Below the pieces are notes generated by a model that was not told the origin of the DNA, did not search any database, and was given only the letters and a program-made list of their open reading frames with translations. Shown here piece after piece: positions 1-64,000 of a stretch of 64,000 nt of DNA. The stretch comes from Pisolithus tinctorius (Eukaryota > Basidiomycota > Agaricomycetes > Boletales > Pisolithaceae). A program made the translations under genes and the position numbers. The number at the start of each line of letters is the position of its first letter. Position 1 is the stretch's first letter. The DNA lies in the NCBI GenBank assembly GCA_024663395.1, contig JANFAH010000001.1, positions 1,488,001 through 1,552,000 of the forward strand, read 5' to 3'.

Positions 1-1699
1 TTGATTCATGTACCCATAGCACGGACCTTACTCCCCTGGGGAAGGAGAGGATAATACAATTGACTGGCTACACCACAAATGCACAAACCTAGTATCCCAC
101 CTTGACCCTGCAAAATAGACGACCTGGTAATTTTCAGTCTGGCAAAAACTTGGGAGACAAAACAACTTTCAGACCTGGACCAGGATGCGTCCAGGAATGC
201 GGCACATCCTGTTACCTGACACTGAAAAAGTTATCTCAGAGCTAGGTGCCGATCCCAGAGGATCTTACAAGTGGTGCAACGGTTAGTAGCGTAGGTAAGC
301 AGTACTTTTTCTCTCATTCCCGTGCCTCCAGTGCCCTGCTCGTTCCACGCATTGCTGGACCACTCTCGTCGTCGCACCCCACTCTGCTCCCTTTCCTCAC
401 ACTCTTCGTTTTCGACACCTCACAGCACCACCCAATCTGGGGTCCCTGGTGCATTAGCGGACCCATCAGGAGCAGCACAACCTGCGAGGCGTATCCATCC
501 GTCCTCACAGCTCACACCTCCAACAGGATCCTGCTCCCATCTGGGGTCGGAAAGTGCTCCGCGCTTCCCACATTCTCTCCCTTCCTTACTTCTCAGTTTC
601 CCAAGTACCTTCCCCAGCATTCATGCATCTTGCATTATGTCCGTAACTACCATATATAGCAATGCACATATCTCCTGCGTGTCAAAGTCAGACAACACCC
701 CTGGCTCCTTCTTAGGGCGGAGTTGGAGCGGGTTGGGCTGCGGAGTACAGCGGTCAAAGCCCGAAGCGAATCCGACCACTGGGTGGTGAGATATTCGACG
801 AACAGTGAGTGGAGGGGTATGAAGGAAAGTCTCGGAGGCTGAGGTCGGAGTCGGAGTTCGGGGGTCAGAGGTTGGAGGTCAGATGAGAGGGCATTGGGTT
901 CAGCTAGTGCGCTGCCCCCTTGCGTGAGCTCAGCCCTCGTATTTCAGAGGCAGAGTGGACTCAGAGGAAGTGGAGACGAAACTCCAGAGGGGACCGAGAG
1001 GGAGTCGAAGGTGGGGACTTTATTCGATATTCATACTGATTACATCGGAGTACTACGTGGCCTTATATACGATGTAGGTCAAGGGCGGTGCAGTATGGAA
1101 TGTAAACCAATAAGTGTATAGTGGGTTAGAGTCCTTCCGACACAAGGGACAGAGGGTAGGGATGACGGGGACCTTACCTGAGACAAAGAAACTACTACAA
1201 CGAGGAAGAGAGGGTAAATACCAAAGGAGTGGAAGAATGGAGAAAACCGACATGAGGGCAGAACCCTATCCAGAATGCAGGGCTGCAAGTCCGACAGCCC
1301 ACATGACCAACCTTAGGGTGGAGTTGAGCAGAGTTGGTCAGAACATGGACGGGGGACCTCAGAGAGGTGTGGAGATGTGTCGGGAGGGTCAGAGGAGTGC
1401 AGGAACACGTCGGAGGAGGGCGGAGAAGCGTGGGAACATGTCGGAAGAGGGTGGAGTAGGTGTTAGGGGCTTATGCTGGTGTCATGGTCATGACACTGCA
1501 CTGATAGTAGTAACATTCAAAGAATTAAAACATGTAACTGCCGTCGTGAAGCTAATCTTCTGCAAACACATCTAGATACAGTCTTCGATCCTGACTTAGA
1601 GGAAACACCCTAGACAGAAACTATGTTTGCCGGTTCGCATGTACAATCCTACTAATAATGTGGCATCCTCGCCCTGAGGGATCAGCGACACAAGCCAGA
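1..1699. other. Gene-free stretch, no recognisable function
   Basis: I see no gene I can support here. Open frames exist on both strands but they overlap one another and show no domain, no intron-linked continuation and no family resemblance. The part from about 780 to 1470 is purine-rich on the plus strand, with many GGAGG/GAGG runs, which keeps several frames open by composition alone. Positions 169-201 carry one copy of a dispersed motif (AGACCTGG...GCGTCCAGGAA) that recurs near 5226 and 32571. Confidence 0.5.
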
Positions 1700-1785
1700 G
1701 TAGTGCATGGGGCAGCGGGTAGACCCTTGGAAGTGGAACTGGTCCAACTTATCTGCCTTTAAACTACCATGTTGTTGACACCTTA
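1700..1785 (-). pseudogene. Relic of a phosphatidylserine-decarboxylase-like 3' end
   Basis: Read on the minus strand this short piece matches the C-terminal exon of the neighbouring decarboxylase gene. It gives KADKLDQFHFQGST where the gene has KGDELGQFHFGGST, so the segment around the self-cleavage site is recognisable, although the glycine before Gly-Ser has become Gln. The similarity fades quickly on both sides and a stop follows soon after. It lies about 200 bp beyond the stop codon of the larger copy in the same orientation, so a tandem duplication followed by decay is the simplest explanation. It is not functional. Confidence 0.65.
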
Positions 1786-1952
1786 CACTGAACCAAGTGA
1801 AACGCTCAAAGATAGCATTTGCTGCCATACGCCTGAACTGTTACATTGTACACAAACATGCCAAGGCACCAATTCAACTTCGTTATCGTACACGCGAGCG
1901 ACGACACTGTTTAAATCTGAGGTTATACAAACACATGACCAAAGTTATCATT

Positions 1953-3446
1953 TCAAGGCAGCTTTGTTGCGATGAGGATATCTTTGCCAACCCGCACCTT
2001 CGATCCCTCCAAAGGTTGGCCATCCTGGTCAATCAGCATCGCAGTCACGCCAGGTCGGAAGATGAGACAGTGGGTAGATCCGCCAAAGTGGAACTGGCCC
2101 AGCTCATCTCCCTTCTTGAGCTCCTGACCCTCGTTGACGACAATGTTACAGGTCGACACCTCGCCCAAGCCAACACCCACGAAGCACATCAAGCCAACGG
2201 GCTCCTCAGCTTGGATGTAGATCAAAGCATGCGTGGAAATGAAATGTTTGAGACAAAGTCCTGCAAGCAGGAAACGACGTCCAGATCCTTATGGCCATCG
2301 TCTAAGCAAGCTGCGTAGCAGGTAGGCGGTGGGTTAGGATGGGTTGCACCAGAAATGAGGCATGTCTTCACGACAGTACCATTCACGGGACTGCGCCAGT
2401 GGTGGTAGTCGAGAGATCCAAGCATAGCCTGAATAAGAGTCCCGTTGACAAATGTGTCAACAAGCTCATCCTCTGCGAGGATGTGGTTGAGGGAGTAGGG
2501 GGTATTTTTGATCCAGAATCTGTCTGTCTTCTTGAAGTTGTAGTAAAGCATGTGGACGGTAGACGAGCATGTAGAGTTGACGATCGCTGGGTTGTCGGGA
2601 TAGACCATGGCATGGTGGACAGCTTTCAACTCCCTGACGAAGAGCCCATCATAGGATTTGAACCCGTAGTGAGGGTCGCTGGTGTTGCAAATGAAGAAGT
2701 TGTCAAACATATCCTGATCAGGAGTGCCACCAGCACTTTGGACCATGGCATTGAGTGCTGCGGTACTGAGCCAACTGCCAGCTCCATCGTGGATGACATT
2801 GGTGGATGCTGTCGATGTAAGGTACTTGTGCCATGCGGTGAACACCCTACAGAATCTCTCATTGACTCCAGGGTGGGTGAATGCGTTATAGCCCACAGGA
2901 GTGTTGCAGAAACGCGAAATGATACCGTAATAGGGAACAGCTGTCACCATAGCACTCACACCCTCACCAAAACTGGGGGCTGTCGTCAGGTTCATATTGA
3001 TCATCTCCATCAAGTCCACATAATCTTCGATCTAGACTGAGATGAGCAGAGTAATAGTTACAAAAATCGAAATTACATACCTTCTCTTGGTCCTTGTTCT
3101 GAGGCGGGGGTGCTTGCTCGAACATCTCGTTGAATGCAGCATAGACTACACCCTCCCTCTCAATGTAATCTTGGAATTCCTGCACTATAGGGTGCAATCC
3201 ATGGACAGTATAAGCTTGCTCCTGGCCAACAGTGAAGCAATAGTGGCACCGCAGGCAGCTTAGGTCGAACGTAATGCCGGTTCTGCTTATTGCCATCTCC
3301 AGGCTTTCCCCCACCTTCACAACACGCGTGCAGGTTTTAGGGTCACGGCCATGGATAATACGACTGTGCACGAGCAAGTCGCTCACAAATGTTTCAACGG
3401 CTGCTGGGTCCTTGGGGAGCCATCTGCAGACGGTAGTTCTGGGCAT
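1953..3446 (-). pseudogene. Phosphatidylserine decarboxylase-like (PsiD-like) gene, frameshifted
   Basis: Members of this family are pyruvoyl-dependent decarboxylases. They include phosphatidylserine decarboxylases and the fungal L-tryptophan decarboxylase PsiD. Exon 1 starts at 3446 and has the N-terminal domain typical of the fungal branch (WLPKDP near residue 9, then HPIVQEF...IERE). Its end at 3081 is followed by a GTATGT intron (3080-3032), and exon 2 starts at 3031. Exon 2 carries family motifs such as YYGFKSYDGLFVREL, HHWRSPVNGTV and many conserved aromatic residues. The last part has GEVSTCNIVV and GQFHFGGST, in which Gly-Ser is the self-cleavage site that creates the pyruvoyl group. 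Exon 1 probably also hides an intron beginning near 3318. The frame changes at 2236-2245, where GAAAT is repeated in tandem on the plus strand. Removing one unit restores the expected reading VSNISTHALIYIQ, so the gene looks broken by a 5-bp duplication. Substrate cannot be told from sequence: it may be phosphatidylserine, tryptophan or another aromatic amino acid. Confidence 0.8.
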
Positions 3447-4033
3447 AGTTAATGCTGATTACAGTCAGTGTGAAGGTGTGATGGTACTAAGAGGTGAGGA
3501 AACAAAAGCCTGGAGAACGAAGGACAAATCTGAACCATGTTATACAACCCAGTTCGCCAAAGCATATCGGGCCACCCACCCTGAAGCAGTAATACAATTG
3601 GAGCTTTGGCTTCTTGTCACAAGACATGTCGGTTGACCCTGGGCAAACAAGATTTTGCCCCTGGCTACGGGGAATGATGCGTAACTGACAGAAAGAATGG
3701 TAGCAAGTGTGGAAGCTGATTGGAAGATCTGATCAACCTGGAACAGTGAGATGGAATTCCCCACAGATCACGAAGAACCCGTATCCATGGTTAGACCACA
3801 CGATAAACCGGTACTGGGACACATGACCGATAATCGGATAAATAATGCAGGAGGCCCATCACAGGTATTCCTAGAAAACAAAGAAGGACCTACGCTTCGA
3901 ATCCAAGCCGATTCTGGAAGGACTGCACCATTGGATCACGGTGGAGCTGTTAACACAGCATCAGAGTATGTCGATCCAGCTGTGGATGGTACCAAGGGGA
4001 GGTCATGCCTTGAAGCTTCTGTCGAATTTTCCT

Positions 4034-4335
4034 CTTGAGTCCTATAATGCCATTAGGCAACAATATCCAATGTCCCTCCTAGATGCCATTGACTGGCATT
4101 CAGCAGGTTCCATTCATTCTGTCTTTAGAACTGTGGCGAATGAGAATGCTGCCATGGGTATACTTACTGGATTTATCTCCTGGCACAGCTACGCCATTGA
4201 GTCCTATAATGCCATTGGACAATAATACCACAATGTTCCTTCACTGATCTAGGCACCATTCACATCAGCATTCGGCTGGCATCATGCCCACTGTCATGAG
4301 AATCGCGGCGAACGAAAATGTTGTATCTTACCAGA
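4034..4335. repeat. Degenerate tandem duplication, unit about 163 bp
   Basis: The phrase GAGTCCTATAATGCCATT occurs near 4037 and again near 4199. The following sequence stays alignable, for example CCTAGATGCCATT...GGCATTCAGC against TCTAGGCACCATT...GGCATCATGC, and GCGAATGAGAATGCTG against GCGAACGAAAATGTTG. Two imperfect units of about 163 bp are therefore present. No coding function is apparent. Confidence 0.6.
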
Positions 4336-4689
4336 ATTCACAATCACACCTTCTCGCAAAGGGGAAGGTACCTCATCGATCATAGGTGAAACTGTCATCA
4401 CTAGACAGACAGATAACACTTACCTGGATAGACCAAATCGTCGCATGCGGCATAAAGTAGCCACAACAGAGTCTCTTTTCTCCACCTCTTCGTACATTTA
4501 TGAGCAGTCAGTTTGGTGGTTCTTTGAGTTACTATATAGAGGAATCAGGATGCAAAGATTTGTTTGGGCAGGTGTTCTTCCAGGGAGATGGGTATCCTTC
4601 GTGTCCACAGCCGGGAGCAGCCTCCAACCTACAATTCAGGCGAGCCATCGTATGGATCCAAATCCCAGTACTGAAACCAATTTCGAAGG

Positions 4690-4965
4690 GTGTGTGGTAG
4701 GATGTCGAGAGTGCTATCGACATGCTGGTAACTATCGTGGCCCAGCCCCCACTGCCACATATTATTGCTCAGGTATCGTCAACGCTGTATGGACGCTTGG
4801 AGGGCAGATCTGCGGCAGAACTTCATTATGATTATGTGTCCAGCCCATCCTCCACATCATTGAAGACTGCTCGTACGTTGCTCACTGACCATACCCACAA
4901 TAACTCACCATGCAACAGTTACGTCATCTACCACCCTATATCATCCACCTCGCCGGACACCTGAA
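4690..4965 (+). pseudogene. Fragment of an unknown gene family, also present at 31.8-32.1 kb
   Basis: The plus-strand reading PTATYYCSGIVNAVWTLGGQ aligns with PTATFYHLGIIDTVWMLGGQ from the minus strand near 32.0 kb. Downstream, AACAGTTACGTCATCTACCA (near 4914) matches AACAGTTATGTCATTTACCA of the other copy. The copy here keeps CpG dinucleotides where the other has TpG or CpA. I do not recognise the family. It may be an exon of a repeated host gene or part of a mobile element. Confidence 0.5.
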
Positions 4966-5182
4966 TGCTGGTGGGAGAGAATGTGCATTGATGCAGGCTT
5001 GCGGTATTGGTCATAGAACGGTGACACAGGGTGAGGCAAGGGTACGTGCAAAATGCACACCACTGTCCATGATGTGTTACACAATACACCTCAATTATGC
5101 TAAGCAGTTTGCACGATGTTCCGAAGGATAACGAATGCTAAATGTTGAACCCCAACATTCCAATTCTCCCCAACCCCCCACG

Positions 5183-5330
5183 TGACCAGAGTTAACGGTC
5201 CAGTATGATCGTGAATGACAAAGAGTTTACAGACCTGGGCCTAACAGCGTCCAGGAATAGTACACATACATTCCAGGACGCGGAGCAGTCCTGGTCTGTT
5301 TTCATCTTTTGTTGCACACGATCATGATGG
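5183..5330. repeat. Inverted pair of a dispersed AGACCTGG...GTCCAGGAA motif
   Basis: The left half (about 5218-5258) reads ACAAAGAGTTTACAGACC then TGGGCC and GCGTCCAGGAAT. The reverse complement of the right half (about 5262-5318) reads similarly, with AACAGACCAGGACTGC and GCGTCCTGGAAT. A copy at 32520-32605 resembles the left half including its flank (GGTATGATCATTGAGGACAA against AGTATGATCGTGAATGACAA). A further copy lies at 169-201. These look like ends of a dispersed mobile element placed head to head, or one imperfect hairpin. I cannot assign the family. Confidence 0.5.
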
Positions 5331-5505
5331 TGTTTGGTCCGACCTCCGTCTACCCATAAAAGGCGTATTTTTTTTTGCTTTGAGATTGCAGTCATGCATT
5401 TCTTCGCCATGACAAGTATGTAACGTCATCCGATTGCAAATACATCCCTGTCCCCCTTTCTCCTTTGTCTCCTCGCTCCTCCGAACGCCTCTGTCAACAT
5501 CTACC

Positions 5506-6450
5506 ATGGCAGAAAATCGAGGTCCTCCTGTCTTTCTCTCGAGGCTTGACCTCGATCACACCGATGATGTTACGACGATAAGTTATGCTAGTTTGTGGGA
5601 GAATTACACTTTTGTTGGTTTTTTTGCAGACGGTGCGAGTTGTGGGGGAGATCGTCTTCCACCCCGGACAGTGGTCACACAAGCGAGTTTGTTGAAGGAG
5701 TTCATTGAACAGTATCAGTTTCTTACACGAGTTGATTTGTTGGCCATTTGTGATCGGCATTGTATTGCCATTGGTAGTTGTTTATGTTTGCAGGGTTTGC
5801 GGGACCTCCTTCGCCTTCACACATGTACAGAGCGCTGCAGTGTGGCTCCTTATGTTTTCAGGTTGTTGAGTCGTCGTCATTCTCTTCGCTTTCTGGTCTG
5901 TGAAGGTGCTCCTGCCATTCAGCAAGTGTATCTGCACAATGCTCGGGAGGGAAGTCGTCGGCATATGCATGACACTCGGCAGCGTCGTCGAGGCTCTCAA
6001 ATGGGAGAACTGTTCGAGAACGGTGAACGGACCACCGTCAAATTTCCTCCTCATCGGTCATTCGATCAGAGAGTGGAGGTCGTGAAGGAATGGCAGCACC
6101 GAATGAACCCATGTCACCTACAGCAGGGCGTGTGTGCGGTTTGTGCACAGTTGTTTTTCAATCGTGATTTGCAGGACATTTCACCAACTCCAGGTATGTT
6201 GAAGCTCCTTCGTAATGATTATTTGCCGCAAAAGGTATGGCCGCGAAGTTATGCCATTGACCTTTATCATGGCGCACTTCTGTCTCCCAAGGGTCTCCGT
6301 AGGTTGGATGATGTGGGCGCCATCCAGATGTGTGAGCGATGTCGTCGTAGTTTGACAGGGAAGAGTCCATCACAGCCTGTCGATGCCCTCGCCAACTTTC
6401 AGTACTACAGTTGGAGTGAGCTGCCTTCCGAAGTAAGAGACATCTTTTGA
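5506..6450 (+). pseudogene. Helitron protein, N-terminal region
   Basis: The frame begins at the ATG at 5506 (MAENRGPPVF) and runs to an in-frame TGA at 6448-6450. It contains cysteine pairs spaced as in the N-terminal part of fungal Helitron proteins: CDRHCIAIG, CTERC, CAVCAQLFF and CERCRRSL. The next segment resumes in exactly the same frame after the TGA, so this is the front of one protein rather than a separate gene. The TGA stands where an Arg codon CGA would fit after one C-to-T change. The role of this region in Helitrons is not well defined; zinc binding is plausible from the cysteines. Confidence 0.75.
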
Positions 6451-8742
6451 TCTGCATCGCCATTCGAGTTGGCATTGGTATCCTTGGTGCGAGCATCTAC
6501 CATTACACATCACTATCAATTGAAAATGGCACAAGGAGGTTGTTTGCCTGAAGAAGCTAGTCAGACTTATTCGAGGGGAAATATCGCAATCTTGCCTCAA
6601 GATGTAACAGGGTTGCGACATGTGCTGCCGCCCTCCGTTGACGACGTAAAAGACACTCTCTGTGTTGTATTCTGCAGCAGAAAGTTTAGACCTACTAAAG
6701 AAGCGCTGGTGCAGTTTCATCCTGTGTTGGTGTCGAAGAGTAACATCGAGATTATGATCAATTTCCTCATCGCTGAAAATCAGTGGTATAAGCTTTGGGG
6801 TGTAAGATTCGACCATGCAAATTTGGAAAGCCTGCTGCAGGGATGTGAAGACGTCGTTCCTGTGCAAGGCATGCAGATCACTCATCTGCTGTCATCATCG
6901 TCCGATGTCAATGGAAGTGATCATGATTGGCATGATTTATGTGGAGAACTCGTCATGGAGAACGTTGCATATATGATGGGGGATCATTCTTCCCAGAGTT
7001 GCCAGACCATGAAGGCACAGGCAATGGCGCATGCGCTTGGTCATGGGCAATTTGTGAGTAGCACTTCAGGTTCTCAGCTGGTGAACGACTCCAACCCATA
7101 CTTGATGAGTGCATTGTTTCCACATTTGGATCCTTGGGGTATAGGGAGCTTTAATCCTCCCGAGAGGTCGAAAGTGCAACAAATCCCGCTGGAACGTCAG
7201 GTGAAGAATTTGTTGAATCAGGCCAACTCTCCTTTTGTGAGAGACTGCAGTTTCGCATTTGTCTGTTGGAACTTGGTACAGAAGCGAGAAGCGCAAGAGA
7301 ACATCATGTTTTCAATCAAGTCGTGTCGTTGCAGCGAGCTTGTGTCGCAAATGTGCCAGTTATCTGATTGTGTTTGTGAGTTTGCAAAAAAGTGTTCGAC
7401 GGGATCCATTCCAAAGGTGCTTTCCACAGATGAAAAGAAGGTAATGCGTTTGTTTCGTGAATTGATGGTGATTTCCAAAAAATTGTGGGGCAGCGCGGGT
7501 TATAAGCTTTGTCGTAGAAATGAAATCTGGTCGCTGACATGCGCTTTCGGAATTCCAGCATTGTTTATTACACTTAATCCACATGATTTGTCTAACGTTC
7601 TTGTTGGTCACTTTGGAGGCAGCAGTGAAGGAGAGTGGCATGTGATGTCTTCTTATCAGCGAGCAGCTTTTGTTGCATCACATCCAGCTGCGGCAGCCAT
7701 GGCCTTCCACGAGTGTGTCCAGGCTTTCATAGACGTCGTTCTTCGATATAACTGTGGAAGCGGGTTGTTTGGCAAGTGTTTAGCGTACTATGGCATGGTA
7801 GAAGCTCAAGGTCGTGGTAGCCTGCACTGTCACATGTTGGTGTGGGTGGGGGGGAATCCTAATCCCGATCGCTTGAGATCGAGAATGCAAGAAGATGGTG
7901 TTTTTCAATCTTCTGTTATATGTTGGCTGGAAGATACCATCAAATGCGAAATACCTGGGATGACAGATGTACTGGGCATGGAAAATGATCTTCCCCTTTC
8001 TTATAACAACGACAACGACGACTTTGATCCTCATGTCGAACGTCCACCTCAAGTTGAAGAGCTCGATGAGCGAGCATTTGCTACCGAATTTCAGGATTTT
8101 GTGAGGCGATTGGCTGTCAAATGTAACTGGCATTGACATACAGCAATGTGTTATAAACATTTGAAGGCTGGAGAGGTCGCAGCAGATCATAATTGTCAAA
8201 TGCGAATAGATGGTTCGGTGCGCCCTTTCACAGCCCTCGATCCTGAAACAGGATCTATTTTGTTGCGAAGGCTTCATCCTTGGATCAATAATTTTAATGA
8301 CATCGTCCTCTTTTTATTACAATGTAACATGGACATTAAGTATATTGGTTCCAGACCGGCTGCCAAAGCACTCACTTATTATATTGGTGATTACATCGCT
8401 AAGGACGAGCTAAAGGTCCACGTCGGTCTGCAAGCTTTACAGAGCACTATTGAAAGCCATCAGGAACGCTTTCGCGATGACAACGTGTTTTCTATCGAGT
8501 TTAAAAATAAGAATCTTCTTACTAAGACTGTCAATGCCATGATGGGGAGGCATGAGATTTCCCATCAGCAGGTAATGAGCCACCTCGTAGGTGGTGGTGA
8601 TCATTATGCAAGTCATGAATTCCATACTATACATTTCTATGAATTTCTCGACATCATCGATCAATCTAACTGTATTGACTGTGATCGGTTGGACCACACG
8701 CAGTGTTGTTCTCCGCTGTATGGTGCAAGTTGTGTCGCCTGA
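6451..8742 (+). pseudogene. Helitron Rep (HUH) nuclease region
   Basis: This segment continues in the same frame as the N-terminal part. It contains the Helitron helicase-like N-terminal domain: FGIPALFITLNPHD (near 7550), FGKCLAYYGMVEAQGRGS, and the two-histidine metal-binding motif LHCHMLVW near 7820. After an in-frame TGA at 8134-8136 the frame continues with CYKHLK and the catalytic tyrosine motif ALTYYIGDYIAKDELKVHV near 8370, the part that attacks DNA and stays covalently attached. A third stop, TGA, lies at 8740-8742. The catalytic residues I can see (HxH and the tyrosines) are retained, so inactivation is by stop codons rather than active-site loss. Confidence 0.85.
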
Positions 8743-9960
8743 CCTGCTGACGGCACGTTGACAGTTAACAGTGACACTGTCAATTATTGTTTACGACCCA
8801 CTTGCGACCCCATCGACGGAATGTCCTTGTGGCAGTTCATTCAGTGAACCCAAAAAGCCGTGAAGCTTAAGAACAGCAACTGTGTAAAGAATTCCGAAAG
8901 GACAGATTGCTCGATGGAAGTCAGGAAGGATGGAAAGCACTCTGAACAAGATCGACCTCCCTACACTCATCATGCCCATGCACAATTTGCAGATTCACGT
9001 CATCCGCAATATCATACTTATGATCTCTGTGTTCGAAATCATGTGGTTGTACCTGTTCTCATAGGGGATGCTATCCCTCATCCTGACGGTTCAGAAAGTC
9101 ATTGCGAAGATTTCTGTAAAAGCATGCTTACGCTCTTTAAACCATGGCGATGTCCTTGCGATCTTTTAGAGAGTCATCCTAATTGGTCAACAGCTTTCGA
9201 AAGCTGTGAGTTTCCTGATGATATAGCTTGTTTAATTGAGAACTTTACCGTTGAAGGGGAATGTAAAGACACACAAACCCATGAGAACATCGATTTGATG
9301 GACGCCAAGTTCGCTTGACAGCTTCCCACTCCTTCGATGCTTGCTGAAGAGAATCTTAATATAGGTCATCTTCATGAAGCGTTGATGGAAGATGCTCAAC
9401 TTAATCCTGAGTTCAATGAAGTTGACTGTCAAAATTCCTGTCAGGAGGACATTCCTGAAGACGAGCAGCAGATAATACAGATGCTAAAGTTGCATCCACA
9501 ACGGAACGTTTGCACTCCTGGAAGCCAAGGTAGTCTTGGAAGCGTTCAATGTTTGCAGAAAGGAATTGACGACAAGTTGGCTGTTCATAGCAGCATCATG
9601 ACCGCTGCGAAAAAGAGGAAAAGACCTGCGAATGCCAAGTGTGAAGAGGACAGAATGGACATGGAACGAGAAGGCATTGATGCATGCGAACCGTCCATAA
9701 CTGTTCATTCTGTTTATGACCAAGATACTTTGATGATGGACAGTAAGCAAACGTCCAAAGTCGAGGATCGGGAAAGCCATGCAAAGAACGTTATAAGCAA
9801 TTGGCAACTCTCTGAAAACAGTGAGCAACTACGTGCATTTAGTATCGTAGCAGACCATATGATTGCGGAAAGGGATGACCAATTACTGATGTTCATCACT
9901 GGAATCGCAGGATCTGGGAAAAGCCATGTGATACATGCTATTCAGGACTTTTTTCAATGA
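8743..9960 (+). pseudogene. Helitron linker and start of the PIF1-like helicase
   Basis: The frame carries on through in-frame TGA codons at 8845-8847, 9316-9318 and 9958-9960. The linker is hydrophilic and not conserved in a way I can name. The helicase begins with SEQLRAFSIVADHM and the Walker A loop GIAGSGKSHVIHAI near 9903, which binds ATP. The stop at 9958 lies in FFQ[TGA]MHRGHEL, where related Helitrons commonly have Arg. No start codon or intron signal suggests that these pieces are expressed separately. Confidence 0.8.
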
Positions 9961-11341
9961 ATGCACCGTGGGCATGAACTTTTCTTGAGTGCTCCAACGG
10001 GGAGTGCAGCATCGCTTATAGGTGGATACACAATTCATGCATTAACATATATGGGAATCTGTTCTGGTCAGCGAAATCAGGAGGATCTACAACATTTATG
10101 GCGAACTGTGAAATATCTCATCCTCGACGAGGTGTCCATGGTGTCTGCTGAATTACTTACTGAGATTGCGGAGTGCATTGCGTCTGCAAAGGCCGATGAT
10201 CCTTCCGGGAACGATAAACCATTTGGGGGTGGTGAATATAATCTTCGCCAGAGATATGGGGCAGCTATGTCCAGTAAATGGAGCTGCGTTGTATTCCTGG
10301 AATTTGGTTCAGAATCTCGACCGACATACTTTCGAGACAGTGCGAAGTCAGCAACGGCTGTTCGGGGCTTACATTTGGCGCAATCTGAGCCACGTTGTTC
10401 AGCTTCAAAAAAATGAGCGGGCTCATGATGATCCTGAGTTCGTGGAGTTGCTAAGTCGTATACGAAGTGGAAATGCTTCCACACGACCCGAGAATGGTCA
10501 ATCAGATTATGAACTGTTGATGAGTCGTCTATTGACTCGCTTACAAGCAGAGAGTCCTGCTGAGTTTGAGTCTTTTCGAGATGCTCCTGTGATATTTGGC
10601 AAGCGACGATTGCGCAATCAATACAACGATGAGAAGGCGAAGTTGTACATGTGTGCCACTGGCCAACCATTCCAGTATTACACCGCTGAGCATATCTGTA
10701 AAGGTAAACCCATGAGTGGCGAAGATAACCATCAATTGTCACGTGTACGACCAAAGGAATCCAAAGAAAGTTTGGGAAAGCTTCCTCTTCTACCCAGGAT
10801 GCCTGTGCAAATAACAGAAAACTTGGCATTAGAGTATAGGATCATTAATGGCACCTGTGGAGTTCTTCGTGACGTCATGTATGAAGAAGTGAATGGAGCA
10901 AGAACAGCTCAGTGTGCATACGTCGAAATTCCTTCCACTGAACTACGAGTTCCAAACAGACCAACTCATCTCGTGCCCATCTTTCCTCAGCCATGCACTA
11001 TCACATATCGTGGTGAAGATAATTGTCTTTTCAAGATAACGCGACGTCAGTTACCGCTGGTACCTGCCTGGGCATTTACTGATTACAAAGTCCAGGGCGT
11101 TTTGCTATGCAATGCTATAGTTGATCTTGCGAGCACTCGAGGAATCCAACATGCCTATGTGATGCTCTCTTGAGCCATGTCTCTTCACAACATCACCATT
11201 CTTCGATACTTCACTCCTCATCGTTCCCTTGGGCGCCTTCAAGAAGATCTTCACAACGAATTATGTCGTTTATCTTTTTTGGATCAAAGCACATGAATCC
11301 AGTATGAGGATCATGAACAGAAGATGTCTTTTCTCCGTTGA
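9961..11341 (+). pseudogene. Helitron PIF1-like helicase, C-terminal half
   Basis: Helicase motifs follow in order: APTGSAA (motif Ia), YLILDEVSMV (Walker B, near 10117), FARDMGQLCPV (motif III-like), and near the end AWAFTDYKVQG, then QHAYVMLS[TGA]AMSLHNITILR, which is the motif V/VI region. A one-base indel in the G run near 10229-10233 moves the protein from frame 1 to frame 2. Two more TGA codons (11171-11173 and 11294-11296) lie where an Arg would complete family motifs. The frame finally ends at the TGA at 11339-11341, giving the protein its expected C-terminus shortly after the last helicase motif. Confidence 0.8.
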
Positions 11342-11633
11342 CATGCAAGTACCATTATCGATTGAAGCATTTTCATTTTTATTTTTAATTTGCTCTCCAA
11401 TCAGCACTTTCCACACTCTCTCTATTTGATTTTGGACCTACTAGGGTGATCTCTGATGCACAAATCTGACTACCGACTTCTTATTTCACCGCAATTTGCA
11501 ACAGTGACTCCATCCCCTGTTATCATCGCATGCCTCAACAGAGTCAGAAATCATGATGTCATCGGTATGTCTTGCGTTGTATATCACCTCACATGTCCGT
11601 TTCCATTTTTCTTAATTACCTGACATCGTTCAT
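11342..11633. other. Non-coding spacer after the Helitron protein
   Basis: AT-rich sequence without an open frame that continues either neighbour. I searched by eye for a Helitron 3' hairpin followed by CTRR. CTAG-type tetranucleotides occur, but none is preceded by a convincing stem, so I do not call the terminus here. Confidence 0.4.
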
Positions 11634-14322
11634 ATGATAGTCTTCCCCTCGCTATCCCTGCTGCCAAAAATACAAAAAGAAGAGGGGGGGGACGAAACTT
11701 TGCATTGCTTTCTCATGGCGTTTGTCCGTTCGGAGGTGGACAACATTGCCAGTGATTTATGGCCAGAAGAATTTTGCCAAGCTATCTGTCTCTGTGTCAA
11801 CGGTCGAAAGTGGGAACGATTCCCGACTTCTCTCGATGAAATGGTGGCATGGGCGACTCTGATCAAGGATAGTGAAAACGCCAATGAAAATCGCAATAAC
11901 ATTCTTGTTTATAAGAACTCACCTCTCCATTCCCCGGGCACATTCTATCCCATCTCAGTTCGTTTATTTGGCTTCTTACAGTCCTTCCAACTGGGTACTC
12001 ATGGAAATTGGTGATGGTAACAAGTCATGCTGAACCCATCATCATTATCTTATTAATTTATGGTTTCAGCATCGACCACAGCAATGGGCATGCCACTGAA
12101 AAAGTGGTGTTGTCATGCGGGGGAGACATTTACGATTCCGCATGGAGAAACCAACTGCATTCCCTCAATTTGGCGGGTAATTTCACCAGTAAATGTCTTC
12201 AGATGCCCCTTCACCATCGCTATAATTCGAAGCATCTATTTCTTCAGAGGAGAATCTTCAGTGCAGAATGCTCTTGCTCAATGGCATCTGACGTCCAGTC
12301 TACACCTGTCCCTACTCAAGCTTCATACTGAAGCGACGGGCAAGTAATCGACAAGGAATGCACTGTATTTCATATGGATGCTCATGGGAATGTGTCATCT
12401 TTGCAAGAAGATTCTCTCAATCACGGCAACTTCGTCGAAATAGATGTTGAATTTGACCTCGTCATCGCACGAGACAATGACCGACAGACTACTTTAAAAG
12501 CGTATCTCTCCTTTAAGGATGTCGTCCGCTTGGTGCCAGCCTCTGATCCTTCTGTAAGCCGTGCATTACTATTACTCTGCATTTCGGGTTAATGGCTACT
12601 CAGGTATATGTAGCCGCTAAACATAAGCCGAGTGGTGCAGATCATCCATCATCCACCTTAATCAAACACATGCGAACCAGGTCAATGGGACAAGACACAG
12701 CTCCCCGTTGCTCCACTCACAAATTGCAACTCACGCAAAAACCATATGCTGTTCATCCCTCTGCTAATGCAATGTTAACGTCTGTTTCCTCACTTTCATA
12801 GCTCCGAACATTCCAGCCAAAAATAACATGTCGCATCTCGTATAATGTCCATGCATCCATTCCTGAAAAGATTTGTGGTTACACCTTTTGACATGCCGTC
12901 TTCCCCATCATTCATGTAAATGTATCGCCGCGTACCGCATTGGTAATGAAACTTTCGGCATCGAGACCTGACGTCATGAAACCATTACAAAATTGATGTG
13001 GACGATACCTGCAAATTTCTTCGGTATGTGTGGCAGTCTATGTGGCTTGCAGCATCGCACAGAAATTAATTCCCAAATTATGATAACATGTCCGCGTCAC
13101 TATTTCCAAAAAAAAAAAAAGGATTCCAAAACAATATCTGCATTACTCCCAATTTCGACCTTATGAGCGAAGGCGTACGTCACCACCGCCGCTATCACTA
13201 AGTTCGGGAAATTGGGTTTCTTCCTCTTCGTAAACAGATATATACACCTTGCCTGCTCCGCTCCTTTCTTACTGCTCAACTTGCGAAATGCCTCCCAAAT
13301 GTGAATACTCCGCACATGCTGAAGTTTCGAAGCCTTCCAAACATACACGGTATGGTTTCCGAGGTTTGATGACTTTCCATCAAACTTAATGAGGAACCCT
13401 ATATCAAAAGAGTGGATGAGTTGTCTGCATCTTCTGGCGAAAAACCCGGCTCCCAGTGCAGTGCAAGAATCTGAAGCATCCTCTTCCACTGCAGAGCTGC
13501 CTTCCTCGAAACCGACTAAAAAACAGCAAAGTATGTCGCTCCCCCCAGTAACTGTGAAGAGCATAATGAGAGGACCATCTTCCGCTGTCACTGATGAGGA
13601 GGAAATTTGCGGATATCCCATGGCACTCACAAGGTAAGTCAAGAACGTGGCATTCTTTCCGACAGCCTTTCCATGTGTAACTGACAGTCGCATCGAGAAA
13701 TTAATGGCATTCGAAAATCCTCGATCCAACATTTACTCCCTTGCCACATTACTTCCCACTGCTTCATGGGGCCGAAATGACCCATACAGCAATCGCAGCA
13801 AAATGCTCTGTAATCCCGTATCCAACGAACCTATTTTGATATGGATGGTTGGCCATGTATCAGCAACGTGGTTTCTAAGGAATGGACAACCAGATCGACA
13901 GTGTTCTGTCACCATCGTTCCACTTTTCAAACACCTGTGTCAGCAGGCTCTTCGATTACTTTCTGGATTCTCTCATCCACCGCTGCGTGCGTCCGCCTTT
14001 GAAACATCTGCTTTGTCCCAAAGAAACTCACTGATTATGTCTTAAAGCATCTGCGGATACTCCGCCCTCTGTTGTTAGAGCATCCCGTTGGCAAAGTTCA
14101 AAGCATGGTGAAACGGTATGATGTCGACTTCTTCCCTGCTTACACCGGCTAACACCTCGCATGCGACAGAGCTCTTTGTTTTCATCTGTGTACGATGCCC
14201 GCGAGGTTTTCCGGGCCAAAACCGAAATGGGCCTTTATCCAGCTATGGAACTGAAGAAGAGAGATCTCGTATTGCTGGAGGTCAAGCTGATACAGTATTT
14301 CGTAAAGGACAACAACAGCCGC
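11634..14322 (+). pseudogene. Unknown spliced gene, 5' part (split by an LTR element)
   Basis: Several plus-strand pieces look like exons of one unknown gene downstream of the Helitron. They are 11634-12014 (VRSEVDNIASDLWPEEFCQA), 12374-12550 (FVEIDVEFDLVIARDNDRQT, ending at a GTAAGC donor) and 14160-14322 (VYDAREVFRAKTEMGLYPAM, preceded by a branch-like GCTAAC and the acceptor GCGACAG). The last piece is cut at 14322 by the LTR element and resumes in frame at 23947. Agaricomycete Helitrons often carry extra genes, so this could be Helitron cargo, but I have no domain name for it. The pieces between the clearer exons are broken or unresolved. Confidence 0.45.
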
Positions 14323-14671
14323 TGTAGGGAATGTAATTTCCCTACTGGGGGAATTGTTTTATTTTGTTCATTTTATTTAGTTTTGATTCTAGGAGTTTTT
14401 TCTGCTAGTGGTACTTAGAATTTCGCATTTTTGGTTGCTTAGTCAGCACTACCTAGTACTGGATGTAGTTAGTTTTTTTTTAAACAATAGACGAGTTACC
14501 AGACCGAGAGACGAGTTCAAGCAGGTCGTTTCCCTGCACCCAGACAGCCATAGAAGCCTTCAGACGACTACCAGGATCCTTGCCTAGGCTATAGAAGCCC
14601 CTTTTGGCCTACTCATTCCCCTCAGATCTCATCATTCCCCTCACTCATCCTCCTTAATCTCTTTTCCTACA
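14323..14671 (+). repeat. 5' LTR of the gag-only element
   Basis: The 349-bp LTR is aligned base for base with 23598-23946. I count six differences. Five of them are CG against TG or CA: GACGAG/GACAAG, GACGAG/GATGAG, TTCAAG/TTCGAG, GTCGTT/GTTGTT and GACGAC/GACAAC. The sixth is at a T/A run. The LTR starts TGTAGGGAATG and ends CCTACA. Confidence 0.9.
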
Positions 14672-14673
14672 AC

Positions 14674-14692
14674 TGGAGCCCACCGCGAGGGG
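14674..14692 (+). promoter_or_regulatory. Primer-binding site
   Basis: TGGAGCCCACCGCGAGGGG starts two bases after the 5' LTR. A minus-strand primer site begins with TGG because it pairs with the CCA end of a tRNA. Nearly the same sequence follows the LTRs at 35803 and 42813, so three LTR families here share the primer. I cannot name the tRNA without a search. Confidence 0.7.
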
Positions 14693-14805
14693 CTTCTGTC
14701 TTAGCCTGGCACCCATCCAACCCTTCTTAGATTTTATTTTGCAGTCTCCAGCTTTGTTTTCGCAATTTTCAGGCTCAGTTCAGCAGATTTTGCCTTTTGG
14801 CCTTG

Positions 14806-14947
14806 TCTTCGCGTATCGTAGCAGTACACGCTTGGAGAGATGGAGTGATACTGGTAACTGTAAGGTACATGTAAGCGGGGGTGGGCGAAGGCGCGGAGCG
14901 CCTTCCGGCCGTGAAGAGAGGTGATCTGAGACGAGCGTCAGCTGCGG
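14806..14947 (-). repeat. Split direct repeat B2 of the DIRS-like element
   Basis: This 142-bp repeat (plus strand TCTTCGCGTATCGTAG ... GTCAGCTGCGG) recurs at 15235-15376, where it directly adjoins the A2 repeat. Outside B2 the sequence returns to the host LTR element, so this is the element's 3' outer end. Confidence 0.85.
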
Positions 14948-15085
14948 GGGCGGGTGGGACCCCTCGCGCTGGATGGTGTCTGTCTTCTGAGGACCACCGT
15001 CCCGGCACAGCAGCTTGATGCGAGTCGAGCGAGGAGAAATTCGTAAGGGTTCGGGTCTGGAGAATTTCAGCGGTGTGGTGGGTGG

Positions 15086-15376
15086 GTGAAAACTGAACGC
15101 TGAGAAGCCCACGCTGTGGGCTGGGTTCTGACGACGATGGAGGAAAGAAAAAACGAGGCGCGCGGCTACACAGCCACTCGCGCGAAGACGATATTCTATT
15201 ACTCTGTCGTGCCTCCTATGTACTAGAATTCCTATCTTCGCGTATCGTAGCAGTACACGCTTGGAGAGATGGAGTGATACTGGTAACTGTAAGGTACATG
15301 TAAGCGGGGGTGGGCGAAGGCGCGGAGCGCCTTCCGGCCGTGAAGAGAGGTGATCTGAGACGAGCGTCAGCTGCGG
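15086..15376 (-). repeat. Internal repeats A2 and B1 of the DIRS-like element
   Basis: Positions 15086-15235 match 20350-20499 (A repeat, beginning GTGAAAACTGAACGCTG). Positions 15235-15376 match 14806-14947 (B repeat). The A/B junction CCTATCTTCGCG at 15231-15242 joins the two outer ends of the element as they would meet in a circular intermediate, which is how split-repeat elements complete replication. Confidence 0.85.
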
Positions 15377-15486
15377 ATCCCGGGTGTTAGGAGGGAGGTT
15401 ATTTTTTGCCCGACGCGACGGGCTGACGCTCGGCTCCCCCGAAACTAGGAGGGCAATGGGTTTACTCACGATGTGGGTTTGCGGAC

Positions 15487-18400
15487 TCAGCGCACTGGGG
15501 GCATGGCGATGCGGATGAATTCAGTCGCTGTCTCTGTCGGCATGGCTTGTATATATGGAGCGAGGATTTGATTGTGTTTGCGCAGGTAGAGCTGGAAAGC
15601 GTCGCTAGCCCACCTCCCTTTGACTTTCATTACTTCGAAAGGGACCCCCCGTAGCAGGTATTCTAACGTAGCACCGATCCTGAGCCCGTGACCGTGTACG
15701 TGGTCGTGTCCCGCTGCTTTGGCTAGTTTCTTCAGGTGTGAAATGAATGCGTGGCAAGTTAGGGGTCGGTGTTGGCCGTCTTTCCTGTATGCGAAGAGGG
15801 GGCTGTCCTCGGGTGGGCTGTTGATGTGTAGGTGCCAGGTGAGGGCTGCGTGGGGGTCAGAGGGTCCCGACTGCTTTGCCCAGTTTACCTCTTCTCCTCT
15901 GGGGTTTGATTTCGTGCTTGGCAGGAGGAACACCGTCGTGCTGAGTCCATTTCGGTTGATGTCCTCGCGAACTCCTTTGGGGGTGATGTGCAGTGTGGGA
16001 TCGAAGGAATCAAGGCGTTTGACTGTGAATTCGCCTACCCTGGCAGCTGCATAAAAGGTGGTGGTTAGGCACGCGAATACCGCTGCGTCCAGGGGTTCCT
16101 CTTTCTGTAGCTGTTTGTGGATGTCGCATATCATCTGTACTGTGATCGGTCTGCGGAGGTTCTGCTTGGACGAAGAGGGGGCAAATTTGGCTGCGCCTTT
16201 AAGCATTGTCGCTATCTGGTCTTCGTGTATCACCCAGGGTAAGCCGTTGAGAGTGTGCCACGCGCGTATGCTGTATATGTATCCGTGTATAGTCTTGCCC
16301 GAATACGAGCCGGCTAAGGAAGATATGAAGGTGGATATTAGGTTCGTGTCCGCTGGAGCTCGCTCTTCTTCTGGGACGTTCCGACTGTCGCAGAAGACGT
16401 GGTAGACCAGCAGCCCAGCTCCGTATGAGGCTCTGGTGCTTTCATTCCAACCTCTCAGGGTAACTTCTCGTACCCTGTCCCGAAAGTCCGGTGGGATATT
16501 TAGCGCCTGTATGACGGTGGGGTGCGGTTGCCAACGCTCTAGCCGATCCTTCGCTGGGCATATCGGGCGAAGCTCGGAGGGTTTCGGCGTTAAGTTCATC
16601 GGGTAGGGGAGGATGGTAGTGGGTCTCTGGAGAGGGCGAGGCTGTTGGATGATCGGGGTAGCAGTGATTTTACTGAAGTCAATGTTGGATTGTGATGTTG
16701 TTGGAGCGCGGGTCGTCGAGATCAAGTACGAGGTGGGCGATGGGATCTGGGATCGGGATGGGTGGGAGAGCAAGTTCGGGGGGGGATAGATGCCCCGGGA
16801 CGGTTTGTCTGCTGGGTTGTCTTCGCTCGGGATGTATTCTGCAAAAATTCGTCGCGGGGGAGAGGCGAGGAGAGAGTGGATCCTTCGAAAGGTTTCGTTA
16901 GTGGGCCTGTTGTTGCTTCTCCCTTTCTTCCAGGCTCTGACCACTCCTTCGTTGTCCCCGAAGACGCGGATAGGTTCGGGGGAGGGACTGATGATGAGGA
17001 GGTAACGTACGAGCAACTCGAACGTGACACTCTCTGCCCAGCCGATGTCTCTCTCGTCCTTCTTCCAGTCTGGGTGTAGCTTCCAGGCTCTCCATCTTTC
17101 CCCGATGATGACCGCCAGACCGACGGTGGAGCTGGCATCTGAGAACGCTCGGAGATCTATCGCTGATGGGTGAATCGGGATGGGGATGGGGGGGGAGAGG
17201 TGTAGGGCTGTTTGCCACCAACGTAGTTCGTTTTGTAAGGCTCGAGGCAGAGTTCGGGGCATGAACGGCTTGTCTCCGAAAATGGTAAGCATGGCCTGTA
17301 GGGAGGTTAGGTAAGCGCTTCCCCCTGGGATCACTAGCGCTGCATGTGAGAGTCTCCCGTGGAGCTTCTGGACTTCCTCTAGGTTGTGCGTCTTCTTTTT
17401 GAGCCATTCATCTATGGATGTCGTGTACTTCTGTCTTTTGCTCGCTGTAAGTCCTACGGTTTTGTTGTCTAAGTTCCATGAGAAACCCATGAAGGTCGGT
17501 GAGTTAGAGAAGGGCGTGTCTTTGGAGAGCTCCCAGGGTATGCCTAGTTGATTAGCTATCGCGTCTATGTGCTCGAAGGAGTATGCATGGGCGTTGTCGT
17601 GTGAAGTGTGGTCGCTGGTGGTTTCGAAGGCTTTTAACGGGTGGAGGCAGTCTTCCGCGAATTCTTCGTAGTCTCCGTTGGCTAGCGTCTCACCTTTGTA
17701 CCATAAACGTCCGTGGTCTGTCTTTGTTCCCCCGTTCTGCGCGATTATTTCGGCTTTCTGGTTCCTGATGGTGTTGTACTCGGATATTTGGGATGCGGGT
17801 AAGCGTATGAATAGGTGGTTGTCGACCCAAGCGATTATGGGGCCGATTCCTTCGGCTCGCATGATTTCTAGGCTTGCGTCTCTGACTCCTCCATAGACTC
17901 CTGCTGAGGGCCCGTATCCGAAGCATAGCGCTGTGTCGATCGCGAAAGTCGGTGGGTTGTCTGAAAGGCGCACTATTAGTCCTGGCCATTGAGATGGGTG
18001 AATGGGTATAGTTCTGTAGGCTTCAGCTACGTCTCTGGTCGCTCCCTGGCAGCCCGGGGGAAGCGACGCTATTAGGGCACATACTGTGGGGAACGTTCCC
18101 CAGGTGCAAGGGAATAGTGAAGCATCAACGCGCGAGTTGATTGAAGCAGCAGCATCGTGTCTAGGTACAATTGGGTAGGATAAGTTTTGTATTAGTCGGT
18201 ACTTCCCCGGTTTGCCGGGTTTGGGTATGATACTAAGGGGGGATGATTGGAAGGGGCCTATGTACTGCTCGAGGAGGTGGGGGGGGAAAGGGCCTAGGTA
18301 TCGACCTCGTGCGAATTCTTTCTCGACTATCTCCTGGAACGCGTGACTGTATTGGATTATGGAGGGGCTGTTTGGGGGTGTATATGTTCGGGGTATGTTG

Positions 18401-18588
18401 GGTACGCGGACATGAAAGCCGTAGATTAGCTGGTCGACTAGGGAAGGGTATTTCGAAGTGATGTAGTGACGCGCGAGTAGTTCCTTCCAAGCTTGTGGGC
18501 GGTATGGGGTTAGGGCGACTCCTCGCTGTCGCTCTTCAAGCTGGCTGACGGTGGGGGCAGTCCTGGGCTCCGTGCTTGTTATCTCCAC
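15487..18588 (-). CDS. DIRS-like reverse transcriptase, RNase H and tyrosine recombinase
   Basis: One uninterrupted 1033-residue frame. The reverse transcriptase part has SIIPKPGKPGKYRLIQNLSY (near residue 115), TRDVAEAYRTIPIHP and the active-site strand AWVDNHLF (near 254), where the usual second Asp is Asn. RNase H follows with acidic residues in RAFSDASSTVGLA, WAESVTFELL, RVFGDNEG and SEDNPADKPSRG. The C-terminal third is a tyrosine recombinase: AARVGEF (first Arg), the HGHGLRIGA box, and GRWASDAFQLYLR with the likely nucleophile Tyr. This order is that of DIRS/Ngaro elements. The frame starts inside the end of the zinc-finger gag frame (53-bp overlap), so it may be made by frameshifting. 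The Asp-to-Asn change probably disables reverse transcription. Confidence 0.9.
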   Translation of the reverse strand: MEITSTEPRTAPTVSQLEERQRGVALTPYRPQAWKELLARHYITSKYPSLVDQLIYGFHVRVPNIPRTYTPPNSPSIIQYSHAFQEIVEKEFARGRYLGPFPPHLLEQYIGPFQSSPLSIIPKPGKPGKYRLIQNLSYPIVPRHDAAASINSRVDASLFPCTWGTFPTVCALIASLPPGCQGATRDVAEAYRTIPIHPSQWPGLIVRLSDNPPTFAIDTALCFGYGPSAGVYGGVRDASLEIMRAEGIGPIIAWVDNHLFIRLPASQISEYNTIRNQKAEIIAQNGGTKTDHGRLWYKGETLANGDYEEFAEDCLHPLKAFETTSDHTSHDNAHAYSFEHIDAIANQLGIPWELSKDTPFSNSPTFMGFSWNLDNKTVGLTASKRQKYTTSIDEWLKKKTHNLEEVQKLHGRLSHAALVIPGGSAYLTSLQAMLTIFGDKPFMPRTLPRALQNELRWWQTALHLSPPIPIPIHPSAIDLRAFSDASSTVGLAVIIGERWRAWKLHPDWKKDERDIGWAESVTFELLVRYLLIISPSPEPIRVFGDNEGVVRAWKKGRSNNRPTNETFRRIHSLLASPPRRIFAEYIPSEDNPADKPSRGIYPPPNLLSHPSRSQIPSPTSYLISTTRAPTTSQSNIDFSKITATPIIQQPRPLQRPTTILPYPMNLTPKPSELRPICPAKDRLERWQPHPTVIQALNIPPDFRDRVREVTLRGWNESTRASYGAGLLVYHVFCDSRNVPEEERAPADTNLISTFISSLAGSYSGKTIHGYIYSIRAWHTLNGLPWVIHEDQIATMLKGAAKFAPSSSKQNLRRPITVQMICDIHKQLQKEEPLDAAVFACLTTTFYAAARVGEFTVKRLDSFDPTLHITPKGVREDINRNGLSTTVFLLPSTKSNPRGEEVNWAKQSGPSDPHAALTWHLHINSPPEDSPLFAYRKDGQHRPLTCHAFISHLKKLAKAAGHDHVHGHGLRIGATLEYLLRGVPFEVMKVKGRWASDAFQLYLRKHNQILAPYIQAMPTETATEFIRIAMPPVR

Positions 18589-19132
18589 AGCCGGAGCATT
18601 CGTGGCAATGTAATTTGCTTGAGCAACCGCGGGGACGTTGGAAGTCCCAGCAGAGGAAACGTCCGTTCTTGTTAACGAGGTGACCCTGTTGGTCCCGCGT
18701 GCAGTACGTTGTCATTGCTTTGTCCCATCGCATGGGTTCATTGCAGAAGGAGCGGTCTTCGTGTCGTCCCAGACACTTCGGGCAAACGATGTAGGGTTTG
18801 GTGCGAAAGTCGCGGCGGCCTCTTCTTTCTCTGCTGGGGCTGCATCGTGGGGATCTGGAGCGCTTGTGGGGTGGGGGAGACCTGGGGCGACGGGACCTGG
18901 ACCTCTGGTAGCGTTGCCTTGGCTTCTGGCCCTGGTTGAACCCGGGGGATGGGGAGCGGGAGGGTCTGCGTCTTGGGAATCGGTAGGGTTGTCGCCCTCT
19001 CTCTGTGGTTTCTATGCGGGGGGCGCGGCTGCGTTGGAGCTGTTGGGTGACACGATTGTGGTTGGTGGCGTGGTGTGGCGTTTGATTTGGGGTGGGGTAG
19101 CGAGGGATGATGGTGAGCATCCGTTGGCACAT
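18536..19132 (-). CDS. DIRS-like gag, C-terminal zinc-finger part
   Basis: This frame begins in an Arg/Ser-rich, basic stretch (RRPSRSPSPGFNQG, RSRSRRPRSPPPHKRSRSP). It ends with two cysteine-histidine clusters, CPKCLGRHEDRSFC and CSGCGDNKHGAQDC, as expected for nucleic-acid binding by a gag-type protein. It is in the same frame as the upstream gag piece (19340-20227), but two TGA codons stand between them. A parallel frame across 18738-19330 is Pro/Thr-rich and open, so small indels may have displaced the reading frame. It overlaps the polymerase frame at its 3' end. Confidence 0.65.
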   Translation of the reverse strand: MCQRMLTIIPRYPTPNQTPHHATNHNRVTQQLQRSRAPRIETTERGRQPYRFPRRRPSRSPSPGFNQGQKPRQRYQRSRSRRPRSPPPHKRSRSPRCSPSRERRGRRDFRTKPYIVCPKCLGRHEDRSFCNEPMRWDKAMTTYCTRDQQGHLVNKNGRFLCWDFQRPRGCSSKLHCHECSGCGDNKHGAQDCPHRQPA

Positions 19133-19339
19133 GGGCAGCAGCAGCGGGTAGCATCAGCGGGTAGCAGCGGCAGGTAGCAGCAGCGAGCGGCGCGGGTTGG
19201 TCCGCAGGCAGGAGGGTGAAGGGGGGGTGGCCATTGTTAGGCAGCAGCGTGGGGACGGGCCGGTGTGTGGCAGCGGTGGGATGTGGTGTCGCGAGATGGG
19301 GATGGGTTGGGAGTGAGGGGAGCGATGGGGGTTGGGTCG

Positions 19340-20227
19340 TCAGTCTGGTGTTTGTTGTTGCAGGAGGGTGTGGGGGAAGTTACTGACCTGGTCAAGCCCT
19401 GACTGGACGTCTTTGGTGTCTAAGTCTCGCCCGATGTCCGCTAGTAGATCTTCGTTGATGATCCCGATGTTGTAAGCTTGGTTCCGCGCGGCCTTGTCGT
19501 GCCAGTCTTGCCGGACTTTAGATGCGTAGTGTAGAAGCGTTTGCTCTCCTCGGTCCCCCCGGTCTCGAAGGCGGTGGTTGTCTAACCTGTGGAAGAACCA
19601 GTTGAAAGCGTCTACTAATTTGTTGCCCCAGCCTGCGTTTTCGATGCATGTTAGGAAGTGATTCTTGGCGTACATGTAATCCGCAAAGGTTAGCCCATGG
19701 TCTGGTTTGGCGTTCTTGGAGGCGGTTAGGGAGTTGGCGGTGCGCAACGTCACGTTACCTTCACCGGCCTGAGTGATGGCTAGCGTGTCGTTCTCCTCGA
19801 GTCGCCTGACCGTTTGTGCGGCTTCCTGCAATCCTTCCCTCGTAAAATACCACATGTGTACGAATTTGAACGCTTCTATCTTCTTGAGGGTGTATTCAGC
19901 TGGTCGGGTCAGTAGGTTGGTGGATACTATGGCATCCACGTCGAAGGCAGGGGGGTTGGTCTCTGGGGCGCGCTGGTGAGGACGTTCAGGGTCAGCAACT
20001 GGTGGGTGGACTGGGGGAGGAGGGAGTCTGTGTTCTTCTTCCTGTTGTGGCTGGTCCTCTTGCTGTTGTTCGCCCGGCGGGTTGTTCTGGTCCCAGCGCT
20101 GTTCTAAAGCTCCGATGGCCTCCTCCCGGGACAGGTTTGCCCCTGCCATCACGAGCTCTACTACGCCCTGGAAGGCCGGTAGATTGAAGTCGGGTCGCTG
20201 TGGTTGTTGAGGTTGTTGGGCGTCCAT
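19340..20227 (-). CDS. DIRS-like gag, N-terminal part
   Basis: A 295-residue frame starting MDAQQPQQPQRPDFNLPAF. It has a Gln/Glu/Pro-rich segment (residues about 50-90) and then a helical, aromatic-rich region (FVHMWYFTREGLQEAAQTVR, YMYAKNHFLTCIENAGWGNK, AFNWFFHRLDNHRLRDRGD) like the capsid-type part of ORF1 in fungal DIRS-like elements. It ends at TGA; downstream in the same frame lies the zinc-finger part. The start at 20227 is the first ATG, about 120 bp inside the A1 repeat. Function is inferred from position and composition, not from a named domain. Confidence 0.6.
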   Translation of the reverse strand: MDAQQPQQPQRPDFNLPAFQGVVELVMAGANLSREEAIGALEQRWDQNNPPGEQQQEDQPQQEEEHRLPPPPVHPPVADPERPHQRAPETNPPAFDVDAIVSTNLLTRPAEYTLKKIEAFKFVHMWYFTREGLQEAAQTVRRLEENDTLAITQAGEGNVTLRTANSLTASKNAKPDHGLTFADYMYAKNHFLTCIENAGWGNKLVDAFNWFFHRLDNHRLRDRGDRGEQTLLHYASKVRQDWHDKAARNQAYNIGIINEDLLADIGRDLDTKDVQSGLDQVSNFPHTLLQQQTPD

Positions 20228-20349
20228 GGTTGTGGTACTGAGGAGCCTGAGATCGCCTGCGATCTGGGGCGTGGATGGGGAGATCCTTGAAAAGGGTGGA
20301 AAGGAGTGACTTGATTAGTTGGAATTAAGGAGCGACGGGAAAAAAGGGA

Positions 20350-20499
20350 GTGAAAACTGAACGCTGAGAAGCCCACGCTGTGGGCTGGGTTCTGACGACG
20401 ATGGAGGAAAGAAAAAACGAGGCGCGCGGCTACACAGCCACTCGCGCGAAGACGATATTCTATTACTCTGTCGTGCCTCCTACGTACTAGAATTCCTAT
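20350..20499 (-). repeat. Split direct repeat A1 of the DIRS-like element (5' end)
   Basis: This is the 150-bp A repeat at the element's 5' outer end, matching 15086-15235. The only difference I see is CCTACGTACTAG here against CCTATGTACTAG there, a CpG transition. It is followed by host LTR-element sequence (TTTTGCAGTCACTTT). Confidence 0.85.
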
Positions 20500-20588
20500 T
20501 TTTGCAGTCACTTTGCTCGCAGTTTCGTGTTTCCCACTCGCGCACACTCACATATCAAGCACTCGCACTCGTGTTACCCACTATCTTC

Positions 20589-21962
20589 ATGCTCGGCCTC
20601 AAAATTCCATGCCGAGGCTCGCCCGAAGCACCGAGCTTCTCTGGGCGCCCCGAGGACCTTCAAAGTTATTTTGATGACATAATCAACTTCTGTGATGGAT
20701 TCGGCCTCTCGGACAGGCTCGCGCGCATCAAATTTGCGCTCAAATATGCGCCTTTCGAATCGGCGGACCTCTGGTCCCACTTCGTCAGTAGTAGTCAAGG
20801 AGATTGGGCTCGTTTTACCTCGGAAATCACTCAGCAGTACCCAGAATTGGACGAAACGAGTCAAAGTCATGCCACCGAGCTTGCCAGCCTAAAGGTTGGA
20901 TTTGCGAGTTCAGATGTCATCTCAATGTCATCCCTAGGGCAATATTATCGCAATTTCCGTCGAATTTCGTTATCTCTCGAGAACCTACTGGGTCCGTTGC
21001 CCCACCTGGCCAGTATGTTCAAGTATGGGTTCCCTCCAGAGTTCAGGCGAGAGGTGCTCGAACACCACAACGCGTCAGAGTACTCTGTGCTCAGTCTAAT
21101 GTCTACAGCTAAGGAGGTCCTGAGGTCGAGCGGTGGCCTCTGGAAGAGCAGCAAGGTCGACAGTTCACGCGCGCAGCCATCACGCGCCTCAGACGGTCGC
21201 TCTCCCCGCTGTTTGTACTCGTTCTGCTTCTTCTGCGGACTCTCGGGCCATATTCGGGCAGGTTGCCATTCATTCAAGTTGTATTTAGCTTCGGGAAAGT
21301 GTCTACTTGTTGACGGCCGCGTTGTTCTACCTACAGGACTGGAAATCCCGTGCAAAGTTGCCGGACGGACTCTACGAGACCGTCTCGACAACTGGTCTTC
21401 GTTGACAAGCCAGTTCGAGACTCGTAGGGGCTCGTCGCTCACTCGCTCGCTTTCGCCCACAGCCACACCCTCTCGAAGCATGTTTGATGAACCATCGCGC
21501 ATACCCGCTCAGACAAGCATCGTGTCTACTTGGTCCCTACCTACTCTCCAGCTCGAGCCAGCAGTACCCAACCCGACAGCCATTCTGTCTCGTCGCTCGT
21601 CAGCCGAGCGCTCTCGTAACTCACCGCACGCGCAGCCACAGTCGAGGTGGCCACATACCCAGGGCGAATTGCCCTCGCATCGTCATTCACGCTCACGCTC
21701 ACAGACTCGAAAGGGTTCGTACATACGTTCGAAAGATGAATTCATACCGGTCCAGTCGTATTCCCACAGCTTGAAGCAGCATCATGCTCGAAGGTGCTCA
21801 TATTCATGTTCGACTAGTAGCTCACTCCCTTCTTCCTCGTCCTCATCCTCGCACTTGCACTCTCGCTCATACTCGAGGAAAGCCCGTTCGTTCGCCCACT
21901 CCAAGCCGAAGCGGTCGCACAGCCACAGTCGCACTCCCCGGCGCTCTCGAAGAGCGCATTAA
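20589..21962 (+). CDS. Gag-like protein of the LTR element with zinc knuckle and RS-rich tail
   Basis: This is the only protein of the host LTR element. The frame is open further upstream but the first good ATG is at 20589 (MLGLKIPCRGSPEAPSFSG). Residues about 10-200 are a helical gag/capsid-like domain: FSGRPEDLQSYFDDI, DLWSHFVSSSQGDWARF, MFKYGFPPEFRREVLEHH. A classical zinc knuckle CFFCGLSGHIRAGC (C-X2-C-X4-H-X4-C) follows near residue 220. The last 180 residues are very rich in Ser, Arg and His, with SR/RS dipeptides (SHSRTPRRSRRAH at the end). The gag at 42993 shares the pattern PRRxGxAPxFSGxxxDLxxYFE, so the two belong to one gag family. The RS tail could bind RNA or splicing proteins, which is inference. 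Confidence 0.75.
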   Translation: MLGLKIPCRGSPEAPSFSGRPEDLQSYFDDIINFCDGFGLSDRLARIKFALKYAPFESADLWSHFVSSSQGDWARFTSEITQQYPELDETSQSHATELASLKVGFASSDVISMSSLGQYYRNFRRISLSLENLLGPLPHLASMFKYGFPPEFRREVLEHHNASEYSVLSLMSTAKEVLRSSGGLWKSSKVDSSRAQPSRASDGRSPRCLYSFCFFCGLSGHIRAGCHSFKLYLASGKCLLVDGRVVLPTGLEIPCKVAGRTLRDRLDNWSSLTSQFETRRGSSLTRSLSPTATPSRSMFDEPSRIPAQTSIVSTWSLPTLQLEPAVPNPTAILSRRSSAERSRNSPHAQPQSRWPHTQGELPSHRHSRSRSQTRKGSYIRSKDEFIPVQSYSHSLKQHHARRCSYSCSTSSSLPSSSSSSSHLHSRSYSRKARSFAHSKPKRSHSHSRTPRRSRRAH

Positions 21963-22249
21963 TGCTGCATGTCGCACGAATTCCGTTATGTTGTTTTTTA
22001 CTTCTTTTGCTTATGGATCTTACAGTATCTAGTATGGATCTACCTACATTGTAATGTGGAATTTTTGGTACATTAGATATGTTCGAATTTTCTTGTTTTG
22101 CCCTTCATCTTTTACCCCCCCCAGGCTCGAGTTCCCCGCAGAACACTGAGTAGCATTGCACCTAGCACCTCCCCGCGCTCTACACGACACCTCCCATCCG
22201 CGGATACAGTTCTGACGAAATTACTGCCGACACCGCTCGTCGCTTGTCA

Positions 22250-23400
22250 AGACAAATGCTACCTCCCTCGTACCGAGCACATACCGAGCATGTATCTCGC
22301 TCGTTATCACGCCGTGCCTCTCGCTTTTTGGCAGGCTCGTTCTACTCGACGTTAGCTCTCTGTTGGTACCAAGATCGCTTGCAGGCGCCCAGCCGTTGAG
22401 GAGCTATTCGCGTTTTTTTGTGGATAGGTCCATTCTCAGGGTCCTGTAGTCGTATCTCGCTCGTTTCCGCGTCACGCCTCTCGCTTTTCCGCGGACTGGT
22501 ACTACTCGACCAGAGCCTTCCAGAGAGCCCAAGAATGTTCCAGCGCGCTCAGTGGTTCCGGAGTTATTTCGCATTTTTGGCGCATGAGGTCTTCTGACTG
22601 TAACTCGCGCGAATTTGTGCCGCGTCTCTCGCCTTTTGGCATGCCGGTACTACTCGACGAGACCTTTCCAGGGATACCAAGAATGTTTTGGCGCGCGCAG
22701 CGGTTTCGGAGGTATTCGCATTTTTGTGAGAAGGTCACCTCGAGGTCTTGCCGCAGTAGCTCGCACAGTTCTGCGCCGTTCCTCTCTCTTTTCGGGTCGT
22801 TCATCCCTCTCGCTGAGCCCTTCCTGGGGACACATGCTTTGTAAAATTCCGCGCAACTGTTGTCGAGATATCAGCGTTTTCGTATCCAGAGGGCTTCGAG
22901 CCAGTTTTGCGTATAGCTCGGGATCGGCTGATCCAATCGGCTTATCTCCTCGTTCTCCCTGTTTGTCTACGGGTCCTCTACCGTCTCCCGGAGTTTCGTG
23001 TTGATCGTCCCAGCCGTTGTTGTGCGAGTTGACCCCTTCTCCCCACCCTCGAAGTCCTCTCGTCGTATCTTGCGCACTCGGGCACCGTTCCTCTCGCTTT
23101 TCTGGAAGTCCATTCCCCTTGCGTAGCCCTTTCTGGGGACGCCTCTTCTGTCAAATTCTGCACAGCTATCGTCGAGATATGCCCATTTTCGTGGTTAGAG
23201 ACACTTTCAGACAACTCCTTGATTATCTCACTCGTTTCTCGACCGGATCTCTCGCTTTTCTGGATCCTGATGCTACTATTCGACAGCTTCAGAATGGTAG
23301 CTTTTCCGTCATCGTCGCTGCAGAACTCGTGGCTACATTTGGTTTTTGGTGGATGAGGATACCTTTGGGCGGTTTTGTGGATATCTCGGGATCGGGCGTG
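22250..23400. repeat. Degenerate tandem repeats, unit about 155 bp
   Basis: The phrase CTCGCTTTT or a close variant recurs at about 22319, 22479, 22628, 22784, 22949, 23093 and 23251, spacings of 144-165 bp. Other shared phrases keep register, such as TACTCGAC, CAAGAATGTT, GGAGxTATTCGCxTTTTTG and a preceding GTATCTCGCTCG. About seven diverged units fill the non-coding space between the gag frame and the 3' LTR. No frame stays open across them. Confidence 0.65.
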
Positions 23401-23560
23401 TGGATTCTCTCCTTTCATTTTGCAAGGTCCTCGCTGCATTCCCTTCTGTCATCATATCTTGTATCGCGGCATTCCAAGCACCCATTTTTCGTCAACGAGT
23501 CATTGTCTCGCCTCCTCCCTCGTGACCATGGATTATTGTGTAGTCAAGCTGCCTTCGGGT

Positions 23561-23597
23561 TGACTGGGGACAGTCAAGATCTCGAGTACCCCTGGGA
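23561..23597 (+). promoter_or_regulatory. Hairpin/polypurine motif before the 3' LTR
   Basis: TGACTGGGGACAGTCA is followed by AGATCTCGAGTACCCCTGGGA and then directly by the 3' LTR. TGACT and AGTCA can pair around GGGGAC. The same motif stands directly before the 3' LTRs of both gypsy copies (41574-41609, 54694-54730), so it probably includes the plus-strand priming site. Confidence 0.55.
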
Positions 23598-23946
23598 TGT
23601 AGGGAATGTAATTTCCCTACTGGGGGAATTGTTTTATTTTGTTCATTTTATTTAGTTTTGATTCTAGGAGTTTTTTCTGCTAGTGGTACTTAGAATTTCG
23701 CATTTTTGGTTGCTTAGTCAGCACTACCTAGTACTGGATGTAGTTAGTTTTTTTTAAAACAATAGACAAGTTACCAGACCGAGAGATGAGTTCGAGCAGG
23801 TTGTTTCCCTGCACCCAGACAGCCATAGAAGCCTTCAGACAACTACCAGGATCCTTGCCTAGGCTATAGAAGCCCCTTTTGGCCTACTCATTCCCCTCAG
23901 ATCTCATCATTCCCCTCACTCATCCTCCTTAATCTCTTTTCCTACA
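23598..23946 (+). repeat. 3' LTR of the gag-only element
   Basis: Copy of 14323-14671 with six substitutions, mostly at CpG sites. It ends CCTACA and is followed by CCGCTACAG, which rejoins the interrupted gene. Confidence 0.9.
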
Positions 23947-24057
23947 CCGCTACAGTCATCATCGAGCACAGTTTGAATTACAGTCTGTCTCCCTCCTTCA
24001 TTCATCTGATGGAAACGAGTCCGATAATTCCTTGAATTATGACATTGGAGATTTACA
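23947..24057 (+). pseudogene. Unknown spliced gene, 3' end (continues from 14322)
   Basis: Removing the LTR element joins ...VKDNNSR to YSHHRAQFELQSVSLLHSSD in one frame ending at a TAG (24055-24057). The join is smooth and lies in a segment that looks conserved (LVLLEVKLIQYFVKDNNSR / HHRAQFELQSVSLL), which supports a real gene interrupted by the insertion. The function is unknown. Confidence 0.6.
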
Positions 24058-24274
24058 TATTTAGTCCCCCCTACCATTTAAATAAATAAATAAAAATCGA
24101 ACACTCTTTATTGCTAGTTGTCGGTGACGATTTCTGCATAGCAGTACACTATAGCAATACAAACATCTCAATCTCGCCTTTCGGTGACACTAGACGAAAG
24201 CCAACGAGTGATAAAGCATAAGTGAACAACGAAACACGAAATAAAATAGAAAACAGCTGCAACTACAAGGCAAC
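24058..24274. other. AT-rich intergenic spacer
   Basis: Includes AAATAAATAAATAAA at about 24080, which could serve as polyadenylation context for either neighbour. No other signal is recognised. Confidence 0.4.
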
Positions 24275-25174
24275 TTACATTTCGTGAACGTAGGGAATGA
24301 CGGTGCATCTGCTATTTCCGCAGCTTTTCCCCCCTAACTTCCAAGACACCCTGTTGACGCCATGACATCGTTCTTCTGCGAAAGGAGAAGAGTCTTCTGT
24401 ACCATGAAATGTTAACCACATACAATGTTGATCGAGCATGTGTTGTATGGATCTCAAGCAAACAGGGTTCTTGCCATCGCAACATCGGCAGTCCAGGTAC
24501 AAGATCCCTCTAAGATGGTACTTTTCGATTTGAATGGAAGCCATTTCGTTGGGACGATCCACATCAATAACACAACATGGGTTTATGACAGCCGTTCGCT
24601 GAAGAGTATGATAAGGATACACACAGAATATATTCGCACATGTTATGAAATTCATCGTAACGGTATGCCAGGCTTCGAAGATGGGCGTGATTGGGGATGG
24701 TGTGCGGGCAACGACCACTGTCAACAATGCATGTGCATTCTGAAAATATTGGATGCATTGAATACGGGTGCTTGTGGAAGGACAGTGACTGCGATCCTCA
24801 ACCGCAATCTGCCGAAAACCCACCTCTTTCACATCTGCTCCGAAAGCGTTCCATTCATTGCAGCCCACGAACACATCAAGAGTTCTCGGCAACCATTCTT
24901 CACAACGCTCTCTGAACATCAGTCGTAATGCCACAGAACCGCCGATGATCATGTTATGCATAGCGATCGACCGATAAAGCGTTTCCGAACAGTGAAACTT
25001 TCCAGTGACTAGGGAATGAAGACGAGATTGCAAGGACTTGTTGATTACTGCCTTTGTATAAGGTAGAGCTTCCATCAATTTAATCCAATCGTCTAAGTCC
25101 ATGAAGTCTACAATTGAATGTAGAAGTTCTGCGGGAAGGAATGATATCGTTCTTGCCATCTGCTGTGCGAACAT
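24275..25174 (-). CDS. F-box-like protein with nucleotidyltransferase-like core
   Basis: A 299-residue open frame on the minus strand, with the first ATG at 25174. Residues about 12-40 (FLPAELLHSIVDFMDLDDWI) resemble an F-box, the segment that docks on Skp1 in ubiquitin ligases. Near residue 77 is IIGGSVALRLMF, followed about 15 residues later by RTLDVFVG. This GGS...LD spacing recalls the nucleotidyltransferase fold signature, but the first acidic residue of the usual DxD is Thr here, so activity is doubtful. A related gene on the other strand at 26082 has the same order (F-box, then IISGSK). I infer the family from these motifs only. The frame has no stop and no obvious intron. Confidence 0.55.
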   Translation of the reverse strand: MFAQQMARTISFLPAELLHSIVDFMDLDDWIKLMEALPYTKAVINKSLQSRLHSLVTGKFHCSETLYRSIAMHNMIIGGSVALRLMFRERCEEWLPRTLDVFVGCNEWNAFGADVKEVGFRQIAVEDRSHCPSTSTRIQCIQYFQNAHALLTVVVARTPSPITPIFEAWHTVTMNFITCANIFCVYPYHTLQRTAVINPCCVIDVDRPNEMASIQIEKYHLRGILYLDCRCCDGKNPVCLRSIQHMLDQHCMWLTFHGTEDSSPFAEERCHGVNRVSWKLGGKSCGNSRCTVIPYVHEM

Positions 25175-26081
25175 TAAACCATGTCAGTTCCAGCTCAGAA
25201 AATCAACCTTCGTTAGCTGGACTACCTTCCTCCCAATGACTGCGGGAGTTCATGAAGTGAACAATGTACGAGCGAACAACAACAGAGAGCTGTCTGTGTA
25301 CATTCACACAGGCGCCTGTGAAACCCTCCCAAAATCATGTTTGTCACTCTGTCGTCACTGTCGTCACTTACCTCTTCCTTCACGCATATGATTGCCACCC
25401 CCAATTTACAAAGGTGAAGCATTTTTGAAATTACAAATCTCCTTCAAAACCTATCTTACGCAGCTTCTGTCTTACTGTCGCCCGAGAAATCAATATGCCT
25501 TGCAACACTCCTGAATTCTGTTCTGTTTCTGCAATTCTCATTCAAAACCAAAGGGAACCTGGCCCATGTATGGTCACGATTCAGCGACATTTCTCAGGCT
25601 ATATCTCCCTTTGCGGGGTAGCTAACTTTTTCCCAAATACTAACGACGATGTCCAACAATGCGTCATTGTCAAAAACCAAAGAATTATTATCTTCTTTGA
25701 ACACAAGCGCCATATCATGAATTGTCTTTGCACAACCTATCTTTTTGTGATGGTAGATGCCAACAATGAACCCCTCAACCTCCACACGTTCTTTCTTTTC
25801 CGCACTTAGTTGTTTCCTCCTAACCCGACTTCATAAGCCTTGATCTTCTGTTTCAACAAATATCTTAAAGTTCTTTCTATGCCTTTTCGTGAGTTGTCCC
25901 ATGCCCGCCCACAGCACGTCTTATGCTTACCTTAAATGTTTCATTCCAGTGAAAAATACAAGGATATAGCATTTCATATTACTGTTAGATCTGTACAACA
26001 ATGATTTGATTCTAAACGACTTTGTGCACGGGTGTCTACATTATCACACCCGACCTTTCCAAATTCATGAGTTAATTTGAA
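25175..26081. other. Intergenic region between two divergent F-box-like genes
   Basis: About 900 bp holding a shared upstream region for both genes. An open frame 25495-25809 (plus) and another 25594-25785 (minus) overlap each other. Neither shows a known motif and I do not call either. Confidence 0.4.
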
Positions 26082-26443
26082 ATGACATCGGATAACACAA
26101 ATCGCTGCATTTCCACATTTCATGTCAATGCTAGCATGCTCAACGACATCGCCATGCAACAACAAATGTCGTGCATGCCACCAGAGACATGGAATCAAAT
26201 CCTCTCCTTCCTAAATGTCATTGACATCCACAAATTTATGGTTACCTGTAAGGATCACGCTACAGCAGGAAGACGTTATCTGCTGTACCGCAGACTCCTA
26301 CTCGCAAAATTGTTTTTTGAAAACCCACAAGATTTCTTCGACCTCCTTTGTCTAGGTCAAGCAATCATCTCTGGCTCCAAGCATTGAACTACCCATTCTT
26401 AGTTAAAGCTGAACAGCCTCGCATGAGATGCTTGCTGACATAA
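26082..26443 (+). pseudogene. F-box-like gene, paralogue of the 24275 gene, frameshifted and short
   Basis: The start at 26082 gives about 100 residues, with an F-box-like segment CMPPETWNQILSFLNVIDIHKF (residues about 31-52) and then LGQAIISGSK. The frame stops right after SGSKH. Shifting one base inside AAGCATTGAAC gives SGSKALNYPFLVKAEQP and then TAA at 26441. The family pattern SGSxAL makes a one-base deletion likely. Even so the product ends far earlier than its divergent neighbour (299 residues), so this copy appears non-functional. Confidence 0.5.
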
Positions 26444-29148
26444 GTAAACCTTAAGCCGCATCCTGGATTGCCCGGAGGGCCAGTGTATTTTACACGTTCA
26501 CGACAGCAGTCAACCTCATGCCTATGCAGTGCCCTCACTTCCAAGGAATTGACGTCCTACCTTGAAATAAGACACTATTGTCTGGAAAACTCGAGTAGAG
26601 CAAAGAATCCTTCTCATTGCGCCGCCATTAAAAGTACTTCACTTCTTATCAGCGTTACACAGGGAAATGACAGAATCTGAGCCTAGAGACTGGGAGCAGT
26701 GCTGCATCTTTTGATCTGAGTGCTGTGAAGACAGCAGGCCTGATGAAGCTGCTTCCCACCTGCAACAGTGCCAATCTACTTCATGGCGAGAACCCACCAT
26801 AGTCCAACTATGCACTGATGCACTGATAGACCTGGCAATCACGGTAGTGATGGCACTCGACTCTGATTACCAGTGGCATCATCCCATAGAAGCAGGAGAA
26901 GTGCAAACGTATGTTGTTTAGTATGGAGATGGAGTCCACACTTCGTCCTTGGACAACATTCATCCACCCAGACAATCATTCCATGAGCACACTTTTTCCA
27001 ACCCATGAGGGCCATTCCACTCTGCTTCTGGACTCTTGCCAGGTAAACATCTGCTTTCAGTATTCAATGGAATGCTAACCCATCCGTGTCAAAAAATGCG
27101 AACTAGTGTCTTGCTGGAAGCTGCCTTTACCACCATCTTCACATCTCTGTACTCACAACCTCATGCCAGACCCACACACTCCAGATCCTGCAAAGGTCTC
27201 TTCTGATATGCTTTCTAGATCTAGGAGATGGAGCATCCAGTGCTGTACAAGACCTTTGTCTCCCAAAGTACATTTTCATATGTGAACCCAATACCTCTTG
27301 AGTTTTCATATGAAATTGCACCACCTGACCTGCATGAGGTCATCCCAGACAAGGTCGAGTACATCGAGAATAACCATGAACCAAAAAATCCTAGCGGAAG
27401 CCTCGTCCATGCCTTTTGATGACCACCTGCATAAATATGTATGTCTCCCTAAGTCATGAAACAACTGGAGGGAACTCATGGCATTGTATGAAACATGCAT
27501 CAATGATTGTCGGCCATTTGTTGACTGTGGCGACACATTTGACACCCTGAAGCCTACTTTCTTGCCCTTCAAGCTGGGCATAGAAGATCGCTGTCTACCA
27601 TAACTCAGAGTGACTGCTAAGAGCTCATAGATATCCCCAGTAGTCATATTTCTCTTACATTCCCCAACAGATCAGACCAAGTGGGTGAGAAAGGACTTGG
27701 TCCTTGGTCTCTGAGGTATGGTGGCCACTGGTTTGGTGTCTGGGCAGGCCAACTCTGATGGACGAGCAATCTTGATCTGTAAGTGTACAAACCACATGTT
27801 TCAGTCGGTCCTTATGTCTCTCAGTCGCCATGCCTCACCCATCTGACCCTAACACAGCATACAAGGCTCTCAAGGGGGCTGGCCACATGCCATTCTCCTG
27901 AAGCGATGATGGCCTTGCTGTCATTCCCTCACCTATTTGTCTTCAGAAGGTATGCATGTTTTCATTGTTGCATTCTGTGCCAGTGACATTGTGGTCTGGC
28001 AACCATGGCATTTTTAGCACCTGGTCTCTCGCTATGGTGTATCTACATAAAATGCCTGCCATCCATGAACCACTTGGGGCAGCATATGTGATGACAAGAG
28101 TTGTAGAAATGTTCATGTGGATAGGTAACTTTGAGGTGCTTTCATCTCCTTTAGGTGAGATGCTTTTCTTTGGTGGCAGGCAGCAGCATGCCGACTTTGA
28201 AGCTCTACACATCCTAGGGGAATGGACCGTCAAGCACATTCTTAAGCTGGGCAATTTTCAATTTTGATGCCAGCGATGCTTAGGGAAATGATTTAGTCCT
28301 TGAAGTGGCCCAGAGTAGTGCTAGGATAGTCGCAATGTGGCAGGTATATGACTTCATGCAGTGTCATTAATACAGACAAGCAAGTCTCCCTGTCATTGTA
28401 TGATGCAGCTATCTGATCCCTCACAGTGTATCAATTGCTAGCCCCATGATAGATGTCACTTTGTTCTAGGACGTGAGCATTCTCTCAGGCTTACTGTTGG
28501 CATCTCACAGCAACCCACCTAACATGATGTTAGTCTTGTGCTCCTAAACTGATTGACATCTACTAATTCTTCATAGCATCTATGCCTACCATGCCATGCT
28601 GAACACTCTGGCTCCTCTGATTAGCACCGAAATTGCCCTTGGTAACAAAGCTGTATGCAAAGGATGGACCAACAATATGAGCGACGAGATTACCACTGAA
28701 TGGCACACCTCTGGAATGGAAGGTCAGTCTGCTCCATCAAATATGGCATGGTGCCCTTGCAATTTGCTGCATCGATGCCTTGGATCAGCACACCATCTTC
28801 CTTGTCCTTTTGGCTAGGGTGATGACGATAGTGATATAACAATGCTGGAAGCATTCATTGCAGAACTGCTCAGGGGAACATGGGAACCCAAACACCTAGA
28901 CACTGGTAAGGCAAAAGAAGAAAGGCTCACATGGCTTGATACTTATGCCAAGTCAGGGTTATATGGGTGAGGCATGACAACTTAAGGACTGACTGTAACA
29001 TGAAGCTCAGGACTGACACTGAGCTGATCAGGGCTGAATCCATAGTAATCACATGACTCTTAGATTATCCCCTCTGTACTCTTCGTCTTCAACTTCATTG
29101 CATGTGCTTGAAGTACTTGTGCATACACTCATATTTTGTACTGACAGC
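26444..29148. other. Decayed sequence without a supported gene
   Basis: Open frames are short and conflicting, and CpG is scarce. I recognise no domain. Phrases such as GGAGGGAACTCATGGCATTG (near 27469) look as if they once encoded protein, but no continuous frame can be supported. Confidence 0.4.
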
Positions 29149-30315
29149 ATGTTTCCTCTCCCTGCGAGTGTTCCCAACATGTCGAATGTGCCCTCTGCTG
29201 TTCCTGGTCAGTCTGTGGCCCCTGTGCCCACTATGCTCACCAACCCTCCTCCAGCTCCTACTCTCACCATACCACCACTTCCTATTGGCGCTTCCCCTGT
29301 GGTTGCCATGCCCCATCCCCCAAAGACTCCTCAACCCCAGTCCAGAAACCCTGGAAGTCAACATCAGCAGGCTTTGGCTGCATATATGCTACTGTCTCCC
29401 TCCTCTAAGGCTTCCATCGACACTCTCATCGATGCCAAGCATGCTCACTCGTCTGCCTCTCACTGGTCTACAGTCAAACTTCCAATTTGCTTTGATTTGG
29501 ACGAGCAAGCTCCAGTTGTCACTCCTGATGGCAATGCCATATCCATTTCCAGTCATATTGACAATTTGGCAGATGTGGGATATCATATCCCACTCTCACT
29601 CTTCACCTATGAATCACTTTGTAAACTGCAGAACAAGCATCACTCCATGAAGATCACAAAAATTTACCAGAAAAATCAGAAGGTTTATGTTCTCAACATC
29701 AGTTGGTTTCCCAAGGAAAGTGACATGTGCCCCCTGGATTGGTATTTGGCTTGGGACCCTACCTAGAATGGATTAGTAAATGTCAGGGACTGACTGTGAG
29801 GTGCATGTGGTCTTGTCACTTATGCTTTCTGACTCAGAAGGAACACTTCCTTGACTGCTTCACCATCATCCTTAGGTTTGACACAGAGATTCATTGTAGA
29901 TGCTCTGCTGAACCCAACTTCTCCCTAACTTTTGATCAGTATCAATCATGCTTCAAGCAGCTCTTGACTCAGCATATGAGATCAATTTTGACCTCCAGCA
30001 AGGCCCCTTCCCGTCCCCAACACTTTGCTCCTTATCAGTGTCAGACTCGCAATGGGAATCCTGAAGAGTCCTTTCGGAGTAACCAATGTCTCGCCCCTAC
30101 CTGTGTCATCTGCCTGCACACCGGTCATAAATACTTGGTCTGCAATGAAGAAACTATGCAGAAAGGCCAACAAACTTTTGTGAGAGCCCAGGATGGCAAA
30201 CTCGTCCATCATGACAACAATGCTCCCATTTGCTTCACATTTCAGCTCGCAGTTGCCAAATGTCCCTGTTGAGACGATCATCCCATCCAGCATATATGTG
30301 CCAACTATGGCTCCC
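29149..30315 (+). pseudogene. Relic of a DIRS-type gag gene
   Basis: The first part (29149-29766) begins MFPLPASVPNMSNVPSAVPG and is Pro-rich. After residue 90 it becomes folded-looking: SPSSKASIDTLIDAKHAHSS, NLADVGYHIPLSLFTYESL. After a stop and frame change near 29763 the protein continues with EPNFSLTFDQYQSCFKQLL and a zinc knuckle CVICLHTGHKYLVC (C-X2-C-X4-H-X4-C). Next come a Gly-Lys-Leu/Asp segment and a second, damaged cluster ICANYGSHDHGASYH, where two cysteines are lost. This order matches the zinc-finger gag part of the DIRS-like element at 18536-19132. The polymerase that should follow is not recognisable. Confidence 0.6.
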
Positions 30316-31829
30316 ATGACCATGGAGCCTCCTACCATAGGTCTGCTTAAGCATTCCACACCTTTTCCGAGGTCAAGCAACATTTCCCTCATTGTTTCAT
30401 CTTCTCGATGTTTGCACACATCACACACATCAGTTATGACTCAGACCCTGACTTCTCTCACATTCAGATCGACACTCTGCATGCTTAACTTATTACAGCA
30501 AGTCATTATCCCATCCTCCCATCCAAATTGTCTTATGGTTTTTGTATCAGCGACATGCAGCTGTCTGTTAGTCACATCGTATGTCCCTTCTAATGACCAA
30601 AGTGTTGCTGAGCAAATTGTTGCTGTCCATGATTACATTGATGGTGGGTTACATTTGAGTCGCATGTCTGGCCCTTACTCATAAGAACCATTTTCCAAAA
30701 GCCATCCCTTCTGCACCTCTCTTTCATGCTTGTACAGGCTGGGCATGCATGCTGATCTGGTAAAGGCCCCCACTTGGTCCCTCATTTTCATGCTTTGTCT
30801 CCTGTACCTTTTTCTTGCACTTTGGTTGATACTGGAACAGGCATTTTCCTTTTGCAAGTATGTATGTTCTTCCACCTACCTTCTTCCCCTTCATCCCTTC
30901 ATCCATAGGAGTACAAGCAAATGTGTGTCAGATGAATTGAATGCCACATGATATGGCCTCTGAACCATTGTACACCATCATATGAGATGGAAGGTGGAAG
31001 CCATGTTGTAAGGAGCAATACAAGAAACATATATACCAATGTTGAGGAATTGCAACACAGCAAACAATGTTCTGGCCATCCCTTGATATGGTTGTGTAGC
31101 CCCTGACCGACCTAGTTGTGCCCTTCTCTGCATATGCCATGAAAGAGCCAGCTCCTGAGTCCTAAGTCGCTAGGATGTGCTTGGTAGACAACGCTAAGGA
31201 TTTACTTTGTCCACGCTGAAAGTGAGATGTATATCATGGTCACAGAAAGCTTCTCTGAAAGGAACAAATTCAAGTTTGCACACAGTAGATCCAGTGGGTG
31301 CAACCTGGGAGATGTGGCATGTCTCCCTCACTTCATATGCACAAACCATTTTTGCTGGACTGGACTGGTTGTACAAATTTGGCAGGCAGATTGTATGGTT
31401 GTGAGCTGCATTTCGCCATCTCTGTGAGTGACCCCCAGTCAAAACCCACAAAAACACCTTAACACCAATCGAATGCCATGTTTGGTTGTTTGGTGAGAAC
31501 ATGGGAAATTATAAATGTGTGGCATTCGAGCTGATGATGGCATTTGCCATGCAGAGTGGATTTTGACGTGACTGCATGGATGTCGAAAAAAGCGTCTCAT
31601 TTTTGGGGTGGAGTGACCTTGTAAACTTGTACACAAGGTGTTTAAGTAAGCATAACCTCTGATCATGCTAATGTTTAATACCAAAACTCTCCAGGCACTC
31701 CTGGACGCATTTGGGGAAAGCACATAATGTAGTTATTTAGATTTACAAGTGATTCTACAGGCAATTCTATTGAGTGTGGGTCCAAGTTTCTGTAAGAGAT
31801 TAGTACTGTGGGGGTGCAATATCAAATGG
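30316..31829. other. CpG-poor decayed sequence
   Basis: This is probably the eroded polymerase region of the preceding DIRS-type relic. The segment near 30590 reads SNDQSVAEQIVAVHDYIDGG and then RMSGPYS, which recalls the N-terminal lead of DIRS-type reverse transcriptases. No active-site motif survives. Other frames are short. Confidence 0.35.
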
Positions 31830-32620
31830 AAAAGTCTATGGGGCATGTGTTCATGTTGACTATGTGGGATGGTAAATGACATAACTGTTATTTATGAGTA
31901 GTTGTTTTGATGCTCAGAAAATGACATACAAGCAATCTGGAGGATGGGGGGGACACATAATGAGGTGGAGCCACAGACTTGTCCCCCGAGCATCCAGACA
32001 GTGTCAATGATGCCCAAATGGTAGAATGTTGCTGTGGGGTCTGTGCCATGACAAGGAACTGTAGCAAAGTCGAGTGACACTCCCTCTCCGAGCAGTCTTT
32101 AACTGTCAAAACACATACAAGAGCAACGGACAAGTAGCTGTAGACTCATGAATGCAGAGGGCATCGACACACCCCTGATGGTGCAGATGATGAAGCAAAA
32201 CCACTGTGAAATTCCACAATGGATTTAATATCCTTCAACATCAGGAAAGGGAACTGCCACAAACTTGCATACAGAACTTGTATGACATACCAACAATGGT
32301 CCCCCAGGGTACACAGACTCAGCAGTAAATTCCTCATGTATAGTAACACAGTCCAGCATATATTCTCGCTGAATAAACTCATAACTGATGGCAATGACAT
32401 TGCTGACCCCAGCAGCATCAATACACAAGTGGCACACACCAGTGTCCATGGTTGTCTGCACAACACTCCCTGACATGACAAATACAAACAAAATGCCAAA
32501 ACCCCAACACCCCCCAAAGGCCATGTGACTGGACTTAACAGTCTGGTATGATCATTGAGGACAAAGAGTTTGCAGACCTGGCCTGATGGTGTCCAGGAAC
32601 ATGTCTCCTCAAACTTGATC
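31830..32620 (-). pseudogene. Decayed gene fragment shared with 4690-4965
   Basis: Minus-strand similarity to the plus-strand fragment at 4690-4965 covers about 31830-32075, with protein PTATFYHLGIIDTVWMLGGQ. A 158-residue minus frame spans 32146-32622, but a second frame across the same DNA is also open, so I do not choose one. Positions 32520-32605 hold a copy of the dispersed AGACCTGG...GTCCAGGAA motif in which CpGs are lost. Confidence 0.4.
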
Positions 32621-32661
32621 ACTAGTTATGAGTAACTCAAAATTCTCAACTTACATCCTGA

Positions 32662-33338
32662 TGTAGGAAAAGTCCAAGTAGCTGTATAATACAAGCTAGA
32701 TGGCTTAGATAACAACAATAAAGATGAAGGGAATGAATTGCTTGTCCCAAGGGATTCTGGACTGCTGAGACTAGAAGGTGAGACCCAGTGCTTTGTAGCA
32801 GTAGTGATTCATGATGTGCATGGTGTGGTCCATGGAGTAGTACTGGCAATGCAAGCAGTGTGAGTGGTGTGCATAGTTCATGCGCAGCAGTATGCAAAAT
32901 GTGTGGTGTAGATGAAGTGGAAAAGAAACTCATGGTGACCTTCTGAGTGCCAAAAGGTATCATTCTGTACCCAAGTACAGGGCTTTATAGTCTGGGCAAA
33001 CCCAGAACCTAAGTAAGACAGAGTACAAGTAAGGAAAAAGGCACATGACAGTGTGTACACACAAGACAGGCTGGAACAGAGGCTGAGGGTATACTACTAG
33101 TGCAAAAGGAACAGAGACCATGGTAAAAGAAAGAGTCCAAGGGAAAAGAAGCGACCAGAGCACAGTGGCTGCAGGTATAGCATTGCATGAGAGGGAGCGA
33201 GGGCATGGGAAGGTAGTGAGGTAGGTGGGAAGGCAGTGCATGAACAGTGGTGGATGTGAGCAGTGAGGGGACATAATGGTAGTCATGGAATGGTCAATGT
33301 TAGGGCCTTACACATCCAGGGAATGCAGACTCCCTACA
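32662..33338 (-). repeat. Solo LTR of the gypsy family, CpG-stripped
   Basis: The reverse complement starts TGTAGGGAGTCTGCATTCCC and ends CTTGGACTTTTCCTACA. It aligns along its length with the gypsy 3' LTRs at 41610-42255 and 54731-55388, including the shared ACTTAGGTACAGAATGATA-like block and the CACTCAGAAGGTCACCA block. No gag or pol of this family flanks it, so it is a solo LTR left by recombination. Nearly all CpGs of the other copies read TpG or CpA here. Confidence 0.8.
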
Positions 33339-35320
33339 CCGAATCAGTGAGTACATGCATCTTGAAGCCGAACTTCCCAGCAGTGCTCAAGGGGTGATGC
33401 TGGGCCTGTGTTCAAAAAGAGCTATGATTTGGTTGGGCCAAATGTTGGTGAGGTTGTCAGTAGGTGTTTTTTTAATATAACTCAGATGCTGAGCAATAAA
33501 TGAGGAATGCGGATGGCTTTCCAGGAGCTACTGGTAAACTACTGGTAGCCTATAGGTGCAATGGCATCAGCTGTAAACACAGATATATCAAAATATGGTA
33601 CATGCCCACACAGTGGATACTTAGAGGTAGGCTCATACTTAATTTTCAGTCCAGTCATTTGCACATACAGATTCTGATAATCACTGATAATGCTGCTAGG
33701 TATGACAATAGTGATCTCATGCACTCAAGTCTGAGGGCTGCACACCATGAAGCTTTGGCAATTATTCACAAATTTCGAGCTGGCATGGTGATCAGCGAGA
33801 TCTAGCACTCTGGCCATTCTCTGATGTTGCTTGACTTGCTGCCAATATTGTCCTCACACAACCTGGTCTCTCCACTATTGTCCATACCATCTGAGGTTCC
33901 CTTATCATCTTCCAACATATGTGTGGCACTTGTGCCATGACTACTTGTATTGTCATCCACTTCACTATTCTTGCAATTGCATTCCACTATGGCTGGTGCT
34001 GATCATTTCCCTGCTCAACAATGGTACCATCATGACCATCTCTGTCAACTGTGTCTTGCCTTGCCCTTGATGATGCCAGATTTCAGCCACTTGACAGAGG
34101 TCTTCTCATATGCAATTGCAGATGGTCTTTACTGGACTGCCTCTACATGTGTGTTTTCTCTTGATCCTGTGACATTGTGTGTTCACTGTGTCCAGTATTG
34201 CCCCCATTGCCATTAGCTTGAAGATGACACTCTTCAATGATGAATTTGGCTTTACATTACCCTTGAGTAGCAATGACCCTCAACTGCCCATGATCATATG
34301 CCTCCAGATCTCCCAAGCACTGATTGTGCTGCATTCTCAGTTATATCAAATTTGAACCCAGATTCACTACCATCCCCCATCCTGGCATTGGTGTGCTGTT
34401 CCACTCCCATTACTTGTGGGCTGGTGTAGTGCATTTATTACTTGCATTCATGCATCCTGCAGGTTGTTTTAAGTGCTGTTATGCTTTTTCACTGGAAAGA
34501 CAATGTTCAAATTGATGCACTGCAATTCCCTGGCTGTCATGCCCATGCAGTTTGATACCAGTTTGATGAAGGTGAATGAGGACTATACCATACCCTTGAG
34601 GGGCACCTCAGGTCCAAGGTCAAGGAATGGGTAAAGCAGGACATAGTGAAGACTCATTTTGCTTGTGTTTTGGAGATGCTTCTTTGCCTCTGTCAAGGTG
34701 AGTGACTTGGTTCTCTGCTATGCCATTAAGGATTAATTTTGCCTGCTCCATAGCTTGTGATCACCTGATGCTTGTGTGTTGTAGTGGTGTTGTCAATGAA
34801 AATGTCTCTGCATCGTTGTCTTCTGATTCATTGGGTGGATGAAGTCAGTGCATCAGAGAATTGATCTCTTGACCAGACTTCATCTGGAAGCTGATGATGA
34901 CAACAATCACACATAAGGATGTACCTTCTGTTGTACAGCTAGTGATGGGCTTGACCAAACCCCACAGTGAAATTTTCTAGTCATAAATCTGTGTCTGGGA
35001 TATGCAATGTTCTAGCCCTGTCAGCAAAGATGAGACAGCTGGTCAACCTTCTCAAGATTGATGCTGATTCAGCAGGCTGAGGAAAAATGATCATATTCTT
35101 GTACTTCACATCCTTGCTGGATTTGGTACAAAAGTTCCTCAGTGCCAAAAGGCTTCATACTTACTCACTGTGAGTGTGAGACCTTCTGACTATCTTCAAA
35201 CTTGCTGACATATTATTTAGATGATGGATCTATGAGTCCATCCAAACATGAGTGGAACTTGGAGTACATTAGGAATGACATGGACATGAAATGTATCCTT
35301 GTATCTATCAAGGCAGGCAG
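33339..35320. other. Decayed sequence without a supported gene
   Basis: CpG-poor, with many short overlapping frames and no recognised motif. Confidence 0.4.
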
Positions 35321-35824
35321 TGTAGGGAAGATGAAGTCTTCACCTATGTTAATTCAGTTTCTGGGGTCTGGAGGGAAGGGAAAGGAAATCAGTGTTCTAG
35401 GAGGGCTAAAAAGGATGGGACATGTTCTTTTTTTGGTGTTTTGTGCTATATGTCCTTGAGAACTTGGGAAGTGCTGCCTGCATCAGTGCTAACCTTGCTT
35501 GCTATTGGCATGATTGCACCTTACTTGGCTGGGAGATTATGGGCTTTCGCAGGTTCTAGTACTGTAGACTTTTCTGTCAAGTTCACACATGTACAAGGGA
35601 GGAGAAGTATAGAATATAGACTCACACAAGGTGAGGATTTGAAGGTCAAACAGGAACAGGAGTGCACCAAGGGCTAAGTATTAGGGTTGTTTTGTCTTCC
35701 CTTATTTCACCCAAATTCTTCAGGACAAAGCCCCTTTGGGGTCGAGACTGCACTCGCCCTATCTAACTAATTTTTCTATGTTACTAAAAATCAATTCTCT
35801 TCATCTGGAGCCCACCACAAGGGG
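35321..35824 (+). repeat. Degenerate LTR followed by a primer-binding site
   Basis: The segment starts TGTAGGGAAGATG, as the LTR at 42351 does (TGTAGGGAACAAG), and ends before TCTGGAGCCCACCACAAGGG (35804-35823). That sequence corresponds to the primer-binding site after the other LTRs, with two CpG sites lost. Near the end both LTRs contain CTTTxGGGTCGAG. The LTR spans about 35321-35803 and the primer site 35806-35824. No gag frame survives downstream. Confidence 0.65.
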
Positions 35825-38734
35825 CTTTCATTTTCCTGAAGAAGTCCTTACTAACCATTTCTAGCAATCTCATCAGGAAGAAGCTTGAGAGTGCATGACA
35901 CATTGAGGAACAGTTTTCCATTAAGTGCTGAAATGAACTACTATGTGAGAAACTCAGATGCACAATATAGGGCTATGGCTATGGATGGATATGGCTGAGA
36001 ATACTATGTGGATGAACAGGTGAAATATGTTCAAGATGGAGCATGACAAATAGTACCTTTGATGAATTGAGTGCATGAGGCACCAGGATGAGACCCATAT
36101 GTGGGATTTGTGCTGAAACTACTTCCAGTGATCCCCTGAAGACATACAGTTGATGCACCAAAGCTTTTGGGTCAAGGTTTGTGTTGTGAAGGTTCTGAGC
36201 TGTTTAGGTTCATTTGTGGGCATGACTGCCTTGTGCACAGATCCAAGTTTGTCTCTCTTTGACATTGTTTCATAGGTGACAAGCTGACCACTCCCTTCCA
36301 GTGTGCTTGACTTGTTTTTCCAATCTTTCAGCATCTCTGCCCTAGCTGCATCATCAGGCCTCTTGCTGCTCTGCTCTGCTGTGCACTTAGTCCCTCAGTA
36401 GCTTGTCAGCATACTGAGGTCTATCTACAGATTCCACAATTATATCCTAAAATAAAAGATGAAACACATAAAACAGTACAATGTATCACTGATAAAATGA
36501 CTCATCCAGTTCTTCCAATGAGGACCATGGTGGGTCTGTCATGCACAAAATATCCTGTTTGACAGTTGTGGACAGACAAACATGACAATTTTATGCATTG
36601 AATTATTCCAATATGGCACAACATTCCAGGGGTGTTACAAATGTATACTAGGCATATTTAGGACATAACAATGCAATCTGCATGAGCCAATTTTTGTTAT
36701 ACTAAGTTTTTGAAATTTTGACCCAAAAATGTGGCCAGCCCCCAAAAGAATTTGTAAAAATCCTGGAAAAAGCAGAATAAGTAGCATTAGCCTAGTACAG
36801 TATGATTGCAATGTCAGGGTACAGCTGTCACACTAGTGAGGAGCAGAAAAAATTGAGCAAGTCTGAGGTTTGTGGTCATGTGAATTGCTGATCTTAGACA
36901 CAGGAATGCCCTTGAAAACCCACTGTAACATGCAACATGGCTGGTCTGCATAACCAGAGCTCAGCTGTTGTTGAAACAGGCAATGTATCATTCCCTGATA
37001 CACCCAAATCTGACAAGGATCAGCACACAAGCAAATGCATGAGGACACAATAGATCTCATGCTCCCAGCCCTGAGGCAGAAGATGAAGAACTGGAGTGGA
37101 AATGCACCAATGTACTTGACAGTTTGAAGTTTACAGCCAGTGAGAGTGAGTCAGAGGATGAGCTTGAACATGATGATGCCACATTCCAAGTCATGGGTGT
37201 TGGTGAGGCTGATCTCTGTGCTCAGTTGGTCAACCTTGCCATTAGTGCTGGTGATGACCCTCTTGGTGAGACTTGGTTACCTCTGAGAGAAGCAAAGTGT
37301 GCTGCCCAATGAAAGCAGTCACTCAGATGCCCCAAGGAATACAAGAAGGGTCCTGATGTCCATCAGCTCTCACAGAAAGCCATGACATTAATCCTACCTT
37401 ATATAGGGTTAATAACATGTTACCACACCCTATGTACCACATTCAATCTAACCAAAATTTTGGCCACCCTAAAAAGTCATGGGAAAAACTTTGGACCACT
37501 GTTTTTTGATGTATTTTCACCTGTAGCATCTGAATCAAGTGTTAGTTTGCCCCCAAAAAGTCATGGGAATCCAGAATCAAAATCATTGTGTTTGTCTGTC
37601 CACAACTGTACCACAGAACATGATAAATAAATAGTGTAATAAAATATCAATATCCTGTTCCACCATGGAGCATTATAAACTGTGAAGTAAGCATGTTATA
37701 TGTAGAGGTGTTGTGAAGGTTCTGAGCTGTACAGTTATTGTCAGACTGCTGCCTACTGCAAATACAGTGCTGAACTCCCCATTTCTTGCATGAACTGCCT
37801 TGTGCTCTTTCACTTTCAAAAGTGGACTGGGGACATTCATGAGTGGTGGGGGTGCTATCAGAGGCTACTCTTTCTCCAGTCAGTCAGGGCAACCATGGAT
37901 TTTGGACTATCCTGTTCTACCACAGAACATTATAATGTGTGTCATCAATGTGTTGTTGCAAGAAAAAACAACAAAGGACACAGAATACTCGAGTATAAAA
38001 AGTCAGGTGGCACATATCATGACTGACTGAGGTTTATTCCATGAGATAAGATCATGTGACAGCATGTGATGGGGTGGTTGAGCAAGGACAAGCAGTGATA
38101 GCATTGATGGTTACAGATGCCACTTATCATGTTCTGTGGTACAACAGGACACTTTAATACATTCTTTATTTATCATGTTCTCTGGGAGACAAAACAGTGT
38201 GATTTGATTGAAAATATTTAGCATGTTAATATGGAATCTCAGTAGCATGTTTTTGCACATAACAAATATTGTTTTAAATGTCATGTTTATGAAGTAAACA
38301 TTGAGTCAATAATCTAATGTTTTGTGGGTCAACATTGAAAGACTTGGTTAAAGGTTATTAGTATTATCACATACAAAACATTTATCATTTACTTGTGATG
38401 TTCTATGTAACATCACACATTCTCTAATGACTAGTGTGTTTAAATTATTTCATGTTACAACATTTGATTAATCAATTACATAACATGCAGAAAACAGTGC
38501 TAATATTTTTTTTGATGATTTTTTTTGGTTTTTGGTGGTGGGTCATAATAACTGTTTTTCACCAGCAAAACATTGGAAATCTACTGTGCCATGTTTTCTG
38601 TCAGAAAAGCCATTCAATACATAAGATTATTTCCACTTGTTCAAGCAGAGAGCATGTGATAAAATAGAGTATCTTTTAAAAGGATTTTTTTTCGCATGTT
38701 TGTGCAAAGAAAATTGTAAAATGCTTGCTGTGTT
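35825..38734. other. Almost CpG-free decayed sequence
   Basis: Between 35881 and 38690 I find one CG dinucleotide, in CTCGAG near 37989, although the sequence is not especially poor in C and G. No gene is supported. Positions 37905-38160 contain an inverted repeat (TCCTGTTCTACCACAGAACA and, inverted, TCCTGTTGTACCACAGAACA). Related phrases lie near 37605, 37653 and 38165. A phrase GTTGTGAAGGTTCTGAGCTG occurs near both 36182 and 37708. Confidence 0.6.
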
Positions 38735-39300
38735 ACTTCATGGTGCATGGTGTCGAGCCGCTGTTTCCATTTGATCTTGCTGAGGCTACCTTCCTCTTAC
38801 CCCTATCCTGCGACAATGCAACACCGCTGACTACCACAGAACTGATTGCTTGGCGTGCGCACCAGCTACAGAAGCGTCAGGATGACCTAGACCAGGTCCG
38901 TGGCAATGTCCTCTGCGCACACTTCCAGTCTATCCAGCAGTTCGAAGCCGCCTTTCAGCATCGCATTAAAGACCATAACTTCGCTCCTGGCACCCTCGTG
39001 CTTGTTCACAACTCCCACATAGAGAAAGAGCTGAACCGGAAGACGAAGCCGCGGTACACCGGTCCCATGGTCGTCCTTCGTCGGACCACTGAGGGCTCGT
39101 ACCTGCTGGCTGAGCTGGATGGCTCCATCTCCAAACTCCGCTTCACTGCATTCCGCTTACTTCCCTACCACCTGCGGTCTCAGACCCACGCAACCGTGAC
39201 TTGCATTACTGGGTTGGATGATGAAGAACTAGACCACCTTCTTGAGGAAGCTGAGGATGACCCCAATGATGATGTGGAGGCTTTTTCCACAGACAGCTGA
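38735..39300 (+). pseudogene. Integrase C-terminus of gypsy copy A
   Basis: An open frame collinear with 51861-52423 of copy B. It reads FMVHGVEPLFPFDLAEATFL, then a helical stretch (LQKRQDDLDQVRGNVL), then KPRYTGPMVVLRRT...LAELDGSISKLRF, the C-terminal integrase domain that contacts DNA, and an acidic tail (LDDEELDHLLEEAEDD). It lacks the catalytic core and everything before it, so it cannot work alone. Confidence 0.85.
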
Positions 39301-39442
39301 CTATCCGTCTTTTCCAGTATCCGCAGTTTGTCCATCGCGCTATTCCCCCATACCCTCTTCTCCCACAATACCCATACCTCTTTCCGCGGCCTTGCCTGCC
39401 TCCCCATGGCTTCTTCTACTGCACTCGTTCCTCCTCCCATGC

Positions 39443-39480
39443 TGACTGGGGACAGTCAGCATTCAAAGTCCCCCACAGGG
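39443..39480 (+). repeat. Hairpin motif, first copy (gypsy copy A)
   Basis: TGACTGGGGACAGTCAGC is followed by a block ending AAGTCCCCCACAGG, about 140 bp after the polymerase stop. The second copy sits directly before the LTR at 41574-41609. Confidence 0.7.
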
Positions 39481-40203
39481 GTGACCAGCATACCACTTGA
39501 TCCACCCGATACCAGACATAGTTCGTTTCCTTTTATCTGTTTTACCCCGGGTTTCATCTGGAGACCTCTATTCCACCCTGGGTTTCGTCCGGTGATTCTA
39601 CTGATAGCTAGTCCTTGCTCAAAAAACATAAAAACCGCTTACAAAAAGTCCAAAACCGTCCAGAAAAATAACAAAACACCAAATAAGTATATAGCCAAAA
39701 CAACGTCTCTCCTATCTCTCTTACTAGTCTCGCTGATGCCGTCCTCAGCTGCCCTATACCGTGGATCCTCGCAACCTCCCTGCGCATTTCTTCTTCAATT
39801 GTGCAGTCAGCGTGCGCCCCTTGATCTATTTTTCTTTCAACTCGCCTTCTGTCTCCTTGCAATTGATACACAAAGACCATCCCAGCTACCCAATAAACAA
39901 CCCCTTCACCTCCTCTTCAAGAATCCGTCACATCCTACCATCAAGATCATTTCACGAGGACTTACCATTGAGAGAAGTCAAAAGTCACACGAAGAAGACA
40001 AGTCGGGCGGTACCCCGCACACTCTACCATACCGCAGCCGATTTGGGGCCAGTTCCATGCTGAGCGGACAGAAATCTTTCATGGTACCCTGCTTTGCAAC
40101 CACACAGAACAGGCCAGAACAATGTGTTTTCCCGCACATAAGGCACAGAACGATCCCGGTACAACAGGTGATGTGGAAACAAATGTACATACTACATGAC
40201 GGC

Positions 40204-41299
40204 CTACTCGATCCCATGCTCTGCCAGCACCTCTGCAAGCTGCTCGATGCACACCTGCAACCGAAGGTTGGCTGCATGCGCGGCCACCGCCTTGGCCCTT
40301 ACCATTGCGAGAGCCTGTGAGAGATCTGTTGCGGTCTTGTTGCTCACCACGCTGCACCCAGAGGTCTTGCCCTTCCCGCAGGTTCTGCTCTCGACCACTT
40401 CCACGATGTTGTCGTTGTCATCGTCGTGAGCCCACTTAGACGGACCGGCCTTAGGAGCCTTCGAGGATCACGCTGTAGCGGATTAGTCTCGGTTGCGTTG
40501 ACACACACTCGTCACTTACCAATTGATGCGCCGGCCTGCGCCTGCTTTCCTGCAGCCTTTGTTGACTTCTTGCATCCCTGCTTCATACACGTGCAACCAT
40601 CGCATGTTCGACCCTCCAGTCCGAAACACACTGCATTCTTCACCGAGCACCTCGTGCATGGCACCTTGTGCAGAACTGACCCAGGCAGGATCGTGACCCT
40701 CGGTCCTGCCTCATCCTCGCTCTCCACAATGGTCTGTCACGAATGCTGGAAATCTGCATGGTTTCCACAACATTGCGAACCGTTTAGACTCACTTACCTT
40801 GCGAGCCAGTTGAGGGACCTCCACATGGGACATTTTCACCTCTGTGCCTTCGTTGCCAACCCCCACTGCAGTCTCCTCACCCATATGGACATCTTGTTTG
40901 GCCTTAGCGCGCACTTCGGCTTCCTCTGCAGTCCACCGCTCATAGACATCATCGGCCTCAGCCAGCACGGGAGCATCTGCTGCGTCAACCCGCACGGAAA
41001 CCCCGAGTGTCTTCCCTCGCTCGACCAAGGGCATCAATGCCACCTGCGGCAGTCTCGTCAACCCACACGACCACATCACCGAATCAGCCTCTTACCGTCT
41101 TCTCCTCCCAGCGCCTTAGCCATATCGTTTTCTCTTCTCACATGTCCTCCCAATCATCAGGCACACATTTCACCTCAGCGATGAGCCCTGCTGATGCAGC
41201 TGTGATCTGCTCTCTCAAGGCAGCCTTCTCTGCCTCCGTGGGGTCTGGGGTCGATGCATGGACGAGTTGGGACAGTTGAGGGGCACGGTTTGCAGACAT
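40204..41299 (-). pseudogene. Antisense zinc-cluster gene of gypsy copy A, broken
   Basis: This has the same four-exon layout as the intact gene at 53304-54420: a start MSANRAPQLSQLVHASTPDP at 41299, donors GTAAGA or GTAAGT at matching places, and a cysteine cluster CTRCSVKNAVC...CDGCTCMKQGC with spacing C-X2-C-X6-C-X7-C-X2-C-X6-C. Two in-frame TGA codons interrupt it. One near the end of exon 1 replaces a Trp codon, and one at the start of exon 3 stands where copy B has an Arg codon. The rest stays open, which suggests recent loss. It lies antisense to the retrotransposon. Confidence 0.7.
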
Positions 41300-41573
41300 G
41301 GTACGAATGTTGGAGATGGTCGATGGGGGGGGGAGAGAATCAAATCGATGCGAAGGTTTGCGCCACACACTAACAATTATATACTTAGCGGCCATGAGGT
41401 GCTTATGTCATCGGTCCAGACGCCTATACATGGCATTCAACAGTCTCCTCGCATTCCTCGGCTCCACACTTGCTTCGTCTCTACACGGAATCATCTGGTG
41501 TTCTCGAACCCTCAGCACCACACCATTGCCATCACCATGCAGCAAGCTATTTATGTCCTCCATGCCATGTGGC

Positions 41574-42255
41574 TGACCAGGGACAGTCAGCATCTAAGTC
41601 CCCCGCAGGTGTGAGGAATCCGCATTCCCTGGACACGTAAGCCCCTGTCATTAACTGTTCCATGACTACTGTTATGTCCACTCCCCTCTCGCGTTCACCG
41701 TTGTTCACGTGCTGCCTTCCCACGCCCTCGCTCCCTCTCACGCAGTGCTATACCCGCAGCTGCTGTGCTCCAGTTGTTGTTTTTCCTCGGACTCTTTCTC
41801 TTATCATGGTCTCTGTTCCTTTAGTGCTTGTAGTATACCCTCGGCCTCTGTTTTGGCCTGTCTTCTGTGTACGTGCTGTCGCGCAGCTTTCCTTTACTGT
41901 AGCCTGTCTTACTTAGGTTCCAGGTTTGCCCGGACTATAAAACCCTGTACTTAGGTACAGAATGATACCTTTTGGCACTTGGAAGGTCACCACAAATTTC
42001 CTTTACACTTTGTCTACACCGCACGTCTCGCATTCCGCCATGCATGAACTATGTATACCGCTCGCATCACCAGTACTATTCCATGGACCACGCTGCACAC
42101 GTCATGAACCACCACCGCTACAAAGCGCCGGGTCTCACCTTCTAGTCTTGACAGTCCAGAATCCCTTGGGACGAGCAATTTGTTCCCTTCATTTTTTATT
42201 GTTGTTATCTAAGCCATCTAGCTCATATTATACAGCTACTTGGACTTTTCCTACA
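41574..42255 (+). repeat. Hairpin motif, second copy, and 3' LTR of gypsy copy A
   Basis: TGACCAGGGACAGTCAGC up to CCCCCGCAGG (41574-41609) directly precedes the LTR. The LTR (41610-42255) starts TGTGAGGAATCCGC and ends CTTTTCCTACA. It contains a TATA-like CGGACTATAAAACCCTG at about 41931, a likely transcription start region. Confidence 0.8.
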
Positions 42256-42350
42256 ACGGTGTTTCCAGATAGGGAAGTATTAATTCCAGAATTGAAGGGT
42301 GTTAAGTCCGTGACTGGGATGGGGGTTGAAGGCCAAAGGCCGAGCGCCAG

Positions 42351-42813
42351 TGTAGGGAACAAGTTCGAGTTCCCTAGGAGAATCCGTCTTGGTCAGGAGT
42401 TTAGGGGTGGAAGGACTTGTTTTGTTTCTTACCTTTGTTTTTGTGTTTGTACCCCTGGACTTGGTGACGAGCAGCCGCGTCGCTGACTAAGCGTGTGTGC
42501 TGTGTTTGCGTGAGTTCAGTTTACCATAAGAACCAGTACATGTCACAGGCCCTCAGTAGCAGGGTGATTTAGTCTCGCAATTCAGCGAGTTTTTGAGGTT
42601 AGATTTATTACTTTGGGGAGTACCCAAAGGGCCAGGAGGACCGGCAAGAGTATTAGACAGGCACAGCTAAGTATCTTTTTTCTAGTTCGCATTTTTTACT
42701 TTTTACTACACTTCTTTCTCCAGAGAGAACCTCCCTTTTGGGTCGAGCATTATACTCACCCACCATTACTGACTATTACCATTATAGGTACATCTATTTT
42801 ACCTATTCCTACA
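42351..42813 (+). repeat. 5' LTR of a third LTR family
   Basis: The segment starts TGTAGGGAACAAG, ends ACCTATTCCTACA, and is followed by the primer-binding site. A decayed relative is at 35321. No matching 3' LTR is in the window: the element is cut by the palindrome at 44877. Confidence 0.7.
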
Positions 42814-42815
42814 TC

Positions 42816-42834
42816 TGGAGCCCACCGTGAGGGG
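42816..42834 (+). promoter_or_regulatory. Primer-binding site
   Basis: TGGAGCCCACCGTGAGGGG, identical to the site at 14674 except for CGCG to CGTG. Confidence 0.7.
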
Positions 42835-42992
42835 GGTTCTGTTTGTTTTGGGGAAAGAAGCCACCACCTTATCACCACACGAAAATTTTTGCTGGATTCA
42901 GTTTGGACAAGCTAAGTGTTCAGGGTCTCGGTTCTAGTTACAGTCTACACTCAGAAATTCCGGAATTTTCAGAATTATTTTTTGAGCAGCAA

Positions 42993-44906
42993 ATGAAGAG
43001 CGAACGACTAAGTCGAAGATCCCACGAGTTGAGAAGCAAATCTGAAGGCAAATTAATAGTCAAATTTTTGCGAAGAAGCCGTGAGAATGCGCCAAGAGAG
43101 CTCAGGGGAATGCCACCGAGGCGTTCGGGGGACGCACCATGGTTCTCAGGGTATGCATCTGACCTTTTTAGGTATTTCGAAGAGGTTCGAAGTCTTTGCG
43201 AGCGCGAGAATTGCTTTGATGACCAAGAATGGGCGAAATGGGTTTGCTGGTATGCAAGTGGTGAAGTCTCAGACTCATGGTATGAATTCGTTGAAGATCA
43301 GCTGAGTTGGCCCGAGTTCGCAGTGGCCATTGCGCGCTTATATCCCAGATCTAGGGAATGGGATCAACAGTACTTGAGGAATGACCTTTACAGCCTCGTT
43401 GACAGCCGAGCAAGAAGAGAAGTTTGTACAGAGGAAGAACTGATGAACTACAGACTTTATTTTCTAGATTTAGCAATGTATCTACGGGTTTCGAAGCAAC
43501 TCGAGGCCGATGAGCTCGAAGACCTCTATTTACAAGGCTTCAACAAGGAATTCCGGCACGAAATTGTTCAGAAAATGCGACGCGACGATTGACGGCGACA
43601 CTCAGATGACCCATGGCCCATGGAGCAAGTAACATACACAGCAACACGACTACTACACAAAGGATTTCGCTTGGAGCAAGCACGAACAAGCACAGGAGAC
43701 TACTATGAGCCACGAAGTGACCCAGAATCAAGTTCGGACAAGCAACATCTATCTACGAAGTGTTTTCTGCCTACAGCTACACATGACTCGCTGATGACCA
43801 ATGTACAGGGATCTACAGAGTTAACAGGATACATAGAGTGTGAGAAAGTACTGAAGTTAGTTTCAACAAGTCGTGCGCAGCCACACAGCCCACCCAAGAA
43901 GACAAATAGTGAGGACCGAAGCCCTGGCAGGCTCATCGAAGCAGCCACAGCAACCTGTTTTGAGACAGGAGAGTTTTCTTTGAGTACGAACAGAATACTG
44001 ACGACTGAGTTACAGGAAGCAGTAGAACTCGAGCAAGTTGAAACAGCATTGGTGGAGGAACCGCTCACAATGAAAGTCCCATTCAAATTCGAAGCGAATT
44101 GCAACACTCAAAGGGGTTTTTCATTTTGTTTGTATCGAGCTTCTCTGATGGCTACTGGTGTGTCACTACAGGAGTCCTACCTAAGAGGTCGAGGTAATGA
44201 AAGAAGCGGCCTCGGAGTTCCTGCAGTCAGCAGATATACGCATCAGTTAACCAATGACCTGCTCAGGTCAAAGATTCCGCTCGAATTCAAAGCCGAAAGG
44301 CTCGAAGAACACCCGAAGCCCACAGGAGTTGAAGTTGAAGGGCTCAAAACACTCACAGGCAGTCCTGAAACAGATAGGTTGGCATACAAAGAGGTCATTG
44401 ACTCACACAGAGCGCCGTGGCACATGAATCACATCGAGTCGAAGGTTATTGCGAGAAGAATTCAGATCGAGGAGCCATCGAGGCTCGTCATACGAAGGAA
44501 GCCACCGGATGAAGTTTTGCGAATCGAAATGTTGAAGCACGCGGCGAGGGTGGACGACCTCGCACTTGAAATGTTCCATGGCAGCGCGGTGCCAGCAATA
44601 TATATTTTATTCGAGAATCCGTCGAGAGAATCGACGCGCGCACTTGGTATTAGGACTTGTAGAGGAAGTCCAGCGATGTTGACTAAGCGGAGTCACGTGA
44701 CCGCTCAGCACGTTGTGGCCGCACGCACTCAAGTACTACATACTGACGACTCTACTGTTACAGGCCGGCTGTGCAGGATCGCGGCGATCGAAGAATATGA
44801 GGAATGGGGCAAGTGGCGTACTGTATGGAAGTTACCGCAACTACGAGCGATGGCGACAGCAGCAAAAGCACCAGAGTCTGCTGACTTTGACCAAGCAATG
44901 TGGTAG
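42993..44906 (+). pseudogene. Gag-like protein of the third LTR family, one in-frame TGA
   Basis: The first ATG in a good context is at 42993 (MKSERLSRRSHELRSKSEGK), although the frame is open from 42843. Residues about 35-195 hold the same gag domain as the protein at 20589: MPPRRSGDAPWFSGYASDLF, a helical core, and LYLQGFNKEFRHEIVQKMRR. A TGA at 43590-43592 interrupts the frame, which then continues in the same phase to 44906 with a long hydrophilic region and no zinc knuckle. The last ten or so codons come from the palindrome inserted at 44877. The stop fits CGA to TGA decay. Because the gene runs into the palindrome, its real C-terminus is missing. Confidence 0.65.
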
Positions 44907-45117
44907 TTACCACAAAAGCAGTTACAGAATTCATGGCAACTACCACTTCCCAATATAGACAATGCCCCCTGAGTGACAACCTCTGTCGGTGTTTGAAAAA
45001 AATTCAGATTGGAATGTTCCCACGGTGGGTTACCCTGTCACAAATATTGATAATTTGCACCTGTACTGTGGCTATACAGATGAGCATGTGACCAGTAGAT
45101 GTGATGGTCACATGATG

Positions 45118-45522
45118 AGTGACATAAGCAGGGATGACCCTAGATCACGTGATTTTTTACGTAATTGATTACATGACGACGGTCCTCCGGAGCGTTCTGT
45201 TACGTAATGTGTCACGTGATCGTGGGAAAATATGCATGTGACTTAATCAATGTCACATGACAAGGTACAATCATAGATCATCCAACCTATTACATAATGA
45301 TCACATGTCAGTTTCTCCCCAGAACACTTGGTTATGTAATGGGTCACATGATTGTGAGACAATAGACATGTGACCACTCCTGCAGCATCACATGACAAGG
45401 TACAATTGTAGATCATGTGACCTTTTACATAATGATCATGTGGCAATAACTCTCCGGTCCATTGGCTTATGTAATAGGTCACATGACTGTACTCATCATG
45501 TGATCTCACCTCTAGCACTCTG
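45118..45522. repeat. Three 135-bp tandem units with TCACGTGA and TTACGTAA sites (left arm)
   Basis: Units start at about 45118, 45253 and 45388, with TAGATCA at the same offset in each. Each has TCA-YR-TGA and TTA-YR-TAA palindromes, usually in the order TTAYRTAATG then TCAYRTGA. The outer unit keeps CpG (TCACGTGA at 45145 and 45212, TTACGTAA at 45157). The two inner units have CA or TG instead. Confidence 0.8.
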
Positions 45523-46730
45523 CACATGACTCAATCCATATCACATGACCAGCAATCCCACCCCTATTCGCATGCTGGGCATTTGTGGCTGTGCTAAAAA
45601 TGCGAATTGTGTCCCCACCCATTCAATTCTTGACATATGGATCTGAATTTTTGTGTGTAGAGTAGGTTACCATGTTGCTACACATTGTCAAAGACACAGG
45701 CTGTCTGGTCCAGCAGTTGCTGAGATATAATGGAAATGAAAATGCTAACAAAACATCTCACCATTCAACTTACACATCCTTCATGCCACATCTGAAACTT
45801 CAGGAGGGTTGAAGAAGATTCCTGCAATGCATGTCCAAAGTTTCAAGTTTATCCATTTAGAATTGAGTGAACAGCAAGCCAAATACTGATCCCAGAAGCG
45901 TGGGAAAGCTTCAAAAAGAGAAAATAAAATAGTGGAGATTTTGAAAACATATCAAAAACAAAGCACAGCACATCCCACAGTGCAGCTACCACTACCAGAA
46001 CTTAGGTGAGGGATATTGGGACATGGTGGAAGATATTAGTAACAAGTGCCTGATGTGATACTCACTGCAAATGCTCAAAAATGCGAAATGGTACACTTGA
46101 CTCATTGAGACAATGGGAGATTTATGCCAGTGCAAGGTCAACACCACTACCCCATTGCACACATTTTCGCAATTTTGACATGTTTAAGTGGATATCTCAC
46201 CAGGCACATGGTGCCAACATGGTAGGCCATATTGCTGCATTCCTCACCCAAAGTCTGGGGTTGGCAGGGTCACTGTGATGTGTGCAAATCCACATTTTTG
46301 ATATGTTTTCAAAATCTCCATATGTTATTTTGGGACTTTTTCCCACTTTCCCACACTCTTGAATCTTTATTTTGCATCTTGCTCTCTCAGATCTGAGTGG
46401 GGTGACACCAAACTTTGTCTATGAATTGATATGCATATGTCCAACCCTTCTGAAGTGTCAGATATGGCATGAAGGATGTGTAAGATGAATGATGTAATGT
46501 TTTGTTAGCATTTTCATTTCCATTATATCTCAGCAACTGCTGGACAAGACCAGCTGTGCCTTTGACAATGTGTAGCAACATGGTAACCTACTCTACACAC
46601 AAAAATTCAGATCCATATGTCAAGAATTGAATGGGTGGGGACACAATTCGCATTTTTAGCACAGCCACAAATGCCCAGCATGCGAATAGGGGTGGGATTG
46701 CTGGTCATGTGATATGGATTGAGTCATGTG

Positions 46731-47135
46731 CAGAGTGCTAGAGGTGAGATCACATGATGAGTACAGTCATGTGACCTATTACATAAGCCAATGGACCGGA
46801 GAGTTATTGCCACATGATCATTATGTAAAAGGTCACATGATCTACAATTGTACCTTGTCATGTGATGCTGCAGGAGTGGTCACATGTCTATTGTCTCACA
46901 ATCATGTGACCCATTACATAACCAAGTGTTCTGGGGAGAAACTGACATGTGATCATTATGTAATAGGTTGGATGATCTATGATTGTACCTTGTCATGTGA
47001 CATTGATTAAGTCACATGCATATTTTCCCACGATCACGTGACACATTACGTAACAGAACGCTCCGGAGGACCGTCGTCATGTAATCAATTACGTAAAAAA
47101 TCACGTGATCTAGGGTCATCCCTGCTTATGTCACT
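46731..47135. repeat. Mirror set of the three 135-bp units (right arm)
   Basis: Inverted copy of 45118-45522 with the same CpG-containing outer unit (TCACGTGACACATTACGTAA at about 47034) and CpG-free inner units. Confidence 0.8.
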
Positions 47136-47480
47136 CATCATGTGACCATCACATCTACTGGTCACATGCTCATCTGTATAGCCACAGTACAGGTGCAAAT
47201 TATCAATATTTGTGACAGGGTAACCCACCGTGGGAACATTCCAATCTGAATTTTTTTCAAACACCGACAAAGGTTGTCACTCAGGGGGCATTGTCTATAT
47301 TGGGAAGTGGTAGTTGCCATGAATTCTGTAACTGCTTTTGTGGTAATTACCATGGTCATTTGGTCAAAATCAGCTGATACGGCTGCAAGAGGTACAGACA
47401 ACCGTCTCTATCTGGCGGACGGGAGCTGAATCCCATGTTTCCCTGAATGTAACTCACTGAGAGAGGCTGTTGACCGCGTC

Positions 47481-48827
47481 ATGGCTGACAGAGACCAGGC
47501 CAGCACATGCGCCGCGACTCCTGCTCCACGCAACATGGCCGCGCAAGGCACTGCCAACCTCTTCTGCGTTGCTCATCCTGAAATTGATGTGCAGTTGGAG
47601 ATCCAGCCTTCTGCCTTCTTAAACACCGTCCAAGATGCCAATGAACCTGTCGCAGACTTAGCTGACCCTGACTTCCAAGCATATGTCGCTCAAGCTTGGG
47701 CTACCTACCAAGCAGATAAAGGTAACAAGGGAGCAGTCATTCCCCACGAAAAGAAAGCCCGCTTCGACGGAGTTGAAATCACAGCTCGACCTGTGGCACG
47801 TCCTGCCAACCCTCCATGAGTCAACCCACATGCAGCCACTGTCGAAGAGGAAATCATTTCCCCTGGCGTTCAAAGTTCGTGTGCCACTTGCCAGGCATCC
47901 AAGCCCTCCACACCTGCACCAACATCCAGCACTATGAAACCATATGTTCCTCCAACTAGTCTGGCTCTGATGCCCACGTGCAAGGACCCCGTTCCCATGG
48001 CAATTGTTCCGTCACAGACACCGTACCCAGCAGCTCGCAATCAAAACCAGTATCATTACTCGTTCCCTCTCGAAGACGAAGCCACGCCCAAGCGTATCGT
48101 GGAGCGCGTACTTGAAACCAGCGTTGCCATGCCAGTCAAAGAATTATTTGCAGTAGCCCCAGAGTTTCGCAAACAGTTCAGAGACATCACCATGGCGAAA
48201 CACATCACCGCAAACGAGATTGAGGTAGTTCGTAGCGACAATGAAGAAGGAGTACAAGTGAATGAACTGACCGGCCGCGATCCCCAAAGAACCACGCGTG
48301 AATACGGAGACCGCATTATCCGCAGTGACGACGGCTCCATCGTAGCTCACCACACTCTGCCGCTCCGCTGCATCGAAGCCAAGGTCCCCGGGACCGACGT
48401 CACAATCAACTGCGTACTAGATTCCGGTTCGGAAATCGTTGCCATGCCCAGGCACGTTTGGGAAAAGATCGGGCTTCCATTGCGCTGTGATCATCTCATG
48501 ACTATGACGTCTGCTAACATGTCTAAAGACACTACTGTAGGCGTACTAGACAACCTGAAACTCGACTTCAGCGCTGGGCCAGTCATGCTACAGGTTCAGG
48601 TAATTGAACATGCCAACTTCGACATGCTCCTCGGACGTCCGTTCATTTGCCTTATGAGTGCGGTGACAAACGATTATCCCGATGGTGGACAGCAGATCAC
48701 TCTCCGAGACCTGAATGACGGCCGTGAGTACACTTTGCCCACGTGCCCGTGGCGCGAGGGCTGTCCACACTGCAAGTGCGGCAAGCACTGCCATAGCCAC
48801 CAAAGTATAGTCGAATGGGGTTTTTGA
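47481..48827 (+). pseudogene. Gypsy copy B gag remnant and aspartic protease
   Basis: The frame begins MADRDQASTCAATPAPRNMA and is interrupted by one TGA (47817-47819), after which it continues in phase. Only a short gag-like remainder is present. The protease part has the catalytic DSG motif in CVLDSGSEIVAMPRHVWEKI (near 48415) and the conserved FDMLLGRPF further on. It ends with a Cys/His-rich end (CPHCKCGKHCHSH). The frame ends at TGA 48825-48827, 13 bp after the next frame opens, so the polymerase is reached by a frameshift or follows a decayed junction. The protease motif itself looks intact. Confidence 0.75.
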
Positions 48828-51800
48828 ATATCGATGATCCACCAAACGGTCGGGGAGAGCCTACTAAAACGTCCTGTTTCCTATTTAGCCACTGTTATCC
48901 GTTCCTCAGTCCTACAGTCTCATCATTAGCCTTTACTTCGACGAACTTCTCTTCGCCCATGGCACCCGTACCACGGAACATACCCACCGGAATACCCTCG
49001 CCTGTTTTCGCTTTCCTCTCTTCCACTCAGACAATACTAAACCCCTCTGCTATAGCCACATTCGGCAGCGTTTATCAACTAGATCCTGCGGTTCGCACCC
49101 TCGTTTACAAGCCGGTTGCCAAGAAGGTTCAGATGGTACCTGCCCCGATGGCGGAAGAATACCGCATCGTGCACAGCCTGCCTGACGACCCGCTTGCTGG
49201 TCTCCAACAACTTCCAACCCATCCACCAGACTTTGCTCCGGGCACCCGCTTCACCACCGAACGGGCCGCAGAACTCGACCTCGATCCTGCAGATTGGCTT
49301 TGGCCAGAAGAACTTAAACTCGTAACTTGGCTCGTTTCGGTCCATGAGCTCGCATTCGCTTGGGACATTACAGAGCGTGGACACCTAGACGAACGCTATT
49401 TTCCACCAGTAAAGATTCCTACGATTCCGCACACGCCATGGGTCCAACGCAATCTCCCTATCCCGAACGCGATCCATGCCCAAGTCATAGACATGATTAA
49501 AGATCGCATCAAGTCCAGCATGTATGAACCTTCTACAGCGGCTTATCGCTCCCACTGGTTCTGCGTAGTAAAGAAAGACGGAAAGTCTCTTTGCCTTGTG
49601 CATGACTTACAGCCCCTGAATGCAGTGACCATCCGCGATGCGTCCGTTCCGCCCTTCATAGAGCACCTCGCAGAATCCTTTGCTGGATATGCAGTGTATG
49701 CGATGATGGACCTCTACTCTGGGTATGACCAGCATGCACTTCACGTGGATTCCCGCGACCTCACCACCTTCGGTACCCCCCTCGGACCACATCGGCTTAC
49801 TACTCTGCCGCAGGGTCATGCGAATGCGGTACAGGTATACCAGGGAGATACTGCATTTGTGCTCCAGGATGAGATCCCACACCATACCCTGCCTTTCATA
49901 GATGACGTCCCCATGAAATCCGAGACCACCCGCTATCAGCGCACAGACGGCTCCTATGAGACTATCCCGGAGAATCCTGGGATTTGGAAATTTATCTGGA
50001 ATCACTGTATAGTTGTTAACCATATCCTTCAGCATTTGCAGAATGTTGGAGCCACCGTCTCGGCAAAGAAGTTCGTGCTAGCCGCTCCATCCGCTGTGAT
50101 CGTTGGGCACAAGTGCACCTTTGAAGGTCGCATTCCTGAAGAAAGCAAAGTGCAGAAGATCCACGACTGGCCCGAGTGCCGCAACCTGACACAGGTCCGC
50201 AGTTTCCTCAGTGTCTGTGGAGTGCTACGCATCTTCATCAAAGATTTCGCCAAGATTGTGCGGCCGCTAGTCGCACTCACACAGAAAGACGTACCATTCA
50301 CATGGGATGAACTGCAATGCGCTGCCATGCAATGACTCAAGGACGAAATTGTAAAGTCCCCTGCACTCCGAAGGATTGACTATGAGTGCAATCACAAAGT
50401 AATTTTAGCAGTTGACACATTGGTCATCGCAGTTGGCTACATCCTCTACCAGCTCGGCGAAGATGGCAGGCAGTACCCGAGTCGCTTCGGATCCATCACC
50501 CTCAACGAAGTGGAAAGCTGCTACTCCCAGGCCAAGCTTGAGTTGTATGGTCTCTTCCGCACGTTGCACACGGTACGCGTATACATCTTCGGTCTCACTA
50601 ACTTCACTGTGGAGGTAGATGCGAAGTATATTAAGGGCATGATAAATAACCCAGATCTGCAGCCTAACGCAACGATCAATCGCTGGATCGCTGGTGTCCT
50701 CCTTTTCTCGTTCAAACTCGTCCATGTTCCCGCGGACAGGCATGCCGGCCCTGATGGCTTATCCCGCCATCCACGGTCAGAGCTCGACCTGCCCGAGGAT
50801 GACGACCATGAGGATTGGCTAGACCGTTTCTACTCTTTCTCTACACAGGTCGTCAATGACCGCCCACCTCTTATGTCACTTTCCAGTCAAGATCACCACT
50901 CCCTACCGCCACCTGCTTACCATCGGGCAAGCCTCCCGCCGCCTGCATCCTTCTATCTCACATTCTCTGCGACTGCTGATGCTAATAACCCTTCCGATAC
51001 CCCAGACGACCCTGCCATTCCGCAGTCTGCAAAAGCTCGGGCATGCGAAGCAAAGATAGAAATGATCCGCGCATTCCTCGCGACCCGCGAGCGACCTCCT
51101 GACCTTACTGATGTGCAGTACTCATCCTTCTTTAATTCGGCCAGCTGCTTCTTCCTCCTAGATGGTAACTTATGGCATAGGGAACCGCACGGACGGCACC
51201 AGCTAGTCGTTGACGAATCCAAGCAGTATCATCTCATCAAAGAAGCGCATGATGACCTCGGACACAAGGGAGTCTTCATGGTCCGCACGCGCCTTCTCCT
51301 TCGCTTCTGGTGGCCTCTTCTTGTCGAGGATGTGAAGTGGTATGTCCGCACTTGTCATGAATGCCAGATCCACCAGATGCAGAAGCTTCATATTCCCCCC
51401 ACTGTGCCCATGATAGGGGGCCTGTTTCATAAAGCTCACATTGACACGATGCTGATGCCCAAAGCCGGCGGCTACCGCTACATAGTACAGGCTCGTTGCA
51501 CGCTCACCTCATATCCTGAATGGCGCATGTTGCGCGCGGAAAATAGTACTGCGCTCGCGTCCTTCATCTTCGAGGATATCCTATGCCGCTGGGGTCCGCT
51601 CACCGAGATTGTCACCAACAACGGTCCCGTGTTTGTCCAAGCTTTAGATGCCCTAGCTGCGCAATATCATATCCATCACATCCGTATCTCTCCTTACAAC
51701 TCTCAGGCTAACGGCATTGTAGAGCGCTGCCACTATGATGTTCGCGAGGCTATCATGAAGAGCTGTGAGAACGATGATCGCCGCTGGCACACCGTTGTGC

Positions 51801-52423
51801 ACTCCGTCTTCTGGGCCGAGCGGGTCACCATTCTGAAGTCTATGGGTTTATCCCCTTACTTCATGGTGCATGGTGTCGAGCTGCTGTTTCCATTTGATCT
51901 TGCTGAGGCTACCTTCCTCTTACCCCTATCCCGTGATGATGCGACACTGCTGACTACCACAGAACTGATAGCTTGGCAAGCATGCCAGTTACAGAAGCGT
52001 CAGGATGACCTAGACCAGGTCCGTGGCAATGTCCTCTGCGCACGCTTTCAGTCTATCTGGCAGTTCGAAACTGCCTTTCAGCATCGCATTAAAGACCATA
52101 ACTTCGCTCCCAGCACCCTCGTGCTTGTTCGCAACTCCCACGTCGAGAAAGAACTGAACCGGAAGACGAAGCTGCGGTACACTGGTCCCATGGTCATCCT
52201 TCATCGGACCACTGGGGGTTTGTACCTGCTGGCTGAGTTAGATGGCTCCATCTCCAAACTCCGCTTCGCTGCATTCCGCTTACTTCCCTACCACCCGCGG
52301 TCTCAAACCCGCACAACTGTGACTCGCGTTACTGGGCTAGATGATGAAGAACTAGACCACCTTGAAGAGGCTGAGGATGACCCCACTGATGATGATGTGG
52401 AGGCTTTTTCCGCGGACAGCTGA
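48815..52423 (+). pseudogene. Gypsy copy B reverse transcriptase, RNase H and integrase
   Basis: Reverse transcriptase motifs in order are WVQRNLPIP, YRSHWFCVVKKDGKSL, MMDLYSGYDQH, LPQGHANAVQ and the active site FIDDVPMKS (near 49903), with both Asp kept. A TGA at 50333-50335 splits the frame just before RNase H, where family members have Arg. RNase H follows (ILAVDTLVIAVGYILYQ, NEVESCYSQAKLELYGLF, HVPADRHAGPDGLSR). The integrase has its HHCC-like zinc part (HLIKEAHDDLGHKG, CHECQIHQ) and the catalytic core with HIDTMLMPKAGG, EIVTNNGPVF and NGIVERCHYDVREAI. The second catalytic Asp is Asn (AAC, 51617-51619), so this integrase is probably dead. The C-terminal domain and an acidic tail close the protein. 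Confidence 0.85.
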
Positions 52424-52565
52424 CTATCTGTCCTTTCCAGTACCTGCAGTTTGTCCATCATGCTATTCCCCCGTACCCTCTTCTCCCACGATACCCATAC
52501 CTCTTTCCGCGGCCTCGCCCGCCTCCCTGCAGCTTCTTCTACTACACTCGTTCCTCCTCCCATGC

Positions 52566-52605
52566 TGACTGGGGACAGTCAGCGTTCAAAGTCCCCCGCA
52601 GGGGT
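52566..52605 (+). repeat. Hairpin motif, first copy (gypsy copy B)
   Basis: TGACTGGGGACAGTCAGC and a block ending AAGTCCCCCGCAGG, after the polymerase stop. Between here and 53303 I see only non-coding DNA, probably the 3' untranslated part of the antisense gene. Confidence 0.7.
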
Positions 52606-53303
52606 GACCAGCATACCACTTGATCCGCCCGATATCAGACATAGTTCGTTTCCTTTTATCTGTTTTACCCCGGGTTTCGTCCGGAGACCTCTATTCCACC
52701 CCGGGTTTCGTCTGGTGATTCTACTGATAGCTAGTCCTCGCTCAAAAAACATAAAAACCGCTTACAAAAAGTCCAAAACCGTCCAGAAAAATAACAAAAC
52801 ACTGAATAAGTATATAGCCAAAACAACGTCTCTCCTATCTCTCTTACTAGTCTCACTGATGCCATCCTCGGCCGCCCTATACCACGGATCTTCGCAACCA
52901 CCCTGCACATTTCCTCTTCGATCGCACAGTCAGCGTGCGCCCCTTGATTTATTTTTCTTTCAATTCTCCTTCCGTCTCCTTACAATTGATACACAAAGAC
53001 CGCCCCAGCTACCCAATAAACAGTCCCTTCGCTTCCTCTTCAAGAATCCGTCACATCCTACCATCAAGATTGTTTCATGAGGACATACCGCTAAGAGAAG
53101 TCAAAAGTTGCACAAAGAAGACAAGTCGGGTGGTACCCTGTGCATCATATCTTACTGCGGCTGCACTGCCCCGCGGAACATCTTCAAGCATTTCGAGTCG
53201 TTCGCAACTTTGTGCAGAAGCAAGAAAAGCGGTGTATTTAGCGCGGTATGCGCTGACATGCGGATGGGACAGTACAACGAATCTGGACTAACTACAAACG
53301 TTC

Positions 53304-54420
53304 CTATTCCACCCCAATCTTCTCCAGAGCTTTGGCGAGCTGATCGATGTGCACCTGCAGGCGAAGGAATGCGGCCTGTGATTCCACAGCTTTGGCTCGC
53401 AGCAGCCTCAGCAATTGCAAGAGGTCTGCCGCGACCTTGGCATCGAGCCAGTTGCGCATGAGTGCCTTCCCTTTCCCGCGCATGTGGCTCTCGACCACTT
53501 TGACTTCATCATCGTCGTCGTCGTCCTCGGCGGCAGCCCGCTTCGATGAACTGGCCTTTGCAGCCTTTGCAGACCGCGCTACTTGATGTCAGCCATAGTT
53601 TTCTCGAGGTAAAGTGGGCACTTACCGGTAACTGTGCCTGTCTGCGTCTTCTTCCCCGTGGACTTGTTCGATTTCTCGCACCCCTGCTTGATGCATGCAC
53701 AGCCATCGCAGGTCCACCTGACGGGCCTGGTACAAGCTGCCTTCTTCACCATGCACCGTGTGCAGGGGATCTTGTGAAGGATCGAGCCAGGTGGGATAAT
53801 GATCTTGGGCTCGTCCTTGTCTTCGCTCTCTGCCACCGTTTGCCGCAATTGCTTAGGACTTCAGTGTTAGCCGCTACTGCACCGTCCAGATTCCGCACTT
53901 ACCTTCTGAACCGGACGGGACACCACTTTGATGTGCGACATTTTCTCTGTCGTCACCGGCACCTTGGCACTGGTACCCTGCTCAATGACAGCCTGTGCGA
54001 CCGCCTCTTCCATCCGCATGTCCTCGTTGGCTCTCCCCTGCACGATCTCCTCGGACACCCACCTCTCATAGGCCTCATCGGCCTCCACTACCGCGGGACC
54101 ATCCGCCGCGTCTATTTTGGTGTCGATTCCCAACGCTCGCCCACGCTCGACGAGGGGGAACACTTCTCCCTGGAAAACAGTCGGTACTGTGAGCCTCAAA
54201 GGCATTGGACACTTACCGTCCTCTGCTCCCATCTGCGCATCCACATCACTTTCTCCTCCCACAATTCCTCCTTGTCATCTGGGAGGCACTTGGCCTCAGT
54301 GACCAGAGCTGCGGAGGCGGCAACGAACTTCTCCCTCAGCAAGGTCTTCTCTGCTTTGATCGGGTCGGGGGTGGCTGCGCATACGAGCTGGGAGAGATGA
54401 GGGGCACGGCCAGCAGACAT
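53304..54420 (-). CDS. Antisense Zn(II)2Cys6-type protein carried by the gypsy element
   Basis: Four exons on the strand opposite to the retrotransposon genes: 54420-54217, 54169-53903, 53851-53626 and 53578-53304. All junctions are GT-AG with GTAAGT donors, introns are 47-51 bp, and phases agree, giving 323 residues without a stop. The start is MSAGRAPHLSQLVCAATPDP. Residues about 187-215 read CTRCMVKKAAC then TRPVRWT then CDGCACIKQGC, the spacing C-X2-C-X6-C-X7-C-X2-C-X6-C of the fungal zinc-cluster DNA-binding fold. The N-terminal half is acidic and helical. The C-terminus has an Asp run (residues about 247-253) and a leucine-rich helix (LLQLLRLLRAKAVES) that may dimerise. DNA binding and any role in controlling the element are inference. 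The broken sister gene is at 40204-41299. Confidence 0.75.
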
Positions 54421-54693
54421 GATGAGAGCAATAGAAGGGGTCGATGATGGGAGGAAAGAATCAAATCGATGCGAAGGTTTGAGCCGCGCACTAACAATTA
54501 TATACTTAGCGGCCATGAGGCGCTTATGTCATCGGTCTGGACACCTATACATGGTATTCAACGGCCTTCTCACGTCCCTCAGCTCTATGCTTCCTTCACT
54601 TCTACATGGAGCTCTCTGGTATTCTCGAACCCTCGGCACCACACCGTTGCCATCACCACGCGGCAAGCTATTTATGTCCTCTGCGCCACGTGG

Positions 54694-55388
54694 CTGACCA
54701 GGGATGGTCAACATCTAAGTCCCCCGCAGGTGTGAGGAATCCGCATTCCCTGGATGCGTAAGCCCCTATCATTAACCATTCCGTGACTACTGTTATGTCC
54801 GCTCCCATCTCACATTCACCATTGTTCACACGCTACCTTCCCACACCCTCGCTCCCTCTTGTGTGGAGCTAGACCTGCGGCCGCTGTGCTCTGGTTGTTG
54901 TTTTCCTCGGACTCTTTCTCTTATCACGGTCTCTATTCCTTTAGTGCTTGTAGTATACCCTCGGCGTCTGTTTGGCCTGTCTTCTGTGTATGCGCTGTCG
55001 CACAGCTTTCCTTTACTGTACCCTGTCTTACTTAGGTTCCGGGTTTGTCCGGACTATAAAGCCCTGTACTTAGGTACAGAATGATAACCTTTTGGCACTC
55101 AGAAGGTCACCACGAGTTTCTTTTCCACTTTGTCTACACCGCACATCTCGCATTCCGCTGCGCACGAACTACGTATACCGCTCGCACCGCTCGCATTGCC
55201 AGTACTACTCTGTGGACCACACCGCACACGTCACGAAACACTACCACTACAAAGCGCTGGGTCTCTCCTTCTAGTCCTGACAGTCCAGAATCCCTTGGGA
55301 CGAACAATTCATTCCCTTCATTTTTTTTTTATTGTTGTTATCTAAGCCATCTAGCTCGTGTTATACAGCTACTTGGACTTTTCCTACA
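54694..55388 (+). repeat. Hairpin motif, second copy, and 3' LTR of gypsy copy B
   Basis: The motif (TGACCAGGGATGGTCAAC to CCCCCGCAGG) is followed by the LTR at 54731-55388 (TGTGAGGAATCCGC ... CTTTTCCTACA). A TATA-like CGGACTATAAAGCCCTG lies at about 55050. The LTR is alignable throughout with 41610-42255. Confidence 0.85.
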
Positions 55389-55431
55389 CCGGCATGAAGG
55401 AAAGAGCATCAGAACTGCTTGAGGAAGGCTA

Positions 55432-57983
55432 CTAAGGGGATGGAAGAAGTCGCAGAGGTGCTAGGTGTGTCAGCCTCAATGTTCGAGTCCCAGCCGAAGT
55501 GATGGTAGCGAGTAGGTCTTTGTCAATGTCACGGAACTTGACCGTTGGATGAAAGGGTATCTTTTCCGCTGTGTGCGCCTATCAAATATTGAGATCGAGC
55601 CAGGAAATGAGTAGAATTGACATACCTGGGCATGGTCCTTGTACTACTGGCCAATCCTTACCATGTCGATGAGCGTTTGTGCATTCTGATTTCCACATGT
55701 TGGTGAATTGAGCCATGTGAAAGTTGATCCTGTTCGTTCGTCTGGCATTGAGTTCACCAGCACAGAAAATATTTTGACAGCCAAAGCCTAGGTCATGCTC
55801 AACAGCTACCAATAAGGAGCTAGGTAGTACCACATACAGCAAGCACCTGAGCACCAGGGTGATGCTCGAAAGCCTGCCACCATGCAAGAGTGTTGCCATC
55901 CTTCATTGGCCTGTTAAATGGGTGTTCCTGGCGCCAAAATGCATCAATCTGGAGACGCAACTCATCAACAGTACCAGTGGGTCCATATTCCCGCACAGTC
56001 TGTGAAAATGCATCTGTTGCATGAGGGTTCATCTTGCAGCGATCAAGCATTGCATGTAGCATTGGCTTTAGGCTTTCTTTCACACGGTTATAGGCATGAG
56101 GGTGTGGTAAAGGACGTTGAGCACATGCCAGAATTTTGGTAGGGTTCTGCGGAGGTATGACGATGGCTGGAGCAGCAACAACAGGCTTGATGACAAAATC
56201 AGATGTGGGGTAACCTGGGGCAGAGCGTACATTAGTCTAGACAGCTGCGAATCTATCAGAATGGTTGACATACATGGATCTAGTGCAAATGCAGTGAAAT
56301 ACACATCATTTCGGAAAAATTCCTTCCAACGGCGATTGTAGATGGTGATCACATCGTGCATGAGTGGCACGGGTATGTTGCCAGGCCTTGTTCTGTCATC
56401 TTTCTGCACAAGATCCTTTAGTGATGCACCGATCGCAAGCCAGAAAAGAAAGACATCAGATGCATTTGCATGGGATGCCTCCAGTGACCACAGAGAGCAG
56501 ATAAATGGGCCAACTGTGGTTATGTAGATCTCAAGGTCATGACCTAATCTGCCAAATAGTGACCAATCCATGAATACATCATGGGCCTTTTTGTTCTAGA
56601 AAATCCGTGTGAGATGGCAAACAAAGTTATATCCAGTGGTCGTACTTTAAACTTGACAATTTTGTTCTCAACAAGTGTCTTAATGTTTGCGAGACACTGC
56701 TGCAGCGAAACAGCAGCTGACCAATGAGTCCCAAAACGTGTCTTGCCAATCTTCTGCAAACCATTCACAGTGTGGTCGTCACCCTCAACCCGGCGCTCCT
56801 TATGAAGATGGGCAACAGATATCATAGATTTGCTGAAATGCTTGACAATGGCCTTCAGCAAAGATATCATCTGTTTGAAATTTGTCATTATAGCCAGTCA
56901 GATCTCGCTGCCAAATGCAATGTACATACCCATCTAAAGCACTCAAGTGTTGTGATATTTTTGATTGTGTTGTGTAGGTGGTGACAGACATTGTTAAAGT
57001 CTAACATCATGGGAATACACATCACAATTTCCTTGCGGCTATTCTTCGTGACTGCAGTACTGTCTGAGCAGACAGCTGCCCACTTCTCTGCACCAATCTC
57101 ATTGATGGTCTGTATTAATAAATGAGCAGATGAAGATCCAAGTATCATCCAAAAGCACCTTAAATAATTTTTCTTTTACCCAGTTGATGGTATGTCGAGA
57201 AGTAGAGTCTTCATACCCATCAAGGAAATAAGTCTCACGGCTTGGGGTGGTCGCATGGACTGTGTAGAGTGACTGTGGTTCGCGAGTACTCATACCATCG
57301 AATGTCAGTGTGAGGTTATTGTGTTTCTTCAGTTCTGCGAGCTGGCTTTGGCGGACAGCTACAGCTTCTTTGGGGATATAGTTGTTGACAAATGTTGTTG
57401 ACGAAGATGGATGGTATCTTGGGTTGAGCTTGGCCATGAGTTCCTTCCACTCTGGTGAGTCAACGAGTGTGGGTGCAACACCATGGACACAGATGAGATG
57501 GAGTATGATATGGTCTACCTCCTGCTGAAAAAGTTTTCGGGCTTCCTCATCTCGCTTTTTTCCAGCCAGACGAAAGGGTGTGAGATCAAGGGTTTGTTGG
57601 GCCTTCCGCTTCTGTGGATGTGTGTGGCTAAGATCAGACTGCAGTAAAACATCATCCATGTCAGGTTGGTATGCTGCACCAATCTGTGCACCGAGAGAGC
57701 CCTCTTTTGATGCCTCGATCGCCTCCTGTCGAAGATTAGGGGGTAACTGGTTGCATACAGATGCATGCTTCAAGACACGATCTTCCTGGTGGTTTCCACT
57801 TCGGACATGGTCACAATTCGTGCCAACACATTTCCAGCCCACCCTTGTCTGGCCATTGCGGGTACTAGATGTCCTCGCTATAAGCCTGTTCATGAGAACA
57901 TTGGGGGGACGCCCCTTTCCAATCTTGCCCACTGTACCACCAATTGTTGGGCACTTAAGAATCAAACTAAGATACTGGTTCAA
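55432..57983 (-). CDS. hAT-family transposase, spliced, exons open
   Basis: Exons on the minus strand: 57983 (or upstream)-57159, 57109-56930, 56870-56646, 56595-56274, 56214-55838, 55787-55626 and 55578-55432. Each junction is GT-AG and phases agree. The first exon has a BED-like zinc finger (CVGTNCDHVRSGNHQEDR...KHASVC) and the DUF659-type segment LTFDGMSTREPQSLYTVH with the first catalytic Asp. The next has EKWAAVCSDSTAVTK (second Asp) and NNVCHHLHNTIK. Later come KTRFGTHWSAAVSLQQCL and, at the end, the hAT dimerisation block FWRQEHPFN...NTLAWW and TFTWLNSPTCGNQNAQTLID. The start exon is uncertain. An alternative frame would end at 55409. It cuts and pastes DNA in the nucleus; terminal repeats were not identified. 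Confidence 0.8.
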
Positions 57984-58082
57984 CTCAAAAGCATGGCACG
58001 CACATCTACCATAAGCAATGCACCTTTGTCTCCCACAGGTGACTTGAACCTGTTATTCAATCTTCCAGGTACATAATCATAA

Positions 58083-58571
58083 TCAGGCACCTTGTAGGTT
58101 AACCTTGTTAGCTGTAATGTCACTGACATTGAGTATATTTCTGATTACCATAAGTCCATACTGCCTATACACTTTTTCTGCCCCTATGCCAATATCTATG
58201 GCCCATTTTTTCAATACCACATCCTCTGGAAAATGATGGTGAAAGTGATGGAATACATTGACCACAGAACAAATCAGAGGACCATGCTCTTCAATTGGCA
58301 ATATACCATCACCAGTTGTGCATGCTTGCCAACCAAAGATTTGCTTGAGCTGTTTACTAAGAGCCCCTATCTCATGCCCAGTATCCTCAACAAGCTCGGG
58401 GTCGAGCGTAAAACGAAGAAATGCAGAGTACTTATCCCCAATTGGCATTGCATCTGGCAGATTTTGCAATAGGCCATCTAGGTGATGTAAAAAGTGAGGA
58501 AATTCGGCTGGAAGAATAGTCTCGGCAGCTGGGAGTGGCATGAGAAGCTCAGAGGGTCGATGACGGGTCAC
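58083..58571 (-). CDS. Unknown protein, possibly an upstream exon of the hAT gene
   Basis: A 162-residue frame starting MTRHRPSELLMPLPAAETIL at 58571. It contains a His-rich stretch VVNVFHHFHHHFPEDVV (near residue 108) and ends shortly after ITANK, where GTTAACC could be a splice donor leading toward the hAT transposase 100 bp away. I recognise no domain. It may be a separate small gene or the 5' exon of the transposase. The opposite strand has shorter overlapping frames only. Confidence 0.35.
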   Translation of the reverse strand: MTRHRPSELLMPLPAAETILPAEFPHFLHHLDGLLQNLPDAMPIGDKYSAFLRFTLDPELVEDTGHEIGALSKQLKQIFGWQACTTGDGILPIEEHGPLICSVVNVFHHFHHHFPEDVVLKKWAIDIGIGAEKVYRQYGLMVIRNILNVSDITANKVNLQGA

Positions 58572-61500
58572 AGAAGCATTCCTATACTTTTTTCCTCAGC
58601 CACACTAAGTGCTATACAGCTGCTCCAGCGGTCTTAACCTTTCTGGAATTGTTCACAATTTTTCACAGCCCCAATTCATGTCTGACTTTCTAACAGGGTT
58701 ATTAACAGTTATTAACAGGTATTTTTAACAGCTGTTTTTAACACCCAACTTTTCAACCGTACCCTACTGCACGCGGCTGTTCCTCAGCCCGACTGGATGA
58801 TTGTCGATTGTCGATTCGGACTACGAACTTCAGATAAGGGAACTCTGAAGCTTCGCTAGTTGGGAGCCAACACGTACCAAACAGGGTGCCAAGCATTGAC
58901 AGATTCATGGTAGGAGTTGGCAACATCAAACAGTGGAGTACAGGGAGCCCACAACTGCGAGCATCCACCGCACCACCTCCCATGTGATGTGCTCACTCTG
59001 AGCCCGAACCATGACCTTGCATGGAATCTGAGCCCGAGACTCAAGTTGCAAGGATTGGCCACATCCGTTGTATGGCATCTGCTTCCATGCCGAGGTTAGT
59101 TGTCTGATGGAAGAAGCACCTGAAACCGGATAGGCCAACGGGCATGTACGGGGAGCCCACAACTGCAAGCACCCACCACACATACCATGCCATACCTAGT
59201 CCAGTAGAGTGTAGAGTGCAGTAGTACTCGTTACAGAAGCAATTGTATGCAAGACTCAAGTAATAGCGTGCAATTCTTTTCTGCTGATGTAAGAATCAAC
59301 AACTGACTTTCTAAAGTCAATATTTCTCGTACTAAGTACTAATAAGTGACACCTCGCTTCGTTCCAGCGGTAGAGATGTATATGTAGTATTGGAGGCTCG
59401 CACTGAGGGCTAAGGATAGTGTGTGAACTGGCCATACAAATTCGCTAAGTTCTGAGTAGCTACGTCATCAAAGCAGGATCTCTTCGAACATGGCATTGGT
59501 GGTCATTTTACCTCCAGGACGGAGTAGGATCCATGCATGTTGCCAATGATGGATATCAGTCCTGCATCTGCAGCTGGGCAGTTAGTGATTTTCTTTCCCA
59601 CTAGTGTGATCCAAGTGGTTCCAGATTCTTTACATGTGTCATTGTGCATGACGCGAATACAGGAGTGGTTGGGCATGCGAGAATGACAGTTTCAAGCATG
59701 TGGCGCGGTTTTGCGAAAGTGTAGAAAATCAGAACATAGGACTTGGTCATAATATATTCCGCATGGTAAAAGCTGGGATACTGTATTATGGATGAAAAAA
59801 AAAAAGAGAGAGAGAGAATGAGCCATAGAACATTGTGAAAAAAGGGGTGTCCCCTCACCTGGCAATATTTAGCAGCTATTGGCGGAAGTTTGCAAGCAAG
59901 GTTGTAGATCTTTTAAGTCATAAACCGTCAGTTGTATGTGTGCATAATTGGTTTTGGGTTTCAAAATCATGAGACAAGATCCGATCACAACATCTGCGAT
60001 GCCTGGGTAGTTCTGGGGCAAGTCATAGTGCATCAATGGTTCCACGAAGGGGCCCATTATGGATGCAGACACTTTGTTGATGTTTCTGTCATTTCAGATT
60101 GGCACCAAGCATTCATAAAGGAAGAAAAGCCAGGCCTATGCACACTCTTCGCACCACCTTCCCAAATTGAATCTCAGTGACGAGGAATGTAAGGGAATCA
60201 CTGTGAACATTGGTTGCGGTCACACAGCAAAGAAAAGAAAAAAAAAACGGCTATGAGATGGGAACAGAAGAACAGGCTGAGCTGTGGTTTTGGTTGTTCG
60301 CGCAGGTCATAATAGTATCCAACCAAGCAATTCGCTGCTATCAGCCATCCTCCTGCAAGGTGACAATAGTTGGGTGGGTCGATACATGGGATAATAAACA
60401 TGTGTGTCAGTTTTGGAAACGCCCAAAGATAGGTCAAGAGGCAGGAAAGTACAGATCATGAGAAGAATTTTTGGGGGCATGTCTTGCATGCTGGTCCTTC
60501 GTGCGAGCTGCATTCTGGCCATCATGAAGTGTTCTGAAGGAACCGAAGATACTGTCATTAAGCATGTCGCTAGTCCGCGGCTCGGGTTTTGAGTGTCGTT
60601 GACCCACCGGTTGGAGGTTGGACGAGCCGTGGCAGAGCATGCTGTGGTCAATGAAATGGCAGCGACCTCTGCCAGAGCTTGGTAACGAAGGAAGAGGACC
60701 ATAGGCGTGCTGGTAAGTTTTGCATTGGCAGTACCACTAAGCCAGGAGCATGACTACAGCTAGAAGGCACACCACCAACTATGCATCATAGCACTATGGA
60801 GGACTCCTTAACACCCTCGAGTTACGAAGACTACAGGCTTGGAGACATGCAGGAACTGGTACAGGTCGAGGAGGCTCGCCTATACAGCGAATAGATATCA
60901 GTGAATCCAATCCAGTTGGCGCAATCCACAGCATGTCAATCTGACCCAAACAGTGCATGAGCCTCTTCATTCGATCAACGGCCAATAGCCCCAAGGCTAT
61001 GAGTATGCTGGCATATGCTGCAGTACTTCATTGATTTATCAATCATAAGAAAGATGGTAGATACACTCTAAATATACTAGGATGTCAGCAAGCAATGATA
61101 TTCTCCAAAAGCGTATGGACACCGAAAAGAATGTGCCAGGTGCTGTGGTGGCGGCATTGGGCACGAAAAGCCTTCTAGCTTCAGGCAGGAAATTATCAGT
61201 GACAAGCAGCCTCGCATCATGACTTCTCGGGCACATTTCACTTACAACAGGACTTTGAGTAGTACGGGGGTAACCTCCTGGGTGCTACAGCGGCAGAGAA
61301 AAGCACAGAGGGGATTCTAGTTTCTGTTATGGACTCGTCAATCACAGGCGGTCACCTTCAAGGTTGTCAAGACTCACAGAGAAAGAATGCAGTGCATGTT
61401 TCCACTAGTCTTCGTGTTTTGTTTTTATTGCAAGGGCCACTATTGAGAGAATGGAGTATCTGACTGTACCTGAAAGGATGCGATCCATCAATGATTCCAG

Positions 61501-61948
61501 ACGGGTTACCTCTCCTTTGGAAGTGTATTCCCCGAGTGTGTGATTCACAGCGTCCTCCGGGATCGGTCATCCCGCTTTCATCAAATCCTGAATCTCTGAA
61601 ATTTTACAGGCTCACAACTCGCACCTGCATGAGGGTGAATCATGGTGGCGTCGACATCATTATTGTACACCTAACCATATGACAGAGCAAAATGTGCTGA
61701 TGTCCAGATCCATCGTCCAACTGGTAACCTCAGTATGAAGCCATTGTCAGGATCGTCTGGAATGGTTGCACAGTCTTGTTCCTCAAGTATCTCCTTCGAG
61801 TCCAACGTATGCACATTGTCGAAGGGGGACCACATGTGGATGAGGTTGTGCTCATGCATATACAATCCATCATCTGAATATGTAATGGACACTGAATCGG
61901 CACTATTTGCAACACACATACCATCTACGTGTAGTACTTCAGCTATTA
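58572..61948. other. Gene-poor stretch with small repeats
   Basis: Near 58690-58745 TTAACAG occurs three times (AGGGTTATTAACAGTTATTA), followed by an inverted CTGTTTTTAAC, which could be subterminal repeats of a hAT-type element. A phrase GGGAGCCCACAACTGC is repeated at about 58938 and 59143 with similar flanks. The minus frame 61671-61952 (ITYSDDGLYMHEHNLIHMWS) looks protein-like but has no continuation that I can support. No RNA gene is recognised. Confidence 0.4.
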
Positions 61949-63974
61949 TCAACTAGTGAATGGCGCAGCCTTTCCCTGAACGATCTTCTGGTTTGCCAAA
62001 TCGTACTTTTGAGCCTCCCTGTGAAGAGTGGAGTCAGCGCCGGGAGGCCAAGAAAAAAGGTTTGCAATATCTAAGACTTACATGGCAACCTGGCGGGGTA
62101 TCTCAAGAGAAGGTGTGGCAGGATGCGCCTGCAGCCTCTCCCGAGAGAAGTCATTTTGGGCGGCATACCAATTGGCACAATAGAAGTTGGTGGGAAGCTG
62201 TGGAACTGGAGGGTGGTTGCTGACCTTCAAGGAAGTCGTTCTGAAATGGGGCCAAGCGCCCGCTGTGGCCTGCCACTCTCACCTGTACCTCAACCGCAGG
62301 TGGAGCAAATCGAGTAGTTGGAGCCAGGCGGTGATATGGTGAGATCGCCAATCTTTGTGGAGGGCATAATATGTTGCTTCTCCACCATGGCCTTCATGCT
62401 CTGATTCGTCAGAACTCATACCATCAACACCAAGCTGCTGCACGATGTCAACAGCACGATCACTGATGCTCTGGTACTGCATGGCACATTCGAGGCGATG
62501 GGTATATAGCTTATAAAGGTTGTGAGGACGGGATCATGGCTGAAGGGGGCTACATACCTCTGCCTTTCTTTGCTTGCGCCGGTGGGTGGCTTTATGCTCC
62601 TGGACCCTTGCAGTACCTTTCCCTTGCAACCGGTACTTTGTCTTTAACCCAGTCACATATCGTATCCAACCTTTCTCTATGGTTTCACGAGGGTATTGAC
62701 AATTCTTGTACTTCTTCGGGTATCCAGTAGCAAACACCTTCGCTGCGGACTTGTTCCATGCGGAGTGCAGATTGCCTTCGAGGTCAATGCAGAAATTGGC
62801 CAGCGTGCAGCAGTGGCCATGATTGGGGTCCCATGCATTAATAGCTGCCTCTGTAACAGATGGCAGCACAGACTTTGCATCTGTGGGAAGCCCAACGAGC
62901 TCAAGTGTATATTCATGAATAGATCGCTATTGAGAAGTGTCAGGGTATGTTGTCAATTGGAAATGGCTCTCTGATTCTTACCTTGAATGTGTTCCACTCA
63001 GGAGGGCGATGCTGTGGGAGATCCTTCAACTTTCGTGGAGTCTCGTTGTGTATAGTACCGCTTCTTGGTGCCACAGCCTTGGCTGCCCGAGGCAAGCTGG
63101 TAGAATTCCCACTGTACTTCTCCATAGCCTGCATAACAGCGAAAGAGACGATCTGAGAAATATCTTGCCTCAAACTTTCCCGAATTTTGCTTCCAAGTAT
63201 GTCTTTGAGGTGTTGCAGGTCTGCTTGGGCCGAAGCTGTGATTTTCTAGGGAGGTTGCTAGTGAGTGAGTGCCCGGAGAATCCAATACATACTGAAGACA
63301 TACTGTGGCAGATCCTTTGGGTTGCTGTGCACCCACTCCTGGATTTTGCCTTCTTTCATCTTCGTGATTACTCTTGTGTGGCAGATACTGTAGTGGCATA
63401 TCACTCTGGCAGCAAAAAGTATTAGCTCCCAGAAGATGCACGCGACGAGTAACTTACCTCATTGGACGGACCGCTGGGGTCTGCAGACAAGATATCAGTG
63501 CTGCGATGACCATCTGCAGCAGCCACTTCTTTGTTGGATGACCACACGAGCTGGTTCGGAGTAGGGGAAGGTGTCATGAGAGGGTACTCGAAAGCGAATG
63601 AATTGCTTTCCAAGGCCTATGAACACTTCACATAGTACATCAGTCCTATAGGAGAGAAAATGTGCCTTACCTTGCCTTTGCCCTTGTCCTTTGCCTGCAG
63701 CTGATGCAGTCCGTAATCGGGTTCATCAACCTGCATTCTCGACTTGTCAGAAAAACAATGGCTAGCACGGGGAAGGGAAAGACCATCAGACCTCAATTGT
63801 ACTGGGCCCCTCGATCGCTCCCGCCACTTCTTCAGACTCCTGGGTTGTATCCCCTTGCTTGTCCATGTTACCACTCTTAAAAGATTTCAAATCAAATGAG
63901 GAAGTATATGAATGCCATTCAGAGCAACACAAACGTACCTCCCGATGGGGATGAAAGCCTACGAGCTTGAACAT
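61949..63974 (-). CDS. Unknown 509-residue protein, ten exons
   Basis: Exons on the minus strand: 63974-63939, 63875-63792, 63730-63671, 63616-63458, 63405-63304, 63245-62982, 62926-62558, 62509-62283, 62240-62082 and 62018-61949. All introns are GT-AG of about 42-63 bp and every phase agrees, giving one open protein ending in KAAPFTS. The donor of intron 2 (GTCTGA) is unusual. Features are a charged N-terminus, a helical middle (QADLQHLKDILGSKIRES), a basic segment (HKATHRRKQRKAE) and an acidic Ser-rich motif GVDGMSSDESEHEGHGG followed by WRSHHITAWLQLLDLL. That last motif is one I associate with large, unnamed Agaricomycete protein families. I assign no function. The frame is also open beyond 63974 to the window edge, so the start could lie outside. 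Confidence 0.7.
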
Positions 63975-64000
63975 TGTTGTGAAAAAACGACTTGAGGTTG

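What the first reader, a model, noticed from the sequence alone, without database searches (positions are those of the whole stretch)
53304..54420. Retrotransposon-borne antisense gene for a Zn(II)2Cys6-type protein
Between polymerase and 3' LTR of gypsy copy B lies an intact four-exon gene on the opposite strand. Its six cysteines have the spacing of the fungal binuclear zinc cluster, otherwise typical of transcription factors. A spliced antisense gene cannot be made from the retrotransposon's genomic RNA, so it should be driven from its own promoter near the LTR. It could act as a regulator of the element or of host genes, or be a captured host gene. That it is present at the same place in both copies shows it is part of the family, not a chance insertion.
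Basis: partly seen in the sequence, partly recalled or inferred. Interest (0 to 1): 0.8.

Follow-up and report, generated by a model that had tools for sequence, protein, structure and literature searches.

The report
Swappable antisense zinc-cluster-like retrotransposon gene
A family of jumping elements in the mycorrhizal fungus Pisolithus carries, back to front between its polymerase and its end repeat, a spliced gene for a protein with a zinc-cluster-like motif, and different versions of that gene have been exchanged between otherwise similar copies; what the protein does is untested, but it looks like a self-regulator.

Summary
In Pisolithus tinctorius a Ty3/gypsy element carries, antisense between pol and the 3' LTR, a real four-exon gene (54420-53304, 323 aa, identical to annotated M404DRAFT_25986). 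Of 30 element copies sampled by pol alone, 27 carry it, all antisense. Splice sites, a TATA box 84 nt before the ATG and six cysteines (CX2CX6CX7CX2CX6C; 21-22 of 22 copies) are conserved; dN/dS is 0.21-0.23, like pol. Relatives were found only in Pisolithus. Similarity to fungal Zn(II)2Cys6 domains is weak (Pfam below cut-off; best PDB match PPR1, E 0.78), so membership is not claimed. Gene alleles differ by up to 0.51, yet pol distance is the same within and between allele classes (0.071, 0.074), and the pol tree rejects each of the three large classes as a clade. A second, chromodomain gypsy family in the same genome has its own antisense six-cysteine gene. Antisense ORFs at this place are known from plants and from Botrytis Boty (brtn): a new variant of a known kind. 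Best reading: an element-encoded nuclear regulator; the function is inferred, and transcription could not be tested.

The parts
54217..54420 (-). exon 1 of the antisense gene, ATG at 54420 (start of the predicted helical domain, residues 20-132)
   Evidence: structure model
54170..54216 (-). intron 1 (47 nt, GTAAGT...CAG)
53903..54169 (-). exon 2
53852..53902 (-). intron 2 (51 nt, GTAAGT...AAG)
53626..53851 (-). exon 3, holds the six-cysteine cluster
53678..53764 (-). six-cysteine cluster C187-C190-C197-C205-C208-C215 (CX2CX6CX7CX2CX6C)
53579..53625 (-). intron 3 (47 nt, GTAAGT...TAG)
53304..53578 (-). exon 4: acidic stretch and C-terminal long helix (residues 279-319)
54498..54504 (-). TATATAA box, 84 nt upstream of the ATG, inside the best-conserved 23-nt window (54498-54520) of the 5' flank
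53150..54430 (.). hypervariable island (gene plus about 150 nt of its 3' flank): mean pairwise distance 0.25-0.36 up to 54000 in pol-sampled copies, against 0.04-0.14 on the adjoining pol side; the LTR-side edge is less sharp
   Evidence: pol side, read to 54000; LTR side
54731..55388 (+). 3' LTR of copy B
54693..54735 (+). polypurine-tract-like stretch and LTR edge, second copy of a 44-nt direct repeat that brackets the gene
52564..52607 (+). first copy of the same 44-nt direct repeat, just after the pol stop codon
50336..52423 (+). RNase H, integrase zinc-binding domain and integrase part of pol
48797..50335 (+). reverse transcriptase part of pol (frame ends in a stop codon at 50333-50335)
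47820..48827 (+). aspartyl protease part
40204..41299 (-). copy A of the antisense gene, same exon layout, three in-frame stops, different allele class
41610..42255 (+). 3' LTR of copy A

Best explanation
A resident accessory gene of a Ty3/gypsy family (an antisense 'additional ORF' between pol and the 3' LTR) makes a regulator of the element. Likely steps: (1) RNA polymerase II starts at an internal antisense TATA promoter 84 nt before the ATG, outside the LTR (inferred from conservation); (2) three short introns are removed from that transcript only, and the element's genomic RNA, of opposite strand, carries them along unspliced, which is why they survive retrotransposition (follows from strand and intron presence); (3) the protein has an N-terminal helical domain (predicted), a binuclear-zinc-cluster-like DNA-binding module, a basic and acidic linker and a C-terminal helix that could dimerise (inferred); (4) it works in the nucleus on the element's own promoter or LTR, setting expression or copy number (inferred). 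The gene moves between co-resident elements as a swappable cassette through recombination (shown by tree conflict), so several allele lineages coexist on similar backbones.
For: Resident gene: 27 of 30 pol-sampled copies have it antisense (L079 and L080 are duplicates of each other); of 30 gene-sampled loci 28 have the LTR just upstream and 23 show pol within the fetched flank, and the two without LTR (L021, L023) have pol. Selected as protein: dN/dS median 0.21 over 66 pairs of the 12 intact copies among 29 rows, and 0.229 against 0.235 for pol on 45 pairs of ten copies; codon-position and indel patterns, cysteines in 21-22 of 22. Own promoter: the best of 278 windows of the 5' flank holds the TATA box, which occurs in at least one member of each of the six gene classes of that set. 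Zn-cluster-like: spacing; PPR1 best PDB match with all six cysteines aligned (E 0.78) and the only PDB match of the whole-protein profile (E 7.7); Zn_clus the only Pfam family hit among 16 alleles of the region (8 of 16, best E 0.12). Architecture: helical domain with mean pLDDT above 90 over residues 21-100, C-terminal helix 279-319 at about 70-78. Cassette: between classes gene p-distance 0.332 and pol 0.074, within 0.123 and 0.071; AU tests on the pol tree reject each of the three seven-copy classes as one clade (p 1.4e-5, 4.4e-4, 3.7e-12); dS between two classes 0.781 in the gene and 0.237 in pol (21 pairs), within 0.296 and 0.262 (24 pairs). Parallel: a chromodomain gypsy family with its own antisense six-cysteine gene.
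Against: No transcript, binding or localisation data. Zn_clus is not reached at its cut-off by alleles of this family (best E 0.12) and is not hit at all by the window's own protein. The cysteine region is modelled with pLDDT below 50, so the fold is not shown. No binding site was identified. In the gene-sampled set gene distance also follows the LTR and flanks (Mantel rho 0.35-0.54 outside the island, 0.68 next to the gene), so gene and backbone are not fully independent. The classes are not all clearly separate: classes 2, 3, 4 and 5 grade into each other (down to 0.165) and L065 looks like a recombinant within the gene. Three of 30 pol-sampled copies show no recognisable gene, so it may not be needed for every transposition event.
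Confidence: 0.5

Rival explanations
1. The protein is not a transcription regulator but a replication or integration helper: a nucleic-acid-binding accessory factor, for example a chaperone, nuclear importer or integrase tether, that uses its cysteine cluster to bind RNA or DNA.
For: Six conserved cysteines, a basic linker and a long C-terminal helix fit nucleic-acid binding in general; the Zn_clus match is weak; some plant antisense aORF proteins are nuclear with unknown role (PMC7264820, passages).
Against: Spacing is that of the binuclear cluster and not of a retroviral CCHC knuckle (the CCHC pattern is recalled); a separate promoter allows expression apart from gag-pol, which suits a regulator better.
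Confidence: 0.2
2. Allele diversity is driven by conflict: the cassette is an immunity or incompatibility locus. Each lineage represses elements with its own target site, and swapping frees an element from repression by resident copies.
For: Gene lineages up to 0.51 apart sit on backbones that differ by 0.07 and are scattered over the pol tree; the diversity is in the gene, while the core promoter is conserved.
Against: No lineage-specific target site was found; the TATA block and neighbouring promoter are nearly the same in all classes; classes 2-5 form a graded series and not clear-cut types; neutral recombination between old lineages would give the same tree conflict.
Confidence: 0.1
3. The RNA matters and not the protein: antisense transcription makes double-stranded RNA with the genomic RNA and tunes silencing.
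For: Convergent transcription is built into the layout; discussed for plant elements (PMC7264820, passages).
Against: dN/dS of 0.21-0.23, mostly multiple-of-three exon indels, conserved splice sites and cysteines show selection on the protein.
Confidence: 0.08
4. A captured host gene carried as a passenger, or an ordinary host gene interrupted by nested insertions.
For: Introns and its own promoter look like those of a host gene; a 44-nt direct repeat brackets it, as a capture scar might.
Against: No free-standing copy among 30 gene-sampled loci, no relative outside Pisolithus in two searches, and purifying selection equal to that on pol.
Confidence: 0.08

Closest known systems
[quoted passage not shown] PMC7264820 and PMC11963269, passages read
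   Same: Same place and orientation, present in all or most copies, own promoter reported for Grande gene23, nuclear or predicted DNA-binding products, unknown function
   Different: The words 'intron' and 'zinc' do not occur in the main text of either paper; no sequence comparison with them was made; allele swapping was not among the passages read
Botrytis cinerea Boty antisense gene brtn (Zhao et al. 2011, seen only as a title and citations in PMC7264820, PMC8365987 and PMC4227169)
   Same: A fungal gypsy element with an additional antisense gene; the Boty-like gag-pol holds a chromodomain (PMC4227169 passage), like the second Pisolithus family here
   Different: Ascomycete; whether its protein has a cysteine cluster is not known to me from any call; not compared by sequence
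Fungal Zn(II)2Cys6 transcription factors (PPR1, GAL4, LEU3, PUT3)
   Same: Cysteine spacing; PPR1 is the best solved match of the cysteine region; a helix after the cluster could dimerise
   Different: Below Pfam's cut-off; cluster in the middle of the protein; no other Pfam domain of such factors was hit; encoded by a mobile element
HTLV-1 HBZ (antisense retroviral gene; named in a PMC11963269 passage)
   Same: Antisense, nuclear regulator encoded by a retroelement; spliced (recalled)
   Different: HBZ is a bZIP protein (recalled) and HTLV's antisense promoter lies inside the 3' LTR (PMC7264820 passage); here the TATA box lies outside the LTR
Phage repressor-immunity cassettes (recalled, no call)
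   Same: Diverged alleles of a DNA-binding regulator on shared backbones
   Different: Analogy only; no immunity was tested

Membership tests
Fungal Zn(II)2Cys6 (Zn_clus, PF00172) proteins | Six cysteines spaced CX2CX6CX5-12CX2CX6-8C (pattern recalled) | tested here: met
   CX2CX6CX7CX2CX6C; codons kept in 21-22 of 22 copies; 60 of 104 database models show the full pattern, the other 44 lack part of it, gene or gene model at fault not sorted
Fungal Zn(II)2Cys6 (Zn_clus, PF00172) proteins | Score above Pfam's curated cut-off | tested here: not met
   No hit for the window protein at E up to 10; 8 of 16 alleles of the region hit, best E 0.12 (bit scores not shown there; an E of 5.7e-4 is still below the cut-off of 21 bits)
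Fungal Zn(II)2Cys6 (Zn_clus, PF00172) proteins | Similarity to a solved Zn2Cys6 domain | tested here: inconclusive
   PPR1 (1pyi) best of 177635 PDB sequences but E 0.78 and 7.7; region modelled with pLDDT below 50; fold comparison tested mainly residues 12-112
Fungal Zn(II)2Cys6 (Zn_clus, PF00172) proteins | Binds two zinc ions and DNA | not testable with these tools
   needs purified protein
Antisense additional ORF (aORF-3R) of LTR retrotransposons | Lies between pol and 3' LTR, antisense | tested here: met
   window anatomy; 28 of 30 gene-sampled loci show the LTR and 23 of 30 show pol in that layout
Antisense additional ORF (aORF-3R) of LTR retrotransposons | Present in most copies of the family | tested here: met
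   27 of 30 pol-sampled copies (the 30 are the best of 40 listed, of 224 candidates)
Antisense additional ORF (aORF-3R) of LTR retrotransposons | Transcribed from its own promoter | not testable with these tools
   conserved TATA box only; no RNA data held
Ty3/gypsy LTR retrotransposon | Protease, RT, RNase H, integrase in gypsy order, with LTR | tested here: met
   Asp_protease_2 1.7e-8, RVT_1 1.1e-5 (below cut-off), RT_RNaseH 6.6e-13, Integrase_H2C2 7.5e-16, rve 7.1e-4 (below cut-off); LTR

The most novel reading that the evidence does not exclude
Fungal gypsy elements carry immunity-like cassettes: antisense, self-promoted genes for zinc-cluster DNA binders that exist as diverged, interchangeable allele lineages, swapped between element backbones by recombination, each controlling elements of its own specificity. 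Two different gypsy families in one genome (one of them with a chromodomain) hold such genes, so this could be a general strategy of mushroom retrotransposons.
Probability: 0.1. Interest if true: 0.88.

Novelty: new variant of a known kind. Interest (0 to 1): 0.62.

Why it matters
Antisense ORFs between pol and the 3' LTR have been described for years, and the reviews seen here call their roles undetermined. Here is a multi-copy, introned, selected gene with a recognisable (if weak) DNA-binding motif, a conserved promoter and natural allele lineages on similar backbones. That makes a self-regulation or immunity role directly testable by comparing alleles in reporter assays. It also warns that many 'Zn(2)-C6 fungal-type' genes annotated in Pisolithus may be parts of retrotransposons and not host transcription factors.

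Tried and rejected
Sense-strand ORF 53504-54400 (298 aa) as the real gene: rejected. An open stretch of 290 aa or more remains in 8 of 22 copies, but substitutions follow the minus frame in all four exons, while in the plus frame the first codon position varies most (that script's own line '6 of 22 intact' counts the terminal stop as a break and is not used).

Faster mutation as the cause of the diverged island: not supported. Within classes gene dS (0.296) is close to pol dS (0.262); only between classes does it rise (0.781 against 0.237).

On checking, class 1, class 6, class 7 and the group 2-5 are 0.31-0.51 apart, but classes 2, 3, 4 and 5 grade into each other (class 3 to 4: mean 0.225, least 0.165), and L065 is nearer class 4 in exon 4 and nearer class 3 in exon 3 (least class 1 distance 0.308). 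I lowered the immunity reading from 0.12 to 0.10 for this.

gag-like ORFs 42831-44906 as the 5' part of copy B: unlikely. Among the 40 listed copies of 44300-44870 and the 40 of 47390-48000 only the window's own pair and one pair about 6 kb apart on opposite strands (contig C4) lie close together. Both lists are the best 40 of 169 and 196 candidates.

Homology of the two antisense families: undecided; profile comparison E 4.3e-4 but probability 34% over the cysteine part, and 2.7% for the cysteine regions alone.

Family spread outside Pisolithus: none among 87 and 98 hits (the second scored only the 7998 candidates sharing most words). For the second family 175 hits, of which only the 120 listed could be read, all P. 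tinctorius.

Copies without the gene: in L059, L073 and L076 similarity to copy B ends at 53140, 52527 and 53017; no pol-PPT-LTR form without the gene was seen. Partial matches to ends of two database models (P0079 in L073, P0086 in L076) were left unresolved.

Print: the ten searches, judged by their listings, showed no paper on a zinc-cluster antisense gene in a fungal LTR element; the library lacks most subscription papers and preprints.

Full report
What is there. The window lies in contig C1 of a 92.5-Mb genome; the gene in question is identical to M404DRAFT_25986 of Pisolithus tinctorius Marx 270, a fungus of the Boletales. On the plus strand 47820-52423 encodes aspartyl protease, reverse transcriptase, RNase H and integrase of a Ty3/gypsy element, and 54731-55388 is its 3' LTR. 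Between them, on the minus strand, lies the gene: four exons, three short introns with GTAAGT donors, 323 residues. Copy A, about 13.1 kb to the left, has the same layout and three in-frame stops. Copy B itself is damaged: an inverted repeat (44877-47377) lies at its left side, no 5' LTR was found in the window, and its pol frame holds a stop codon at 50333-50335.

Is it a gene of the element? Two samplings were used. Sampling by gene (210 matches, 124 of 583 candidates scored, so a lower bound; 30 loci fetched): 28 of 30 have the LTR right upstream of the ATG, 23 of 30 have pol on the opposite strand within the fetched flank, and none has neither (L001 and L026 are the window's own copy, L005 and L006 give the same matches). 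Sampling by pol alone (40 matches listed of 224 candidates, 30 loci fetched): 27 of 30 carry the gene antisense (L079 and L080 are duplicates). In the other three, similarity ends before or at the edge of the gene.

Is it a protein under selection? Of 29 rows (27 loci plus A and B) 12 have an intact spliced frame. Among these dN/dS has a median of 0.21 over 66 pairs; choosing intact copies biases this down, so the comparison with pol on the same pairs is the better test: 0.229 against 0.235 over 45 pairs of ten copies. Independent of intactness, 22 aligned copies show codon-position bias in every exon, 44 of 54 exon indels in threes against about a third elsewhere, and the cluster cysteines in 21-22 of 22, while two other cysteines (C14, C210) vary and C45 is kept in 22 of 22.

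Promoter. TATATAA lies at 54504-54498, 84 nt before the ATG and outside the LTR. The best-conserved of 278 23-nt windows in the 5' flank, 54498-54520, contains it; it is exact in 19 of 22 copies and present in all six gene classes of that set. A transcript from it has the right strand for splicing; the genomic RNA does not. That is sequence logic only; no RNA was available.

What the protein resembles. The spacing CX2CX6CX7CX2CX6C is that of the binuclear zinc cluster. Sequence support is weak but points one way: Zn_clus is the only Pfam family hit by alleles of the cysteine region (8 of 16, best E 0.12), and PPR1 is the best PDB match. AlphaFold2 gives a confident N-terminal helical domain (residues 21-100 above 90) and a C-terminal helix; the cysteine region is not modelled. 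Hence 'works like a zinc-cluster protein' is plausible, 'is a Zn_clus member' is not claimed.

The main new result: a swappable cassette. In 26 pol-sampled copies (30 less three without gene and one duplicate) mean pairwise distance is 0.04-0.14 in the integrase half of pol and the 3' flank, jumps to 0.36 at 53150 and stays at 0.25-0.32 through the gene as far as read, to 54000 (the high means at 50300-51199 come with medians of 0.07-0.11, so a few rows cause them). On the LTR side the edge near 54430 is softer: 0.12-0.19 in the flank against 0.19-0.32 in the gene in a 22-copy gene-sampled set; among the intact copies mean distances are LTR 0.10, 5' flank 0.14, 3' flank 0.14, introns 0.35 and gene dS 0.61. 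Copies L057 and L065 differ by 2.5% in pol and 31% in the gene. Clustering at 0.22 gives three classes of seven copies, one of two and three single copies; pol distances within and between classes are 0.071 and 0.074, and AU tests reject each seven-copy class as a clade of the pol tree. Classes were set from the gene before the pol tree was made. They are not all clear-cut: class 1, class 6, class 7 and the group 2-5 are 0.31-0.51 apart, but classes 2-5 grade into each other, and L065 looks like a recombinant within the gene. Synonymous divergence between two of the groups is 0.781 in the gene and 0.237 in pol, within them 0.296 and 0.262. So old allele lineages have been moved between backbones, most simply by template switching between co-packaged RNAs or by gene conversion; which of these is not shown. 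Against full independence, gene distance correlates with LTR (rho 0.35) and outer flank distances (0.39-0.54) in the gene-sampled set, while in the pol-sampled set its correlation with pol distance is 0.19.

A second family. A database model (P0017) fused to another gene led to a second antisense gene with at least 150 matches. In 11 of 12 fetched loci it lies opposite and downstream of a chromodomain gypsy pol end (L046 and L047 score alike and may be duplicates). It has two exons, with a CX2CX6CX12CX2CX6C cluster (102 of 120 listed database models), a long N-terminal helix and a C-terminal helix. Zn_clus matches 10 of 12 alleles, best E 1.6e-4; the one member whose score is shown has 20.4 bits against a cut-off of 21, so the best member may reach it. 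The matched halves are in swapped order relative to LEU3 and the Pfam model, an unexpected permutation. Its gene is also more diverged than the neighbouring pol end, but mildly (exon 2 0.163, exon 1 0.108, pol end 0.092; eight of twelve loci used).

Origin. A 44-nt direct repeat brackets the gene: just after pol (52564-52607) and at the PPT-LTR junction (54693-54735), 80% identical in B and seen as a cross-match in 22 of 29 rows. It could be a second plus-strand primer or the scar of the acquisition. The 52550-52849 stretch holding it is among the most conserved of the region, which favours a function. No host source gene was found.

Compared with what is known. Antisense ORFs between pol and the 3' LTR are established in plants (PMC7264820, PMC11963269; passages read), and one is named in a fungus, Boty brtn (title and citations only). 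A Pisolithus genome paper reports zinc-finger genes among the commonest near repeats (PMC10066745, passage), which the present finding may partly explain; that is inference. Ten library searches listed no report of this gene. I rate it a new variant of a known kind.

Noticed in passing
L040-L051 (for example L042, L046, L050), own genome: A second, highly repeated antisense two-exon gene opposite a chromodomain gypsy pol, with a six-cysteine cluster whose halves match the Zn_clus model in swapped (circularly permuted) order.
   Followed up: partly
52564-52607 and 54693-54735: A 44-nt direct repeat with a polypurine-tract-like core on either side of the antisense gene; the surrounding 52550-52849 is among the most conserved parts of the element.
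   Followed up: partly
44877-47377: A 2.5-kb inverted repeat (arms of 911 nt, 98% complementary) at the left side of copy B; looks like a foldback DNA transposon or a head-to-head insertion.
   Followed up: no
14323-14671 and 23598-23946: A pair of 349-nt direct repeats, 98% alike, about 9.3 kb apart, ending in the same TTTTCCTACA as the LTRs of copies A and B; they enclose long ORFs (15487-20314 minus, 20361-21962 plus) that gave no Pfam match at E 0.001.
   Followed up: partly
6451-8136: A Helitron-like ORF (Helitron_like_N, DUF6570).
   Followed up: no
2222-3031: A phosphatidylserine decarboxylase-like reading frame on the minus strand.
   Followed up: no
32654-33340: A solo LTR, minus strand, about 80% like the LTRs of copies A and B.
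   Followed up: partly
public gene models such as P0015, P0044, P0048: 44 of 104 annotated proteins of the family lack part of the cysteine pattern; some look like intron-exon errors in the annotation.
   Followed up: no
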